A stretch of DNA of 64,000 nt, taken from assembly GCF_026651875.1 (NCBI RefSeq), contig NZ_CP104067.1, forward strand, positions 3,162,001-3,226,000, read 5' to 3'. How positions within the stretch are numbered: the first letter of the stretch is position 1; the number at the start of each line of letters is the position of its first letter. This document shows, piece after piece, positions 1 through 64,000 of the stretch. This DNA comes from Alicyclobacillus fastidiosus. GTDB lineage: Bacteria; Bacillota; Bacilli; Alicyclobacillales; Alicyclobacillaceae. A program made the translations under genes and the position numbers. Below the pieces are notes generated by a model. The model ran no database searches. It saw nothing but the letters and a program-made list of their open reading frames with translations, and had not been told where the DNA came from.

Positions 1-2096
1 GTTCCGTATTTGGACTTAAACAAGAACCAATAGCCCACTACACCAAAGATGACAGTTAGCCAGATGGGCTCTGGGATCACAGGGATGTTGATTCCGTACA
101 AGCTCATCAACCATTGTGGTGCAGAACCTCCTGGGGTACTTTGAATGGTTAACGCAAGGCCTAACCATATAAAGGAAGCCCCCAGTGTAACAACAATTGC
201 CGGGATTTTCCGAAGGTGAACAATAGCACCCATCGCACCATATAGTCCGATTAAAATCAGTAGCGACAACACGCCTAATAACGGCTTAGTGACCAAGTAT
301 GTCGCACAAATGACGTTCACAAGCCCCATAAATGCCCCTAGACCCAAATCAATATCACCTGAGAGGATGACAAACATTTCACTGAATGCCGCCAAGACGA
401 GTGGAACTGCTGAACTGAACAGAAGTCCTAAACCAAAACTGGACATAGACCTTTGGTTTATACTGAATATTGATATTAAAACAACAACAAACGCTAGAAT
501 CGGAAGGAACCAACGTTTTCGAAAAACAGATAACAGAGAATTCGAACGCTTTGTTGTTCGTTGTGTGGAAGTTTCATGGTCTGGAATATCTTCGACTGGA
601 AGATATGCAGCAGCGATTACTTCACTTTCTTCGATGTTGGGCCCTATTATCTCCCGGGCGATTTGCTTCTTCCGCATGACATAAACACGGTCGCATTCTT
701 CCATTTCCTTATCTTCGGTACTGTGCCAAATCACAGTTCTACCATTCGCAGCAGCGTGCTTAAGAAGATCGTAGATTTCCTGCTTTGTTTCAATATCCAC
801 ACCTCTGGTGGGATCGTCCAGCAGAATCAATTCCGCGTCGGACGCTAATACTCGTGCAATTAGTGCTTTTTGTTGGTTTCCCCCACTCAAACTAGTTATC
901 TGATCATTGGCACTATTCGCCTTAAATTTAAGTCTATCAAACCACTCGTTCGCCATCCGTTTGGCAGCCGTCCTATTAATAATCCCGATACGAGTCAGCC
1001 TGGAAATATTCGTGATGGTGATATTATCCTCAATACTCCAATACGGGAATACGCCTTCACCAGCACGATTGCCGCTCACATATGCCGCTTTACAATCTAC
1101 TACAATGGAATCCTTCCGTTTACCAGCATGCTGAAACAAGGTATGCAACAGTGGCAGTTGACCACTGCCTTCGAGACCAGAAATGCCTATGATTTCTCCC
1201 GGACGTGCAACGATGTTTACATGATATAACGAATTAGAAGTGAAATTTTTTAACTCTACAATCGGTGAAGCAGAACTGTCCGTGACCCTAGTTTCCCCTT
1301 CCGTCACATCTCGTTCACGACCGACACCGCCCATGAGGACGACTAGATCCTCCTCTGTGGTGTCAGCTGCGGCGCCCTCCCATTCCAGACATCCGTTTCG
1401 CATCACAACTAACGAGTCTACAATTGCTATCACTTCTTTTAATTTGTGGGAAATGTAGATGATTGACACGCCTTGTTGCTTTAAATTTCGAACGAATGTA
1501 TGCAACTGTTCGATTCGCTCGGTGGTCAATGATGACGTTGGTTCGTCAAGAATCAATAGTTTCAAGTTGGGATTTTGCGTTGCTCGAGCAAATTCGATCA
1601 TTTGCCGCTGTGTTAAAGACAATTCTGCAACAGGTTTGGAAACATCAATGTCGTTTCTGGGGAACACGCTCTCAAGCGCCTTCTCCGCCATCCCTTTGGC
1701 CTGAGCTCTCCGTCTTCTTCCCTTAAAAGACGGGTAATCAACGAAGAAATTCTCGTAAACGCTCAGATTTGTCGACAGAGATAGTTCTTGATACACACTT
1801 GCAATTCCATGTGAACGCGCAAATCTTGCATTGTAATGACTCAGCTCTACCACTTCATCATCGATGACGAGTTGTCCTGACGTGAAATTCGTTACACCTG
1901 ATAACAGCTTCATAACTGTACTCTTTCCTGCGCCATTCGAACCCATCAAACCAATGATGGCACCCGCAGGGATTTCCATATCGAGATTGTTAACAGCCTG
2001 TGTTGGCCCATAGCGTTTTGAAACATTTTTTAGGGACACCCGTGAAACAGCAACACCCGTTGCACGTTCTTGTATTTGATATGTTCCTATCACCAT
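1..2096 (-). CDS. Fused sugar ABC transporter ATPase-permease (RbsA-RbsC type), 3' end cut by window
   Basis: One reading frame of about 698 codons runs from an ATG at 2096 to the window edge without a stop. Residues 1-500 are a double ATPase of the ribose/xylose/galactose importer class: Walker A GSNGAGKST near residue 52, Walker B LLILDEPTS, and a second domain with LSGGNQQK near residue 404 and DDPTRGVD near 428. From about residue 515 the same frame continues into hydrophobic segments with the RbsC-like permease pattern (LSGDIDLGLGAFMGL). Normally RbsA and RbsC are separate proteins, so this is a natural fusion. A G-rich tract just before the ATG can serve as ribosome site. It lies 77 bp downstream of a cyclase gene on the same strand, probably co-transcribed. 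The substrate cannot be read from sequence; a pentose or other monosaccharide is likely. Confidence 0.85.
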   Translation of the reverse strand, partial: MVIGTYQIQERATGVAVSRVSLKNVSKRYGPTQAVNNLDMEIPAGAIIGLMGSNGAGKSTVMKLLSGVTNFTSGQLVIDDEVVELSHYNARFARSHGIASVYQELSLSTNLSVYENFFVDYPSFKGRRRRAQAKGMAEKALESVFPRNDIDVSKPVAELSLTQRQMIEFARATQNPNLKLLILDEPTSSLTTERIEQLHTFVRNLKQQGVSIIYISHKLKEVIAIVDSLVVMRNGCLEWEGAAADTTEEDLVVLMGGVGRERDVTEGETRVTDSSASPIVELKNFTSNSLYHVNIVARPGEIIGISGLEGSGQLPLLHTLFQHAGKRKDSIVVDCKAAYVSGNRAGEGVFPYWSIEDNITITNISRLTRIGIINRTAAKRMANEWFDRLKFKANSANDQITSLSGGNQQKALIARVLASDAELILLDDPTRGVDIETKQEIYDLLKHAAANGRTVIWHSTEDKEMEECDRVYVMRKKQIAREIIGPNIEESEVIAAAYLPVEDIPDHETSTQRTTKRSNSLLSVFRKRWFLPILAFVVVLISIFSINQRSMSSFGLGLLFSSAVPLVLAAFSEMFVILSGDIDLGLGAFMGLVNVICATYLVTKPLLGVLSLLILIGLYGAMGAIVHLRKIPAIVVTLGASFIWLGLALTIQSTPGGSAPQWLMSLYGINIPVIPEPIWLTVIFGVVGYWFLFKSKYG

Positions 2097-2173
2097 GTAG
2101 CCCCCCCAAATCTGATATTCCCTTCGAAAAAATCGGTTCACAAGAGGGAAATCGCTTAAAACTTGAACAATAT

Positions 2174-2902
2174 TTACACTTCTATTCGTGGAACAAACGC
2201 CACCGCTCGGACCGGTGAGCCTGAGCCTGAACCAATTTTTAATGGGAAAGCAAAGAACAATGAGTATTTTGGTAGTTTCTGTAAATTATTTAAATTCTCG
2301 ATAATTAAAACTTCATTGCCTAGTAACTCATAATGTGCCGGATTGTCGGATGCCACATAACTGTCAATAGCCAGGGTATCACAACCGACTGCCTTAACTT
2401 CTTTACTCACCAAGTATTCTGCGGCATCCTTACCCAAGCCAGGCCAATCCTTGAGAAATTCATTCCCACGCGGTCTGATGTCCCAGCGTTTATCCCATCC
2501 ATAACGAATCAGCACGATTTCACCGCCGAGCAGGGTTCCATTCTTTTCCTCCCACTCGTTAATTTTTTGATAGCTTAACGTGCCATTTGGCGGCACGTCA
2601 GTAGCGTCAATCACCACTGCTTTGCCAAAAACCTGTTGTAAATTGACTTTATCAACACCATAGTGCGCCTTTCCCTCTCGGATAAAATGTAAGGGGGCAT
2701 CCATGTGTGTTCCTGTATGTTCAGACATTACCAACTGATAGTGGGATGCTATGTCACCGCTTTCATACGACTCATATAATGTGTGCCCAAACCTGGAATG
2801 AGTAGGCCATGCCGGTATGTTCTCTACGAGCGTATGACTCAAATCGATTATCTCAAAGCTCTCAGTCAACAACTCTGATATTGTATGCACTGGATTCTTC
2901 AT
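2174..2902 (-). CDS. Cyclase-family (kynurenine formamidase-like) metal-dependent hydrolase
   Basis: This is a 242-residue protein of the cyclase family (PF04199), which hydrolyses amide or lactone bonds with a bound divalent metal. The metal motif HTGTHMDAPLH is present, with H62, H66, D68 and H72 counted from the chosen start. I chose the ATG at 2902 because GGAGGAG lies just upstream; an in-frame start at 2944 has no such site. It precedes the fused sugar ABC protein by 77 bp. A second, distantly related cyclase lies at 4994-5671, so the region may open a lactone or amide intermediate in sugar-acid catabolism. That role is inferred. Confidence 0.85.
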   Translation of the reverse strand: MKNPVHTISELLTESFEIIDLSHTLVENIPAWPTHSRFGHTLYESYESGDIASHYQLVMSEHTGTHMDAPLHFIREGKAHYGVDKVNLQQVFGKAVVIDATDVPPNGTLSYQKINEWEEKNGTLLGGEIVLIRYGWDKRWDIRPRGNEFLKDWPGLGKDAAEYLVSKEVKAVGCDTLAIDSYVASDNPAHYELLGNEVLIIENLNNLQKLPKYSLFFAFPLKIGSGSGSPVRAVAFVPRIEV

Positions 2903-3498
2903 TAAACTCCTCCAATTTGCGGATTCGCATTTATGAACTCTCACAGATAGAACCCTTTCAATGTTTCACAATTGTTTTATCATTTATATTGAATCAAGTT
3001 ATGTTTAACACTCAATGTATTCCCGTTGAACAGAAAAAATCTGACAGATAGGGATTTTAACGACCAAAAATGAATGGGTATTGTTATGTGAGTATTTGAT
3101 TCTTGTTACTCTTAAAGATTCACGCGTTTCGTTGAAAACATTTCATAGAGATTCGATCTATTGGAGATAGCATTGTGTTTCAGATCCATTATTCAAAAGA
3201 GCAAAATGTATGGCTCGTGCGATCACAAATGGCATGGCACGGGAATCGATACATTCGGCACATGAATCATTGAACTCCACTCGGACATACTGCCAATGAC
3301 ATTGTTAAAACCTGCGACACCTCTCCAAAATTAACTATAGACGCTAAATCATCAGATGAATATTTGACAAATTGGCTCTCACTAAATCATACACAGAGGA
3401 CTATTTTTTATGCCTGTAAGCTCTCAATATGTAGCCTGGTTCAACAGACGATATTCGTATTCATCTGATGAATTAAGGGAATTGGAGAAATACAAGAG
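2903..3498. other. Long intergenic region with paired palindromes
   Basis: About 600 bp without a convincing gene. It is AT-rich and holds the upstream region of the minus-strand cyclase/ABC operon. The notable content is two copies of an 11-bp palindrome, listed separately. I could not assign a confident -35/-10 pair. Confidence 0.5.
3349..3471. promoter_or_regulatory. Pair of TCATC-W-GATGA palindromes (candidate operators)
   Basis: TCATCAGATGA lies at 3349-3359 and TCATCTGATGA at 3461-3471. Each is a perfect 5+1+5 palindrome, and with flanks they form a 14-bp inverted repeat (3349-3362 against 3458-3471). The centre-to-centre distance is 112 bp, which would allow looping. They sit upstream of the minus-strand cyclase/sugar-ABC operon. 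Short symmetric sites like this are typical of dimeric repressors; the regulator is unknown and not obviously encoded here. Confidence 0.45.
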
Positions 3499-3526
3499 GG
3501 CTGACACCTCAAGAGAGGTGTCAGCC
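3499..3526 (-). terminator. Intrinsic terminator hairpin
   Basis: A perfect 12-bp stem (GGCTGACACCTC paired with GAGGTGTCAGCC) closes on a 4-base loop. On the minus strand it is followed by a moderately T-rich stretch, so it most likely ends the cyclase-glcD transcript that runs down from 5671. Confidence 0.75.
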
Positions 3527-3596
3527 TGTTAGGAAGATAAATCTACAATATTGCATGTCCTGCTCCCTCTGCTCTCAGATTGCGTCGAGAATACGT

Positions 3597-4968
3597 TCAG
3601 TCTGCGTCTATGAGCTTCCCTGGATTTAAAATATGTTTTGGATCGAGAGCCATTTTGATGGCTCTCATCACTTCAATGGCTGGGCCGTGTTCCTTCTCTT
3701 GATATTTTCTTTTGCCAAGGCCAACACCATGTTCCCCCGTACAAGTTCCGCCAAGACTGAGCGCATGGTAGACGAGCTGTTCGTTGAATTGATGTGCGCG
3801 GGAGACACTGTCTGGATCATTTGGATTCACTGCGACGCTAACGTGGAAGTTTCCATCTCCAACATGGCCAATAACACACCCAATAATATCTAGCTCCTCA
3901 ATCAATCGCTTTGCCCTTGTTACGGATTCAGGCAGCTTGGAAATTGGGACACATACGTCTGTAGCCATGTGGCCATATCCAACATGCTGATGGGTAAACG
4001 CGTAAGCTGCTGAGTGACGTGCGTCCCAAAGTTGATTACGTTCACGTTCATCGGATACAAATTGAAAGTCGACGCAACCTTCCTCCACAGCAATCTCTTG
4101 TGCGAGTCTGACATCAGATTGTACACTATCAAAATTACCCCGAAATTCCAGAAATAAAGTAGGTACTGTATTGTAATTTGTCCTTTTAAACGCATTTACC
4201 GCTTCAATGAACGGGCCGTCAACCAACTCCACACGAGCCACTGGTACACCTGCTCCAATCAGTGCCGTCGACGCGTTCACGCAACTTTGGATATCGGGGA
4301 ATTCAGCCCTCGCTGCCGCAGTTGTTTCCGGAATTCCAAAGAGACGCAGCGTAACTTCGGTGAAAATACCTAGAGTCCCTTCCGAACCTACGAACAACTG
4401 AGTTAGGTTGTATCCCGAAGATGACTTAACTGTTAAAGAACCGGTCCGAATGACTTCACCGTTAGCGAGAACAATTTCAAGGGAGCGGACGTTTTCTCTC
4501 ATAGTTCCATAGTGGACTGCCGTCGTACCGCTTGCATTGGTAGATGCCATGCCCCCCAACGAGGCGTCTGCACCCTGGATCAACGGGGAAAAAGAGACCA
4601 TAGCGCTTCAGTTCTTGATTTAGTCGTACACGGGTGACGCCAGTTTGTACCCGAACCAAGAAGTCATCCGGTCGAATTTCGAGAATCTTATTCATTCGCA
4701 TCATATCAATGGAAATTCCGCGTTTAACAGGAACCACATGGCCTTCTAAACCGCTCCCCATTCCAAAAGGAACAATAGGGATGCTGTGCTCGTTTGCATA
4801 ACGAACAACTTTCACAACTTCCTCAGTGGACTCTGGAAACACTACTACATCTGGTAAAACCGGTAGGTGATAGGATTCATCTTTGCTGTGCTGTTCAAGT
4901 ACACTTTGATTCGTTGAGACTTGCTCTGCAGAAAGCAAATTGCGCAAGTCCTGCTCAATACTTGTCAT
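3597..4968 (-). pseudogene. glcD: FAD-linked oxidase, GlcD/lactate-dehydrogenase type, split by a one-base frameshift
   Basis: Two adjacent frames together give a complete FAD-binding oxidase of the glycolate oxidase GlcD / D-lactate dehydrogenase family. The first part (start ATG at 4968 behind GGAGGAATTGTA) has the FAD-binding region and reads to VDPG. The second part continues with GADASLGGMASTNASG and ends with the family C-terminus (CTGEHGVGLGKRKY). Removing one base of the CCC at 4573-4575 (GGG on the coding strand) joins them. The lesion is either a real inactivation or an assembly error. The gene follows a cyclase by 26 bp, and a strong terminator lies downstream. Members oxidise 2-hydroxyacids at the membrane, passing electrons to quinone or a partner protein. 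Confidence 0.85.
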
Positions 4969-4993
4969 TACAATTCCTCCATTCTGCACACCT

Positions 4994-5671
4994 TCATCGG
5001 GCACTGATCGCCACAACTGTGCACGGCGCACTGTCAACTTCTGCGACGCGCAACGGCAATGCGATGACTGTTTGTAGATGGTCCTGTACCAAGTTTTCAA
5101 AATTCAAATCCTCAATAATGAGAACATAGTGTTCGTGAAAATTGCCCAACATCCACTGATGTGCCAGTACACCCTCTGATCCCTTTTGATAGGCAGCTAA
5201 TGAAATAAAGTCAAGTCCCACTGCCTTTAATTTAGGGAATTGTTTAACAATATACTCACATAATTCAGGAGACACACCAGGACCATGACTGGCGTAAAGT
5301 TCAGGATCACTTGAGCGGATTTTAGTGAAATGTGTTCGGAACAATATTGCGTCCGAGTTTGCAATTCGATCTTCGTATGGCTTAATATCCTCGATTGTGA
5401 TCAACTCATCCGGGCCGAGGGTCACGTCGACCAGGACGGGTGATTCATACACGAAGCGCTCGGCTGGAACTTCGTATAATTGAATACCAGTGGGATTGAA
5501 ATGGTTTGGGCCGTCCATATGGCTGGAAAAGTGGTTGAATAAGTGTAATGAGTAGGTGTTCGCAGACTGCCCGTTCACCCCAATTTGAGAGGTTTGTTCG
5601 AATTCAAATGTAGGCGAATTGGGCCAACCAGGGTCCCCCTTGCGTATGGGGTGAGACAAGAATTGAATCAT
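4994..5671 (-). CDS. Cyclase-family metal-dependent hydrolase, second copy
   Basis: This is a 225-residue cyclase-family protein with the metal-site pattern H47, H51, D53 and H57 in FNHFSSHMDGPNHF. It is only distantly similar to the cyclase at 2174-2902. The ATG at 5671 follows AGGGGAATAGCA and is preferred to a longer start at 5734 without a ribosome site. It is the first gene of a two-gene unit with glcD. The IS1380-type transposase starts only 118 bp upstream in the opposite direction, so the native promoter may have been displaced by the insertion. Confidence 0.8.
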   Translation of the reverse strand: MIQFLSHPIRKGDPGWPNSPTFEFEQTSQIGVNGQSANTYSLHLFNHFSSHMDGPNHFNPTGIQLYEVPAERFVYESPVLVDVTLGPDELITIEDIKPYEDRIANSDAILFRTHFTKIRSSDPELYASHGPGVSPELCEYIVKQFPKLKAVGLDFISLAAYQKGSEGVLAHQWMLGNFHEHYVLIIEDLNFENLVQDHLQTVIALPLRVAEVDSAPCTVVAISAR

Positions 5672-5789
5672 TGCTATTCCCCTGAATCCGTGACGTGGAT
5701 TTTCAAGAGGACGACAAAAATCGCGTGAAATCAAGTAAAATGGCGCTATCAGATGGACGAATCTACCTCACCTACTTGGTGGTGCCTTC

Positions 5790-7133
5790 ATGCGTTTTGT
5801 GATCGAAGAGTCAGATGAAATATTGACATCCCATTCTGGACTTGCTCTGGTTGGACTGCTCCTTGGCAAGACTCAACTATCCGCACGTCTCAATGCCCTC
5901 CCTGTCCCAGGGCGCGCGTATACGGAAATTTCGAATCAAGATGTTGCCTACGCCTACCTGGGCCTCTTGTGTCAGGGGAAGAGCGACTTTGACCACATTG
6001 AGCCGTTGCGTCAGGACGAGTTCTTCCCTGAAGCGCTGACCATTTCCAATGTACCGTCGAGTCCAACACTACGCCAACGCCTGGATCTCGTAGCACCCGA
6101 AGAAAAATGTGACTGGCAATCGGTTATCCTCGAAGAATCAGCTGACCTATTGAGCAAGGTGGGCGTGTACCTTGCACCCATTGTACTGGGGGATGGGCAT
6201 CGTGAATATCTACCGCTTGACATTGATGTATCCCCATTTGACAACTCAGGAACCAAGAAGGAGGGCGTGTCTCGTACCTATAAAGGGTGCGACGGATACG
6301 CGCCGATTTTCGCTTACTTAGGACAGGAAGGATACGCCGTTCACGTAGAGTTCCGAACGGGAAGTACACATTGTCAAAAGGGGACCGCCGCGTTTCTGGC
6401 TCAGAGTATCCGCTATGCTCAACGAATTTCGGACAAGCGCCTACTCGTACGCTTAGATGCGGGAAATGACAGCGTAGAAAACTTAGTCGTATGCAGGGCC
6501 GACGAAACCTCGGCCGACTTTATCGTGAAGAAGAACCTACGTAAGGAGAACCCGAATGCGTGGTTGCTGACGGCTGAGCAACACGGTACCTACACAGAGC
6601 CCCGTGCAGGGAAGAAGGTGTACAGAGGGTCCATCCTGTCTCCAATGAAGGGATTAGAAAAACCGGTCCGGATGGTGTTTGAAGTGATTGAACGCACGAT
6701 CCAGAGCGACGGTCAAGCATTACTCATCCCGAGCATTGAGGTAAACGTCTACGTCACGAGCTTGCCAGAGGCTCCAGAGGTGATCATCGACCTGTATCAT
6801 GCACATGGAACGATGGAGCAATTTCATAGCGAGATCAAGACAGATTTAGATTTGGAACGGTTGCCCTCGGGGAAGTTTGCAACGAACGACCTTGTCTTGC
6901 ATTTTGGTGTACTGGCATATAACCTGTTGCGCATCATCGGACAGGAGAGCCTGAGAGAGCAGGATGCACCGATTCGGAAGAAAGCAGAGAGGCGACGCAT
7001 ACGCACCGTGATCCAGAATCTCATCACGCTTGCGGCGAAAATGACGAGACACGCGAGGCAGACACGGCTACGATTCGGACGAGGTAACCGGTGGTTGCCC
7101 GTGTTTAGGCGACTATACGAAGCATTTGGATGA
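5790..7133 (+). CDS. IS1380-family transposase
   Basis: This 447-residue protein has the typical length and motif layout of IS1380-family DDE transposases: DIDVSPFDNSG near residue 145, RLDAGNDS near 222, and a C-terminal YHAHGTMEQFHSEIKTD block with the last acidic residue near 348, followed by a basic tail. The frame is intact and may be active. I could not define the terminal inverted repeats or target duplication by eye, so element ends are open; they should lie within roughly 100 bp on each side. Only this one copy is seen in the window. It marks the start of the heavily decayed segment. Confidence 0.9.
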   Translation: MRFVIEESDEILTSHSGLALVGLLLGKTQLSARLNALPVPGRAYTEISNQDVAYAYLGLLCQGKSDFDHIEPLRQDEFFPEALTISNVPSSPTLRQRLDLVAPEEKCDWQSVILEESADLLSKVGVYLAPIVLGDGHREYLPLDIDVSPFDNSGTKKEGVSRTYKGCDGYAPIFAYLGQEGYAVHVEFRTGSTHCQKGTAAFLAQSIRYAQRISDKRLLVRLDAGNDSVENLVVCRADETSADFIVKKNLRKENPNAWLLTAEQHGTYTEPRAGKKVYRGSILSPMKGLEKPVRMVFEVIERTIQSDGQALLIPSIEVNVYVTSLPEAPEVIIDLYHAHGTMEQFHSEIKTDLDLERLPSGKFATNDLVLHFGVLAYNLLRIIGQESLREQDAPIRKKAERRRIRTVIQNLITLAAKMTRHARQTRLRFGRGNRWLPVFRRLYEAFG

Positions 7134-7338
7134 AGAAGGGAAAGAGCGTCCGATGTATCCACATGTGAATGCATCCCTGAAACGAAGGGGTTATTCACCT
7201 GTGGACAAATTCACAGACTCCTCTCTTCTGCAAAAATGAACCACTCTGTTGACTGCTCGCCGACGCTTGGAGTCATGTTCAAAACTACCTTGACCAGTCT
7301 CTACAGACGTCACGGATTCAGGATTCCTCCATATCCCC

Positions 7339-7670
7339 TTAATTATCCAAGTAATTCCTGTCGATGATATGATAGCTTTCCCACGTGATCGATTTCGATA
7401 TTTGTTCCATGAGGGGCCAAACCTTTGCATGTTCAGGCCCCAAGGCCCACTTTCGACGTAAGGACTCCGAATCGAATACAATGTCTATCTCGAACCTTTG
7501 GACATGCCTCCGTACTTTTTTATAAGGTCGTGTGCCAAAAGCCCTCTTGAATCTGAATGATCGGGAAATTCACTCCAATAGAGTCTCTGTAACTCATCGT
7601 GTTTGTCTTGATCGACTTCAAAATAGATATCGTCACCATTCCCAACACCTCCACGGCGGCTGAACAACAT
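7339..7670 (-). pseudogene. Remnant of an unidentified coding region
   Basis: Two overlapping minus-strand frames keep protein-like composition. One reads NGDDIYFEVDQDKHDELQ and onward, and the next reads FEIDIVFDSESLRRKWALG and onward to a stop at 7339. They look like one C-terminal region separated by a frameshift. I do not recognise the family. It lies between the transposase and a gluconolactonase remnant. Confidence 0.35.
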
Positions 7671-7671
7671 T

Positions 7672-8260
7672 TTGAAAACGCAGCGCCAGTTCCCATGCTG
7701 GTATCCAGTTCGGCAAAAACACTTCCATTATTCAGACTTCCGTCCGAATGTACATCAAAACACACGTACGTGCTGTCGACTAGAGTCATCAATATACAAT
7801 TTTTGTTCATCTGGACTGAATGCGAGTTCATTGGGCTGTTCGAAATCGTCCACAAGCGGAACGGGTTCCGAATGATCGGGCGACAACCGATAGACACCTT
7901 GAAATGGAAGTTCCTATTCACCCAAGACACCAAATTCTGCGGTCAAACCAAATGTCGGATCCGTAAATAAAACAGTTCCGTCTGACCCGACCACAATATC
8001 ATTTGGACTATTGAGTCTCTTCCCATTATAATGGTCAACCAATGTGTCTTGCAGCATTCCTGGAAGCGAGACGCGTCGACCAGCATGTTCACATGCCAGA
8101 CACTTTCCATCGGCAGAGAGAGTTAACCCATTGGACATTTGTGATGGACAACGTTCAATCATGATCTTTCCATCTTCGTCATCACTCTCACTCCTCACTA
8201 TAAAACTATCATTCTTGACACTGGAATATTCGCTTCACGATTCCTTGACAAATAGAGGTG
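7672..8260 (-). pseudogene. Decayed SMP-30/gluconolactonase-like gene
   Basis: Pieces of an SMP-30/gluconolactonase/LRE-like beta-propeller can be read in different frames. They are NGLTLSADGKCLACEHAGRR followed by LNSPNDIVVGSDGTVLFTDP (to the stop at 7914), then a segment with LSPDHSEPVPLVDDF and LYIDDSSRQH, then FDVHSDGSLNNGSVFAELD. LNSPND and the FTDPTFG pattern are family hallmarks. At least two frameshifts and the missing C-terminus make it nonfunctional. Family members hydrolyse sugar lactones, fitting the surrounding sugar-acid theme. Confidence 0.75.
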
Positions 8261-8367
8261 GGCGCATTCAACACGATTTCTCGTCTTCAAAGCCCCCATA
8301 ACAAACCGAGCTCTCATTCGAGGCTACCGAGTTGCTTGTTCTGCCAAACGAGGGGCGTCCAATTCAT

Positions 8368-8529
8368 CTAATTCATCGTACGAGACAGATAAAATGAATA
8401 CACGATTCCGAATGCCCATCTTACATCTCGAGTCAGATTACTCATGATGATCACAAGACAGACTCCAATCGGAAAAACAAGTAAAAGGATTATAATCGAA
8501 CCTATCAGGCTCAGGTAAAATCGTTCCCG
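8368..8529 (-). pseudogene. Hydrophobic membrane-protein fragment
   Basis: A minus-strand frame of about 53 codons ending at 8368 encodes a strongly hydrophobic stretch (LIGSIIILLLVFPIGVCLVI) followed by a polar tail. It has no clear start. The rest of 8260-8594 shows nothing else that I can support. It may be a broken permease or other membrane gene. Confidence 0.25.
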
Positions 8530-8594
8530 GAGCTGGAAACTTTACCGTCTATCACGCAGTTACATACCTGACATTTATTTGTTTAACTTTTCAG

Positions 8595-8681
8595 TCACAT
8601 CGTGTCTATTTCTCACAGCAATTTAAGCGCTACTTCGGCTGCTCGCCGACCGAATATCGTCACCACGGAAGGTCCCAATGA
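8595..8681 (+). pseudogene. C-terminal remnant of an AraC-family regulator
   Basis: Twenty-eight codons read FSQQFKRYFGCSPTEYRHHG and end in TGA at 8679-8681. F-x-x-x-FKR-x-FG-x-(S/T)P-x-x-YR is the end of the second helix-turn-helix of AraC/XylS proteins. No N-terminal part is adjacent. Confidence 0.6.
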
Positions 8682-8727
8682 CGGCTTTATTTTATTACAG
8701 CAACAGGATTTGAACAGCTGTATGAAT

Positions 8728-8789
8728 TAAGTGTTTTGCATATTTCTAAGCACTTGGACGGCAAGGAATTAGAAATATGCAAAACACTC
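8728..8789. repeat. Hairpin repeat, copy 1
   Basis: A 20-bp perfect stem (AGTGTTTTGCATATTTCTAA with its complement at 8769-8788) encloses a loop of about 19 nt that itself contains CTTG/CAAG. A second copy lies at 33471-33529, where it follows the DUF4129 gene. This copy marks one end of the collapsed duplicate of that operon. Confidence 0.7.
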
Positions 8790-8805
8790 ATTGTGAAAAT
8801 TTATT

Positions 8806-8912
8806 TACATCCCCATCATATCGCGAAGATGCTCCTCCTCATCCTTCGTTATGCCGCCTTGCCCATATCGCACCTTGTCATACAATTCTTCAAGGTATCT
8901 GCAACCTTATCC
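8806..8912 (-). pseudogene. 3' remnant of a DUF4129 gene (duplicated fragment)
   Basis: The sequence matches the 3' end of the DUF4129 gene at 33547 onward almost base for base, up to about 8912. It then jumps to sequence matching 36046, so about 2.4 kb (rest of DUF4129 and all of DUF58) are missing relative to the intact locus. Confidence 0.8.
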
Positions 8913-9717
8913 ACTCCCTACGCAAAACTTTCTGTCGGTACAGGCAACGTGCTAATGATCCGCTCGATGATACCCATCGCTCCATGTCCGTCGTGACGTG
9001 ATCGGTGAGACAAGGTCATCCGATGCGCCAAAACCGGTACGGCCATTGCCTTGACGTCGTCAGACGTCACGTATGAACGCTTGCGCAGAACGGCTCGTAC
9101 CTGCGCCCAGGAGCGCTTGACTGCCGCGAGGACTCACCCCGAGATGGACATCGCGTTGGTTGCGCGTCGCTTCAACGATATCAAGCAAATAGCGCAGGAC
9201 GTCATCGGACACATCCACTTGGGTGACTGCCTGTTGGGCCGCGACGATATATGCTTTACTGACCTTCGGCTGTTGACGGATAGCCGATGTGCAACTGGAA
9301 CAAAAACCTATCTAACTGCGCCTCCGGCAGTGGAAATGTCCCATGACTCTCCACTGGATTTTGTGTCGCTATGACGAGAAAGGGTCTGTCAAGGACATGC
9401 GTTTCACCATCAATGGTCACCTGGCGCTCTTCCATGCTCTCCAGTAGACTCGACTGGGTGCGCGGCGTCGCCCGATTAATTTCATCTGCCAGCAAAATAT
9501 TCGTGAAGATAGGGCCGGGTCGGAATTGAAATCGGGAAGATTGTTGGTTGAAGAAGTCGATACCGGTCAAATCGCTGGGCAATAAATCTGGGGTAAACTG
9601 AACACGTTTGGTTGTACATGCAATCGATTTGGCAAGCGCTTTCCCCATCATCGTCTTGCCGATGCCCGGCACGTCTTCGAGCAGTACATGCCCGCGTGCA
9701 AGGATGGCGATGAACAA
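8913..9717 (-). pseudogene. Decayed duplicate of the MoxR AAA ATPase gene
   Basis: This aligns over its full length with the MoxR gene at 36055-37008. Differences include a small deletion near 9105, a deletion of about 70 bp near 9265 and loss of the first residues after 9717. In the P-loop GTGKT reads GIGKT, and MMAKAL reads MMGKAL. The readable N-terminal half (9256-9717) keeps Walker B and sensor regions. It is abutted by an AraC gene on the opposite strand. Confidence 0.85.
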
Positions 9718-10527
9718 CGGGCGGCTGCCGAGTCTTTTGTACTCAGGCCAAATTTCGAATGAACCGAATTGGAGCTTTCCGAGTCATAAACCCGATGACT
9801 TCTGTGAGGTTATTTATGTTCAAAGAGGTGAAGGTATCCTTAAAATTAACAATCGGGAGTATGGTTCACGTCAGGGTGATATTGTGATCTTTAACCCCGG
9901 GGTACTTCATGAAGAGAAACCCAATCCTCAAAACGAACTGCACACTTACTTTTGCGGAATTGGAAACCTGCATATCCGCGGTATGAAACCAGGACATCTG
10001 ATTTCTGACAATATGGAACCAATCATCCACGCCAATAAATACGTGTACAAGATTGAGAGCTACATATCAGACATTTTTAAGGAATGTACGTCTCAAGTTA
10101 TTGGTTATGAAACGGTCAGTGAAACGTTGCTGAGTTCATTGATAGTGCTCATTCTTAGAATCATTCAAACCGAGCATCCTTACTGTAATACCCGTATTAC
10201 GCCATCCTCACGCCCACTTGCTCGTCAAATCCAAGAATATATTGATTTAAATTACACCCACTTCACTTCTATTAGCGACGTTGCCAACCGTTTTTACATC
10301 AGCCCTGACTATCTATCGCACATATTTAAAGAAGGAACTGGAAAATCATTGATCAGCTATGTGATTAACCGTCGTCTAGGACATGCGAAAACATTATTAC
10401 TGACCACAAGAGTATTCAAGATATCTCTGAGATGGTCGGATATCAAAATGCAAATCATTTTAGCGTCATGTTTAAAAAGATGTTTGGAGAGTCCCCTGCA
10501 CAATTTCGAAAGCGAGTTCTGGGATGA
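9704..10527 (+). pseudogene. AraC-family regulator with recruited 5' end and C-terminal frameshift
   Basis: From about 9720 the plus strand encodes an AraC-type regulator: a cupin arm (VIYVQRGEGILKINNREYG, then GDIVIFNPGVLHEEK) and the first helix-turn-helix (ISDVANRFYISPDYLSHIFK). Near 10406-10410 a one-base loss shifts the frame; the alternative frame then reads SIQDISEMVGYQNANHFS and ends at 10525-10527, which is the second helix-turn-helix. The native start is gone: the open frame continues upstream into the antisense of the MoxR remnant, where ATG at 9704 or 9710 follows AAGGATGG. A translated protein would lack the proper second DNA-binding helix. Confidence 0.75.
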
Positions 10528-10629
10528 ATGAATTACGTCATGAATCCCATTCTTTTGTAGGATGGTGGACCTTAACAATGAATAGTTCAACACCCCTTCT
10601 ACTCATTGCCCACTGGCTCTGAAGTGAAA

Positions 10630-10672
10630 CAAAAAAGGCCCCTAAGCACTTGTGTTCAAGTACATGGGACCT
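10630..10672 (-). terminator. Terminator of the uronate operon
   Basis: An imperfect stem (AGGTCCCATGTACTTG against CAAGTGCTTAGGGGCCT) with a short loop is followed on the minus strand by TTTTTTG. It lies about 160 bp past the last isomerase remnant of the long minus-strand operon. Confidence 0.6.
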
Positions 10673-10826
10673 ACATTGTTGGGCTAAGACTCCTAGATGT
10701 ATTCTCTCCAAAATGTGATCCGGCTCCCGATACGGCCAGCAGAAGAATGGGCACTAGACCGTTGAAAGGGGTGGCGCAATAGTTAGGGGAGGGGCCATCG
10801 AGTGACTAGTCTCTTCCAATTAAATT

Positions 10827-11641
10827 TCTATTTAAATCTCTACCGTCATACTCCGCAGATTCTCAAGGCTGGTCTTCAGGCTGTCAAATGGATTCCCCTG
10901 GCATTTATCCTGTTCCACTGCGCCCCAATCCACACCGATGTCGCTACAGGCCCGGATCATCTCTGGCCAGTTCATATTGTCTTCGCCGACCTCGGCGAAC
11001 ATTGAGCTCCTATCTGGGCTAACCGCCATGTCCTTCAGGTGCTTTCATACGGCCAGCGACTTTGCGGATCCACTGCACCGGGTCAGCACCGCCAGCCTGT
11101 ACCCAATAGACATCGAGTTCAAAGTCGACGGCAGCGGGATCGAACGTTTGCAGTAAGATGTCCATGCCAGTCACGCCGTCAAACTTGGCATATTCAAAGT
11201 TATGGTTGTGATAGATGAGCTTGAGGCCCTCCTTCGCCAGAACTCGCCCGTATTCTGACGCTTCACGGGCAAACGCTTCGTAGCCTTCTCGACTGCTCCG
11301 ATAGGAATCCGGCATGGATCCGATGCCGACGTACTTGCAATTCCACAGTTGATGAACTTCAATCACAGACTTGATGTCACTCTGCAGTTGAGGATACGGA
11401 ACGTGTGTGGCACAGATGGTGAGGCCGATGTCGTCGGTCATCTGCTTCAGTTCGGCCGCATCAATCGGGCCAAGACCGGATACCTGAACCGCGTTGTACC
11501 CAATTTCCTTCACGCGCTGTAGGGACGCCAAAATATCTGAAGGGGTTTTCAGGAAATCTCGTATGGTATAAAGTTGTGCTGCAATTTTCACGACAATCAC
11601 CTCGTTCGATAATTGTAGCCATTCATAGAGGGCTACCAAAG
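10827..11641. repeat. 0.8-kb duplication, copy 1 (matches 27732-28554)
   Basis: The segment is nearly identical to 27732-28554, with only scattered single-base differences and one 5-bp deletion near 11042. Identity stops abruptly at GGGCTACCAAA at the right end of both copies. Both copies carry a TIM-barrel isomerase gene in the same orientation, about 16.9 kb apart. Confidence 0.85.
10832..11591 (-). pseudogene. Sugar-phosphate isomerase/epimerase, frameshifted duplicate
   Basis: This is the broken copy of the intact gene at 27739-28503. The GTG start at 11591 behind GAGGTG and the first about 190 residues are intact, including the TIM-barrel pattern IYHNHNFEY and FELDVYWV. A 5-bp deletion near 11042 removes the VVHLKD metal/substrate segment and shifts the frame; the C-terminal remainder (MAVSPDRSSMFAEVGE) is in another frame. 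The intact paralog may have relaxed selection on this one. Confidence 0.85.
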
Positions 11642-11766
11642 TTGTGTTGAGGCTCTCGTATTGAGTCATCTGCTCCTGTTTTTACATCGCGATCTGCTAT
11701 TGTCTGAGTGTATCTCCAGCCGACCGATAACCTCGACAATCAGTACGCTCATCTGAACAGCCCATC

Positions 11767-12572
11767 CTAGGCCTCGGCTTCAAACCTTTGCTTCATTTGC
11801 TGCAAAACTTCATCATACGGGGTATTCCATATCTTCTGATTGAATATCTCAACTTCAACGGGGCCGTGGTAACCAGCCGCTTCGACCACTCGACGAATGC
11901 GGGCATTTTCTACACAGCTATCGCCCATCATGCCCCGTGACATCATGGCATTTTCGACGGGAGCGAGCCAGTCGTTGACATGAAATCCGAAAATGTGATC
12001 CTTGGCTCTCGCAATCTCTTCGTACAGCTTGGGATCCCACCAGACGTGATATATGTCAATAACAACCCCTACTTGTCTAGACCCAATGCGCTCTACAATA
12101 TTATTCGCTTGTCCGAGCGTCGATATCACAAACCTGTCTGCCGCAAACACGGGGTGAAGTGGTTCGATGCCAAGCTTGACACCGCGTTGTGTCGCATAGG
12201 TAATGAGTTCCCCTATGCCCTCTTCCACCATTGCGCGCATCGTAAAGCGTGCACCCCTCTGCCGGCCCGCAGACCAGGACCAATACGTCCGTTCGATGGC
12301 AGCGGCTTCGTCAATAGCTCGGCGGTTGTCGACGATGCGGGCCAAACGTTCCGCTTTTGTCGCGGCAGGGAACATACACCAAGGCATAATCCGGATACCT
12401 GTATACCCGCATCTCGAACAACCCTGTGGCTTTCCTGTAATCCGATTTCGGAAATTTTGTGACGCCATAGGCCAATCCACCGGATGCCCGCCCGCGCACA
12501 GCCATCTACCGCCTGCCTAACCGTCCAGTCTTCAGTTGTGATTTGGTTGAGACTTAGAAATCGCGTATCCAC
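11767..12572 (-). pseudogene. Sugar-phosphate isomerase/epimerase with several frameshifts
   Basis: The N-terminal part from GTG at 12572 (behind GGAGGTG) reads FLSLNQITTEDWTVRQAVDG and then IRWIGLWRHKISEIGL, typical of the xylose-isomerase-like TIM barrel. After VSGLCLGV the frame shifts, and MFPAATKAERLARIVDNRRA continues elsewhere. A further change around 12290 moves LVLVCGPAEG to a third frame, and the C-terminal half (LGIEPLHPVFAADR, VGVVIDIYHVWWDP, HVNDWLAP) is intact in the second frame. At least three indels, so it is not functional as read. Confidence 0.8.
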
Positions 12573-12693
12573 TCACACAACACCTCCAAGGGCTGACGGT
12601 GTGCCACCTCGATAGGTGTACCAGTTAAGACATACGGTTTAATTGCGCCACCTGCGCGCGGTAATCGTACACTTTGCACAATAATCCCCCTCG

Positions 12694-13764
12694 TTAATGC
12701 ACGGATAAAGTCGGGATATCCTTCCATCGCCATTCTTCCCAAGACTGCAATCCAAGTTCGGCCAGTTGCACGCCTTTGGCACCTTCCAGCAAGTCAAACT
12801 TAAACCATGTGTTCAAGACAACCTGCTTCAAGAACATTTCCCACTGTACCTTAAACGCATTGTCCGGTTCGCTCAGCGTTGGTACGACCATCCATTGCTC
12901 TCGATACTGATTCGAGTCTGGAACATCTGGATTCCAGACCGCCTTTGGCATGTTGGCCCGGTGTTGTGCCTTCCAGTTGCGCAATCCTGCGACCGCACTT
13001 CCCTCCGTGCCGTCCACTTGAAGTTGGAACAATTCATCACGATCCACCCGGACACACCACGAGGAGTTGATTTGAGTCACAATGCCGTTTGCCAATTGGA
13101 ACGTGGTATATCCCGAGTCATCCGTCGTGACGTCATAAGGCGCTTGCGATTCATCCCAACGCTTAGGAATGTGGGTCGCACCGTAGCAAGATACCGCTTT
13201 CACATCGCCGAAAATATTACTTAGTACATAGCGCCAATGACAAAGCATATCGACGATAATACCGCCTCCATCTTCCTTGCGGTAGTTCCAAGAAGGTCTT
13301 TGCACTTCTTGATGCTCTCCTTCAAATACCCAATATCCAAATTCGCCACGGACCGAGAGAATACGGCCAAAAAATCCGGTATCGACCAATCGTTGCATCT
13401 TCAAGAGTCCAGGTAGGAACAATTTATCTTGAACAACGCCGTTTTTGACCCCTTTTTCCTTTGCCAAAAGAGCCAGACTAAGCGCCTCTTCGAGATTCAC
13501 ACCTGTTGGCTTCTCACAGTAGATGTGTTTGCCCGCTTCGATGGCCATACGAACACCGTCCGCTCGACGCAACGTCGTTTGTGCATCGAAGTAAATTTCA
13601 TCCGCTGGATTTTGTAAACACGCTTGCAAATCTGTACTCCATCGTTCGATACCGTATTTTTCAGCCAACGCAGGCCATCGTTGTCGACCATATGATATTT
13701 TGATGTCCCAAACGCTCGCGAGAACAAAGCTTGTGCACCACTGAGATTTCCAAAAAATCGTCAA
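12694..13764 (-). pseudogene. Gfo/Idh/MocA oxidoreductase lacking its N-terminal Rossmann start
   Basis: From ALAEKYGIERWSTDL onward this is a good Gfo/Idh/MocA-type dehydrogenase. It has ADEIYFDAQTTLRRADGVR, the EKP motif (AGKHIYCEKPTG) and a long C-terminal domain with GGGIIVDMLCHWRYVL. The first residues (MTIFWKSQWCTSFVLAS) do not resemble the family and the GxGxxG nucleotide-binding turn is missing, so the 5' end appears deleted or scrambled. It may be the NAD-dependent sugar oxidation step paired with the neighbouring isomerases. Confidence 0.65.
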
Positions 13765-13822
13765 AGGCCAGCAAGTGTAGAACGTTAGGACATTGATTCG
13801 TCAGAAAGGTCCCTTGGATGTC

Positions 13823-14652
13823 TCATAGGCGGCAACTGTCTCTTTGGTTACCTAGATATCCTCTCAGAATTTGAAGATGTTTCGGAAGTGCTGTGGCCGC
13901 CCCTTCAATCTCTGGGTGCCATTTCTTTTCCCATTCGACGCAAAGGTACTTGTCGTAGCCTGAAGCAATGAGCTTTTGAACGATCTGGCGCACCGGCACT
14001 TCTCCCTCGCCGAATACCACGAGATCCCATCCAGCACCATTTCGCTTAGCATCCTTCAAATGAACGTGCCCGAGCCGACTCGGTTCTCGTAGGTTTCGTC
14101 TACGGTTTCATTCATTCGATATGGATGGTGCGTGTCCCACAACGCTCCTATCGCCTTGCTTGGAACACTTTGCAAGACAGCTCGAACAAGATGCGAGGAC
14201 GAAAATTCATCATGGGTTTCGAGTAATACTTGAATGCCAAGCTCTGCACCTCTGGAAGCGACTTTATTAAGAGACTCAGCAACAAACTGAATATCGTCAC
14301 CCTGCTTCATCTCTGAAGTACCTCGAACCCCTCCACCAAAAGTACGAACCATCGGAATCTCCATTTTCGCAGCAAGTTCGATGTACGCCAGCAATTCTGT
14401 GACGTTGCGATCACGCTCCTCAGCGTCCGGCGTAGCAAAGCGAGTAGATGCGCCAATGCCAATGATTTCAATTCCATTGTCTTTCGCAAGAGCCACAATT
14501 CTTTTCTGTGCAGCAGAGTCCATGTCCGAGCGGATGACCTCTCCGTCGACAAGCCGCAATTCAACACCGTCGTAACCAAACTCGACAGCATTTTGGATGA
14601 CCTGCTCCATCGACCATTCAGGGCATGCTAAGTTTGAAAAAGCAATTTTCAT
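13823..14652 (-). pseudogene. Sugar-phosphate isomerase/epimerase with a frameshift
   Basis: The first 190 residues from ATG at 14652 form an intact TIM-barrel part (MKIAFSNLACPEWSMEQ, then FGYDGVELRLVDG, then VLLETHDEF, then ALWDTHHPYR). Near 14065-14090 the frame shifts: the expected HVHLKDAKRNGAGWDLV continues in the next frame to the stop at 13823. One indel would restore a protein of about 275 residues. It lies between the heparinase-like gene and the Gfo/Idh remnant. Confidence 0.8.
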
Positions 14653-14872
14653 ATCGTCACCTCATCGTCCAACTGTTTAGAAAATTGGTCGTGCAACTAC
14701 TGTTCAGCGGGTCCTTTTTTGCACTGAAAGTCGATGGTGTAAATGAACTGAGCAAGCACTGCATCGCCGACGTTCCATTCCTACGCGGCCGCCACCGTGT
14801 ACTGTCATAGTATCCTTGCGACCTGTTACCCAGCTGACAACCACGGTGTCGGGTATGTTCAACCCCACCCTA

Positions 14873-16714
14873 TTAATCGTTTGTCTCTCCATCAAATGAT
14901 TTGTAGAATTCAACTAAATGATTATTGGACAAAACATTCTCAGCCTTATACAGATGTATCAAGAAAGAGGTATCACGTCGGTTCGTTCGATACCGGGCCA
15001 TCCCGATTGTACCGTTCCGAAATGGCACGGCGTCACTAAGCGTAAAACCAGTTGCAGCCGAGTCTAAGCACAAGATGCTGACTCGCCCATCTTCAGTTGA
15101 TACATCCAGTCGTTTTCCACTTAGGTTTACATCCGTATGACGACAACCGTCCCAGAGTAACACAGGAATTTCCTCAATCAATGCATCAATTTGTCCGACC
15201 ACTCTATCGGAGACCAAGACGACTTCAGATGTAACAGTGAGCCGTCTCTGAACGCAGGTCACACCATTTAATGGTCCCCGATACTTCAGTTCTACGGATA
15301 CTCTTTTATCCGTCTTCTCATGTACTCCCAATGCCAATTCAACATCGTTGGCCGGTGACCAATCGGCCATTCGAGTCACGTCCGACCTCAGCGAAGACGT
15401 TTCCCACGCAGGCGCGTAAGCTATCGCCTTTCCCGCTTGATGTGAGGCACCATCGGAAGGACCAATCAAGGAACAAACGCCCTTACGTTGAATTCGCAGT
15501 ATGCCCGTCGGATTGTAGATAGGTTCTCCCCTGGTCTGGATTTGAACGTAGTTCCCACCTACGTTAATTACCAGCTTATGAAAGAAAGGTTCTATCCAAA
15601 TGTAAAAGCCTCCGGTTTCTGCAGGGCAAGAATCCTCAGGTATGGAATCTACACCAAAACGAAAAGTGAGTGCCAAGAGATAAGCCGTAAGCAAATTGTA
15701 CTGAGAATGGAACGTGTACGACTCAAAACCCGTACGCAACATTGGCGAAGCGTGGTTCTTTACAACATTTAATTCACCAGAAGGTCGAGTCCAACGTCGA
15801 ATAGAAGCAACAGACAGGTGTGCCGCACGTTTAAATGCGCCCGCAATTCGTAAGTCCCCTTGTTTCGCATGGAATTTCGCCGCAAGTTCAAACTGAAACG
15901 CCTGTTGCGCCTCATTCCATTGATGCTGAGCACTCCGCCCGCCAGTTGGCATTTCCCCCAGTGGACTTTGCAAAAACAAGGATGTAAATGTCCCCCTTCG
16001 GAAACATTCCTGAAGTTGTTTCCTAAACCTCCCATTGTAACCATGAAGAAGAATCAATAGTAAATAATTGCGAGAAAACATATCATATGCGAGAGGGCCA
16101 TTCGGATCGATATACATACCATACTCTGTGATTAGCTCCATATGAGGGGCCAATGCTTCATCAAAGTCGTTTACCTCTAGACTTGGACCGAGTCCCGCAA
16201 TACTACGAAGCCATTCCCCAGCAAGCTGCACGATGCTCCAGTTGTTGAATGACGGTTTATAGACGCTTTGCCAATCAATCCCATCAAATGCCCTCTTCCA
16301 TATTTCCACCTGATTTAATGAAACTTGAGGTTTCAACTCATGAAAAGCAAATACCAACATTGTAGTATAAAAGTTACTATGTCCATCAGCAGCTCTTTGG
16401 TGAATCAAGTCATCCAACGAAGCATCTAGTGCCCTGATAGCGTGATCTAAAAACGATGAGTCTTTCAGTTCATTCGCCAACAATGCAGCTACAGCGGCGT
16501 AAGCTGGAGTAGAATATTGCTTTTCTTGATGTACGTATGGATCGATAATCCGACCATGCTCAGACTGATGACCCGTAAAATAATGAACAATATTATAAAT
16601 CAACTCGAGACATGTTTTAGAGTTCACGTCTAAATCTTCAAGATCAGAACTAGAGTTAGGGCCAGTAAAGAACTCACGTACCGTCGTATCTAACGGATAG
16701 TTGGAATTTAACAA
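14873..16714 (-). CDS. Heparinase II/III-like polysaccharide-degrading protein
   Basis: A protein of about 613 residues with an alpha/alpha-barrel-like N-terminal half and a beta-sandwich-like C-terminal half. Examples are FNNWSIVQLAGEWLRSIAG, then MYIDPNGPLAYDMFSRNYLL, and later WKRAFDGI with surrounding helices. This resembles uncharacterised heparinase/alginate-lyase-like proteins that cleave or process uronate-containing polymers. The frame is open further upstream to 16975, but that part overlaps the preceding gene; TTG at 16714 lies 11 bp after GAGGTG and 43 bp after the oligogalacturonide-lyase gene. The start is therefore uncertain. No secretion signal is evident, so action on imported oligosaccharides is likely. 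Confidence 0.6.
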   Translation of the reverse strand: MLNSNYPLDTTVREFFTGPNSSSDLEDLDVNSKTCLELIYNIVHYFTGHQSEHGRIIDPYVHQEKQYSTPAYAAVAALLANELKDSSFLDHAIRALDASLDDLIHQRAADGHSNFYTTMLVFAFHELKPQVSLNQVEIWKRAFDGIDWQSVYKPSFNNWSIVQLAGEWLRSIAGLGPSLEVNDFDEALAPHMELITEYGMYIDPNGPLAYDMFSRNYLLLILLHGYNGRFRKQLQECFRRGTFTSLFLQSPLGEMPTGGRSAQHQWNEAQQAFQFELAAKFHAKQGDLRIAGAFKRAAHLSVASIRRWTRPSGELNVVKNHASPMLRTGFESYTFHSQYNLLTAYLLALTFRFGVDSIPEDSCPAETGGFYIWIEPFFHKLVINVGGNYVQIQTRGEPIYNPTGILRIQRKGVCSLIGPSDGASHQAGKAIAYAPAWETSSLRSDVTRMADWSPANDVELALGVHEKTDKRVSVELKYRGPLNGVTCVQRRLTVTSEVVLVSDRVVGQIDALIEEIPVLLWDGCRHTDVNLSGKRLDVSTEDGRVSILCLDSAATGFTLSDAVPFRNGTIGMARYRTNRRDTSFLIHLYKAENVLSNNHLVEFYKSFDGETND

Positions 16715-16757
16715 TTTGTTTGTGCACCTCACTGAAGACGGCGGGGATACTACCCCA

Positions 16758-17945
16758 TTATTCAATATCGACGATATAGATGTTGCCCATACCCGGTACA
16801 GAATCGACATCAGATGTAAACAATACGTGATGTCCATCGTGGCTAAACACGGGATGGGGGTGGACATCTTGAACACAAAAACTACTATCGTGAAGACAAA
16901 GAGGAGTCCACGATAACGATTGGTCGTTCCAATCGACAACGCAATGATGTAACATGTTGGCGGTAATGACACCATCGGTCACAAGAGTCCCAGAATCTTG
17001 ACTGATGCTGAAATGACCGTAATGGTTCATATTCGGTAAAAAAGGCACTTCAACAAAGTTATTTTTCTCTAGATTAAAACTACCAACAAAGCTGATAGAC
17101 CGTTCATCAAATTTACCAGTCATACACTTTGTACCATGGTACACAATTGAACTGCCGTTCGCCGCCCATACCTCATGGCAAATCCATACTGTACCACGTT
17201 CAATAGATTCATCACGAATTTTTACAGCCGCCCCATGGCGGTAGAGCCAAATTCGTTGGTCGACATCCCCACCCTCGTGATTGAAAAGAATCTCGTCGTT
17301 GTGTACGGGGCTGAATTGCACATGTGTAATCCAGCCTACGTGGCTAAACAAGACTTCTGATATTTTCTTTTCGGTATCAATCACCAGTACTCTTGACTCC
17401 AATTGTCTCGATTGCACTTTATCCTTGATAAGTTTCATTTTGTTACCACTGCCAACATCGAACGCAGTTGCGTCGATATATGGAATACAAGCGTACCGCC
17501 CGTCACTTGATAGGTGTGTGAATCCCGTAACCACATCATTTGGAAGAACTGAAATGACTTCTTCCTCGAGACTATCCACGTCCAGAAGCCGGACTTCGTT
17601 CCCTTGTATATAGAGCACATGGTTCGTTTCAGGGTTATAACTGACACTCGCTTTGCCTAGGCCATGGAAAGGGGTCCCATCATAATAAACATAACTCATC
17701 AGGTACCTGTCGCGGTTGTTAGTTAATTGTCGACTTTCGCCGTCCTGGAGACTCATTTGATAAATGTTCGGGTTTGCGTCCTGGTTGCTGATGCAAATAA
17801 TTGATTGACTATCACGAGTAAAACTCTTGCTGGTAAAGTACAAATGTTGATGGCTGCCGGGTAGAGAGGTCAATCGACGAACACGATTTCCAGTCACTAG
17901 ATCTGACCGTTCAGAGATTTGGTGCTTCGTCTTTGTTCCCTTCAT
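16758..17945 (-). CDS. Oligogalacturonide-lyase-like beta-propeller protein
   Basis: This 395-residue protein has the layout of oligogalacturonide lyase (PF14583), a cytoplasmic seven-bladed propeller that splits unsaturated digalacturonate. Visible features are SHQHLYFTSKSFTRDS near residue 30, TGFTHLSSDGRYACIPY, THVQFSPVHNDEILFNHEG, and the C-terminal QDVHPHPVFSHDGHHVLFTS with GMGNIYIVD. The histidines in HQHLYF and HPHPVF match the family's metal-site histidines. ATG at 17945 follows GGGGGGGGACGTG. It lies in the minus-strand operon after a Gfo/Idh dehydrogenase, so the imported sugar is probably a pectin-like or other uronate oligomer. Confidence 0.8.
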   Translation of the reverse strand: MKGTKTKHQISERSDLVTGNRVRRLTSLPGSHQHLYFTSKSFTRDSQSIICISNQDANPNIYQMSLQDGESRQLTNNRDRYLMSYVYYDGTPFHGLGKASVSYNPETNHVLYIQGNEVRLLDVDSLEEEVISVLPNDVVTGFTHLSSDGRYACIPYIDATAFDVGSGNKMKLIKDKVQSRQLESRVLVIDTEKKISEVLFSHVGWITHVQFSPVHNDEILFNHEGGDVDQRIWLYRHGAAVKIRDESIERGTVWICHEVWAANGSSIVYHGTKCMTGKFDERSISFVGSFNLEKNNFVEVPFLPNMNHYGHFSISQDSGTLVTDGVITANMLHHCVVDWNDQSLSWTPLCLHDSSFCVQDVHPHPVFSHDGHHVLFTSDVDSVPGMGNIYIVDIE

Positions 17946-18032
17946 CACGTCCCCCCCCTATAACTCATGACGCCTAGTCGGTTTAGAAATTCTATGATGG
18001 GAAAATACACGATTAACAATCGAGCCTTCAGT

Positions 18033-19196
18033 TTAAAATGTGCCTCGAACATCGAGGATTTTGGCGCATTGTGATTTCTTTACAAAAGTCGATGCCTCAA
18101 TCTTCTCATTCAGCTTTTCCAAATACAGTTCTTCATCCAACGGTATTTCTACCCAATTATCCAACCAAGCAGACAGGTGCATTGCATTCGACAACTGAAG
18201 ACCGCGAATTCCTTCCTCTCCAGGTGCAAGTAGTGGCGTACCATGGAGTATCGCCGATACCCAATTTTCGGTAATTCCTTTATGGCCAGTCTCTACGCCG
18301 CGAACTGGAACATCACACTTCCAACATTCCGGTTGACCGAATCCCCCATTATATTCCTTGTTGAATTGCCTCTCTGAAATACGTAATCGCCAGAACGTAA
18401 GTTTTCCATCTTCAATTACAACTTTTCCTCTATCACCGGAAATCTCAAAGCGGTTCGTACCCGGCGCTTCACCAGTGGACGTAACGAACAGTCCTGTAGC
18501 GCCATTCTCGTACTCCACATATGCCGTCACATCATCCTCTACTTCAATATCGTGGTACTTACCAAACCCACAGAATGCCCGCAGTCTTTTCGGTAACATA
18601 TTCGTAGTCCATTGCCAGAGATCCAATTGGTGCGGGTCTTGATTCGCCAGTACGCCCCCGCCTTCTCCAGCCCATGTCGCACGCCATCCACCGGAATTGT
18701 AATAACTTTGCGGGCGATACCAATTCGTTATAATCCAAATCGTTCGCTTCAAATCCCCTAGCTCACCACTAGAAATCAAATCCCTTAACTTCTGATACAA
18801 CGGATTCGTCCGCTGATTAAACATAATCCCAAACACTTTCCCACTTTGAGCAGCTACTTCGTTCATTTCTCGAACCTGTTTCGTATACACTCCGGCTGGC
18901 TTCTCAACCAATACATGTAGCCCACGCCTAAATGCCTTGATAGCCAATTCTGAATGACTGTAATGCGGGGTCGCAATCATCACCGCATCGACACTTCCTG
19001 ACTCAAAGAGCGACTCAGGAGTATCAAAAAACTGAACACTATCGCCCGATTGTGACCGAATCCATTCACGCTTTTCAGGGTTCGTATCGCACACGGCTGT
19101 AAGTTGGGCTTCTGGCACTTCGTTTTGGATTAAATATTTTGCGTGGGCACTCCCCATGTTTCCAATACCAACGATTCCCATGCGAACAAAACTCAT
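18033..19196 (-). CDS. Gfo/Idh/MocA-family NAD(P)-dependent oxidoreductase
   Basis: This is a complete 387-residue dehydrogenase. The nucleotide-binding turn GIVGIGNMGSAHAK lies at residues 8-21, the EKP motif in HVLVEKPAGV near residue 98, and the catalytic-region pattern EGGGVLANQDPHQLDLWQW near residue 177. ATG at 19196 follows TTGGAGGGGTTAGT. It lies between the solute-binding lipoprotein and the oligogalacturonide-lyase-like gene. Such enzymes oxidise a ring hydroxyl of a sugar, often feeding the sugar isomerases encoded downstream. Confidence 0.9.
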   Translation of the reverse strand: MSFVRMGIVGIGNMGSAHAKYLIQNEVPEAQLTAVCDTNPEKREWIRSQSGDSVQFFDTPESLFESGSVDAVMIATPHYSHSELAIKAFRRGLHVLVEKPAGVYTKQVREMNEVAAQSGKVFGIMFNQRTNPLYQKLRDLISSGELGDLKRTIWIITNWYRPQSYYNSGGWRATWAGEGGGVLANQDPHQLDLWQWTTNMLPKRLRAFCGFGKYHDIEVEDDVTAYVEYENGATGLFVTSTGEAPGTNRFEISGDRGKVVIEDGKLTFWRLRISERQFNKEYNGGFGQPECWKCDVPVRGVETGHKGITENWVSAILHGTPLLAPGEEGIRGLQLSNAMHLSAWLDNWVEIPLDEELYLEKLNEKIEASTFVKKSQCAKILDVRGTF

Positions 19197-19287
19197 ACTA
19201 ACCCCTCCAATATCTCTCCATCCAAAAATCCATCCGGATTCAATCCACTGCCCTATACGGGACGAGCCCTCCTAATGATATTCACGA

Positions 19288-19317
19288 GAGGTTCATAAAC
19301 TGAAATGTATGAACCTC
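19288..19317 (-). terminator. Intercistronic stem-loop after the solute-binding gene
   Basis: A perfect 10-bp stem, GAGGTTCATA with TATGAACCTC, closes a 10-nt loop. No T-run follows on either strand. It lies between the solute-binding protein gene and the dehydrogenase. Such stem-loops often stabilise the upstream mRNA or partly terminate, giving more binding protein than downstream enzyme. Confidence 0.5.
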
Positions 19318-19404
19318 ATATGCGAACGGAACGTTTGATCCGCATTAAGCCACATTCATTCACCAGGACTAAGTATGCGGAAGCAGTGTGAATCTCCAGG
19401 CTCA

Positions 19405-20793
19405 TTATTTCTGTTGTGCAATCCACTGATTCGATTTTTGTTCGGCTGCTGTTAGCGCTTGTTGGGGAGTTTCCTTGTTTGTCAAAACCCCCTGAATTTC
19501 AGTCGCCAAAATGAACCGTGGTTGGGTCTCCCATGGATATACGGGAGTCCACATTGTACTCAGCGCCTCTTTAACCGGTTGCATCAGTTTGTTATTCTTC
19601 AAATCCGGTAAATTCCAAGCAGATGTTGTAACTGGTGGAACACCGTAGTTTTTAAACATGTAATCCTGATAAAAATCAGATGCACTAAATTGAATAAAAT
19701 CCCATGCAAGGTCTTTGTTTTTGCTTGATTTACCAATCACAAATGGACTTCCAAAAAATGCACCGCCTATGCCTTTGCTATCCTTAAAGACTTGGGTAAT
19801 ACCCAAGCGATTTTCCCATCCGGCTGCATCCGCCTGGTTGACGATATTACTAGGACCCTGGAACAGTTCGATAGCGACATCATTATTCGGCGTTAACCAG
19901 TTTTCAGCACCTTGACTGCTCTCAATTCCTTTTGGAGCGTATTGCGATAGTTGCTTAAGCCATGTCAATCCATTGACCCATTGTGTCGAGTCAAAATTTA
20001 ACTTCATATTTTTCGGCGCATTGCCGGTACCCCAAGTTCCATTTTGTGCTTCGGCTAGATCTGCAAGCAGCATGGGGTCGTGACTGTTACCCCCAGCATC
20101 AAACCACACACCATAATTCTGCTTACCGGTAACGGGATTCTTACCGGTCATCTTCTTAGCATCGGCCATAATTTCTGACATCGTCGGATGAGCAGATGGA
20201 TATGGCACATGCCATTGGTCAAACAGCGTTTTGTCATACATGATGAGGTCGGTATCTCCAGCTTCCGGAATACCGTAAATCTGGGGGCTGGAATCTCCCG
20301 CACCGACGGCTTTCCATCCGTTCACCTGACCGGATAAATACTGATTCAAATTGAAGTTTGTCTTTTTGATGTAAGGTGCTAGATTCACTAGCAATCCCTG
20401 AGCAGCCCACTGATCCTCCGGGCCTGCTGCCTGATAGACATCAGCCTGACCTCCAGTGATCATAGTCTGCAGTTTTGCGATGTAATTAGTCCATGGAATA
20501 ACGATAAAGTTAACGTGATCCCCTGGATACATCTTTGTAAATTCGTTTTGAAGGACATTCAACCCTTGGATTGTTTGACCCGTAACCGGATTCAGTGTGT
20601 TTTTCTCTTGAAAATTTCCCTCTAAGACGACGTTTACGGTGTTCGCACTGGAACTGGGCGATCCTGATTGCCCAGTGCTAGACGGCGAGGACGGATTCGC
20701 CTGTGTGGACGTAGCACCTCCACAGCCAACGGCTAAACCACCAACTAAAACAATGGACGACGCTGTTACCATCACATTTGCCCTCTTTTTCAT
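19405..20793 (-). CDS. Extracellular sugar-binding lipoprotein of an ABC importer (family 1)
   Basis: A 462-residue lipoprotein. The chosen ATG at 20793 follows GAGGAGGAGCAAT. The signal peptide ends in LAVGC with the lipid-bearing Cys at residue 24, followed by a Ser/Thr/Gly/Asn-rich linker. The mature part has the family-1 solute-binding pattern (VVLEGNFQEKNTLNPVTGQ, PWTNYIAKLQTMITGGQADV, GGAFFGSPFVIGKSSKNKD). It captures a sugar or oligosaccharide outside the membrane and passes it to the two permeases encoded upstream. No ATPase gene is present here; a shared MsmK/MsmX-like ATPase elsewhere is probably used. Confidence 0.9.
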   Translation of the reverse strand: MKKRANVMVTASSIVLVGGLAVGCGGATSTQANPSSPSSTGQSGSPSSSANTVNVVLEGNFQEKNTLNPVTGQTIQGLNVLQNEFTKMYPGDHVNFIVIPWTNYIAKLQTMITGGQADVYQAAGPEDQWAAQGLLVNLAPYIKKTNFNLNQYLSGQVNGWKAVGAGDSSPQIYGIPEAGDTDLIMYDKTLFDQWHVPYPSAHPTMSEIMADAKKMTGKNPVTGKQNYGVWFDAGGNSHDPMLLADLAEAQNGTWGTGNAPKNMKLNFDSTQWVNGLTWLKQLSQYAPKGIESSQGAENWLTPNNDVAIELFQGPSNIVNQADAAGWENRLGITQVFKDSKGIGGAFFGSPFVIGKSSKNKDLAWDFIQFSASDFYQDYMFKNYGVPPVTTSAWNLPDLKNNKLMQPVKEALSTMWTPVYPWETQPRFILATEIQGVLTNKETPQQALTAAEQKSNQWIAQQK

Positions 20794-20854
20794 ATTGCTC
20801 CTCCTCAAATAAGTAAGAATATTTCTGTGGTTATACAATGAGTTGTGTAAACAA

Positions 20855-21724
20855 TCATTCCCCCTTTAAACCACTGAGAGCGACACTTCGAATTACGTAT
20901 TTTTGTAAAAATATAAACAGGATTAAGACGGGTATACTCCCGAGCGCGAGAGCTGCCATCGTCATCCCGGCATAGCTTTCGCCATTTTGTAACGTAAATG
21001 AAGCCATATATAGTGGGATGGTGTGTAACTTCGTGGATGTCAGAACAATCAACGGCCAAAGGAAGTCGTTCCAACTCCACATAAAGGAAAGAATGGCCAT
21101 GGTCGCTGTGATTGGTCCAGCGAGTGGAAGATATACTTTGAGAAATGTCCGAAACTCGCCGGCTCCGTCAATCTGTGCCGCCTCACGAAAGCTATCTGGC
21201 AATTCATCGAAAAACTGTTTTGCGAGGAATACCAAAAATGCATCAATCATATTCGGCAGTATAAGAGGCCAGAATGTGTTGATCAGATGCACGTGGTTCC
21301 ACATAAGGTACAGTGAGATAAGTCGCGATTCGACAGGGACCATCAAAGTTGCCAAGAAAACTAGAAAGATCACCCGTTTTCCTTTGAATTTCCCTTTTGA
21401 AAAGGCGTAACCTGCCAGCAATGCACTGCTCACCTTTACAATGACTGACGCAACCGCCACGATGAAAGAGTTTACATACGCTTGTAAAAGCCCTCCATTT
21501 TGAAAGATCAGTCGATAGTTAAACAAAGATGGATGTGCCGGAAGAAACCTTGGTGGATATGGCAGCGTGACGTTGGCGGTGCGGTCAAAACTGATACTTA
21601 GAATTAAGATAAACGGTGAAATCATCAGGAATCCAAACACCAACAGCGCCAGCAACCGAGCCAAATCTACTGGTTGGAGTTTTACTTTGCGTCTATGTTT
21701 TCCGACAGTAATCGCTTCATCCAT
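20855..21724 (-). CDS. Sugar ABC transporter permease, MalG/LacG type
   Basis: A 289-residue integral membrane protein with about six helices. The EAA loop lies at residues around 185-205 (FREAAQIDGAGEFRTFLKVY, ending in LPLAGP), which contacts the ATPase. ATG at 21724 follows GGGGAGGTGCTTAGTAT. It is the second permease of the heterodimer and follows the MalF-type gene by 24 bp. Confidence 0.92.
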   Translation of the reverse strand: MDEAITVGKHRRKVKLQPVDLARLLALLVFGFLMISPFILILSISFDRTANVTLPYPPRFLPAHPSLFNYRLIFQNGGLLQAYVNSFIVAVASVIVKVSSALLAGYAFSKGKFKGKRVIFLVFLATLMVPVESRLISLYLMWNHVHLINTFWPLILPNMIDAFLVFLAKQFFDELPDSFREAAQIDGAGEFRTFLKVYLPLAGPITATMAILSFMWSWNDFLWPLIVLTSTKLHTIPLYMASFTLQNGESYAGMTMAALALGSIPVLILFIFLQKYVIRSVALSGLKGE

Positions 21725-21748
21725 ATACTAAGCACCTCCCCTTCAGAA

Positions 21749-22669
21749 CTAAAGCTTTAACCTGGATGCCTTGAGATTGAAATAGGTAAATATCAAAATT
21801 ATCACAAACAATATATATGTTGCGGCGGATGCAACGCCAAAATTGAAACCCTGAAAGCCATGTTCAAAGATGTACTCTACAATTGTTTGGATAGATCCAT
21901 CCGGACTACCGGTAGCACCACCTAATATGAATACGTCAGTGAAGCGCTGTAAGCCGCCAATCCACCCCGTAATAATGAAAAACACAAAGGTTCCCCGCAT
22001 ATTGGGAATCGTGATGTACAGCCATTGTTGAAAATCAGATGCTCCGTCTATCTTGGCTGCTTCGTACAATTGCGGCGAAATAGCTTGTAAATTGGCCAAG
22101 CAAATAATGATAATGAAACCAAGTCCAGACCAAGTACCGAGTAATATGACGCCCCATTTAGCAGTAGCAGGATCGGACAGCCAACTAGAAGGTGGCAGTC
22201 CTAACTTTGAAAGTAAAAAGTTAACGGCCCCCTGATTCGGATCTAGCAGAAACATGAAAACCATGGCAGTAGCGACAATCGGAGTAATATAAGGAATGAA
22301 GAACAAAACTTTAAAAAATCTCTGTAATATTTTCGTGGAATTGATTAGAGACGCCACAATAAACCCTAATGGAATAGAAATGAGCATTTGGAAAAATGCG
22401 AGGTAGAACGTATTGTACATCGCGTTCCAAAACGTAGAATCAGATAAAATATTAGCATAATTCCGAAATCCAACCCAGGACGCTATTGTCCCGTTCGAAT
22501 TCGTTAGACTTAAATAAAAAGAATCGATAACTGGGTAAAGCATGAACAACAAAATCCCCAAAATACTAGGAAGTAGAAACATATACCAAGTGAGGTGCGT
22601 CTTTGTATTCGCTTTCTTTCTGTCTTGCAGATTTATATCTGTTTTTATTCGCGTTCGTACCTGTTCCAT
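21749..22669 (-). CDS. Sugar ABC transporter permease, MalF/LacF type
   Basis: A permease of about 306 residues with six predicted membrane helices (TWYMFLLPSILGILLFML first). The EAA loop (LYEAAKIDGASDFQQWLYI) is near residue 210. GGGGGATGC lies before the start; the ATG at 22669 and one 6 bp earlier are both possible. It is the first gene of the long transport and degradation operon. Confidence 0.92.
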   Translation of the reverse strand: MEQVRTRIKTDINLQDRKKANTKTHLTWYMFLLPSILGILLFMLYPVIDSFYLSLTNSNGTIASWVGFRNYANILSDSTFWNAMYNTFYLAFFQMLISIPLGFIVASLINSTKILQRFFKVLFFIPYITPIVATAMVFMFLLDPNQGAVNFLLSKLGLPPSSWLSDPATAKWGVILLGTWSGLGFIIIICLANLQAISPQLYEAAKIDGASDFQQWLYITIPNMRGTFVFFIITGWIGGLQRFTDVFILGGATGSPDGSIQTIVEYIFEHGFQGFNFGVASAATYILFVIILIFTYFNLKASRLKL

Positions 22670-23119
22670 ATGCATCCCCCTTCAATCCTAAAAGTGATTC
22701 ATTCCATCCCCAATTCAATTCCCCGAGACATCCTTCAATAAGTCTGTGGCCATTCGAAATAATTCTGCACCATTGAGTAGGTCATCCTTGATGTGTACCA
22801 ATTGTAAAAAACATACAAGATGCAAGAATACATGTGTAACCGATTTCAAGAACATTGGACCAAATTATCCGGATCGAAGGCACACGAAAATAGTGTGAGT
22901 CTTACGTCTCCGAAATGTCACGGTAACACTTCCATAAATTTCCATATACCCTTTCAATTCTCATGCAATAGTGCGATATTTAGATTTAGCTAACCGATTA
23001 ACCAGCGTTTAAAGGCGGCGGATGAATTCTTGTGATATTCACCCGGATCATGTTTTGGTGAAATAAATAATTGAATAGATGCGAGGATAAACAATAATAT
23101 ATTAATTATTCTGACTTTA
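22670..23119 (-). promoter_or_regulatory. Upstream region of the sugar ABC operon
   Basis: About 450 bp without a gene. It lies ahead of the MalF-type gene and should hold the operon promoter and the site for the AraC regulator at 23973-24917. Several T-rich candidate -35 boxes exist, but none has a convincing partner at 16-18 bp, so I name no specific promoter. Confidence 0.4.
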
Positions 23120-23881
23120 TTAAATATACTGACGCAAGAACTCCGCTGATAAACGCAGTTCACTTTCGACATCACCCCACTGACATTCAACAGAAATGGG
23201 TCCGTCATATCCGATTCTTCGCAGGGTGTTCAAGAATTCATTATACGGGTACAAGCCTGAACCCGGATATAGACGGCCCGTATCGGCAACATGAACATAA
23301 CCTACATGATTTGAAACTAAATAGAGATCCGAAATTGGCTCTTCTTCCTCCATCATGTGAAAGAAATCAGCTAAGATTTTTATTGAATTCGAGTGAATAC
23401 GCTCTACGAAACGCTTAGCCTCCAGAAGGCTGTTTATAAAATTTGTTTCCGCCCTACGCAAAAACTCCAAGTTAATTTGTATCGAATAAGGTGCACTCAA
23501 CTCTGCGAAAAGGGCTAAAAATTCAAGCAGTTGGTTCTCGGCACGAGCGGGCTCAAAGTCCCTCGGTATCTTTCGAGCCCTTCCCGAACCAAACGATATA
23601 TGTTCTCTGCCGAGCTCCGCAACCCGAGTTAACACTATGTCGAGATATTCCCGAATTGCACTGACATCCACATCAGGACCGACAACATGTAAGTTCGGTT
23701 GCATCAGCACATTGAATCCACGAATCGGCACTCCAAGCGCTAATAATTGGTCGCGCTCGTTATTCCACACGCTCGTCGACTCGCTCGGAAGCGTGCTACT
23801 ACATGCTAATTCAGCATAGTCAAATCCAGCGTCTACAACGTATTTTAAATAAGTAGGACTTACACAACACCCGAGTTGCAT
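23120..23881 (-). CDS. Sugar-phosphate isomerase/epimerase (TIM barrel)
   Basis: A 253-residue xylose-isomerase-like TIM-barrel protein. Metal-binding positions fit NLEFLRR (Glu), ILADFFHMM (Asp, His), VHVADTGR and SVECQWG (Glu). ATG at 23881 lies after GCGGAGGAGACATGCTGG. It lies 91 bp downstream of the AraC regulator gene on the same strand and is the only intact isomerase in this half of the operon region. The substrate is not readable; epimerisation of a ketose is the usual reaction. Confidence 0.8.
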   Translation of the reverse strand: MQLGCCVSPTYLKYVVDAGFDYAELACSSTLPSESTSVWNNERDQLLALGVPIRGFNVLMQPNLHVVGPDVDVSAIREYLDIVLTRVAELGREHISFGSGRARKIPRDFEPARAENQLLEFLALFAELSAPYSIQINLEFLRRAETNFINSLLEAKRFVERIHSNSIKILADFFHMMEEEEPISDLYLVSNHVGYVHVADTGRLYPGSGLYPYNEFLNTLRRIGYDGPISVECQWGDVESELRLSAEFLRQYI

Positions 23882-23972
23882 CCAGCATGTCTCCTCCGCT
23901 ATGAATATGATTCTAACCACGCTGCACAATTGCCTTGTAGTCTCATCCTAGCACCAGATGGATTCGTGTAAG

Positions 23973-24917
23973 TTATAGATATTGCTCATCATTTAACGAA
24001 TATTGCTGTAATGACTTAAGGTACTCATGACCGCACTCATTTTGGCCTAAACGTCTACTGGTTTTACGAAAGACTTGCGGTGCCATACCTACATGTTGGC
24101 GAAATAACCTGCTAAACTGAGCTACGCCTCCAACCCCGACTTCTTCTGCAATGATATTTATAGGTTTATTGGTCTCTAATAACAACTTCTTGCTTTCGTC
24201 GATACGAAGGTTTACAAGGTATTGATTAATAGTCAATCCTGAAATGCTTTTAAAACAGTGGCAGATATAATGCTTGTTCAAGTGCACTGCATTCGCCAGT
24301 TGATCTAAAGATAATTTGTCTCGAAATCGCTGATTAAGCACCTTCAGGATCTTTACAACGTGTGTTTCCTGCCGCCCAAGTGCGGGAGGTCGTATCTTTC
24401 TTGAACACATCCCCTCGTAGTTGCGTAAAATACGTAAAAGCAATGTTACCAATTGGAGACGAATTATGTTCCTAGCTCCGACTTCACGGTGACGACTTTC
24501 TTCAGCAACAGTAAAAAAAAGGTGCTCAATGCTTCTACATTCTTCTTGTCTCCAATGCACATGCGTTCCGTTCGCCGCGTCAAAGAGTAATTTTAGTTTC
24601 TGTTGTATTGTTGGATCCAACAAGTCATCTACATCAGAAAATTTGAAATTTATTATACTCCGCAAACAGGCACTCTTAGGTACTGGACGTACCAGGTGCA
24701 ATATGTCTCCACGGAAAATCAACATGTCACCAGGGCTCAGTGTATATATCGTTTCACCGATGATGTATGTGGCCGCTCCACTCTGGAAGTAGTATATTTC
24801 ATAGCCATGATGCCTGTGGGGGTACTCGATATTCGGAGCTCTTGATGTTTTGCGATATTGAACATAGACAGTATCTTCAATCAATATCCGATTCGTTTGA
24901 TAATCTATCTCATTCAC
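23973..24917 (-). CDS. AraC-family transcriptional regulator
   Basis: A 314-residue regulator. The N-terminal cupin arm has YPHRHHGYEIYYFQSG and SPGDMLIFRGDILHLV. The C-terminal double helix-turn-helix has LSLDQLANAVHLNKHYICHC and INIIAEEVGVGGVAQFSRLF, ending in the usual P-Q-x-F-R-K. GTG at 24917 lies 8 bp after GGGAGG and is preferred to a longer start at 25031. Position beside the sugar ABC operon makes it the probable sugar-responsive activator of that operon. Confidence 0.85.
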   Translation of the reverse strand: MNEIDYQTNRILIEDTVYVQYRKTSRAPNIEYPHRHHGYEIYYFQSGAATYIIGETIYTLSPGDMLIFRGDILHLVRPVPKSACLRSIINFKFSDVDDLLDPTIQQKLKLLFDAANGTHVHWRQEECRSIEHLFFTVAEESRHREVGARNIIRLQLVTLLLRILRNYEGMCSRKIRPPALGRQETHVVKILKVLNQRFRDKLSLDQLANAVHLNKHYICHCFKSISGLTINQYLVNLRIDESKKLLLETNKPINIIAEEVGVGGVAQFSRLFRQHVGMAPQVFRKTSRRLGQNECGHEYLKSLQQYSLNDEQYL

Positions 24918-25259
24918 GGTCCCAGCCTCCCATCTCACGCACCTCACCATGACGCGATTCCCTAACATCACCGTGCAAACCGGCCCACCATTTGCAAGGT
25001 TGGCTCCTGATAAGGCGGGTCCACAGTACAATGTCGGCTACAAACAGTCCCGAAGTTCTTACCCCCTGGGCCGTCTACGATCCGAAAGTGTGAATGATGC
25101 CATTTAGCCAAGGATACGACACCCAACTTGTAGAAATTTAAAGCTCTATTGATGTGGACATACATTTAATAACTCTTACAATTTAGCCCCAAGTTGACAA
25201 TAATCGGCTGCCGCAAATATATACTCTTGTGCTGTCTTAAACATGACCACTACACTTCC
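24918..25259. other. Divergent intergenic region
   Basis: About 340 bp between the AraC gene (minus) and the promoter of the hydroxyacid dehydrogenase (plus). I see no gene, repeat or clear operator here. Confidence 0.4.
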
Positions 25260-25288
25260 TTGTGTATTTGACAATAAATTCATATAAC
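25260..25288 (+). promoter_or_regulatory. Candidate sigma-A promoter
   Basis: TTGTGT (25260-25265) and TATAAC (25283-25288) are 17 bp apart. An overlapping TTGACA at 25268 is an alternative -35. They lie about 110 bp upstream of the 2-hydroxyacid dehydrogenase start. Confidence 0.4.
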
Positions 25289-25395
25289 ATGTTATTTTTA
25301 AATATATCTTAGTATTACGAAAATTGATTTCTCTGTAGGAACAATATCGAACGTTGGGAGCGTGTATATTGTCCATGTTGAAAGGTATGTTCATT

Positions 25396-26373
25396 ATGAA
25401 CGAAGAGTCGTTTCCATTGGTTTATCCACACAATGTGCGGAATCAAATTGAAAAGTTGACGGACGTTTACCTCGCTCCACAGACGAGTCAATCGGTTTCA
25501 GAAGACCCTGCACTGCTACGGAATGCTGAGGTGATATTTTCCGGTTGGGGAGGTCCGAACTTGAATGAGGAATTCTTGCAGGCTGCTCCAGATTTGAAAG
25601 CATTTTTTTACGCTGCAGGTTCCATGAAAGGAATTGTGACTGACGCTTGTTGGCAGAGAAATATTACCTTTACAAGCGCCTATGCCGCGAACGCCGTACC
25701 GGTCGCTGAGTACACCTTATCGCAAATTCTATTTTCTTTAAAATACGGTTGGCATTCTGCCCTCTCTATCAAGCAAACAAAGTTATTCAAAAAGCCACCA
25801 CTGCCTCCCGCGCCAGGAGCGCTGGGCAGCACGATAGGCATTATTTCTTTAGGTATGGTTGGTCGTCGTGTATGTAAACTACTAGAGAACTTTCAAGTCA
25901 AGGTCATTGCTTACGATCCGTTTATATCAGAGCGGCAAGCGTCATCGTTGAACGTCGAGCTTTGTTCACTAGAAGACATTTTTCGACTATCAGATGTGGT
26001 GTCTTTGCATACGCCGTGGCTAAAAGAGACCGAAGGTATGATAACTGGCGCACACTTTGAGATGATGAAGCCTTATGCGACATTTATCAATACCGCGAGA
26101 GGGGCTGTGGTCAGAGAAAACGAACTGATTGAAGTATTGAAGCGACGCTCCGATATGATAGCCATTTTAGACGTCACCTACCCAGAACCGCCCGTCTCCG
26201 ACTCCCAGCTTTATTCACTGCCAAATGTAATTTTGACCCCGCATATTGCCGGCAGTCAAGGAAATGAGTGCGGAAGAATGGGCGCATACATGTTGGAAGA
26301 GTTGGAGCGGTACTTAGAGGGGAGACCCCTCAAATGGCAAGTCACGAAGAATAACTTTTCCTTGATGGCATAA
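25396..26373 (+). CDS. D-isomer-specific 2-hydroxyacid dehydrogenase
   Basis: A protein of about 325 residues with the NAD-binding domain (GSTIGIISLGMVGRRVCKLL), the Arg motif INTARGAVVRENEL, the Glu region LDVTYPEPP and the catalytic His in LTPHIAGS. These are the catalytic Arg, Glu and His of the family. ATG at 25396 lies 9 bp after GAAAGG; earlier in-frame ATGs (25375, 25387) have worse spacing. It probably reduces or oxidises a 2-keto/2-hydroxy acid from sugar breakdown. It is the only plus-strand intact catabolic gene near here besides the dioxygenase at 30.7 kb. Confidence 0.88.
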   Translation: MNEESFPLVYPHNVRNQIEKLTDVYLAPQTSQSVSEDPALLRNAEVIFSGWGGPNLNEEFLQAAPDLKAFFYAAGSMKGIVTDACWQRNITFTSAYAANAVPVAEYTLSQILFSLKYGWHSALSIKQTKLFKKPPLPPAPGALGSTIGIISLGMVGRRVCKLLENFQVKVIAYDPFISERQASSLNVELCSLEDIFRLSDVVSLHTPWLKETEGMITGAHFEMMKPYATFINTARGAVVRENELIEVLKRRSDMIAILDVTYPEPPVSDSQLYSLPNVILTPHIAGSQGNECGRMGAYMLEELERYLEGRPLKWQVTKNNFSLMA

Positions 26374-26374
26374 T

Positions 26375-26416
26375 GCGAGGTAGATCACTTTAACATCCGG
26401 GTCCCATCTACCTCGC
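26375..26416. terminator. Bidirectional terminator between convergent genes
   Basis: An 11-bp perfect stem (GCGAGGTAGAT with ATCTACCTCGC) closes a 20-nt loop. It starts just after the hydroxyacid dehydrogenase stop and faces the end of the alginate-lyase-family gene. Confidence 0.65.
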
Positions 26417-26491
26417 TGTCTTTACAAAATGAGTTGTATTTATATTATAACCGAATTCATGTTTCGCTCATGAATAGTGATTGCATTTTGA

Positions 26492-27601
26492 TTAAAGCAA
26501 CCATAAAAGAGGCTGCCGGATGGAGATGTTGCGCCTGATCTCTTGGTCTGTGGAATCGGGTGGCAACCGTCTCCACAATTCCAAGAAGCGGTTATCTGAA
26601 AGCCCTAGTCCAGCAAACAAAAGACTTGGTACTCTGACTGGCAGCGCTTCAAAGTGTTCCACATCTGGCGTATATGGCCACTTAGTTTTATCCTTTAAAT
26701 AAGGATAAAGAAACTCGAGCGCGCGCCGAATCCCTCTCCCGTCTGGCAGTTGGAATTCCCACAAATTTTCTTTTTCTGTCGAAAGAACGTGGCAAAGTGC
26801 CACCAGATTATCCAATATGAAAATAGAGTAATTGTAAGGCTTCGTCCGTGACAACTCACGCGGGAAACTGCCATCTAAAGCCATCTGATCGGGTACCAAC
26901 ACTCGTTTAAACTGATTTCTACAAAAGTCGACAATTTCTTGGTTTCCGGTAAATCGTCCAAAAACAGCAACCTGTACATACCAGCAAACCGAGTGGTTAT
27001 TCTGGGTATCTCTTTCTTCTATGCCATAGGGATGAGTGGTCATCCACTTCAAATAGTCTTGAAACCATCCTTTAAGCCCTTGGTAATCTTCCAGGGTCAT
27101 GGATGCAGAGTTTCGCAGTGCCTCAATCGCCATAGGTACATCGATTAAATGCAACGTATCAATGATCCCGATTCCCCTACCTGAGCATACGCCTGGGATG
27201 GCTTGGGCATACAAAAGGTGCGGACTCATTTGCGTTTGTTCATCGAAGAAGAATTCTTTTATAAATTGCATGGCCTTTTGCGCATACAATTCTTCATCTG
27301 TCAGCACATAGGCTGCAGCCAACGTAGCAATATGTGTCCTACATCTACGCAAAATCAAACGATGTGATTCGAAGTTTTCCGGATTCGTTTGACCATCGCG
27401 CTGAATATAAGGCAATCCATCTGGTTTATCGGGATTGGGCCACCAATAGTCGGCATTTGAATAATAATCATGAATGCCTCCCTCGCTGAGTTTGGCCACT
27501 ACATCGGTGATATGTACCGTCTTGGCCTTCAATGAAATTCGTGCATCAGCAAGTGTCTTGTCTCCATCACACAAGAGAGAGTCACAAAGCCATCTCTTCA
27601 T
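26492..27601 (-). CDS. Alginate-lyase-family protein
   Basis: A 369-residue protein of the alginate lyase superfamily (PF05426), an alpha/alpha toroid. The conserved motifs are present: DYYSNADYWWPNPDKPDG near residue 45, the catalytic-type NNHSVCWYVQ near residue 203, and SFPRELSRTKPYNYSIF near residue 245. No signal peptide is visible, suggesting cytoplasmic action on imported oligomers. It lies 137 bp upstream of nothing co-oriented but directly after the intact isomerase gene (27739-28503) on the same strand, so the two are probably one transcript. Confidence 0.85.
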   Translation of the reverse strand: MKRWLCDSLLCDGDKTLADARISLKAKTVHITDVVAKLSEGGIHDYYSNADYWWPNPDKPDGLPYIQRDGQTNPENFESHRLILRRCRTHIATLAAAYVLTDEELYAQKAMQFIKEFFFDEQTQMSPHLLYAQAIPGVCSGRGIGIIDTLHLIDVPMAIEALRNSASMTLEDYQGLKGWFQDYLKWMTTHPYGIEERDTQNNHSVCWYVQVAVFGRFTGNQEIVDFCRNQFKRVLVPDQMALDGSFPRELSRTKPYNYSIFILDNLVALCHVLSTEKENLWEFQLPDGRGIRRALEFLYPYLKDKTKWPYTPDVEHFEALPVRVPSLLFAGLGLSDNRFLELWRRLPPDSTDQEIRRNISIRQPLLWLL

Positions 27602-27731
27602 TCAGCTTCTTCACTCCATTTTATGTCGGATGAATGGTCGAGCGGCAAGGCGGTGGCTAACAAACGCTCTTCGAAACAAATGCATCAAGGAAGTACGCAC
27701 CGTTGGATAGAGTCCCCTCGGGTGATCTCTC

Positions 27732-28554
27732 TCCTCTATTAAATCTCTACCGGCATGCTCCGCAGATTTTCAAGGCTGGTCTTCAGGCTGTCAAATGGAT
27801 TCCCCTGGCATTGATCCTGTTCCACTGCGCCCCAATCCACACCGATGTCGCTACAGGCCCGGATCATCTCTGACCAGTTCATATTGCCTTCGCCGACCTC
27901 GGCGAACATTGAGCTCCTATCTGGGCTAACCGCCATGTCCTTCAAGTGAACGACCTTCATACGGCCAGCGACTTTGCGGATCCACTGCACCGGATCAGCA
28001 CCGCCAGCCTGTACCCAATAGACATCGAGTTCAAAGTCGACGGCAGCGGGATCGAACGTTTGCAGTAAGATGTCCATGCCAGTCACGCCGTCAAACTTGG
28101 CATATTCAAAGTTATGGTTGTGATAGATGAGCTTGAGGCCCTCCTTCGCCAGAACCCGCCCGTATTCTGACGCTTCACGGGCAAACGCTTCGTAGCCTTC
28201 TCGACTGCTCCGATAGGAATCCGGCATGGATCCGATGCCGACGTACTTGCAATTCCACAGTTGATGAACTTCAATCACAGACTTGATGTCACTCTGCAGT
28301 TGAGGATACGGAACGTGTGTGGCACAGATGGTGAGGCCGATGTCGTCGGTCATCTGCTTCAGTTCGGCCGCATCAATCGGGCCAAGACCGGATACCTGAA
28401 CCGCGTTGTACCCAATTTCCTTCACGCGCTGTAGGGACGCCAAAATATCTGAAGGGGTTTTCAGGAAATCTCGTATGGTATAAAGTTGCGCTGCAATTTT
28501 CACGACAATCACCTCGTTCGATAATTGTAGCCATTCATAGAGGGCTACCAAAAC
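27732..28554. repeat. 0.8-kb duplication, copy 2 (matches 10827-11641)
   Basis: This is the intact copy of the duplicated segment. Its right edge (28554) abuts a truncated AraC remnant, showing that the duplication or an associated deletion removed the rest of that regulator gene. Confidence 0.85.
27739..28503 (-). CDS. Sugar-phosphate isomerase/epimerase (intact copy of duplicated gene)
   Basis: A 254-residue TIM-barrel isomerase. It starts with GTG at 28503 behind GAGGTG and reads KIAAQLYTIRDFLK. Metal and substrate residues fit IYHNHNFEY, DFELDVYWV and KVVHLKDMAV. It is nearly identical to the broken copy at 10832-11591. The gene is the functional member of the pair. Confidence 0.88.
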   Translation of the reverse strand: MKIAAQLYTIRDFLKTPSDILASLQRVKEIGYNAVQVSGLGPIDAAELKQMTDDIGLTICATHVPYPQLQSDIKSVIEVHQLWNCKYVGIGSMPDSYRSSREGYEAFAREASEYGRVLAKEGLKLIYHNHNFEYAKFDGVTGMDILLQTFDPAAVDFELDVYWVQAGGADPVQWIRKVAGRMKVVHLKDMAVSPDRSSMFAEVGEGNMNWSEMIRACSDIGVDWGAVEQDQCQGNPFDSLKTSLENLRSMPVEI

Positions 28555-28866
28555 GCGATGGACAATAGTACAGGCGCCTTCGGTTGTTTTATGAACGTTA
28601 GCGCAAACTTCGCCGAATCTCTATAGCGGTATGTCCCGTGGTCATCCTGATTGTCCTGGATAGGTGATAAGTGGACTGAAACACAGTTTGTTCCGCACTC
28701 TCGCTCTGCGGCAGCCCGGTGCTGCATAACAGCCTGTATGTACGAGCACGAGTTGGAAATGCTCCTCGATTCGCGGACCGTAGCGACCGCCGGGCGGGTA
28801 GATTACGGATCCGGCTTCGGCGTGACGAACATGGCCTCGTTCTAATCTGTTCGGTCCAGCGACCAT
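28555..28866 (-). pseudogene. N-terminal remnant of an AraC-family regulator
   Basis: A minus-strand frame reads GSVIYPPGGRYGPRIEEHFQ followed by LVLVHTG, the cupin arm of a known type of AraC regulator. A frameshift follows, and another frame continues with SPIQDNQDDHGTYRYRDSA. The homology ends at the duplication edge at 28554. Confidence 0.6.
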
Positions 28867-28900
28867 GCCGTCACGCCTCCCTCACGAATCCTGCCTGATG

Positions 28901-29650
28901 CTAGGATAGCGGGATTTTCTTCTTCAGGTCTTCACGCTCAATCACCGAATCGTGGCGAATGTAATGACCGACGTAGGAGCGTCGCCACCGGTCAACGGAT
29001 CGATTTTTCCTCGATGAGTGGACCAGCAGGTTATGAAAGATCACGACGTCGCCTTTCTTCATCTCGAGCGGAATTTCCTTCGACAGGTCTACTCCTTCAG
29101 ACTCATCGGTCCACGGTTCATGTTCTTCTACGTTTTTGACCTTGCCGTGCGGCAACAGACCGACATGATGACTTCCGGGAATTGCCCAGAGACATCCGTT
29201 CTCCACATCGACATCCTCCATCGCCATCCACGCCGCCGTAAGCGTATTTGGCTCGTTGCGGATATAAAAATAGTCTTGATGTGCGGCCTGACCGGGAGAG
29301 CCAGGTTCTTTATAGAAATACATACTTTGAACTCCGACGGCTTCGTCCCCCAGCAGTTGGGCGAGGGCGCCGCGGATCACAGGGTGACGGAGCATTTGCA
29401 GCGAAAAGCCGTCGTGCAAGTGTGGGTTGAAGACGCGAACCGTGAAACGGTCTTGGGCGCGAATAGGTCCTTTACGGGGCAATGCCCACTCGGGCATGTC
29501 ATCCTGTGCCCGAATGTGATAGATGTGCGCGTTGTACATATCGACCAAATCGTCGCTGCACACGTTTCTTAAAATAAGGTACCCATCTCTCTCATACTCT
29601 GCAATCTGTTCATCGGTAAGCGGATTCAATCGTTCTTGCGGTTGTATCAA
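28901..29650 (-). CDS. Phytanoyl-CoA dioxygenase (PhyH) family oxygenase
   Basis: An Fe(II)/2-oxoglutarate dioxygenase of about 249 residues. The iron facial triad fits AAHQDYFYI (His, Asp) and the distal His in FHNLLVHSS, with the 2-oxoglutarate-binding Arg downstream. TTG at 29650 follows GAGGTG with 7-bp spacing; the longer in-frame start at 29764 has no ribosome site. Members hydroxylate small molecules; the substrate here is unknown. A second, dissimilar PhyH gene lies at 30692. Confidence 0.8.
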   Translation of the reverse strand: MIQPQERLNPLTDEQIAEYERDGYLILRNVCSDDLVDMYNAHIYHIRAQDDMPEWALPRKGPIRAQDRFTVRVFNPHLHDGFSLQMLRHPVIRGALAQLLGDEAVGVQSMYFYKEPGSPGQAAHQDYFYIRNEPNTLTAAWMAMEDVDVENGCLWAIPGSHHVGLLPHGKVKNVEEHEPWTDESEGVDLSKEIPLEMKKGDVVIFHNLLVHSSRKNRSVDRWRRSYVGHYIRHDSVIEREDLKKKIPLS

Positions 29651-29834
29651 TGATTCGCACCTCGTTTCCGTTTTTCGCTGATGCCAACCATTCACGCGTA
29701 TCTCCACAATACTGGATGTATAGCGGTCGGAGAATAGCTCGGCTTGACGCTGATTTGTCTGCAATTGATATGCGTTGTCAATGACTCCTTAGAAATGCTG
29801 GATTATAAGGTCTACATACGCCTTTAGACAGGCA

Positions 29835-30420
29835 TCATTTTGTTGGTTTCAGGTGCATTATGACGATTTCGGGCGCCGGCCAAGAACCTGGTGCGGGTGT
29901 CTCATATGGATTGTCCGCCGTCGGCCATCCTGTGTATTTACTATCGTTATATTCGTACCATGTGGCACCATACACCAATGGGATAACCGGCAGTTTCGAA
30001 GCAAGGGTCCTTTCCACATTGTAAATGCCCTGCATCTGCTTCGACTGATGTGTTGTTTTAGCAAAATCCGCTAAGTCGGCGTCTGTGGTCGAATCGCTAA
30101 ATTGTTCATAGTTGTACTGTTCATTCGTGCCGAGTAGACTGTTAAACAAGTAATAAGGAGTACGTCCACTCTGTGAGAACCAGATTGTGAGTTGGAACTT
30201 ATGCCCGCTTAACTGCGACATATAGGCACCGTATTGAACTTGTTGAACGTTTACTTGAATGCCTATCTTGTTCAAGTCCTGTGCAATAAGTTTTCCTGGT
30301 GATGTAACAACAACATTCAACCGAAAATCCCACTCCGGGTGGTTTCATTTTCTCTATATTCAGCCCCGTTCCACTGCAGACGACCACACCGAAAAGATAA
30401 CGCTTACATATCCCCTTCAT
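29835..30420 (-). pseudogene. C-terminal remnant of a peptide/nickel-type ABC binding protein (family 5)
   Basis: The readable 161 codons to 29835 (VVTSPGKLIAQDLNKIGIQV, later LTIWFSQSGRTPYYLFNSLL and LASKLPVIPLVYGATWYEY) match the C-terminal lobe of extracellular solute-binding proteins family 5. Upstream the frame breaks near 30320 and no N-terminal lobe or lipobox is present. Confidence 0.75.
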
Positions 30421-30691
30421 GCCATCTTTATGACCATCAGCTTCGTAAATATAACTTCAATCATAGCAGTATTGTGAAGACACCAAAATGCACGTACACG
30501 CTATTTTATTGCACTATTCTGCTACAAAAAAAGCTCCTTTTTTTTGCGAAGTAGTTACTTGTGAAGAATGCATGCGCTATCTTTAAATATAGTTAATCTA
30601 ATGGATCCATAACCAAAGATGAACAATATCATCCATGAATTCCACCATATAGAAAGAAGCCTACACCTTCACAAAAATTAGGAAAGGTCGT
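30421..30691. other. AT-rich upstream region of the PhyH gene
   Basis: About 270 bp without a gene. It contains A- and T-runs (30525-30546) and must hold the promoter of the plus-strand dioxygenase, but no clear -35/-10 pair is visible. Confidence 0.3.
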
Positions 30692-31528
30692 ATGAAGATG
30701 AGTGAAGACCTGCGGCTAACACCTACACTGGAAGAAGAGTACATGTTGTCAGAAACACAAATTACGGAGTTTCAGAAAAATGGACATCTCTATTTGAAAG
30801 GGGTAGCAAGTAAACAAGCGGTTGACGTGTACCGCCCCCGTATCGAACAGGCTGTCAAGGAACGCAATCAACAGACCAAGGCATTGTCAGAACGAGATAC
30901 GTATGGGAAGGCTTTTATCCAAATATCAAATATTTGGGCCACACATGCGAATGTAGCACACTTTGTGCTTGCCAGGAGATTTGCCAAGTTAGCTGCGGAT
31001 TTAATGGGCGTGGACGGTGTTCGTATTTATCATGATCAAGCGTTATTTAAGGAACCGTCAGGCGGACATACGCCATGGCACCAAGATCAGGTCTATTGGC
31101 CGTTGGACACCAGAAACACCATCACACTATGGATGCCCCTCGTGGATATACCAAAAGAGGTAGGAACGATGACGTTCGCTTCCGCATCACATACTAAAGG
31201 CTTCATTAGTAAGTTGGAAATATCAGATGAATCCCACAAAAACCTCAAGGAATATATAGAGTATCATCAGTTGCCGCAAGTCAACTACGGAGAAATGTCG
31301 GCTGGCGATGCTACATTTCATTACGGCTGGACTCTTCATAGCGCACCTGGCAATCCAACCAAACAAGTCCGTGAAGTCATGACCATCATTTATTTTGCTG
31401 ATGGTGCGAGAGTAATCGAACCGGACAGCAATGCACGGAAGAATGACCTCAAGAGTTGGTTGCCCGAACTGGCGCCAGGGGATTTGGCGAAAAGTCGTTT
31501 GAACCCTCTCGTATACACAAGGGCGTAG
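30692..31528 (+). CDS. Phytanoyl-CoA dioxygenase (PhyH) family oxygenase
   Basis: A 278-residue Fe(II)/2-oxoglutarate dioxygenase. The iron ligands fit TPWHQDQVYWPLD (His, Asp near residue 131) and the C-terminal WTLHSAPGNPT (His near residue 216), with an Arg about 10 residues later. ATG at 30692 follows GGAAAGGTCGT. It is monocistronic and faces remnants on the other strand. Confidence 0.88.
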   Translation: MKMSEDLRLTPTLEEEYMLSETQITEFQKNGHLYLKGVASKQAVDVYRPRIEQAVKERNQQTKALSERDTYGKAFIQISNIWATHANVAHFVLARRFAKLAADLMGVDGVRIYHDQALFKEPSGGHTPWHQDQVYWPLDTRNTITLWMPLVDIPKEVGTMTFASASHTKGFISKLEISDESHKNLKEYIEYHQLPQVNYGEMSAGDATFHYGWTLHSAPGNPTKQVREVMTIIYFADGARVIEPDSNARKNDLKSWLPELAPGDLAKSRLNPLVYTRA

Positions 31529-31589
31529 GACTTCGCTGTAAAAGACTGCCTCGTGGCTATGCCCCGAGATCCACATAGAACCAATCAAG

Positions 31590-31975
31590 CCATTGCATCC
31601 TTCTCTCGGGTTCAATGGCTTGTCATCCCCTGGAAACGGCGCACTATAGGATATCCAACTCCCAGTCAGCGTAAACTCCTTGCGCTGCATGAGTTCAAAC
31701 AGTTTGGGGTCAAATGTGATTTCCCTCGTCGGCACCTACGAAGCAGACCTTCGCCTTGTTCGCGGCTAATTCAAAGCTCGATTGCATCGTGGGGATGGCC
31801 CCCGCCGTTTCCAGAACCACAGCATAGCCCCGCCCGCGCGTGATGTCCAAATGAGCCGCTCTGTCATCCGAGTTCAACATGTTGATGACATGGTCAGCAC
31901 CTAACCGCTTGGCCATTTGAAGGCGCGTATCGTCGATATCGAAGACCGTAATCGATCTAGCCCTTGCTAAGCCAG
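31590..31975 (-). pseudogene. C-terminal remnant of a zinc-type sugar-alcohol dehydrogenase
   Basis: The sequence reads ARSITVFDIDDTRLQMAKRL, then GADHVIN, then VVLETAGAIPTMQSSFELA, the nucleotide-binding half of a medium-chain zinc dehydrogenase (sorbitol/galactitol-phosphate type). After KAKVCFVGA the frame shifts; PTREITFDPKLFELMQRKEF and GSWISYSAPFPG continue in the next frame. The N-terminal zinc domain is missing. Confidence 0.75.
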
Positions 31976-32356
31976 TTGCCGTCTAATTGCTCGGCCCGAA
32001 TCTGCAGCCGCGGCCGCGTCTGCAATGTGGAACAAGAACTTCCTGTCGCCATTCTCAAAATAGGTGACAAAAGCCACCCCCGTGGTCTTGTCCTTGCGCA
32101 CTTGAACCTGACTGACATCGACCCCATCGTCGCTCAATCTATCCCGCACACACCGGCCAAAGTCGTCATCACCGACACATCCAATCATGCCGGCGCCAAT
32201 GCCAAGTTTGGCAATGGCGTCGATAAAAATGGCTGGAGCCCCACTGGGATAAGGGCCAAGGAACTCGCCAGACCGATGAAGTGGCACGTTTACTTGTGAC
32301 CGCATGATTTCTACGAGAATTTCTCCAATGGTCACTACGTATGGATGTCCCGTCAT
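31967..32356 (-). pseudogene. N-terminal fragment of a PfkB-family sugar kinase
   Basis: The first about 120 residues of a ribokinase/PfkB sugar kinase are intact (VVTIGEILVEIM, then PSGAPAIFIDAIAKLG, then GMIGCVGDDDFGR). The frame then runs into a stop next to the truncated dehydrogenase remnant. A deletion apparently joined the kinase front to the dehydrogenase back. The catalytic C-terminal GAGD region is absent, so it is not an active kinase. Confidence 0.8.
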
Positions 32357-32379
32357 TTACCGCATCCCCAATCCCACCA

Positions 32380-32952
32380 TCACAATTTCGTGGTGAACTC
32401 CACCCCATCGTCAACGGGCACCGTCACCGTTCGTGCGTCCGCCTTGGCTCGTACATCTTCCAGATAACGCTTGATGCCGGGACTGTCACCCGCCGAAATG
32501 ATGTCATCGGCTACAACTACACCCCCCTGTTTGACGTGGGGCCATACCAGATGGAGATAGGCCGGATAGTCCTCTTTCCAAGCGTCGATAAACACGAAGT
32601 CCCACGGTCCCTGAAGCGTCTTCAACGTTTCGAGTGCATCGCCTTCGACAATCGAAATGGTGTTCGACAGCCCGGCTTTCTCGTACACGGATTTAGCTAG
32701 CTGAATCTTGTATTCGCTCAGCTCACAGGTGGTCACGGTTCCGCCGTTTGCACGAGCCGCTTCCCCAAGGTAGAGGCCCGAGTATCCACTGGAGGATCCG
32801 ATTTCCAATACTCGCTTCGCCCCTGACACACGTACCAGCAGATTCAAAAATTGGCCATTGTCCGCCGATATGCGGTACAAGGGTTCCGGCGCGTTTGTCT
32901 GTTCGTCCAACTGTTCCAACTCACGTATCGCATCTACGATTCTCTGCTCCAT
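32380..32952 (-). CDS. SAM-dependent O-methyltransferase (class I, caffeoyl-CoA type)
   Basis: A complete 190-residue protein. Motif I is VLEIGSSSGYSGLYLGEAA near residue 48; the acidic ribose-binding residue lies in VTTCELSEYK; the metal-binding Asp region fits FVFIDAWKEDYPAYL and VADDIIS. These are the marks of the cation-dependent O-methyltransferase 3 family. It is the only intact gene among remnants here, upstream of the kinase fragment. Confidence 0.88.
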   Translation of the reverse strand: MEQRIVDAIRELEQLDEQTNAPEPLYRISADNGQFLNLLVRVSGAKRVLEIGSSSGYSGLYLGEAARANGGTVTTCELSEYKIQLAKSVYEKAGLSNTISIVEGDALETLKTLQGPWDFVFIDAWKEDYPAYLHLVWPHVKQGGVVVADDIISAGDSPGIKRYLEDVRAKADARTVTVPVDDGVEFTTKL

Positions 32953-33056
32953 GTCACCGATGCCTCCACTGATGATTAGCTATTATGAGAAGGGTCAATC
33001 CAAAGATACGAAAGGGGATCCACATTCATACTGGTATTGATATAGTATCCGTGGAT

Positions 33057-33470
33057 TCAGGGCTGAACGGCAAAGTTGTACTTCTCATCATAGATGGGTA
33101 CAATCGTGGCGTCCTTCATGGCTTGTATAGTAATTTTCTTGTAAAGGTTCGGCGGGACTGTGCATTCATATCGTATTCCGCCTCACTAAGCTACTTGTCC
33201 ACGTCTTTGTTGGAGTACATTATCAAATTATCCATTAGCTGTTCGTTTGTAGCCAGAAGTGTATCTAGAAGCATCATTACTGGAATAAAAGTCTGCATGA
33301 ATTGGCAGGGAAACCCCTGACTCTTTGAGTAGCTGCTTGGCTTTGCTAGGATTATACCTTGTACCTGTACCCATTGGTTCCGTCGTACTAAACTTCGTTT
33401 GTCCAACTTGTTTGATCCATTTTTGAATCGACGGCCACATAGCCTTGTCCAGTGAGTGTCTCCAAGAAAA
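33057..33470 (-). pseudogene. Remnant of a family-5 ABC binding protein
   Basis: Pieces in two frames fit an oligopeptide-type solute-binding protein. They are WPSIQKWIKQVGQ, then YNPSKAKQLLKESG followed by ASRYTSGY, and a C-terminus KKITIQAMKDATIVPIYDEK ending at 33057. It is shorter than one lobe and frameshifted. A second family-5 remnant lies at 29835. Confidence 0.65.
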
Positions 33471-33529
33471 AGTGTTTTGCATATTTCTAAGCACTTGGAC
33501 GGCAAGGAATTAGAGATATGCAGGACACT
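33471..33529 (-). terminator. Hairpin after the MoxR operon (repeat copy 2)
   Basis: Arms 33471-33490 and 33510-33529 form a 20-bp stem with three non-Watson-Crick positions. On the minus strand, TTTTTCTTGG follows directly, and the DUF4129 stop at 33547 lies just before, which suits a terminator. The three variant positions would be G-U wobbles in plus-strand RNA but A-C mismatches in minus-strand RNA, so its main role is not certain. Copy 1 at 8728 has a perfect stem but no T-run. Confidence 0.55.
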
Positions 33530-33546
33530 CATTGTAAAAAGTTTAT

Positions 33547-34899
33547 TTACATCCCCATCATATCGCGAAGATGCTCCACCTCATCCTTCGTTATGCCGCC
33601 TTGCCCATATCGCGCCTTGTCATACAATTCTTCAAGGTATCTGCAACCTTTTGCAAACGTTGAATCATGCATGAATTCAGTTGGTCGCACCTGTATCGAA
33701 TCTTTCTCCTCCAACCACGCCCAAATCCCTTCCGTGGTCTCCAGAGCCGTATCGGCCGATACCCAGGTATATCCTTTAGACTGACTTCTGCGAACGAACT
33801 GTCGATACAAATAGCGGACTTGTTCTTCTGGTGATGAGAGCTCGTTCCACGCTAGTTCATGCCTTCTTCTGCGATCTCGCCGAAAAAAGCCCATTCTGTG
33901 CGATTCTCCCGCAATCGACTCTTCCTTATCGACGTAACCCGTTGGTTCGTACGTCTCGATGCCACGATGCCTTTGGTACCACTTCCAAACCGCATGAAGT
34001 CCCCGCACCAACAAGAATAGGAGACCGACGAAGGATGCTACCGCAATGATGATGGAGACAATATGTTGCCAAGTAGCCGGGCCACTTTGATGTGTTTGCG
34101 TGTCGGGTTGTTTGGGGAATTTAAACGTCGGTGTATGAATCGGCCTTGATTGCGTTTGTTGTTGCCCACCAGGAAACAAGTGTTGCAGCAAACTAGAAAT
34201 AGCTCTCTCAATGTCGGACAAATTTACAAAGAACGCAAAACAAGCAAAAGTCAGTAGCACAATGCCGAGAAACATGGTGACGAGGAGTCGATTAAACGTG
34301 CGTACTTTGCTCGGAACATGTGCTTGACCATCCGACAGTAAGCTGTTTAGTTGAAATTGATTCAACGCATAGACAACCATGGAGACGGTGACAAAGGCAG
34401 ATACAGTAATGATCCAAATCTCCGGACGTAACAAAGATAAATAGGTAACCAAAAAGAACGCTGCGAAGTGAACAAGAAGACCTATCAGCCATACTGACAA
34501 CAAATTGTTAGAGTACAGCATACGAAGACCATTGGCACCCATGATGCTGGCGGGAACGACGAACATGGCACACAAGGCAAAACTTGCTGCAAACGGCATT
34601 CGACCGAGCGTATCGGCGAAAAACGCACACCAGACGAGTGCGATGGCTGCCACGCTCAACGACTTTAGAACAGGGTTGAAGCGGCGGACAACGATGCCAA
34701 ACCATGCGCCCACAAAGGCCAATAGAAACAGAAAGACTAGCCACAGCCATAAAGCACCAGGTTTGATAACATAAGCGCCCACCACTAGCGGCAGCGGAAG
34801 AAAGGCCACTAAACAGGAAAAGGAGGCGATAGTTGCTTGCAGCAACGGATATCGTAGAACGGTTACCCGGAAGCGGGCGTTACGTAGGCTTTTCGCCAT
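33547..34899 (-). CDS. Membrane protein with C-terminal DUF4129 domain
   Basis: A protein of about 450 residues: roughly eight hydrophobic segments in the first 220 residues, a Pro/Gln/Thr-rich external loop, one more membrane helix near residue 290, then a cytoplasmic DUF4129 domain ending in EELYDKARYGQGGITKDEVE. ATG at 34899 lies 9 bp after GGAGG and overlaps the end of the DUF58 gene. MoxR-DUF58-DUF4129 sets act together, with roles proposed in cofactor or metal-centre assembly and envelope stress; which applies here is not known. Confidence 0.8.
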   Translation of the reverse strand: MAKSLRNARFRVTVLRYPLLQATIASFSCLVAFLPLPLVVGAYVIKPGALWLWLVFLFLLAFVGAWFGIVVRRFNPVLKSLSVAAIALVWCAFFADTLGRMPFAASFALCAMFVVPASIMGANGLRMLYSNNLLSVWLIGLLVHFAAFFLVTYLSLLRPEIWIITVSAFVTVSMVVYALNQFQLNSLLSDGQAHVPSKVRTFNRLLVTMFLGIVLLTFACFAFFVNLSDIERAISSLLQHLFPGGQQQTQSRPIHTPTFKFPKQPDTQTHQSGPATWQHIVSIIIAVASFVGLLFLLVRGLHAVWKWYQRHRGIETYEPTGYVDKEESIAGESHRMGFFRRDRRRRHELAWNELSSPEEQVRYLYRQFVRRSQSKGYTWVSADTALETTEGIWAWLEEKDSIQVRPTEFMHDSTFAKGCRYLEELYDKARYGQGGITKDEVEHLRDMMGM

Positions 34900-36040
34900 G
34901 CGCATGTGCCTCCTTCACCTCAGGGTGATCATCCCAGTTGAGCCATGCACTCGCTTGTGCTTCACTCGGCAAACTGATAATGGATACAGAATGCCCTTCG
35001 TCCTCAAGCGACTGTATGATATCTCGCATCTCTTCATCGACATAGCCAGTAATCAGCACAAAATCGGTTTTGCGGATGGCCAATTCTGCTTCTGATCGGA
35101 GCAGGGCATTGAAATCACACCGGACTTTTAACTGCAACCCGGCCAAGTGTGACCACAGATCTGCAAGCTGATGGGGTCCGTTCTCCGGTTGCAAACCTTC
35201 CGTATACTCATCCGAATGTACGCCATTACAATAAAAGCCAACCGCGAGACCAGCGGCTATCAGCTCATCGGCAAGGGTGGCCGCCAAGCTGATGCCTGCT
35301 TCAATTCGAACAGGCTCGGAAATTTGCTGCCACATCCCCTCGTCGATGACGAAATTTAAGAGAACCTTGACATAGTAATCCGTCGTGAACTCTTGAAGAT
35401 GAACATGAAGACTACCTGTTCTGGCGGTCACCTTCCAGTTCACTTGATTCAAGGAATCACCAAACTGATATGGCCTTGCACCCTGTCGCATAAACGGATC
35501 TGGCGAGACGAATCGGCGCACAATAGCATCACCCTGTAGACTCAGCGACGACAACAGCAAGTCTTCATTTGGGACAAGTTGTGGATACACCATCAGTTCC
35601 GTATCTGGACCCGTACACTCCCAGTGTTTGAATACCGATCCGCCGAATACCCCGCCAGCTGTTATTGCTGCGCTGTTCAATTTATATATCCCGCGCCTAT
35701 CGCAGCGAATCTGATGTCGCCGCGTGATGCGCGTGTACGGTGACAGGGAGAAAATACTTCGGCTGGTTAAAAATTTATCAGACCGGTTGAGAAATGCGTC
35801 TGTCTCTGCACGAAAATGCATGCTGGCATCAAAAGCGGCTTCTAAGACGACGCGCGGTACGGGGAGAAATTTTCTGTTCTCAATCACTTCAACCATTTCG
35901 ACCGATTCCCCAGCCCGGATGACCGGCTGTGCAAAATAGCGGCGATATGAGACACGCCAGAGGGAAAGACGTCGATAAATCAGCTCTTCGCTGCCAACTA
36001 GGATGAATGCGATAATCAAGAGCCAGCGCACGTCCGCCAT
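34880..36040 (-). CDS. DUF58-domain protein of a MoxR operon
   Basis: A 386-residue protein with a hydrophobic N-terminus and the DUF58 signature GDSLNQVNWKVTARTGSLHV near residue 200. A von-Willebrand-like fold follows (FVLITGYVDEEMRDII). It lies between the MoxR ATPase (14 bp upstream) and the DUF4129 gene (overlap), the usual order. Confidence 0.88.
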   Translation of the reverse strand: MADVRWLLIIAFILVGSEELIYRRLSLWRVSYRRYFAQPVIRAGESVEMVEVIENRKFLPVPRVVLEAAFDASMHFRAETDAFLNRSDKFLTSRSIFSLSPYTRITRRHQIRCDRRGIYKLNSAAITAGGVFGGSVFKHWECTGPDTELMVYPQLVPNEDLLLSSLSLQGDAIVRRFVSPDPFMRQGARPYQFGDSLNQVNWKVTARTGSLHVHLQEFTTDYYVKVLLNFVIDEGMWQQISEPVRIEAGISLAATLADELIAAGLAVGFYCNGVHSDEYTEGLQPENGPHQLADLWSHLAGLQLKVRCDFNALLRSEAELAIRKTDFVLITGYVDEEMRDIIQSLEDEGHSVSIISLPSEAQASAWLNWDDHPEVKEAHAHGEKPT

Positions 36041-36054
36041 AGGCTATCCACTCC

Positions 36055-37008
36055 CTACGCAAAACTTTCTGTCGGTACAGGCAGCGTGCTAGTGATCCGC
36101 TCGATGATACCCATCGCTCCATGTCCGTCGTGACGTGATCGGTGAGACAAGGTCATCCGATGCGCCAAAACCGGTACGGCCATTGCCTTGACGTCGTCAG
36201 GCGTCACGTATGAACGCTTGCGCAGAGCGGCTCGTACCTGCGTCGCCCGCAGGAGAGCTTGACTGCCGCGAGGACTCACCCCGAGATGGACATCGCGTTG
36301 GTTGCGCGTCGCTTCAACGACATCAAGCAAATAGCGCAGGACGTCATCGGACACATCCACTTGGGTGACTGCCTGTTGGGCCGCGACGATATCTGCTTTA
36401 CTGACGACCGGTGTGAGTGAGTTCAGTGGATCCGCCGACTGGAAGCGACGCAAGATCGCCATGCCTTCGGCTGTTGACGGATAACCGATGTGCAACTGGA
36501 ACAAAAACCTATCTAACTGCGCCTCCGGCAGTGGAAATGTCCCATGACTCTCCACTGGATTTTGTGTCGCTACGACGAGAAAGGGTCTGTCAAGGACATG
36601 CGTTTCACCATCAATGGTCACCTGGCGCTCTTCCATGCTCTCCAGTAGACTCGACTGGGTGCGCGGCGTCGCCCGATTAATTTCATCTGCCAGCAAAATA
36701 TTCGTGAAGATAGGGCCGGGTCGGAACTGAAATCGGGAAGATTGTTGGTTGAAGAAGTCGATACCGGTCAAATCGCTGGGCAATAAATCTGGGGTAAACT
36801 GAACACGTTTGGTTGTACATGCAATGGATTTGGCAAGCGCTTTCGCCATCATCGTCTTGCCGGTGCCCGGCACGTCTTCGAGCAGTACATGCCCGCGTGC
36901 AAGGATGGCGATGAACAGCATCTCAATCATGTCATCCTTACCGACAATGACCTGGCCCACGCATTGCTTGACCCGATTCGCCATGTCTTGAATCTCAGAG
37001 ATTTCCAT
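36055..37008 (-). CDS. MoxR-family AAA+ ATPase
   Basis: A 317-residue AAA+ ATPase. Walker A is LLEDVPGTGKTMMAKALA near residue 37-46, Walker [17 protein letters not shown], sensor 1 [20 protein letters not shown], and the C-terminal lid includes LGVSPRGSQALL. MoxR proteins are chaperone-like ATPases that work with DUF58 partners. ATG at 37008 was chosen; a TTG at 37035 behind AAGG is also possible. A decayed duplicate lies at 8913-9717. Confidence 0.9.
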   Translation of the reverse strand: MEISEIQDMANRVKQCVGQVIVGKDDMIEMLFIAILARGHVLLEDVPGTGKTMMAKALAKSIACTTKRVQFTPDLLPSDLTGIDFFNQQSSRFQFRPGPIFTNILLADEINRATPRTQSSLLESMEERQVTIDGETHVLDRPFLVVATQNPVESHGTFPLPEAQLDRFLFQLHIGYPSTAEGMAILRRFQSADPLNSLTPVVSKADIVAAQQAVTQVDVSDDVLRYLLDVVEATRNQRDVHLGVSPRGSQALLRATQVRAALRKRSYVTPDDVKAMAVPVLAHRMTLSHRSRHDGHGAMGIIERITSTLPVPTESFA

Positions 37009-37424
37009 CCTGACCCATCCACTCCTGCCGGCCAATCAGATACCTTATTAGAAAATATTTTGATATGTATGATAACACAAACAACTCTAACACTCTCCAA
37101 TTTCCCCAGCATACATGATATTCCAGGAGCTCAGTTTTGACGATCTACATCCTCCATAAATTGCATGGCGTACGAAGGGGATATAGAGATACGCACGAAA
37201 AGACTTCCACGATCATCAAGAGGTCTGGAACCTTATTTCATTCGTGTTCACAATTGAAGATAGGAGCGACGCCCTGATGCAGCGCCGATCCAGCTTCAAC
37301 GCGGCCAAGAGGAGTCGAAAGGCCCTCGAGGTCGACGGATTAACGAGTTGCGAAACCCTGACGATGATTCGCTCAAGGTCAAGCATTCCTTTCGGAAATG
37401 CACGCGTGTAGCAGCATTCACTAG
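37009..37424. other. Intergenic region upstream of the MoxR operon
   Basis: About 415 bp that should contain the MoxR operon promoter on the minus strand. I see no gene and no clear repeat in it. Confidence 0.35.
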
Positions 37425-37460
37425 TTGTAATTAAGAACGAAATCGTTCATAATAATGAAT
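37425..37460 (+). promoter_or_regulatory. Sigma-A promoter overlapping a SinR-like box
   Basis: TTGTAA (37425-37430) and CATAAT (37448-37453) are 17 bp apart. The -10 lies inside GTTCATAATAATGAAT (37445-37460), an imperfect GTTC-N8-GAAC palindrome, and AAGAAC at 37433 adds another half-site. It would drive the small plus-strand gene at 37569. Confidence 0.55.
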
Positions 37461-37568
37461 AGCGATTGACTGTATCAGAATCGTGCTGGACAATAGGGGT
37501 TCACAGCGTCCTCGCGGCTATACATGCTCGTGAGCTCAATTGAAAAATTGCTGACGACGAGGGCTACG

Positions 37569-37718
37569 ATGGAACGAAGAGACTGGACTGTAGTGGGGAT
37601 GATCACCGTCATACTGGTGATTTCTGAAGTGATTGGCAGCCATCATCAAAGAGGGGTAACTGTTTTTCTAGATGGCTTTTTTCACTTGTTTGGAATTAGC
37701 AATTGGCATTTTAGTTGA
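37569..37718 (+). CDS. Small membrane protein, 49 residues
   Basis: ATG at 37569 follows GAGGGCTACG. The product has one hydrophobic segment (WTVVGMITVILVISEVIG) followed by a basic/His stretch and a short hydrophobic end. I do not recognise a family. It has its own box-type promoter and faces the end of the vanZ-like gene. Short length keeps confidence moderate. Confidence 0.45.
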   Translation: MERRDWTVVGMITVILVISEVIGSHHQRGVTVFLDGFFHLFGISNWHFS

Positions 37719-37741
37719 TTGACGCGCCTGGTTACGCTTCA

Positions 37742-38203
37742 TTATGTCGTCGTCACGGCCCGGGCCAGCGCGACGATAGACCCGGCGCATAAAATACCCA
37801 TGGTATCGATTCCTACATCGTAGAGTCTTCCATCTCTGCCGAACGGCACCTGTAGAATTTCCGTACCAATCGCAAACATAACGGAACAAGCGACTGCCGT
37901 CTTACCTCGCCTCAAACAATTCAAGAACAACAAATCCATGATGGCGAAACCGAAAAAGTGTCCGAGTTTGGTGATCAGCCATTCCGGATTTTTAAGCTGA
38001 AAATCCAGGGTGAAGAACGCGGACCAATCCGGGTGCGGCACAAGTTGAAAGGATAGGGATGACAGATCAAGCAAAGCTCGCATACTCCCAGCACATACGC
38101 AGATGATTAGGCCTATCCCCCAGCACACCACCAGCGTGATTCTCAGAACTGCCCGGCCGTCGCGCCGAAAAGTCCTATCAGCATGTACGAAATGCCTTCC
38201 CAT
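37742..38203 (-). CDS. VanZ-like membrane protein
   Basis: A 153-residue protein with four hydrophobic segments and the VanZ pattern: K-x-GHFFGFAIMDLLFL near residue 80, then E-x-LQ (GTEILQVPFGRDGRLYDV) and a final D-x-x-x-N/M helix. ATG at 38203 follows GAGGTGAGTGAG; a longer start at 38296 overlaps the peptidase gene. VanZ-like proteins occur near surface polysaccharide and envelope genes; the activity is not known. It is the last gene of the repeat-protein module. Confidence 0.75.
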   Translation of the reverse strand: MGRHFVHADRTFRRDGRAVLRITLVVCWGIGLIICVCAGSMRALLDLSSLSFQLVPHPDWSAFFTLDFQLKNPEWLITKLGHFFGFAIMDLLFLNCLRRGKTAVACSVMFAIGTEILQVPFGRDGRLYDVGIDTMGILCAGSIVALARAVTTT

Positions 38204-38258
38204 CTCACTCACCTCTTGATTCAGACTTCTGCACGAAGGTACAGACAAAGGGTTTGGT

Positions 38259-38744
38259 CTAACGAAGTTGGCCCCTCCATCTGCGGATTTTCTCAATGAA
38301 TATGGATTTGCGATTCAGATACCATCGAATCCACATTCCTCCTGAAGGAAACACGACCATCAGCTTGGTCCAGGAACGTCCGATAAACCCATCTGTTCGC
38401 AAAGAGCACCATCGCTTCCGGACGACGACAAGCTTTCCAATAATCTGGGTATCAACAATGGAATCGTCCGGGAATCGATTTGTGTCCCCTTTACAGACAT
38501 ACTCGATGTGACCATGATGTTCACTCGTTTGGAACACTCGGTGACCGAACAATCGACCATGACCCGTCGAAAAAAGTAAGATGTCCCCTCTTTTTATTTG
38601 GCTCGGCCACACAGGATAAAATCGACATACATTCCCTTGCGCTATAAACGGATACATACTCGTCCCACTGGATGGGATTTCTATCCACCCGTGTTGACGG
38701 ATGCGTAGTTTGAGTAATTCGATAGAATCCGCAGTGAATTGCAT
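38259..38744 (-). CDS. S24/S26-family peptidase (signal-peptidase-like)
   Basis: A 161-residue protein with the signal peptidase I catalytic box SSGTSMYPFI (Ser29) and GDILLFSTG followed by GHRVF (His68). His in place of the usual Lys suggests a Ser-His dyad as in ER/SipW-type signal peptidases. There is no clear N-terminal membrane anchor. ATG at 38744 follows GGGGTGCGTAGAGC. Such proteins recur beside PqqD, HPr-kinase-like and nucleotidyltransferase genes, so it may cleave the exported repeat protein; that is inferred. Confidence 0.78.
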   Translation of the reverse strand: MQFTADSIELLKLRIRQHGWIEIPSSGTSMYPFIAQGNVCRFYPVWPSQIKRGDILLFSTGHGRLFGHRVFQTSEHHGHIEYVCKGDTNRFPDDSIVDTQIIGKLVVVRKRWCSLRTDGFIGRSWTKLMVVFPSGGMWIRWYLNRKSIFIEKIRRWRGQLR

Positions 38745-38771
38745 GCTCTACGCACCCCATCCTTCAAACCG

Positions 38772-39566
38772 TCAGGATATCTCACTCCAAAATGAATCGT
38801 TCTTTTGAAAGAACAATTGGTACGTACGAACGTGTCGCACGAGTCTAGTCATCATTTTGAGGACTTTGGCGGTCTCCGCAGGATCGTGTGGCCAAAAAAA
38901 TACCTTATCCATCAGCTGAAGCAGCGCCGCGGAAGGTGAGAGCGGCAGCCTCACGACATTTGGAGATTGATGTAGCAAGTGGATAGCCTCGAGCGGATAT
39001 TGCCCGTCGGTGAACAAGCCTTCTTCACTTCGAAAGGGAAACGAGTTAATAGCGAACGCTCCGCCGTCGCATATCTTGACGATGGTCGCTTCATTCGAAA
39101 GGAGTCGACGAGGCCTGGACAGCAATGCAACAGTAGACTTCCCGACCCCTGAGTAACCGGAAAATAAGAATGCTTTGTCGCCATCGACCACACAAGAAGA
39201 ATGAACGAGGAGTCCGCTTTCCGTCTGGACGAGGAATGCGCTGTAAAGGTTCATGATGGCGTGTTTTAATGCAATTTCGTCATAAATCGAGAGGGTCGCA
39301 GTCGCGTAGGACTGATCTGCGCGAATGAGATAGTCCGAGCGGCGATATTCTATCGCATCCGATGTCCTCGATATGCCCACGTCAAAGTTCTCAAACGGCC
39401 TTCCATATCCCTCTTCCACCGACACGATCAGATCTGCCCGTTCGGCAACCGCTGGGCGCGAAAGTGGAGTGCGAAAGGCCGTCTCAAACCAACTCGCGAT
39501 ACGGTCAGAGCCGGTCAACACCTGTATCGTGTGCTCACCGATTTCAAAGCATAACACCTTGTCCAT
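38772..39566 (-). CDS. HPr kinase/phosphorylase-like protein
   Basis: A 264-residue protein with the HprK-type P-loop FSGYSGVGKST (Walker A 137-145) preceded by GLLVHSSCVV (119-127). The N-terminal half (SVEEGYGRPFENF, EYRRSDYLIR) is the variable domain seen in PqqD-linked HprK-like proteins rather than in true HPr kinase, and the CcpA-pathway neighbours are absent. ATG at 39566 follows GAGGAGTACGGAGT. In paeninodin-type lasso clusters the related kinase phosphorylates a Ser of the precursor. Here the adjacent Ser-rich repeat protein is the natural candidate substrate, which is inference. Confidence 0.82.
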   Translation of the reverse strand: MDKVLCFEIGEHTIQVLTGSDRIASWFETAFRTPLSRPAVAERADLIVSVEEGYGRPFENFDVGISRTSDAIEYRRSDYLIRADQSYATATLSIYDEIALKHAIMNLYSAFLVQTESGLLVHSSCVVDGDKAFLFSGYSGVGKSTVALLSRPRRLLSNEATIVKICDGGAFAINSFPFRSEEGLFTDGQYPLEAIHLLHQSPNVVRLPLSPSAALLQLMDKVFFWPHDPAETAKVLKMMTRLVRHVRTYQLFFQKNDSFWSEIS

Positions 39567-39607
39567 ACTCCGTACTCCTCTTTGACGGCTCACGGATTCA
39601 CCGTCTG

Positions 39608-39823
39608 CTAAAATCTCATCTTTTTGTCAAGACACTTATGTAAAATGGCGATGGAATCGCCTTGCTGGCACGAACACCTGGCTTTGCACAAACTCAGCGC
39701 GATCGCGGGGTCATGCTCAATCATCGACCAATACAAAGTGAGCGCCTTGCAGAATTCCGAAATATCGGTATTTATCTTCTGCAAAGCGCTCATATGCAGG
39801 TTTCGAAGACCCATGTTTCCCAT
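39608..39823 (-). CDS. Hypothetical Cys-containing small protein, 71 residues
   Basis: An open frame between the repeat-protein stop and the HprK-like gene. It reads MGNMGLRNLHMSALQKINTD and later ALSLCKARCSCQQGDS, with five Cys in total. The ribosome site is weak (CCAGG 6 bp before ATG). The frame is open far upstream only because the tandem repeats lack stops. A strong hairpin (39740-39791) lies inside it, so the stretch may instead be untranslated spacer. I do not recognise the family. Confidence 0.3.
   Translation of the reverse strand: MGNMGLRNLHMSALQKINTDISEFCKALTLYWSMIEHDPAIALSLCKARCSCQQGDSIAILHKCLDKKMRF
39740..39791 (-). terminator. Stem-loop downstream of the repeat-protein gene
   Basis: Arms 39740-39754 and 39777-39791 form a 15-bp stem. 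On minus-strand RNA it is fully paired with one G-U (GAGCGCTTTGCAGAA with TTCTGCAAGGCGCTC), and the loop holds a smaller CCGA/TCGG stem. Only a weak T-rich stretch follows, so it may be a partial terminator or a processing/stability element. Confidence 0.5.
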
Positions 39824-39902
39824 TTCAAACCTGGAAATCTGAATCACATGTTCGCTTGAAATGTTCAGCTGACATGCTGTTCGAGCAGCCTTTCTGGTTG
39901 TA

Positions 39903-40715
39903 TTAATTGCTCGTGGAATTGCCGTTGACCAAAGTGCTATTGTCCACTGCCGAGTCGTCATCCGACGAAGTAGCGCCGTCTGTCGACGCACTATTCTCTG
40001 TGGACGTGCCATTATCCGTCGATCCGCCGCTATCCGTCGATCCGCCACTATCCGTCGATACGCCACTATCTGTCGATCCGCCACTATCTGTCGATGTGCC
40101 GCTATCCGTCGATCCACCGCTATCTGTCGATCCGCCACTATCTGTCGATGTGCCGCTATCCGTCGATCCACCGCTATCCGTCGATCCACCGCTATCTGTC
40201 GATACGCCACTATCTGTCGATCCGCCACTATCTGTCGATGTGCCGCTATCCGTCGATCCGCCACTATCTGTCGACCCGCCACTATCTGTCGATCCACCGC
40301 TATCTGTCGATCCACCGCTATCTGTCGATCCACCGCTATCCGTCGATCCGCCGCCACTATCTGTCGACCCACCCCTATCCGTCGATCCGCCACTATCTGT
40401 CGATACGCCACTATCTGTCGATGTGCCACTATCTGTCGATGTGCCACTATCCGTCGATACGCCGCTATCCGTCGATGTGCCATTATCTGCCGATGTGCCA
40501 TTATCGGTCGATGTATCACTATTTGTCGTTCCATTGGCACCCCAAAAAGCACTATCGGACGGCTGCCAACTACCTGTTCCATTCGACTGAGAAGCCCCGG
40601 ATGCGTCTGGATCACTGCCTGTAACCGCCCCAGAGTGGAGACTCGATACTGTTTGTTCAAAAGAGAGCGGCTGTACTGAGAGAACGCTGGGTGATACATA
40701 ATTCGTTGGGTCCAC
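39903..40715 (-). CDS. Ser/Thr/Asp/Gly hexapeptide-repeat protein with lasso-leader-like N-terminus
   Basis: A 270-residue low-complexity protein. Residues 1-65 are non-repetitive and lack a signal peptide or membrane helix; they contain NYVSPSVLSVQPLSFEQT, which fits the lasso-type leader pattern YxxPx(L/V) with a Thr 16 residues after the Tyr. About 30 tandem six-residue units follow (consensus G/T/V-STDSG), then a diverged tail ending NSTLVNGNSTSN. GTG at 40715 behind AGGTGAGG is chosen because the likely promoter at 40747-40776 leaves no leader for the longer TTG start at 40766. It lies between an ABC exporter and an HPr-kinase-like gene, with a PqqD-like gene upstream. It may be a modified exported precursor or a surface/biofilm protein; no close family is recognised. 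Confidence 0.7.
   Translation of the reverse strand: MDPTNYVSPSVLSVQPLSFEQTVSSLHSGAVTGSDPDASGASQSNGTGSWQPSDSAFWGANGTTNSDTSTDNGTSADNGTSTDSGVSTDSGTSTDSGTSTDSGVSTDSGGSTDRGGSTDSGGGSTDSGGSTDSGGSTDSGGSTDSGGSTDSGGSTDSGTSTDSGGSTDSGVSTDSGGSTDSGGSTDSGTSTDSGGSTDSGGSTDSGTSTDSGGSTDSGVSTDSGGSTDSGGSTDNGTSTENSASTDGATSSDDDSAVDNSTLVNGNSTSN
39995..40545. repeat. 18-bp tandem repeat array (coding)
   Basis: About 30 units with plus-strand core TATCTGTCGATCCGCCAC vary mainly at the last bases and in CCG/CTG. The unit is a multiple of three, so all reading frames on both strands stay open. One unit near 40352 carries an extra 3 bp (one extra Gly codon). The array encodes the STDSG repeats on the minus strand. Confidence 0.92.
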
Positions 40716-40746
40716 TACCTCACCTGGTTTCCTACTGAATAAATAA

Positions 40747-40796
40747 ATCTTAACATTCGTTCTCAATATAAGTCAATATTGTTCGATTAAAAGAAT
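40747..40796 (-). promoter_or_regulatory. Candidate promoter and box upstream of the repeat-protein gene
   Basis: On the minus strand TTGACT (40771-40776) and TAAGAT (40747-40752) are 18 bp apart. GTTCGATTAAAAGAAT (40781-40796), a GTTC-N8-GAAT palindrome, lies just upstream of the -35. The geometry differs from the other boxes, where -35 or -10 is inside the palindrome. Confidence 0.4.
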
Positions 40797-40827
40797 CACA
40801 AGTTTCAAGTGTATCACACGGCGTCAT

Positions 40828-42693
40828 TCACCGAGTTGCAAGTGACGTACCATCTTGAAACTGAAGGCGATAGAGACGCGAATACTCCCCTCCCTGCGCA
40901 AGCAATTCATCGTGTTTCCCTTGTTCCACAACCTGGCCCTGCTTGAGAACAATAATCGTATCCGCGTCGCGTGCTGTGGATAAGCGATGTGCGATCACCA
41001 ACGTCGTTCTGCCGTGGACCAGCCGTTCTAAGGCCTCTTTCACAAACAGTTCGGTTTCCGCATCCATCGCCGAGGTCGCTTCGTCAAGTAGGAGAATAGG
41101 AGCATTTCTCAGCATTGCGCGGGCAATCGTTAACCTCTGTCGCTGCCCACCCGAGAGCCTCACACCGAGTTCGCCGATCTCCGTGTCATAACTTTTCGGC
41201 AAAGCCATGATAAAATCGTGTGCGTTGGCATCGGTGGCCGCTGTGATCATCTCCACCTCACTCGCATCCGGTCGACCAAGTAATAGGTTTTCTCGAATCG
41301 TTCCTCCAAACAGGATGGTCTCCTGCGGCACGTAAGCGATGTGGCTGCGGAGTTCGTCAACCGCCATCTGATCGATCGATCTGCTGTCAATCCAGACTTG
41401 ACCCGACACCGGTTTATACAATCCCAACAACAACTTGAACAGCGTGCTTTTTCCGGCGCCACTTTGACCTACAATGGCGATTTTCTGCCCAACTGGAGCA
41501 TGAATCGTGACGTTATTCAGGACGCTTACCACACCGTCGTAACTGAACGTGACACCGCGTATCACAACGCCCTCCTGCAAACGCTTCATCCCTCGATACT
41601 CATGTAGTCGATCCAGTTCGACGGGCTGCTCAAATATGTTCCACAAGCGCTCCGACGCAGCCAGCGAACGTTGAAAACTGCCCAATTGTCCCGAAACCCC
41701 GCGAATCGGTTGTACGACCTGCGAAACGAGCGAGACAAATGCCATTAACGATCCGACTGTGATCGCTCCCTTTGACACGTAGATGGTGCCAAGGCCGACA
41801 CTGAATAGCAGTGCGGCTGCACCTACAGCACTGGATCCAGCTCGCAAAGTCCCCATGTATTGGGCGGATTTTAATTCCAATGAAGATACGTAATCGCTGT
41901 CATCGAAGAAGCGCTTTGCAAAGACGCTTTCCAACGTGAAGGCCCGTACGATCAAATGCCCGGCAAACGCCTCACTGAGAAAGCTATTCACCTTGCCGAG
42001 ATACTGGTAGAGTGAGCTGGTGTTTTTGCGCATGAGCTTGCTAAAGATAGATCCGGTGACGATTGCAACTGGTCCTAGCAGCAAACACAACGCGGCCATG
42101 ACTCGGTTAATCGTAAATATGTAAACCAAAGAGAAGCTCGATATCAGCACTAGGCGAATCAGATTGAGCAGACTCTCCCCAACGGCCCCGCTGATACTGC
42201 CGACATCGTGGGTTAATCGCGATACTAAATCGCCTGAGTGATAGTTCGTGTAAGACTCGGTCGGCAAACGCAAGATGTGATGGAATAGGTCTTTTTTTAG
42301 ATCCCGCTTGACCAAACTAATCGCCTTGGCCCCAAGGAAGGTCGTAAGATAATTCACGCTCCCAGTGAGCGCGACAAAGACCACTCCGGCAGCCAGTATC
42401 CAGCCGAGTGTCGCGGTCTCATGTCTGATGGCAGCCTCCGTACTATTCCGCAGAAACCAGGCAAAGAAAATGCCTGTGAACGCTTCGACGACCATTAAAC
42501 AAAAGAGTGGGAGATAAACTGTCCAATGGCGAAAGACGTACGGAAGCAACCTCAGTATCCGCAAACGCATCGCGTGCAGTTCGGTAGACGAAGGCGGGCA
42601 CTCTGCGTTCACCTTGCTGCCAAAAGACGTCATCAGACCACGAAAATTCGGGCGTACAGTGACACTGCTGTGTTCTCGCGAGGGTCGCCTCAT
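40828..42693 (-). CDS. ABC exporter with fused membrane and ATPase domains
   Basis: A half-transporter of about 620 residues. Six membrane helices occupy roughly residues 50-330 and the ATPase follows: Walker A IVGQSGAGKSTLFK, Q-loop YVPQETILFGGTIREN, signature LSGGQRQRLTIARAML, Walker B ILLLDEATSAMD, H-loop IAHRLST. There is no N-terminal C39 peptidase domain. Several starts are possible (42720 TTG overlapping the PqqD stop, 42693 ATG); 42693 is a compromise. The membrane part resembles the second exporter at 46690-48506, so they may form a heterodimer. Position directly before the repeat-protein gene suggests it exports that protein or a lipid-linked or peptide product. Confidence 0.9.
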   Translation of the reverse strand: MRRPSREHSSVTVRPNFRGLMTSFGSKVNAECPPSSTELHAMRLRILRLLPYVFRHWTVYLPLFCLMVVEAFTGIFFAWFLRNSTEAAIRHETATLGWILAAGVVFVALTGSVNYLTTFLGAKAISLVKRDLKKDLFHHILRLPTESYTNYHSGDLVSRLTHDVGSISGAVGESLLNLIRLVLISSFSLVYIFTINRVMAALCLLLGPVAIVTGSIFSKLMRKNTSSLYQYLGKVNSFLSEAFAGHLIVRAFTLESVFAKRFFDDSDYVSSLELKSAQYMGTLRAGSSAVGAAALLFSVGLGTIYVSKGAITVGSLMAFVSLVSQVVQPIRGVSGQLGSFQRSLAASERLWNIFEQPVELDRLHEYRGMKRLQEGVVIRGVTFSYDGVVSVLNNVTIHAPVGQKIAIVGQSGAGKSTLFKLLLGLYKPVSGQVWIDSRSIDQMAVDELRSHIAYVPQETILFGGTIRENLLLGRPDASEVEMITAATDANAHDFIMALPKSYDTEIGELGVRLSGGQRQRLTIARAMLRNAPILLLDEATSAMDAETELFVKEALERLVHGRTTLVIAHRLSTARDADTIIVLKQGQVVEQGKHDELLAQGGEYSRLYRLQFQDGTSLATR

Positions 42694-42716
42694 CGTTTGA
42701 TCGTCTCGATTCCCAA

Positions 42717-43004
42717 TCAACGATTTACGGACTCGACCAGCCCAATTTCCAGCAATTTCTGAAGGAAGTCATAAACTTCGGATTCTGTATTTTCATCCAC
42801 GCTAGAATACGTGTCGCGTAAATGATCTACCATCGCTGGCAAAGACGCTGGATTCTTTAACAGCGACAAGATTTGTCCGCCGGACTTGTTCAATTTGGTA
42901 ATGGTATAATTGCTCGCATTCAAGACGATCCACTGATCATCCGCTTCCACAACTTCTAAATGCGGGGAAATCTTAAACTGTTCAGCCAAGAGAAACGCCT
43001 CCAT
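42717..43004 (-). CDS. PqqD-family protein (RiPP recognition-element type)
   Basis: A 95-residue protein of the PqqD family. It has the short N-terminal beta strands (LEVVEADDQWIVLNASN), then LNKSGGQILSLLKNP and a C-terminal helix pair (VYDFLQKLLEIGLVES). PqqD domains bind leader peptides of ribosomally made peptides and present them to modifying enzymes. It overlaps or abuts the exporter gene. The lasso-like leader of the repeat protein is its possible ligand. Confidence 0.85.
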   Translation of the reverse strand: MEAFLLAEQFKISPHLEVVEADDQWIVLNASNYTITKLNKSGGQILSLLKNPASLPAMVDHLRDTYSSVDENTESEVYDFLQKLLEIGLVESVNR

Positions 43005-43088
43005 TCCGGTTTAAAAAATGTAACGGTGTTAAGTAGGGATCAACAGTTGTTTTGACCATTTTGCGTGGTTGACCAGGCAGTGCCGCCT

Positions 43089-44159
43089 CTACCCGCCTTG
43101 CCTGCGTGCAAACTTGGCTACGAACTTCAGCATCCGCTTCTGGTAAAACCGGACATACACGTTCGAAGCTGTGACCTTGGAGTCATCCCTTAGATGCCAA
43201 AGGGCGACTTCCCTCGGGGGCCGGACGATGCCAATGAGCACACCAACTCTATCTCTCCAGTGGTCAAGTAAGAAGAGTGGCCACTTCGAGAAGATGGCGC
43301 TGGGCGGGATGCAAGACAACCTCATAGAATCCAGCGGTTTCACCTCATGAAGGTGCGGAAACTGCTGATACACGTAAGCTAAAACGGCAGATATCCGCTT
43401 CGCCGTACCGTCGTCGCGTGCCTGTGCAAAAAGTCTGGGATAGTCAATTTCCCGACGACACCGTTGGATCATCTGGACGATGTCGAGCACGTACTTGAAT
43501 GATTCCATTCGGTGATTTGCACCATGAAGACAGATCGCATAAAAGGTGTTCTGCACCGATAGTTCACGAATAAACTGATATTCACGAACAGGAACTGAAT
43601 TCTTCCATAAGTCCTTTACCTTCATGCGCGAATGGTGTTCTTTGACCAACCCCCAGTGAACTTCCACGTTCAACGGCGATTCTCGATGATTGGTCTCCTT
43701 CCAAAGAACGCAGTGGAAGTGAATTGGATTGTATGGTGCTGGTCCGTGATATCCAAGCGACCGTAGACATTCGACGGTTCGCTTCACATCGTCCTTCGCG
43801 ACGAGAATATCGACGTCCGATGTACCTCTCGCCGAAAAGTGCCCAAAGTATCGTTCGGCGAATAAGATGCCCTTTAAGGGGATGACTTCAATGTTCGCGC
43901 GTTCAAGGATAGCGAAGACGGCTTCCTGTTGATGTTTGATGTAGAGATTTTGGAACATTGTTTTCTCGTGTTTCTGCACCAAATCATTCCGGAAAAACGC
44001 TGGCACGCTACCCAGCGTGTCGGTTTCGCTGAGCAATTGGTAGACTTGTGCTGCAACGGAGAAACGCTCTATTTCCTCCATGCATCGTTCGAAGAGTTCG
44101 GAGTCCATGGCCGGAGGAGTCCGCTCGTGATACAAACTCTTGATCAAATTGGCAATCAT
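43089..44159 (-). CDS. Nucleotidyltransferase-family protein (PF14907 type)
   Basis: A 356-residue protein with the marks of this uncharacterised nucleotidyltransferase family: IPLKGILFAERYFGHFSARG followed by TSDVDILV (the DxD metal site) near residues 95-120, and NVEVHWGLVKEHH near residue 165. ATG at 44159 follows GGAGGAGTCCGC. Members recur in RiPP and PqqD/HprK-like clusters and might adenylylate a protein or small molecule; the target is unknown. Confidence 0.85.
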   Translation of the reverse strand: MIANLIKSLYHERTPPAMDSELFERCMEEIERFSVAAQVYQLLSETDTLGSVPAFFRNDLVQKHEKTMFQNLYIKHQQEAVFAILERANIEVIPLKGILFAERYFGHFSARGTSDVDILVAKDDVKRTVECLRSLGYHGPAPYNPIHFHCVLWKETNHRESPLNVEVHWGLVKEHHSRMKVKDLWKNSVPVREYQFIRELSVQNTFYAICLHGANHRMESFKYVLDIVQMIQRCRREIDYPRLFAQARDDGTAKRISAVLAYVYQQFPHLHEVKPLDSMRLSCIPPSAIFSKWPLFLLDHWRDRVGVLIGIVRPPREVALWHLRDDSKVTASNVYVRFYQKRMLKFVAKFARRQGG

Positions 44160-44252
44160 GCGGACTCCTCCTCAAAAAATGAGAACATAGACTCAACGAA
44201 CCGTAGCCGGTTTCGCTCGCAAGTTCAGAATCGCGTCAAAGGCACCTTTCAA

Positions 44253-45632
44253 CTAACCCACTAGAATACTTAGGTGATGGAGGATGTGCTCCCAGTCAAC
44301 GTATCGGCGCGCAATGTCTTCTTCCGAGAGCTCAGAACCGAACTGCACCTCGATAAAGACCAGTTTTTCCGCTCCCACACTGCGAATCGCGTGCCACTGT
44401 TCAGGGTGGATGTGGATGACGTCACCCGATTCGACTTGAATCACTCTCGAATCCAGCACGACTTCCCCACGCCCTTGCACGACAGTCCAAACCTCGCTTC
44501 GCTTGGAGTGCTTTTGGTAGCTGATATTCTTCCCAGCGTGAAGTTCGACGTGCTTACTGAGCACTTCTGTGCCGTCTGATAACTTTTGATAGTCCAGCAC
44601 TCGGTAGGTGCCCCAGCGACGTTCCTCGAACATAGGACGCGTCGCGTAATCGTCGATGACGTTTTTGATCTCGGAAGCGTGCTCTTTGTCGGCTGCCAAA
44701 ATCCCATCCGGTGTGGCCACGATGACGGCGTCTTTCAACCCCATGGTGACAACCGGTATGCCAAACTCGTTGATGACGTGGGTGTTATCGCAGTCGACCG
44801 ACGTCCCCAGCCCGACAAACTCCTCGCGAATCTTTTCCGACAAAGTCCCCCAGGTCCCCATGTCCGACCATTTTCCAGCAAAGGTGGCGACCGCCACATT
44901 CGACGTTTGTTCAACCACCTCATAATCGAAACTGCGCTTTGGCAACAGCGGATAAAGCGTGACCAATTCTTGATAACTCTCGGGATACCCCAATTCAGCC
45001 AGAGCCCGTTTGAGAAATCCGATACGGAAGCAAAACACGCCGCAATTCCACAAAGCTCCATTCTCAATGAGGGACTCTGCTACCTCTTTGGTGGGCTTCT
45101 CCGTAAACGAGTGCACTCTATACATGGAACCTTGAGGTGTGTACGCTTCGCCGATTCGAATGTATCCAAACTTGGAAACGGGCGCAGATGGCGTTACGCC
45201 CATCAACAATAAATCAGTCCCGGACTCGTCAAGTCGCACATCCAACTGCTGGATGAAGCGAAAGTATTGCTCGTCGACGTCGTGATCGACCGGGAGTACC
45301 GCGACGACCTCCTCATCTGTGCAGCCTTCGACATCGGCCAAGTACAGAATGGAGAGCGCGATCGCCGGAAACGTGTCTCTGCGCATCGGCTCCTCGATGA
45401 ACGGAACAGGCCCAATCTGATTTTCAATCGTATCTCGCTGTGCCTTGGATGCACAAAGGTAGGTGCCCACCTGCAGCCCTACGTCGCCCAATTGCCCCCA
45501 TATGCGCTGTAACATGGAAACCCGGTTCCCGTTTCTATCGTGGAGCACCTTTAAAAATTGTTTCGATCTCGCCTCATTGGACATTGGCCACAGCCGTTTC
45601 CCTGATCCACCGGACAATAAGACAACTCTCAC
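44253..45632 (-). CDS. manC: Mannose-1-phosphate guanylyltransferase with C-terminal cupin
   Basis: A 459-residue protein that makes GDP-mannose. The nucleotide-binding motif is LLSGGSGKRLWPMSNE (5-20), with VLPVDHDVDE, FTEKPT and NCGVFCFR in the transferase domain. The last about 110 residues are the cupin domain (SYQKHSKRSEVWTVVQGRGE, IHPEQWHAIRSV) found in ManC/mannose-6-phosphate isomerase type II. GTG at 45632 lies 12 bp after galU. GDP-mannose feeds the Gmd enzyme encoded at 53056 and mannosyltransferases. Confidence 0.93.
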   Translation of the reverse strand: MRVVLLSGGSGKRLWPMSNEARSKQFLKVLHDRNGNRVSMLQRIWGQLGDVGLQVGTYLCASKAQRDTIENQIGPVPFIEEPMRRDTFPAIALSILYLADVEGCTDEEVVAVLPVDHDVDEQYFRFIQQLDVRLDESGTDLLLMGVTPSAPVSKFGYIRIGEAYTPQGSMYRVHSFTEKPTKEVAESLIENGALWNCGVFCFRIGFLKRALAELGYPESYQELVTLYPLLPKRSFDYEVVEQTSNVAVATFAGKWSDMGTWGTLSEKIREEFVGLGTSVDCDNTHVINEFGIPVVTMGLKDAVIVATPDGILAADKEHASEIKNVIDDYATRPMFEERRWGTYRVLDYQKLSDGTEVLSKHVELHAGKNISYQKHSKRSEVWTVVQGRGEVVLDSRVIQVESGDVIHIHPEQWHAIRSVGAEKLVFIEVQFGSELSEEDIARRYVDWEHILHHLSILVG

Positions 45633-45644
45633 CGTCTCGCCCCC

Positions 45645-46532
45645 CTATCCAACTGTTACTTCTTCCTCTAACAGCAGCCTTTGCATGAGGTTCCGAACGT
45701 TAGATTGTAAATCGGGTCGACTTAGTGCCAACTCGAGTGTCGCTTCTATAAATCCAAGTTTTTCGCCCACGTCGTAACGCCGGCCGTCGATTTCATAGGC
45801 CATCATCCCTTGCAGCGAATTCACGTATTCTAGGGCATCGGTGAGTTGAATCTCCCCGCCCGCTCCGATGTGACCACTTTCCAGATATTCAAAGATATTT
45901 GGCGTTAAGACGTATCGCCCGATGATCGCTAACGTAGATGGTGCGAGTACCGGCGACGGCTTTTCGACGAGGCTTTTCACGCGGGAAAGCCGCGGCCCGA
46001 TCGAATCTACACCCACGATTCCATAACGCGATACGTGTTCCACGGGTACACTCTTCACGCCGACGACTGACTTCCCGTACGTTTCGTAAACATCGATCAA
46101 CTGTCGTAATCCCGGCCGCTCTCCCTGGACGATGTCGTCTCCGAGCAGCACCGCAAACGGCTCCTCGCCAATGAACCGCCTCGCACACCAAACCGCATGC
46201 CCCAAACCAAGCGGAACTTTTTGACGAATATAGTGAATATTGGCCATATTGACGATGTCGCCAAGTTCGTTCAACTGCGTTTGCTTCCCTTTGTGAGTCA
46301 ACAACTCTTCCAACTCTACTGAACGATCAAAATGATCCTCGATGGCTCGCTTACCCTTGCCTGTGACAATAATGATATCCTCGATTCCCGATGCGACCGC
46401 TTCCTCGACGATGTACTGAATCGTCGGTTTGTCTACGAGTGGAAGCATTTCCTTTGGCATGGCTTTGGTTGCAGGCAAAAAACGCGTTCCCAGCCCAGCT
46501 GCGGGAATCACGACTTTGCGAATTTTGTTCAT
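45645..46532 (-). CDS. galU: UTP-glucose-1-phosphate uridylyltransferase
   Basis: A 295-residue pyrophosphorylase. The signature VVIPAAGLGTRFLPATKAMP is at residues 7-26, followed by KEMLPLVDKP, with GKGKRAIEDHFD and YDVGEKLGF further on. It makes UDP-glucose for the exopolysaccharide. ATG at 46532 follows AAGGGGGACATTTG and is preferred to the longer frame to 46679, which would run through the promoter. It is the first gene after a promoter overlapping a SinR-like box. Confidence 0.95.
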   Translation of the reverse strand: MNKIRKVVIPAAGLGTRFLPATKAMPKEMLPLVDKPTIQYIVEEAVASGIEDIIIVTGKGKRAIEDHFDRSVELEELLTHKGKQTQLNELGDIVNMANIHYIRQKVPLGLGHAVWCARRFIGEEPFAVLLGDDIVQGERPGLRQLIDVYETYGKSVVGVKSVPVEHVSRYGIVGVDSIGPRLSRVKSLVEKPSPVLAPSTLAIIGRYVLTPNIFEYLESGHIGAGGEIQLTDALEYVNSLQGMMAYEIDGRRYDVGEKLGFIEATLELALSRPDLQSNVRNLMQRLLLEEEVTVG

Positions 46533-46548
46533 CAAATGTCCCCCTTTA

Positions 46549-46564
46549 GTTCTTAATAACGAAC
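46549..46564. promoter_or_regulatory. SinR-like box in the galU leader
   Basis: GTTCTTAATAACGAAC is a perfect GTTC-N8-GAAC site just before the galU ribosome site. It lies 83 bp from the next box at 46647. Confidence 0.5.
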
Positions 46565-46646
46565 AACGAACTAGACATGTATCCTCTCCATGAAAGCTGA
46601 CCGCTTGTCCAGTTTTCACCGACTCAGCACCACGCCGTCCTATGTT

Positions 46647-46679
46647 GTTCATTATAAAGAACAAGTGGTGCTTGATCAA
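46647..46679 (-). promoter_or_regulatory. galU promoter with -10 inside a SinR-like box
   Basis: On the minus strand TTGATC (46674-46679) and TATAAT (46651-46656) are exactly 17 bp apart. The -10 is embedded in GTTCATTATAAAGAAC (46647-46662). Binding there would block RNA polymerase, so repression is the expected effect. Confidence 0.75.
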
Positions 46680-46689
46680 GACGGAGGAT

Positions 46690-48506
46690 TTAAATAATTT
46701 CCACGTTTGGATCCCGCTCCAGCACAGTCACTGTCTCCTCCCGAAACTGTAGCCGATACAGATGTGAATACAGGCCTTTCTGTTGGATTAGTTCATAGTG
46801 AGTTCCTTGCTCCACCATATGACCGTTGTCCATGACGAAAATCGCATCCGCATTCCGGACCGTCGACAAACGATGGGCGATCACAATCGTCGTTCGATGT
46901 TTCATTAATTTATCTAAAGCATCCTGAATCAACAGCTCCGTTTCTGAGTCCAGCGCGGACGTCGCCTCGTCCAGCAACAGGATGGGGGCGTCCTTCAAAA
47001 TGGCTCTCGCAATCGAGATCCTTTGCCTCTGCCCACCCGAGAGCCGCAACCCGCGCTCACCGATTTCCGTGCCGTACCCGTTCGGCAAAGAAGCAATAAA
47101 GTCATGAATATTGGCATCTTTCGCTGCGCTCACAATGTCGGAATCACTGGCTGACGGGCGCCCATACCTCAAGTTTTCGCGAATCGTGCCGCTAAATAGG
47201 TGTGTCTCCTGCGGTACGTACGAAATGAGCTGTCGCAAGTCGCGAACAGGGAACTGATGAATCGGCGTATCGTCGATGAGGATGCGACCTGACGTAGGTT
47301 CATAGAAGCGCAGAATCAGGTGAAACAGCGTACTCTTCCCCGCCCCGCTCGGTCCGACCAGTGCGACCACGGCGCCCGCCGGAATGGTACATGACAGATT
47401 TGAAATGGCTTTCCTCGACCCGTCGTAACTTAGCGAGATGTTCCGAAAACAGAGGGAATGACCCGCTCGTCGCGGGCGAGCCTCCCCCCCTCACACTCTC
47501 TGGGGACGTCAAATACTTCCCAAATTCGTTCTGCCGCTGCGAGCGACCTCTGCAGTCCGCCCACTTGATGGGCCATACCTGTAAAAGGCGACACCAGGTG
47601 CTGAAGTAAACTCGTAAACGCCAGCAGAGATCCGACCGACATGGTACCTCTTGCAACATCCGCGGCACCTAGACCCAGGCTCAACAAAAAAGCGGTTGCA
47701 CCAACGAATTGCGAACATAAGAAGAACCCCCCTCGCAAGATGGCACCCCTTAGTTCAAGCGAGACGAACGCGTTGTTCACCTTGCGATACTTTTTTGAAA
47801 ATATGTGTTCCAGAACGAAGGATCGAATGACCATATGTCCAACTAGCGATTCATTGATCAAACTGTAGATGATTCCTAACTGTTTCTGCATGGCCTTCCC
47901 GTTCGTCCGCATGTACTTACTGAACAGCAACACGGAGATCAGTGCGACAGGTCCGAAAGAGACACATATGATAGACAATTGGTGATTCAGATGAAACAGG
48001 TAGAGGAAAGATGAGGCAGCCATGACAGGCAGGTATAGGATATTGATGAGGTTCGTCCCGCCTCCACCTGTCGCGGTTCCTACGTCGTTTGTCAACCGCG
48101 ATACCGCATCTCCAGAGTGAAACGAGACCATCGACGAAACCGGCAAGTGCAAGAGCCTGTCAAATAAATCGGCCGTTACGTCTCTCTTCACTTGGTTCAT
48201 GATGGATGTACTCAGGTAGGTATTGCAGAACCCCATCACGCCTGCCGCCCCGAACAGCATCGCGCCAAGCGCGATCATCCTCCAAACCGTCTGCAAATCA
48301 TGCTGCAGCGCCGCTTCTGTGATGTTTTTGAGAAACCCTGCAACAAATAGTGTCATACAAACATTCGCACCCATGATTGCAAAGAGACCGACGTACCCTT
48401 TCCAATACGGGCGAAAATACGGGATGAGAAAGCGGTAGTACCGCTTGACCACACCTAGAGAAAAGCCGTACCCACTTATGCCGAACGCGTTCATCACCCG
48501 GTTCAT
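46690..48506 (-). pseudogene. ABC exporter split by a frameshift at a G7 run
   Basis: The membrane half (start ATG at 48506 behind AAAGGAG, overlapping the preceding gene) reads through GGLQRSLAAAERIWEVFDVP and runs off frame at the run 47484-47490 (G7 on the coding strand). With eight Gs the frame joins SLCFRNISLSYDGSRKAISN and the intact ATPase: VALVGPSGAGKSTLFHLIL, LSGGQRQRISIARAIL, ILLLDEATSALD. The repaired protein of about 606 residues resembles the exporter at 40828. The single-base change in a homopolymer may be a read error, programmed slippage or phase variation. Confidence 0.85.
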
Positions 48507-48508
48507 GA

Positions 48509-49552
48509 TCATAACTCCTTTAAACGTTCCCCTGTCTTTCGCAACCAGGAGGTCGAGGTCTGCGTCCGTCGATTGAAGACGTGATGTTGAAAGTAGAATA
48601 TCGTCCCATCGAGATGCCCCAGCTGCGTAGGGAGGAAGGTCAGCAGGATATCCCTTTCTCCCCGGATACACCCAATGAGCAATCGGAACAGACCCGGCGA
48701 ACCGCGGTGCCCAAGTAGCAGGTTGTAGATGGATCGAACGACCTTCATCGGCCACGATAAATATAGAAGCATCGTGACATCGGCGTTGAATGCTGCATCG
48801 CGAATGGCACTTTTTACGACTTGGCCTCTACCTCCCCGGTCGTAGCGCGGCCCTGGGTAGTGCAACACCTGAATCGCTGGATCGTAAATCAAGGAATACC
48901 CCATTCTCCGAATTCGTAGACAGACGTACACCTCGTTGTGAACCTGTGCGCCATCTCCACGCAAGAATTTGGGGAATTGAACCAAGCATGTGCGAAAGGA
49001 GGCATTCGCGCCTTTCAGAACATCGACCTTTCGAACGCCCGCGCATCCTACATGGTGGTTGCCAATGAGCTTTCCATACCAGGTCAAAACCCCCACCCGC
49101 GAAGCCGCTCGCAGAGAACGAAGGCCGTGAATGACATCCCGTCCTCCAACACCACCCACCGACGGGTCTTTGTAATACGAGACAATTTTCTCGAGCCAAT
49201 TCGGCTCCGGTATCGTGTCGTCATCTGTATAGGCGACAATCTCGCTCGTGACCGCGTATGTGCCCATGCGAAGCGCGGCGACCTGGCCCGGCTCCGCGAC
49301 GAGTGCCAAGCGCTTCTGATAGCCACGCGTCATCAGTTCCCAATCCCGAACAGCTTCGATGGAGTCCGCGTCCGTCGTTCGACAGACCACAATGACTTCC
49401 TTCGGAAGCCAGGTCTGCCGATCAATCGCCTCCAAGCACTTCGTGAGGCTCTGCGGCCTCTGATAGGAGGGAATGACAACCGAGATACTAGCCGACTGAT
49501 CCAAAGTGGCCTTGTCCAATCCAATTCCGTTTGGCTCGCAGGTATCTTGCAT
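48509..49552 (-). CDS. Glycosyltransferase family 2
   Basis: A 347-residue GT-A transferase: SISVVIPSYQRPQSLTKCLE near residue 22, the DxD-type motif VAYTDDDTIPEPNWLEK near 105, and the acceptor region FLRGDGAQVHNEVYVCLRIR. ATG at 49552 follows AAGGAAGAAATTCG and lies downstream of its own box-regulated promoter, ruling out the longer frame to 49699. It adds one sugar in exopolysaccharide assembly. It overlaps the start of the frameshifted exporter by 3 bp. Confidence 0.9.
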   Translation of the reverse strand: MQDTCEPNGIGLDKATLDQSASISVVIPSYQRPQSLTKCLEAIDRQTWLPKEVIVVCRTTDADSIEAVRDWELMTRGYQKRLALVAEPGQVAALRMGTYAVTSEIVAYTDDDTIPEPNWLEKIVSYYKDPSVGGVGGRDVIHGLRSLRAASRVGVLTWYGKLIGNHHVGCAGVRKVDVLKGANASFRTCLVQFPKFLRGDGAQVHNEVYVCLRIRRMGYSLIYDPAIQVLHYPGPRYDRGGRGQVVKSAIRDAAFNADVTMLLYLSWPMKVVRSIYNLLLGHRGSPGLFRLLIGCIRGERDILLTFLPTQLGHLDGTIFYFQHHVFNRRTQTSTSWLRKTGERLKEL

Positions 49553-49613
49553 CGAATTTCTTCCTTGTGATATGGCGTTGTGTTTCGTTTCCATACAGTT
49601 CTTCATCGCATTC

Positions 49614-49646
49614 ATTGTACCGAACAATACGTTCTTCATCAAGAAC
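49614..49646 (-). promoter_or_regulatory. Minus-strand promoter with -35 inside a SinR-like box
   Basis: TTGATG (49637-49642) and TACAAT (49614-49619) on the minus strand are 17 bp apart. The -35 lies inside the perfect palindrome GTTCTTCATCAAGAAC (49631-49646). It drives the GT2 and exporter genes. Confidence 0.7.
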
Positions 49647-49664
49647 ATTATCACTGGACACTCA

Positions 49665-49709
49665 TTGCCGGAAACACTACTGTTCTGTATAATGAACAAT
49701 ATGTTCTCT
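49665..49709 (+). promoter_or_regulatory. Plus-strand promoter with -10 inside a SinR-like box
   Basis: TTGCCG (49665-49670) and TATAAT (49688-49693) are 17 bp apart. The -10 is inside GTTCTGTATAATGAAC (49682-49697), and a single half-site GTTCTCT follows at 49703-49709. It drives the GT4 and acyltransferase genes. Confidence 0.75.
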
Positions 49710-49732
49710 ATATCGTGTGAGAAGGTGGATTC

Positions 49733-50824
49733 TTGTCTACGAGTGTTCGTGTTGCGTTAGATTGCAGTTTATCGCGAGGCGGCCTCGGTCGAGGCGGAAA
49801 TCGCTTCGCACGGGCTGTCGAAGCGGCCGTCGATCTACTTTGTTGTCACGCTAGTTTCAACCAAACCATCGACGTGGTGAAATTCGACCTGGTTCACTGG
49901 CAGCGAAAAGCGGATGAAGGTGGATCTCCTGTCCGTATGTCCAGATTACCAGGACCTGTGAAGCGCGCATTATGGGACAAGGGGACAGGATGGAGACTTG
50001 GAGCCCTCGGCACTCGCTTCATCGGACTTCCGGACGTGGTGCACACCGTAGAGTTCCGGTTAGTGCAACTCGCCGGATCGAGATCTATCTATTCTCTATT
50101 TGATTTGCCCTGGATACGGGGGGCCAGCCATGCGGAAGGACTGCGCGCGACAATTGAAAGTTCCCTACAACGTGCGGATGTCGTCCTGGCTGTCAGCGAA
50201 TGTACGAAGGATGACGCAATGACGTGGGGACTGCCGGAGTCACGCATCAGACAGATCTATCCAGCCATCGAACCTGTGTACCTGGAGAGTCCCAAGAAGC
50301 CGCGCCCTGCAAGCATCACGGGTGATTTCCTCCTTTTTGTCGGTTCCTGTGGTTCGCCCAACAAAAATTTCAAACGGCTCTTACTCGCCTTAGCGGAATC
50401 CTATCTCGATATTCCGCTCGTCGTCGTCGGTCCACATGATCCTTCTCCTTACCTGCATGAGGTACACGTACACGTGCCCGTCGTGTATCTCGGTCACGTA
50501 TCTGAGGAGACGCTCCTTTCGCTCTACGATCACGCCACCGCCCTGTTGTTCCCCTCCCTGTTTGAAGGGTTCGGTTATCCAATCGTCGAGGCGATGGCTC
50601 GCGGATGTCCTGTATTGACATCGAACATTGAGGTGATTCGGGAAGTGGCGAACGATGCAGCTGTATTTGTGAATCCTTTAGAGATCGACGACATGATTCG
50701 TGGACTTCTAGAAATTACTGACCATTCGGTAATCAATCCATTGATTCTACGCGGGCGCAAACAAGCCACAAATTTCTCATTGCAACGATTGGCCAGTAGC
50801 CTGTTATCGGTTTACACAGAGTAA
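49733..50824 (+). CDS. Glycosyltransferase family 4
   Basis: A 363-residue GT-B transferase. The C-terminal nucleotide-sugar part has LLFVGSCGSPNKNFKRLLLA, then YLGHVSEETLLSLYDHATAL and FPSLFEGFGYPIVEAMARGC, whose E-x7-E motif is the family catalytic signature. TTG at 49733 follows AAGGTGGATTC. It is first in a two-gene plus-strand unit within the exopolysaccharide locus. Confidence 0.9.
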   Translation: MSTSVRVALDCSLSRGGLGRGGNRFARAVEAAVDLLCCHASFNQTIDVVKFDLVHWQRKADEGGSPVRMSRLPGPVKRALWDKGTGWRLGALGTRFIGLPDVVHTVEFRLVQLAGSRSIYSLFDLPWIRGASHAEGLRATIESSLQRADVVLAVSECTKDDAMTWGLPESRIRQIYPAIEPVYLESPKKPRPASITGDFLLFVGSCGSPNKNFKRLLLALAESYLDIPLVVVGPHDPSPYLHEVHVHVPVVYLGHVSEETLLSLYDHATALLFPSLFEGFGYPIVEAMARGCPVLTSNIEVIREVANDAAVFVNPLEIDDMIRGLLEITDHSVINPLILRGRKQATNFSLQRLASSLLSVYTE

Positions 50825-50883
50825 AGTTCACATCATTTGGTCCAAACGACCAGCGGCACGAATGACAACGGGGGTTGAACGGT

Positions 50884-51543
50884 TTGATTCTAAACAAGAC
50901 GAAGAGCCGACTCGCGAAAAAGGTACTGAGGATGGTCAGTGAATGGAGTGCACTAGGCGATTCAGAGACTCGCCAATTTGGTAACAATGTACGTGTGAGC
51001 CCAAATGTTCTCGTGGACAAGTCTGTAACCATCGGGCCAAACACCTACATCAACGGTCCAGATACACAAGTGTTTTCGGGAACCATCGGAGCGTTCTGCT
51101 CCATCGCCTGGGGCGTGACAATCGGTCCAGATGAGCACCCGATTCGAGCGGTGTCTACCCACCCGTTTTGGTACGATGAAACGGAATGGTGCCCAACCGA
51201 GGCACAATGGAAACAACAAAAACCTGTTCCCTTCATCGGGAATGACGTTTGGATAGGATGTAATGCAACGATAACACGCGGGGCAATCATTCATGACGGC
51301 GCGGTGATTGGTGCGGGTTCGATAGTCCTTGGGGAGGTCCCTGCTTACGCGGTCGTTGTTGGATGCCCGGCCCAGGTCATCAAGTATCGATTTCCCGAAG
51401 CCGTTCGCAACGCCATCCGGCAATCCAAATGGTGGGAATGGGATGAGGCAACGTTATTGTCGCGTTTAAATTGGTTTCAAGACCCGTACGAGTTCTTAAA
51501 TCGGGTGAACTCGCAGGTGGCGTCAAGCCGTGCTTCAGACTGA
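50884..51543 (+). CDS. Hexapeptide-repeat acyltransferase (CatB/xenobiotic acetyltransferase type)
   Basis: A protein of about 219 residues with left-handed beta-helix hexads (NNVRVSPNVLVDKSVTIGPN, then IGNDVWIGCNATITRGAIIH and IGAGSIVLGEVPAYAVVVGC). STHPFWYDE supplies the catalytic-type His. TTG at 50884 lies 8 bp after GGGGG. It probably O-acetylates a sugar of the polysaccharide. Confidence 0.85.
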   Translation: MILNKTKSRLAKKVLRMVSEWSALGDSETRQFGNNVRVSPNVLVDKSVTIGPNTYINGPDTQVFSGTIGAFCSIAWGVTIGPDEHPIRAVSTHPFWYDETEWCPTEAQWKQQKPVPFIGNDVWIGCNATITRGAIIHDGAVIGAGSIVLGEVPAYAVVVGCPAQVIKYRFPEAVRNAIRQSKWWEWDEATLLSRLNWFQDPYEFLNRVNSQVASSRASD

Positions 51544-51612
51544 GTACATCCCGGACCTCTTGATCATTGCATCGCGCGGACATCACCGCGTTACGCCTGC
51601 GCCTCCGTTCGT

Positions 51613-53052
51613 TCAAACTTCTTTGGAACGCAGGCTCATCAACGCGACAAACACCACTAAAATCAACAAAATCTCTTGCACAAGTGCGTTCCCCAAGTAG
51701 AGTGACAGCTCACATACTAGAAGTGAGGCGAGCCATACGGCGCATGCACTCGTTATATAAAGTCTCCTTGATTGAATCCGAAACGTGTGAAACGTCTGAT
51801 TGCCGATGATCGCCCCAATTAGGACCAGTGGTGGGAATACAATTTCATAGCCTAATTTGCTTAAAGGTATCATGTCACCGGTGAGCGGCGAGAACAAAAG
51901 CCCGATAACAATCAGAAGAGGAAGCAGTGTCTTGCCGTTCTCCACCTTACCTTTCGAGAGTGTGACGAGAATATACGGGATGAAGGCCAATAGAATGACG
52001 TAGTCTTGATTAAATGAATACGTTGCAGTACTTAAGGTGAGAAGAATCGCTGTGGCCACATCTTTGAGGGTATTTGCAAAATGCGACCTTCTCCAGAACA
52101 GAAACGCCATTACCAAATTGATGACTTCCCACAACGCGGTTAGGGCACTCACTGCCGGACCTTTGACAAAGCTCCAAACAATGTGTGTAAATGTAATTTC
52201 ATTAGGCAATCCAAAGGCCTCACGTTGAGCATGTGGCAACACCGTTCTCACCCATTCAACGAGGTACGATAGATAGGGGATGGACACCGCGAATAAAAAT
52301 GCCCCTCCAGAAAGCATGCCGAGAAACAATTGAAAATCTCGTTTCATCACGGATCTAAGTACATAGTACACTGCAACGCCGACAATTAAGTGGGGATTTA
52401 CACCTCCGATGCAAAGGGAAAGGCCGGCGAGGAAACTCCGCCCCGACTCGAGCAAGTACATACTCAAAACAATCCCCAGCAATACCAGGGCGTCCGTCTG
52501 TCCATTGCCAAACATGAAAATGATGGGGTTGAACGTGAGCACGGCAAACGCAATGGCGAGATAACCAAATCTCTGTTTAACTTTACTCATTTTCAACAGC
52601 AAGCCTAGTACGAACAGGATGATCAACAGTGAAGCGAAGTTCCAAATCAATTTGGCACTGTGTATTCCTAATAAACCAAGTGGACTCTGTAACTCAGCAA
52701 GAAATATTGGACTAAAATATTCTAACCCATTCGATCCGCTGGGAAAGACGATTTGCCAAGATTCTGGCTTGTATGGGTCGAGCCCTAAATCGAGTGCCCG
52801 GGCACCGGTCCAAAACATCTGGAAATCGCCTAATCCACGAACCGTTTTTGCGAATTTCAACAAAAAGGCAGCCACCAGGGAAATGCCCAACAAGACCAAA
52901 ATACAGATATGTAGAACGTTTGCCTGTCTCTTTCCCACGGATTGTATCGTGGAGCTGCGCAATCCTATCAAGTGAGCCACCCCATTTTGAAATTCGTAAA
53001 CGACACATTTCATGTCGGACCCAATACGCGCATACTTGCCTAAGATGTTCAC
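51613..53052 (-). CDS. GT87-type integral membrane mannosyltransferase-like protein
   Basis: A 479-residue protein with about ten membrane helices. The GT87 pattern is visible: GLGDFQMFWTGARALDLGLD near residue 72 (the acidic residue of GT-C enzymes), YFSPIFLAELQSPLGLLG, and GNGQTDALVLLGIVLSMYLL followed by GVNPHLIVG. GT-C enzymes use polyprenyl-phosphate sugars outside the membrane. GTG at 53052 lies 3 bp after gmd; an ATG 39 bp downstream is also possible. Confidence 0.75.
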   Translation of the reverse strand: MNILGKYARIGSDMKCVVYEFQNGVAHLIGLRSSTIQSVGKRQANVLHICILVLLGISLVAAFLLKFAKTVRGLGDFQMFWTGARALDLGLDPYKPESWQIVFPSGSNGLEYFSPIFLAELQSPLGLLGIHSAKLIWNFASLLIILFVLGLLLKMSKVKQRFGYLAIAFAVLTFNPIIFMFGNGQTDALVLLGIVLSMYLLESGRSFLAGLSLCIGGVNPHLIVGVAVYYVLRSVMKRDFQLFLGMLSGGAFLFAVSIPYLSYLVEWVRTVLPHAQREAFGLPNEITFTHIVWSFVKGPAVSALTALWEVINLVMAFLFWRRSHFANTLKDVATAILLTLSTATYSFNQDYVILLAFIPYILVTLSKGKVENGKTLLPLLIVIGLLFSPLTGDMIPLSKLGYEIVFPPLVLIGAIIGNQTFHTFRIQSRRLYITSACAVWLASLLVCELSLYLGNALVQEILLILVVFVALMSLRSKEV

Positions 53053-53055
53053 CGT

Positions 53056-55187
<2,132 letters not shown>

Positions 55188-55203
55188 AAGCCATTCCCCC
55201 TCG

Positions 55204-56292
55204 TCAGTTTGTTCGTTGAGTCATGCGGTGATAGTCCAGTAGTTCTCGTAAGGCCTGCTCAAAATTTGCAATCCATGAGGCAACACCGTAGGGTTTCGAG
55301 AGCGAGATTAAGTAGGCTGCGTCGTTCAACCGCAAGGCGCCGCTGCCTAGGCCTTGAAGAATACATGAAAGTGCGTGCGGATCATTTGAACGAAATTTCC
55401 AGCCGGCTCCTCTTCCAACGACGACATCCTGTAACGCGGTCTGAGTATCACTGATAATGACCGGAACGCCCCTCGCCAGTGCCTCGACGAGAACCAAACC
55501 AAACCCTTCGTGTGGAGATGGCAGAACGAGTGCTGAAGCATCGTTGACGCAGGCCCAAGGATCCCTTTGCCAACCGTGCCAAGTTACACGCTCAAAAGGG
55601 ATATCAAGACTGCTCTGGAGCTCGCGCAACTCGTTGCGATAAGGACCGTCGCCAATGATACTTAGGTGCCAGTCGATGTCGGAGGATAATTTCGAGACGG
55701 CTGTCAGTAATACGTCGATTCGCTTTTCCTGTGCAAGTCGACCGATGAAGACGAAGTGTGGCGAATCCAGACTCGAACGTCGGACAGGGTGTTCTGGAAG
55801 AATGACAGGGTTGTGTACGATGCGAATCTTCTCTGTATTCACGGTACTGGCCAATCTATCGGAATTGACCTTTGATATCGCGAGATGGCAGTCGGCGTGT
55901 TGCAACCACTTTGCCGCGGAGTCATCGATATGGGTGTGTACCCAACTCGCAAGGAGTGGTCTGTGCCGCCGCCCATGCACGGTTTTGGCCAACTGCATAG
56001 ACTTCAACCAGTAGGGAATATCGACCAGGACGATGTCTGGGCGTATGCGCAACAGCAATTGCACGCAAACCGCGACCCGCCTCGCTTTCCAAGTTACCCC
56101 ATTCTCCTCCATTCCAAGATCCATCGGGGACCAGTTATACCCCTTGAGCCACTCCGTGCTCTGTACCCCCGTTTTATCGAGGGCAATAACGACTTCGTGA
56201 CCCCTTGCTCCCATCTCCTCTGTGAACAGTTGGACAACTTTTTCCACGCCGCCAAACCCAGTTGCCCAGCCTAACATCAAGAGTATTTTCAC
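55204..56292 (-). CDS. Glycosyltransferase family 4 (WaaB-like)
   Basis: A 362-residue GT-B protein: LGWATGFGGVEKVVQLFTEE near residue 7, FVFIGRLAQEKRIDVLLTAV near 180, and LPSPHEGFGLVLVEALARGV with the E-x7-E motif near 277. GTG at 56292 follows GGAGGTGAGAAGGA. It resembles LPS 1,6-galactosyltransferase-type enzymes, but the sugar is not certain. Confidence 0.9.
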   Translation of the reverse strand: MKILLMLGWATGFGGVEKVVQLFTEEMGARGHEVVIALDKTGVQSTEWLKGYNWSPMDLGMEENGVTWKARRVAVCVQLLLRIRPDIVLVDIPYWLKSMQLAKTVHGRRHRPLLASWVHTHIDDSAAKWLQHADCHLAISKVNSDRLASTVNTEKIRIVHNPVILPEHPVRRSSLDSPHFVFIGRLAQEKRIDVLLTAVSKLSSDIDWHLSIIGDGPYRNELRELQSSLDIPFERVTWHGWQRDPWACVNDASALVLPSPHEGFGLVLVEALARGVPVIISDTQTALQDVVVGRGAGWKFRSNDPHALSCILQGLGSGALRLNDAAYLISLSKPYGVASWIANFEQALRELLDYHRMTQRTN

Positions 56293-56323
56293 TCCTTCTC
56301 ACCTCCACTCATCGGCTCGCCTG

Positions 56324-57691
56324 TTATGCGAAGAGTGCCCGCAACCTACCTTTACTTGCGGTCCAAAGACTTGTGATATCCGTCCACATCGGGATCAGAT
56401 CCCTGATTTTTCCGCCTAATTTCATCCAGAACAAGATACAAATCGCAAAGTCGAGGACATAGGAGATGCTGTTTGCTACCGCAACACCCACCGCACCGTC
56501 TCGCGGTGCAAGCCACCAGATGAGAATCGCTCCAGATACAGCTCCGACGATTTCGCTTACCAAGGCGTATGACGGTTTTCCTGCAGAAAAGAAACCTTGG
56601 TAGAGTATTGCGATGAGTCCTGAAAACACGGCGACTGGTGCGAGTCCAACCACAATCGGATACGCAGCAACATAGTTTCGTCCGTACATCACTCGAAGAA
56701 CTTCTGGAGATAAAGTGATTACACAGAAAATTGCAGCGAGTGCCATCAGTGTGTACAGGCGAAATGCTTTATTCCCTTTGTTCGTAATTTCCTCCGAGTC
56801 AGACTGGGCCATCGTCGGATAGAACACCGTCGAAAATCCGCCGATTAATGAGCCAAGAACACCTAGCGAAGAATTGGATACTCCATATAGTCCAATCTCA
56901 CGTTGGCTGAGCCACAAGGTGCATATCATTTGGTCTAACCGTTCATTAAATAAGCTGGAAAGCGACGGTAAGAAGTAGGCCAACGACTTGGACATAAATT
57001 GTGGGACAGCTGGCACTTCCTCCGTTACCGCAGTGATTTCCTTTTGCAGTTGCCGGATGGTCACCGCGACACAGAGAAGTGACGCCATCAAACTCGTACC
57101 ATTGAGACAGGTCAGGTAAGAACTCAGATTTAAGTATTTGCAGGCTGCCAAGATCACGATGCCAAGTGTTGAGGAAACAGACTGGATGAGACGTAGTCTG
57201 TTGTAGACGGCTACGTTTCCGCTCGCCAATAAATATGTAGTCGCAATGCCATAGAGGGTGCCGATTGGCAACATCGCCAAGCCGATACCAGCCCACAGCA
57301 GTGCGGTATGCCCCAATCGATGCATTGGATACCAAATGAGGAAACCGCCAATCACACTGGAGACAAGGATGGAGCAGAGCCCGATCATGAGCGTTCGTCG
57401 GAACAATTTCCGCCGGTCGACGTTGCCATGGTAGTACCAGACAAACGCTTGGTTGATGCCGAGCCCTGCCAAATACCCGATCATATCCACCCATGAACTG
57501 ATGGCATAGTATACTCCCTTTTGTGAAGGCCCGAGAAATCGCGCAGTGAGTATGCCTGTCAACAAGTTCATGCAAAGGATGGCGTAATTCATCACCGTGA
57601 CATCGAAAACACGCGCGAATAAACTTTGCTGACGCGCTCTAAATGTGCCTCGCATCATGCTGAAAGGCCCCAATCCTGATTGAATTGACAA
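56324..57691 (-). CDS. wzx: Oligosaccharide flippase, Wzx-like (MATE/MVF superfamily)
   Basis: A membrane protein of about 455 residues with roughly 12-14 hydrophobic helices. The first includes LLTGILTARFLGPSQKGVYY, typical of polysaccharide translocases. LNERLDQMICTLWLSQREIG and YGVSNSSLGVLGSLIGGFST are the helix 7-8 region common to Wzx proteins. It moves lipid-linked repeat units across the membrane. The start is uncertain (57691 TTG or 57655 ATG); either overlaps or abuts the preceding transferase. Confidence 0.87.
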   Translation of the reverse strand: MSIQSGLGPFSMMRGTFRARQQSLFARVFDVTVMNYAILCMNLLTGILTARFLGPSQKGVYYAISSWVDMIGYLAGLGINQAFVWYYHGNVDRRKLFRRTLMIGLCSILVSSVIGGFLIWYPMHRLGHTALLWAGIGLAMLPIGTLYGIATTYLLASGNVAVYNRLRLIQSVSSTLGIVILAACKYLNLSSYLTCLNGTSLMASLLCVAVTIRQLQKEITAVTEEVPAVPQFMSKSLAYFLPSLSSLFNERLDQMICTLWLSQREIGLYGVSNSSLGVLGSLIGGFSTVFYPTMAQSDSEEITNKGNKAFRLYTLMALAAIFCVITLSPEVLRVMYGRNYVAAYPIVVGLAPVAVFSGLIAILYQGFFSAGKPSYALVSEIVGAVSGAILIWWLAPRDGAVGVAVANSISYVLDFAICILFWMKLGGKIRDLIPMWTDITSLWTASKGRLRALFA

Positions 57692-58772
57692 CCGTCGACC
57701 TACCCTCCATGACCCACTCGTATCCTGCGAGTGTATCGCGAGCTGCCAAGGACCATGTGTATTTGTTCCTCACATACTCACTGAGTTCATGATTGGGACA
57801 CGGTTTAGAGGAAGCACGCCGCAGTGCCTGTGCAATGCTGTCGACCGAAAATGGATTGCAATACTCGGCGAAGTCGCCAAAATACTCCATCGCCGAACCA
57901 ATGTTGGTTACGACGACATTTGCGCCACACGCGGCTCCCTCTAAGAGTGCTAGTCCGGGCGTCTCACGCATACTGCTAAGGACCACGACTCGTGCCCGAT
58001 TATAGTGACTCACCAGTTCCTGGTGAGTGAGTTTCCCTTTCCACTCAACCAGACCTTTCTCATCTAAAGCGTTACAGTAAGTTTGGTAGGACCTGTCTGG
58101 TGCCTGACCTACGATGACCAGTGGCGTGTCCAATTGTTGAACGGATTGAATCAATCGATGCACATTCTTCGTTCGATCTACGAGGCCCACAAACAAGATG
58201 GGGATGTCCCGCTGGCCAGTGAGGTTCGTAATTCTGAACAGACTTTCATCAATGCCATTTCTCACGGCCACATACGGGATGTTCTTCCCGGCCAGTCGAT
58301 TGATTTGCTCTGCCTCGCCGGGAGAATTCGGCAATGTCAAATCTGCCTTGCGACAGACGAGCGCTCTCCTACGATTTGCTTGATAGATTCGCATCCGATA
58401 CAACAACATAAACGTCGCACGGGCCATTGTCGGATTGATGCGCGCCAAGGTCGACCAACGCGGCTGTCGTCTCTCCAACGTCGACAACCAACCTTCTTGT
58501 AGCATCAGTTTGTCAAAGTCCCACCATATAGGAGATAAAACGACTTTTGCCCCTAAATGTTTTGCTCGCAAGACTTCCGACAGCGCAAATTGATCATCCT
58601 GGATCCCGACAATATGGCAAATGTCGACTCGTTCTTCCAACTGCTCTGCCGAATTCGCCACCGTGACATCCACACCTAAGTCTCGCAGACTTGCAATCGT
58701 CTGATTCATTTGGACATGGCCACCTCGGACATGCCCCTCGTGATTGGTCGGCATGAGAATTGCCACTCTCAT
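57639..58772 (-). CDS. Glycosyltransferase family 4
   Basis: A 377-residue GT-B protein: VRGGHVQMNQTIASLRDLGV near residue 15, ILFVGLVDRTKNVHRLIQSV near 210, and VVLSSMRETPGLALLEGAAC near 280 with the E-x7-E motif. ATG at 58772 overlaps the TGA of the gene before it, showing translational coupling. Confidence 0.9.
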   Translation of the reverse strand: MRVAILMPTNHEGHVRGGHVQMNQTIASLRDLGVDVTVANSAEQLEERVDICHIVGIQDDQFALSEVLRAKHLGAKVVLSPIWWDFDKLMLQEGWLSTLERRQPRWSTLARINPTMARATFMLLYRMRIYQANRRRALVCRKADLTLPNSPGEAEQINRLAGKNIPYVAVRNGIDESLFRITNLTGQRDIPILFVGLVDRTKNVHRLIQSVQQLDTPLVIVGQAPDRSYQTYCNALDEKGLVEWKGKLTHQELVSHYNRARVVVLSSMRETPGLALLEGAACGANVVVTNIGSAMEYFGDFAEYCNPFSVDSIAQALRRASSKPCPNHELSEYVRNKYTWSLAARDTLAGYEWVMEGRSTVVNSIRIGAFQHDARHI

Positions 58773-59977
58773 AGAGTCTCCCCCCCAACATCTAGAAGTT
58801 CTCGTTCACCGTCCAAACTCCGAGACTGAACCGCACCCGCCAAGAGGCTTTGTAATTTTTGTCTGATTCTCTCGTCTGAGTACATCTCCGCATAGAGTCG
58901 TCTGCTTCCCTGTGCTAATTTGTTTCGGAAGTTCGGATCGTGCCAAAGCTTGATGATCACATCTCGAATGGCTGTGGCTTCCGACTTCACAAAACAGACG
59001 TTCTGTCCATGAATAAACTCCGGGTCCGTCTCATGGCCATCCACGGCGACCAGCGGTCGACCGCTTTTCAAGTACGCGGCGACAACGGTCCGCCGTCCTG
59101 AAGGCCCGCTTCCAGCCATGTGAAAATTCACAAAACTCCCGGCCAATGTTGCGCCCAATTCCTCGTCCTCCACAAAGCCTCGAATCAGCACTCTATCCTC
59201 GAGCTTCCACGTCGCGATATTGGATTGAATGCGTTGTATCCGAAGAGCCTGTTTATCAAACGCCCCCATAAGCACCAGGCGCAGGTCAGGAATGTCCTGG
59301 GATACACTGTAAAAAGCGGACACCAATTTCTCTAACTTTTGGTCTTCCGACAATGTTCCAAACCAAGTGATGTATGGCGCAGGCGAACAATCGGTCAATT
59401 CGTGACTGCCTCGTCCGCTAATACATCCAGCCGGTACCCTAGATACCTTGTTCCCAAAGAACCAACGCCATCGTCTGGTCAGTGCCCTGTAGCGAAAATC
59501 ATTGGTCACAATCACCCTGTTACTGCCCAGCCCGATAAGCAGCAGTTGGATGCGGTGAAACAATCCACTCAAAAGTCTTTTGGGATTCAAACTCCAGTCG
59601 TACTTCAATTCATGTAAAAAAGTAACCACAGACGTTCGATATCCAAACCGCACCCACAACGGCAGGATGGATGGAAGAATGGCCACTCCGCTGTGCCCCC
59701 ACATATGCGGCACGTACTGAAAGATGAGGACGGTACGTTTGGATGATTCTCGGCAAATGGCCTTCAAAACCCTATATAAGTGCCAAACCGAATGAAACTC
59801 TATCAACGGGCCTTTCACCAGTTGGGCATCGCGCATTTGTTTCGCGTTTGATTCGCAGATGATCACGACCTCATCGTAAAATTCCTCGAGTAAGTCTGCT
59901 AAATATGCCGAGTGATGCGCTAGCCCGTTTTCGAGAGGCGGGAAATATTTTGTCACAATCACTAACCGAGTCTGCAT
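58769..59977 (-). CDS. Glycosyltransferase (GT4-like)
   Basis: A 402-residue GT-B protein: VIVTKYFPPLENGLAHHSAY near the start, ITWFGTLSEDQKLEKLVSAF in the donor domain, and SGPSGRRTVVAAYLKSGRPL where other members have the E-x7-E region, so the catalytic glutamate pattern is less clear. ATG at 59977 follows GAGGTTGACAC. It is the first gene of the minus-strand operon driven from the box promoter at 60056-60084. Confidence 0.82.
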   Translation of the reverse strand: MQTRLVIVTKYFPPLENGLAHHSAYLADLLEEFYDEVVIICESNAKQMRDAQLVKGPLIEFHSVWHLYRVLKAICRESSKRTVLIFQYVPHMWGHSGVAILPSILPLWVRFGYRTSVVTFLHELKYDWSLNPKRLLSGLFHRIQLLLIGLGSNRVIVTNDFRYRALTRRWRWFFGNKVSRVPAGCISGRGSHELTDCSPAPYITWFGTLSEDQKLEKLVSAFYSVSQDIPDLRLVLMGAFDKQALRIQRIQSNIATWKLEDRVLIRGFVEDEELGATLAGSFVNFHMAGSGPSGRRTVVAAYLKSGRPLVAVDGHETDPEFIHGQNVCFVKSEATAIRDVIIKLWHDPNFRNKLAQGSRRLYAEMYSDERIRQKLQSLLAGAVQSRSLDGERELLDVGGETL

Positions 59978-60051
59978 GTGTCAACCTCATTCTAATTTCA
60001 GCGTCTGTTGTCCACGGCTCATTGCAACGTTCCTATTCACTCTCTCTCATT

Positions 60052-60088
60052 GTTCATTATAAAGAACACTAAGTTCTTTGTAAAGACC
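60052..60088 (-). promoter_or_regulatory. Promoter with -10 and -35 inside two adjacent SinR-like boxes
   Basis: On the minus strand TTTACA (60079-60084) and TATAAT (60056-60061) are 17 bp apart. TATAAT lies in the palindrome GTTCATTATAAAGAAC (60052-60067, identical to the galU box) and TTTACA in GTTCTTTGTAAAGACC (60073-60088). Confidence 0.75.
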
Positions 60089-60135
60089 TACAACCTATCA
60101 CATCGCAGGGAGCGTTCATAGATTTGTGTGAGCGC

Positions 60136-61618
60136 TCAGTGTTTGTGCATCTTCGCGTGATGTGCGGACGACAATGTGAGGATTGGTTTTGTGAGGAATA
60201 CCTCTCGTTGGCTGACGTGGGGTATTCGTGGAGCCTGGCGTTCCAGGTAGCTGACGAACAACCAGACCAGAGAGGCGGTCGAATACAGTTCTCCGTTCAC
60301 CCATTGTCCGGCATTTGCTACAAAAATCCCAAGTACACCAAGGGCCAACGTTTTTCGGGAGTGGGCCTGGCGAAAAGCTTCAATTGCAACGAAGACGAGC
60401 AGGATTAGATAGACGACACCTCCAACCGCGCCATCGGACACAAACATATTGCTAACGTCAACTTCTGTACCTCCATTTGCGGAACCAAACTTGCTTCCAG
60501 CGGTCGTTGTACTCCCCAATCCATGACCGATAGGCATTTTGAAGCCGTCTAAGATTCCAGAGAACAGGCTTCCCGAGTGCCCAGCGAGGCTTGAATCCTG
60601 CGAATTCAATGGATTGGCCAAGCCTACGACGACGTGCGTGACCAATGGGTTACTCGTATGCATATGCGCGATTTTAATGTACACAAACGTCAACACAGTC
60701 CCTAATAAAATCCCCATCACGACTCGCCCACGTACGGTTCCAGCGTGCATGATGGTCATTATGACAATGGCCGTTGCAGCCGTCACAATGGTACCGCGCG
60801 CCGACGCCATGATAATCGCATACCCCATAATCCCCGTACCGACAACTCCAATGACCTTCATCGGAGTCCGCCCCTTGAGGACGTACAGCCAGCCAATCGC
60901 TATTCCAGTCGCAAGGTATTGACTGTACTCCTGTCCACTCGAAAACGTGGAAAACGCGCGAATCAATCCGTTTACGTTGAGTGAAGTAATATTCACGATG
61001 TCCACCCATTGCTGTTCGAAAGGAAAAAATCCGTAAAAGGTCTGCTTCAAGCCGTACAAGGACACAAGGACGCCGATCACAAAGACGGTACCCATGATTC
61101 GTTTCAGCCAGCGCTCGTCCACGTATTGGCGACCTAGAATCAACCAAAACAGGGGGACTACATAAAAGATGACTCCGCCTAATCCGACGGACAATCCCCC
61201 CTGTTTCGGATTGGCTGCCTGCAGCAGATCAATGAAAATCAGCCAACGGGTCAATCGGAATATTCTGGTATCGTCCACGATAGGCTTTCTCATAATTGTA
61301 AAACCAAAACGAGCCTAGAAACAAGATTACCCCTGGCGCAACGATGACGAGTGGGTCGAGTGCCCCCCAGCCGGCTAGGGGAATTAAAGCCCTGCGAAGA
61401 AGGGCCATGACGGGCAAATACAGCGTGAGTAAATACATACTGAGCGCTGGATTGCTCGCCCCTAGACCGATCAACAAGAGGATTAAACCGATAAAAATCA
61501 AGAGCTTTATCCGACTCGGGTCGAAAATCTCATGTCCTATCCCATAGGCTCCGACCGCAGCGAACATTCCCCCAATGAGCGCGCGGACAAACGGTATAGA
61601 CCAAAATCTTTGAACCAT
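60136..61618 (-). pseudogene. wzy: O-antigen ligase/polymerase-like (Wzy) membrane protein, frameshifted
   Basis: Two adjacent frames join into one polytopic protein of about 490 residues. The first (61229-61618) has four helices and ends after GRYQNIPIDPLADFH; the second (frame open from 61293) continues at TRWLIFIDLLQAANPKQGG. It holds the periplasmic loop with GLIRAFSTFSSGQEYSQYLA and helices typical of Wzy/WaaL proteins (ASARGTIVTAATAIVIM). The shift lies near 61235-61250 and is not at a homopolymer. If real, the locus lacks a working polymerase of its own. Confidence 0.75.
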
Positions 61619-61630
61619 ACAAATCCTCCA

Positions 61631-62743
61631 TTACAAGGCTTGACTCACCCAGTTATCTATCCGATTTGCCATCGCATGCGGTGAAAAGGATTCCCCTCGG
61701 ATTGGGTTTTGCTGATTTGCCCGTTCTCGTGCCACTGGTTGCAAAAATGGTTGAATCGCCAGGGCCATCTCCTCGGGCCTAGGGTTACTTGAGACGACGG
61801 TGCCAACGGTGAAGTCGTCGATGATCTCCTCGGGTCCTCCGCCAGCGCACGCGATCACCGGCTTGCCTGCAAGAAGTGCCTCAACGAGCGAAATTCCAAA
61901 CGGCTCTCCTCGGCTGGCCAAGACGAAGATGTCCATCGCCTGTAGCCAGTCCCCGACGTTTCTTTGTTCACCTGCAAATACGACCGCATCCCCCAAGAGT
62001 TCGTTGCCCAGTGCATGAAGTTCGTCGGAGTACCCTTTCGACAGCCCATGACTTTCCCCACCTACCACCAAAGCACGAACTTCTGGAAATTCGCGATGCA
62101 GGATGGCGATGGACTGCAAAAACAGATCTACTCGCTTCCATGGCTGCAATCTCGCTACCGTCCCTATGACGATCCCGCCATGGTCACCTCGCAACACGCT
62201 CTGGCGAATTTTCGTCACTTCACTGGGTTCATAGGACAGTCGAGGGGTTCCGGGATGAATGGAGGTCGCATCGATTGAGTTACGCAGCGTACTTTGAAGC
62301 GCTCGACAGGCAAGCTCGCTCGAACAAGCCAGTCCTGCGGGGCGGTTGAATTGTAACATCCACCTGTCGAGACGGCCTAAGAGGGAGGGGATATCATGAC
62401 GCCACACGAACAACGGGATTCTCCTCTGTTTTGCCGGAAGCGAGACATAGATACCCGCTTTTGGCATCCAGGCGAGGGCTCGGTCAATTTTCCAATTGTC
62501 CAACAACTTTCCAATTTCGTATTGAGCTCGCACGAGGCGACCAATTTCCCTTACTCGGCCGGCCGTGATTACCGAGACTGGATAGCCCATCTTCCTCGTG
62601 GCTTCCGCGAGTCCCCCCGGACTTAAGAAGAGTACATGCAGATTTACTGTTGCGTTTCCCGGGCGCGAGGCAAGATATGTGTACAACATCTTTTCAGCTC
62701 CGCCGCCAAATTCCCCAAGAGGCATCACGACTAACACGTTCAT
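61631..62743 (-). CDS. Glycosyltransferase family 4
   Basis: A 370-residue GT-B protein: VMPLGEFGGGAEKMLYTYLA near the start, VIGTVARLQPWKRVDLFLQS near 200, and VLASRGEPFGISLVEALLAG near 287 with the E-x7-E motif. ATG at 62743 follows AGGTGAACTAG. It is 12 bp ahead of the polymerase gene and is preceded by a SinR-like box. Confidence 0.9.
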   Translation of the reverse strand: MNVLVVMPLGEFGGGAEKMLYTYLASRPGNATVNLHVLFLSPGGLAEATRKMGYPVSVITAGRVREIGRLVRAQYEIGKLLDNWKIDRALAWMPKAGIYVSLPAKQRRIPLFVWRHDIPSLLGRLDRWMLQFNRPAGLACSSELACRALQSTLRNSIDATSIHPGTPRLSYEPSEVTKIRQSVLRGDHGGIVIGTVARLQPWKRVDLFLQSIAILHREFPEVRALVVGGESHGLSKGYSDELHALGNELLGDAVVFAGEQRNVGDWLQAMDIFVLASRGEPFGISLVEALLAGKPVIACAGGGPEEIIDDFTVGTVVSSNPRPEEMALAIQPFLQPVARERANQQNPIRGESFSPHAMANRIDNWVSQAL

Positions 62744-63051
62744 CTAGTTCACCTTTTTCAGAATATGTGATTTATGAACACAGTCCTAGCGGTGGACAAA
62801 CGCACGATAATGTTCTATATAAAGAACAACTAAGCACAGTATACGCCATATCAACCACTTTAGGAAGGCAAAAATCATGATTTGACCCCGAACAAGCAGC
62901 AACGTGACAAGATGTACTCGGTTATTGTCCCAAGCGTCAATTGTTAGCAATAACGCACGAAATCGTGCTATTCTATATTAAGAATGTGAATGTTCTATTT
63001 AAAGTTCCATATATAGTGCCCCTACTCGCCATAATAGGAGGAATCCCTGAC
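62744..63051. promoter_or_regulatory. Divergent control region with three SinR-like boxes
   Basis: GTTCTATATAAAGAAC (62812-62827) is a perfect GTTC-N8-GAAC site on the glycosyltransferase side. ATTCTATATTAAGAAT (62970-62985) and GTTCTATTTAAAGTTC (62992-63007) lie on the deacetylase side. A near-palindrome GCACGAAATCGTGC is at 62955-62968. I could not pair these with convincing -35 elements. Confidence 0.5.
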
Positions 63052-63951
63052 GTGTTTGGACGATTAAAGACCAAACTGATGCATGCAATCGATCGTACAG
63101 TGTGGAAGGAGGAATTCATTAAACGCCGCGAATACAGAGAAGGCGTGTGCAGATATCCTGACTCCATCGTCGGGAGACAGAATTTCCCGGGGGATCACCT
63201 CAACAGAAGGGGAATATTGGTGATTGCTGCGCACCCGGACGATGACGTTCTAGGCGTGGCCACCACTTTGATTCGGCATTCAAAAAGCGGGGATCCAATC
63301 ACGATTGTATTCACCACCAATGGTGCGGGTGGCGATTGGAAACGTTCGGTTGCGAACCAACGTGCATATGCCGAGCTGCGGTATTCAGAAGCATGTGAAG
63401 GGCTTGCGCTTCTTCACATCCCACCGTCAAACGTCATTAGCCTCGGCTTCCCCGATGGTGGATTGCACCGCTATATCCAACCTCTTACCGCAGATTTACT
63501 GTCCCTGCTCAAAACGATTCGTCCAACTCGCATTTACGTCCATTCCATCGAAGGAGGGCATATCGATCACGATGTAACCAGCTTTGTGGTTCAATTCTTA
63601 TGCCGTCAGTTGGCGTTATCTGAAGTGTATGAGTGGGCAGAGTACAATCGAGAATCGCCACTCGGGACCTCGCAGATCCACTTTCCGAAGGACCCCTTCC
63701 TAAACGATCCAGCGTATACTCGGATTCAGCTGACCGAGGATGAACTTTGCACCAAAACAAAGATGCTCAGCAAGCACCAATCGCAGGAGGACGTGATCCG
63801 CGCCGCCCCATCGCGCCACTCAGAGGTGATTCGCGCAGCGAACCCCGTACACTCGAAGCAACGGCTCCTGCATTTCGGGAAACTACCGCACAATCGAGTT
63901 TCCAGGACGCTCTTTGTATTTGAGCAATTTTCGAAGAATATGCAACTGTAA
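63052..63951 (+). CDS. PIG-L family deacetylase
   Basis: A 299-residue protein of the LmbE/PIG-L zinc deacetylase family. The motif AAHPDDDVLG near residue 58-67 gives the His-Pro-Asp-Asp zinc/catalytic site, and HIDHDVTS near 163 supplies the third zinc His. GTG at 63052 lies behind AGGAGGAATCCCTGA; the frame is open further upstream but only through the control region. It probably removes an N-acetyl group from an amino sugar of the polysaccharide. Confidence 0.88.
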   Translation: MFGRLKTKLMHAIDRTVWKEEFIKRREYREGVCRYPDSIVGRQNFPGDHLNRRGILVIAAHPDDDVLGVATTLIRHSKSGDPITIVFTTNGAGGDWKRSVANQRAYAELRYSEACEGLALLHIPPSNVISLGFPDGGLHRYIQPLTADLLSLLKTIRPTRIYVHSIEGGHIDHDVTSFVVQFLCRQLALSEVYEWAEYNRESPLGTSQIHFPKDPFLNDPAYTRIQLTEDELCTKTKMLSKHQSQEDVIRAAPSRHSEVIRAANPVHSKQRLLHFGKLPHNRVSRTLFVFEQFSKNMQL

Positions 63952-64000
63952 TACAGGGTTTTGTTGACTATCAAAGATGTACCCTTCCACGACAAATCTC

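Follow-up and report, generated by a model that had tools for sequence, protein, structure and literature searches.

A probable divergent lpp-type RiPP cluster with a repeat precursor in a polysaccharide region of Alicyclobacillus fastidiosus

A cyclase-free gene set around a repeat protein

What can be made by a set of genes resembling the accessory part of a lasso peptide cluster when the only candidate precursor is a long repeat protein? We examined this question in a window of 64,000 nucleotides of A. fastidiosus (contig NZ_CP104067.1). The system used for comparison is that of the Linear Polyphosphorylated Peptides (LPP), encoded by lppAKBSDN of Paenibacillus alginolyticus DSM 5050 (locus L087 here; PMC13381572, May 2026). 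LPPs are small peptides that are modified, cleaved and exported, and their genes lie next to capsule-sugar genes. The features discussed below are as follows.

37742..38296, minus strand: VanZ-family membrane protein, accessory neighbour (PF04892, 32.5 bits vs cut-off 30.1)
38259..38744, minus strand: LppS-like S26 peptidase (TIGR02228, 52.4 bits vs cut-off 51.85)
38772..39593, minus strand: LppK-like HprK-family protein (P-loop GYSGVGKS; predicted fold)
39093..39095, minus strand: Asn167 codon in LLSNEATIV of the kinase (Asp in other HprK rows)
39903..40715, minus strand: LppA-like precursor, 270 aa, GTG start (leader and orthologue)
40008..40512, minus strand: 18-base tandem array coding STDSGx units (27.9 copies, 85% matches)
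40644..40646, minus strand: Ser24 codon, equivalent of LPP core S3 (position Y+18 of the leader)
40653..40715, minus strand: leader, residues 1-21 of the precursor (leader profile, column counts)
40828..42720, minus strand: LppD-like (MsbA-like) ABC exporter (PF00664 and PF00005)
42717..43004, minus strand: LppB-like PqqD-type RRE (PF05402, 39.4 bits vs cut-off 23.4)
43089..44159, minus strand: LppN-like nucleotidyltransferase (PF14907, 131 bits vs cut-off 31.2; motif TSDVDI kept)
44253..46679, minus strand: ManC-like and GalU-like sugar-nucleotide genes, context (read from sequence)

Domain matches bore out the gene order, strands and coordinates of the first-pass annotation: on the minus strand, a PF14907 nucleotidyltransferase, a PqqD-type RRE, an MsbA-like exporter, the repeat protein, an HprK-like protein, an S26 peptidase and VanZ. 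The HprK-like, discrete RRE, S26/SpI, MsbA-like and NTP transferase genes by which LPP loci are recognised thus occur together. These five core families and the precursor share one strand, with intergenic gaps of -38 to 309 bases when VanZ is counted in; the exporter gene overlaps pqqD by 4 bases. The LppN-like gene is the sole PF14907 match above cut-off in its genome. On the other side of the sugar-nucleotide genes, a frame change breaks another exporter gene (46690-48755) in two.

No lasso cyclase or B2 homologue was found in the window, to which the cyclase search was confined, and the whole genome contains 0 PF13471 (B2) matches. A lasso cluster hidden elsewhere, with a B2 and a precursor of its own, had been named beforehand as a reading that would overturn the proposal; it was rejected for B2. 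On sequence grounds we take the set to be a divergent lpp cluster and not a stripped lasso cluster. The grounds are the gene set, the leader, the signature residues of the RRE and the peptidase, and the selective constraint, each read from the sequence. It is likely that the window genes form such an lpp-type RiPP cluster, with an RRE-leader-exporter mechanism, embedded among the polysaccharide genes of this member of the Alicyclobacillaceae. By analogy, the repeat protein would be bound through its leader, cleaved and exported.

The repeat precursor

The GTG start codon of the repeat protein lies at 40715, preceded by AGGTGAG. The length of 270 residues given previously stands; the 'about 30 STDSG units' become 28 ST[DE][SNG] units, of which 24 are exact STDSG. 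The protein carries 76 Ser and 47 Thr and is devoid of Cys, and inspection by eye recognised no Sec signal. No NCBIfam family was matched by it or by six LPP-leader peptides (0 for all). At 270 aa it lies outside the 35-200 aa stated for LPP precursors in PMC13381572, a range which describes reported sizes and is no defining step.

A single orthologue was found, of 176 aa (genome G007, L011:7550-8080). Both proteins have the same leader and linker, GSWQPSDSAFWGANGT, and end in SLVNGNSTSN (window) or TLVNGNSTSN (G007); Ser24 is conserved in both. A second open frame also spans the array (39608-40699, 363 codons). Over 75 codons, substitutions between the orthologues number 15, 12 and 35 at the first, second and third codon positions. 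The frame 39903..40715 is favoured over its rival because of this third-position excess and the leader homology.

The leader and its cleavage site

The leader keeps Y6, P9, V11, L12, Q15, F19 and E20. Compared with YxxPxVLxHQxIxFETxxS, the sequence YVSPSVLSVQPLSFEQTVS retains Y, P, V, L, Q, F, E and S, with H replaced by V, I by L and T by Q; it is thus without H at -8 and without T at -1, the latter position being Gln21. When 1550 segments of the window were compared with a profile built on 39 leaders of other genera, Alicyclobacillaceae excluded, the repeat protein ranked first (E 0.0009, the next at 0.035). The match weakens in larger searches, to E 0.023 over all loci and 0.63 over the whole genome (profile A3, built with five of the seven strong matches that it recovers genome-wide), and the assignment therefore draws on gene position and the orthologue as well.

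The 39 training leaders were picked by a pattern containing F[EG]T, so that T-1 is forced among them; the others among 59 distinct leaders were found with that profile. Ser at Y+18, which corresponds to core S3, occurs in 49 of the 59. Of the YxxPx(L/V)...T leader pattern proposed in the first-pass annotation, the Y..P.V part is present. The Thr of its 'QT' does not match: it is offset by one residue from the family's Thr, and the G007 orthologue has Lys in its place. At the cleavage site, Gln or His stands for the family's Thr in the window precursor and the G007 orthologue.

Related loci carry the same leader. At 56 of 63 related loci, a Y..P.V-type leader occurs no more than 5 kb from the HprK gene; the proposal is not refuted by this outcome, absence of leader conservation having been set beforehand as a possible refutation, nor by the B2 search. 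The original view of a cyclase-free set guided by a leader, related to the paeninodin accessory genes and situated in a polysaccharide region, is retained. PqqD, S26, ABC, NTP5 and a leader peptide are all found within 5 kb at 53 of the 63 HprK-related loci (named genomes). A B2 was seen at a distance of up to 5 kb in 3 loci and anywhere in the locus in 14. A VanZ homologue is present at 16/63 LPP loci, and ManC/GalU homologues adjoin the LPP genes in loci L013 and L014, GalU alone in L015.

RRE, peptidase and exporter

The window gene is the sole PqqD match in its genome. Its product matched one PDB entry at E<=0.01, LppB itself (9x8z_B, E 2.2e-10). The LppB position N33 is kept, and D70 is Glu in the window and in G007. 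In a quick, poorly resolved tree of 95 columns, in which the window and G007 pair sits on a long branch, a 100* split places the window RRE with those of LPP, apart from the lasso B1 and paeninodin RREs (58 vs 13 rows). In an alignment of S26 peptidases, each of the 9 rows, the window protein included, has Ser, His and Asp opposite LppS S29, H68 and D93.

These features suggest a mechanism in which the PqqD-type RRE would bind the YxxPxV leader of the Ser/Thr/Asp/Gly repeat polypeptide and present it to its partners. The LppS-like peptidase could remove the leader and the MsbA-like exporter would carry the polypeptide outside, where it probably joins the exopolysaccharide or the cell surface.

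The HprK-like protein and the question of phosphorylation

The HprK-like protein scores below the curated model (HprK_rel_A, 32 bits vs cut-off 200), and the HprK profile A1 retrieved nothing at E<0.05 among solved-structure sequences, the top matches being ABC transporters. Its predicted structure (mean pLDDT 91.9) matched best PEPCK entries, with E down to 6.5e-9; among HPr kinases, 1ko7 gave E 5.5e-5 and 3tqf E 1.1e-4, both at a low TM-score (0.25-0.26). The P-loop GYSGVGKS is intact. The kinase-2 Asp of HprK-type proteins has a role in catalysis. This Asp, in the motif LLSDEA, is present in 81 of 83 P-loop HprK rows and becomes Asn167 only in the window and in G007; D167 is nearly invariant in alignment A2. 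In PMC11204831, Asp177 and Asp178 figure as conserved residues of the pocket. From its sequence, phosphorylation by the window kinase is doubtful.

The first-pass annotation had suggested that this kinase possibly phosphorylates the STDSG repeats many times, so that a polymeric phosphoprotein would be exported and tied to exopolysaccharide. The repeat composition would suit such a product, and the kinase gene is under constraint (dN/dS 0.21 vs G007) with its P-loop intact. We find the idea unsupported and very unlikely, because LppK adds its several phosphates to a single residue, the core S3 of LppA, and S3A, S3T and S3Y variants were not phosphorylated (PMC13381572); the Asp to Asn change also argues against it. 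If the kinase works, the expected site by analogy would be Ser24 (S3) alone, not the repeats.

Ordinary LPP behaviour, with a kinase active despite Asn167, Ser24 phosphorylated and the repeats a mere core, is possible but rather unlikely. Conservation of Ser24 in both orthologues and the same low dN/dS speak for it; the Asn in place of a widespread Asp speaks against it, as does Gln or His at T-1, where mutation lowered LppA cleavage (PMC13381572). Since the kinase-2 Asp is changed and the cut-site Thr replaced in both orthologues, the published order of phosphorylation before cleavage was probably weakened or lost in this lineage.

Should the loss of two signature positions, and the frame-split exporter next door, be read as decay, with kinase and cleavage site already lost and the genes persisting by chance? 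We regard this as highly improbable. All six cluster genes show dN/dS of 0.12-0.24 against G007 (0.15 for the exporter, 0.24 for the LppN-like gene), as single pairwise estimates from an in-house script in which the repeat region aligns ambiguously. Both losses are common to G007 and hence predate the split of the two lineages. The divergent lpp cluster is a natural experiment, in which RRE, peptidase, exporter and nucleotidyltransferase are constrained, leader Thr and kinase Asp are lost and the core is a repeat polymer. It could separate the RRE-exporter role from the phosphorylation role in LPP.

Linkage to YcaO

LPP genes were found in five among 41 genomes of Alicyclobacillaceae, and all five (5/5) have a YcaO with its own LPP-leader peptide in the same region. 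The distance from YcaO to LPP is 34-36 kb in two genomes; in A. fastidiosus YcaO lies 34 kb upstream, and none is encoded inside the 64-kb window. In G017 and G019, YcaO directly precedes the LPP precursor. In clusters of the A. mengziensis S30H14 type (L015), the YcaO comes with an LPP precursor of 49 aa. The A. fastidiosus YcaO has TIGR03604 and TIGR03882 domains above cut-off.

This linkage speaks for a reading in which the repeat protein is a substrate of the YcaO cyclodehydratase, with azolines on repeat Ser/Thr. We hold this to be improbable: 34 kb and many genes intervene, the window precursor is without Cys, and the YcaO is flanked by a precursor of its own, a Cys/Ser/Thr repeat peptide whose leader end (FET) is more canonical.

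No YcaO was found within the stored flank of 61 LPP loci besides two named Alicyclobacillus records. Conversely, 62 further loci with a YcaO gave no leader match at E<=0.01 (the best, at 0.022, did not include the FET part); they come from two sets of 30 and 32 overlapping in genes, many with only ~1.4 kb of flank. The six island YcaOs do not form one clade in the YcaO tree, three changes being required, so the link may have several origins or have been lost in paralogues. No publication on YcaO-LPP coupling was found in the literature on Alicyclobacillus YcaO or on YcaO with PqqD, precursor and HprK; the main text of PMC13381572 mentions YcaO 0 times.

We advance only tentatively, and as a low-probability scenario, a fusion of the LPP pathway with a YcaO azoline pathway in Alicyclobacillaceae. 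Peptides that combine an LPP leader with a core either acidic or rich in Cys, Ser and Thr would be produced beside YcaO enzymes, in two genomes within the LPP operon itself. In the window lineage, loss of the kinase catalytic Asp and the leader cleavage Thr would have led to a long exported Ser/Thr/Asp/Gly repeat polymer, YcaO-modified or unmodified, as protein component of the exopolysaccharide. The linkage itself suggests a single leader type for two RiPP chemistries and bears on RiPP pathway fusion.

Comparison with known systems

The paeninodin-type phosphorylated lasso clusters, complete in locus L014, have the same RRE, HprK-like kinase, NTP transferase and exporter families. The window differs from them by having no B2, cyclase or PadeA, a YxxP and not a WxxP leader, and N33 and not Gly in the RRE; its RRE and kinase belong to other clades. 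The HPr-rel-A system (TIGR04352, TIGR04353) also pairs a PqqD-like with an HprK-like protein; membership was rejected on scores of 32 vs 200 and 22.1 vs 35 bits. Linear azol(in)e RiPPs with a SagD-type YcaO resemble the A. fastidiosus genome in its linked YcaO region and Ser/Thr-rich repeats, and differ in that the window has no YcaO and its precursor no Cys.

LPP clusters share with the window the HprK-like kinase, discrete RRE, SipW-like S26 peptidase, MsbA-like exporter and NTP transferase, most of the leader motif (Y..P.VL....F E), the absence of cyclase and B2, and adjoining polysaccharide genes. The gene order is N-B-D-A-K-S in the window vs A-K-B-S-D-N in LPP. The window further departs from LPP in its 270-aa repeat precursor, Gln at T-1, Asn for the kinase Asp and Glu for RRE D70, and its genome in carrying, at a distance of 34 kb, a YcaO and another peptide with an LPP leader. 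The family itself is already published as LPP; what is new here is the repeat precursor, the lost kinase Asp, the lost leader Thr and the linked YcaO.

The minus-strand cluster and its repeat-protein precursor

In the genome of Alicyclobacillus fastidiosus (6.04 Mb, 4 contigs), of which the window covers C1:3162001-3226000, the analysis confirmed both the genes and the gene order that the first-pass annotation had reported for the minus-strand module: PF14907 nucleotidyltransferase (NTP5), PqqD-type RRE, MsbA-like ABC exporter, 270-aa repeat protein, HprK-like protein, S26 peptidase and VanZ. From a GTG start at 40715, the precursor frame encodes a leader, then a linker, 28 ST[DE][SNG] units and finally a conserved tail. 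Among relatives in the genus group, G007 alone carries an orthologous set. Its precursor is shorter (176 aa), with fewer units; the leader start NYVSPSVLSVQPLSFE and the linker GSWQPSDSAFWGANGT are identical in both proteins, and the C-terminal ends nearly so. For all six cluster genes, dN/dS between the two genomes is 0.12-0.24 and the cluster is therefore being kept.

Elsewhere in the window, a frameshift, either real or a sequencing error, breaks a second MsbA-like ABC exporter (46690-48755) into two ORFs; its G007 counterpart is a single 607-aa ORF. A MoxR-like ATPase fragment (9256-9717 and 36055-37035) and a sugar-isomerase-like ORF (11019-11669 and 27739-28551) each occur twice as near-duplicates.

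Relation to Linear Polyphosphorylated Peptides (LPP)

Searching named genomes with the HprK alignment gave 63 loci, with titles nearly all from Bacillaceae, Paenibacillaceae or Alicyclobacillaceae.

Partners no more than 5 kb from the HprK match (n=63 loci)
PqqD: 57
S26 peptidase: 61
ABC exporter: 56
NTP5: 55
Leader peptide: 56

The complete set lies within 5 kb at 53 loci. The leader peptide is absent from 7/63, and at least one of the four partner genes is missing at 10/63, some of them on short contigs. B2, the lasso protease, is found within 5 kb in 3/63 (14/63 anywhere in the locus) and asparagine-synthetase-like cyclases in 10/63. Conservation of the leader in related clusters, asked for in the first-pass annotation, was borne out. 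The peptide of L087 (P. alginolyticus DSM 5050) matches the PDB chain LppA-leader, 9x8z_A (E 6.6e-12). These loci represent the LPP family that Popov et al. described (PMC13381572). LPP genes of L079 (title Pseudomonas sp. ISL-84) and L110 (title Chryseobacterium sp. ISL-80) group with Bacillaceae, and these titles may be wrong. A VanZ gene (37742-38296 in the window) lies within the stored flank of 16/63 LPP loci; the main text of PMC13381572 makes no mention of it.

According to that text, the LPP RRE binds YxxP of the leader, an S26 peptidase (catalytic S29, H68 and D93) cuts the precursor after T-1, and deletion of the nucleotidyltransferase had no effect in the host used. In pseudomycoidin, a phosphorylated lasso relative, the nucleotidyltransferase is described as adding hexoses to the phosphate (PMC8498205). 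The sole PDB match of the window PqqD at E<=0.01 is LppB. The window PqqD retains N33 and has E in place of D70; in the RRE tree it falls on the LPP side of the 100* branch separating lasso RREs, in an alignment of 95 columns only and with the window pair on a long branch. In the window peptidase, the positions that align with the LppS triad keep the triad residues. With a leader profile built from sequences outside Alicyclobacillaceae, the repeat protein ranks first of 1550 window segments (E 0.0009; runner-up 0.035). Because E weakens to 0.023 over all loci, and to 0.63 with a second profile on the whole genome, the assignment leans on leader, position and orthologue jointly. The window cluster is real and under constraint, a divergent member of the LPP type whose precursor is a repeat protein.

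Linkage to YcaO

The window HprK has matches in 5/41 family genomes, and in all five the region also contains a YcaO adjacent to an LPP-leader peptide.

YcaO and LPP-leader peptides in the five genomes
G000 (own genome), L052: YcaO 13277-15421 and an 80-aa peptide that ends at 15468, 34-36 kb upstream of pqqD (range common to G007)
G007, L055: YcaO and peptide; 34-36 kb upstream of pqqD
G018 (A. ferrooxydans TC-34), L014: YcaO and peptide, at a distance of about 8 kb
G017, L013: two sets of YcaO and peptide
G019 (A. mengziensis S30H14), L015: YcaO and peptide

The 80-aa peptide (L052:15468-15710, outside the window) has an LPP leader and Cys/Ser/Thr repeats, and immediately precedes a SagD-type YcaO. 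Along one strand, G017 and G019 share the order YcaO, 49-aa LPP precursor, nucleotidyltransferase, HprK. All four YcaOs scanned, of six, pass TIGR03604; the six do not form one clade in the YcaO tree. The leader profile gave no match at E<=0.01 on 62 other YcaO loci, and YcaO occurs at 2/63 HprK loci, both named Alicyclobacillus records. The YcaO-LPP coupling is the part of these findings for which our searches, the main text of PMC13381572 included, gave no published account.

L014 also carries, side by side, a classical paeninodin lasso cluster, the LPP module and a third PqqD set (ABC, YcaO, 129-aa GSCSYT repeat peptide). At L057, L058 and L063 a YcaO paralogue lies near small hydrophobic Gly/Tyr-rich peptides (MYG.FGGYT.WAVVFLIIFVLFFL in L058 and L063), which resemble sporulation peptides of the YjcZ type.

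Altered leader and kinase residues

Of 83 P-loop rows, 81 have Asp in the HprK motif LLSDEA (lasso-type DD in 16 of them; two records duplicate unnamed loci), and the remaining two, from the window and G007, have Asn. Loss of this Asp presumably stops kinase catalysis. This residue is a member of the Asp pair conserved in HPr kinases, reported as Asp177 and Asp178 in the M. pneumoniae enzyme (PMC11204831). Kinase modification of the repeats, an earlier idea, is unsupported: LPP carry several phosphates, all on the single residue S3 in the published account (PMC13381572), and the window kinase has Asn for Asp. The best-supported mechanism is leader-guided handling and export of the repeat protein. 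Among 59 distinct leaders, Y+15 is Thr in all, 39 having been selected by a pattern containing Thr, and Y+18 is Ser in 49. Compared with these LPP leaders, Y+15 is Gln in the window and His in G007; Ser at Y+18 is retained in both.
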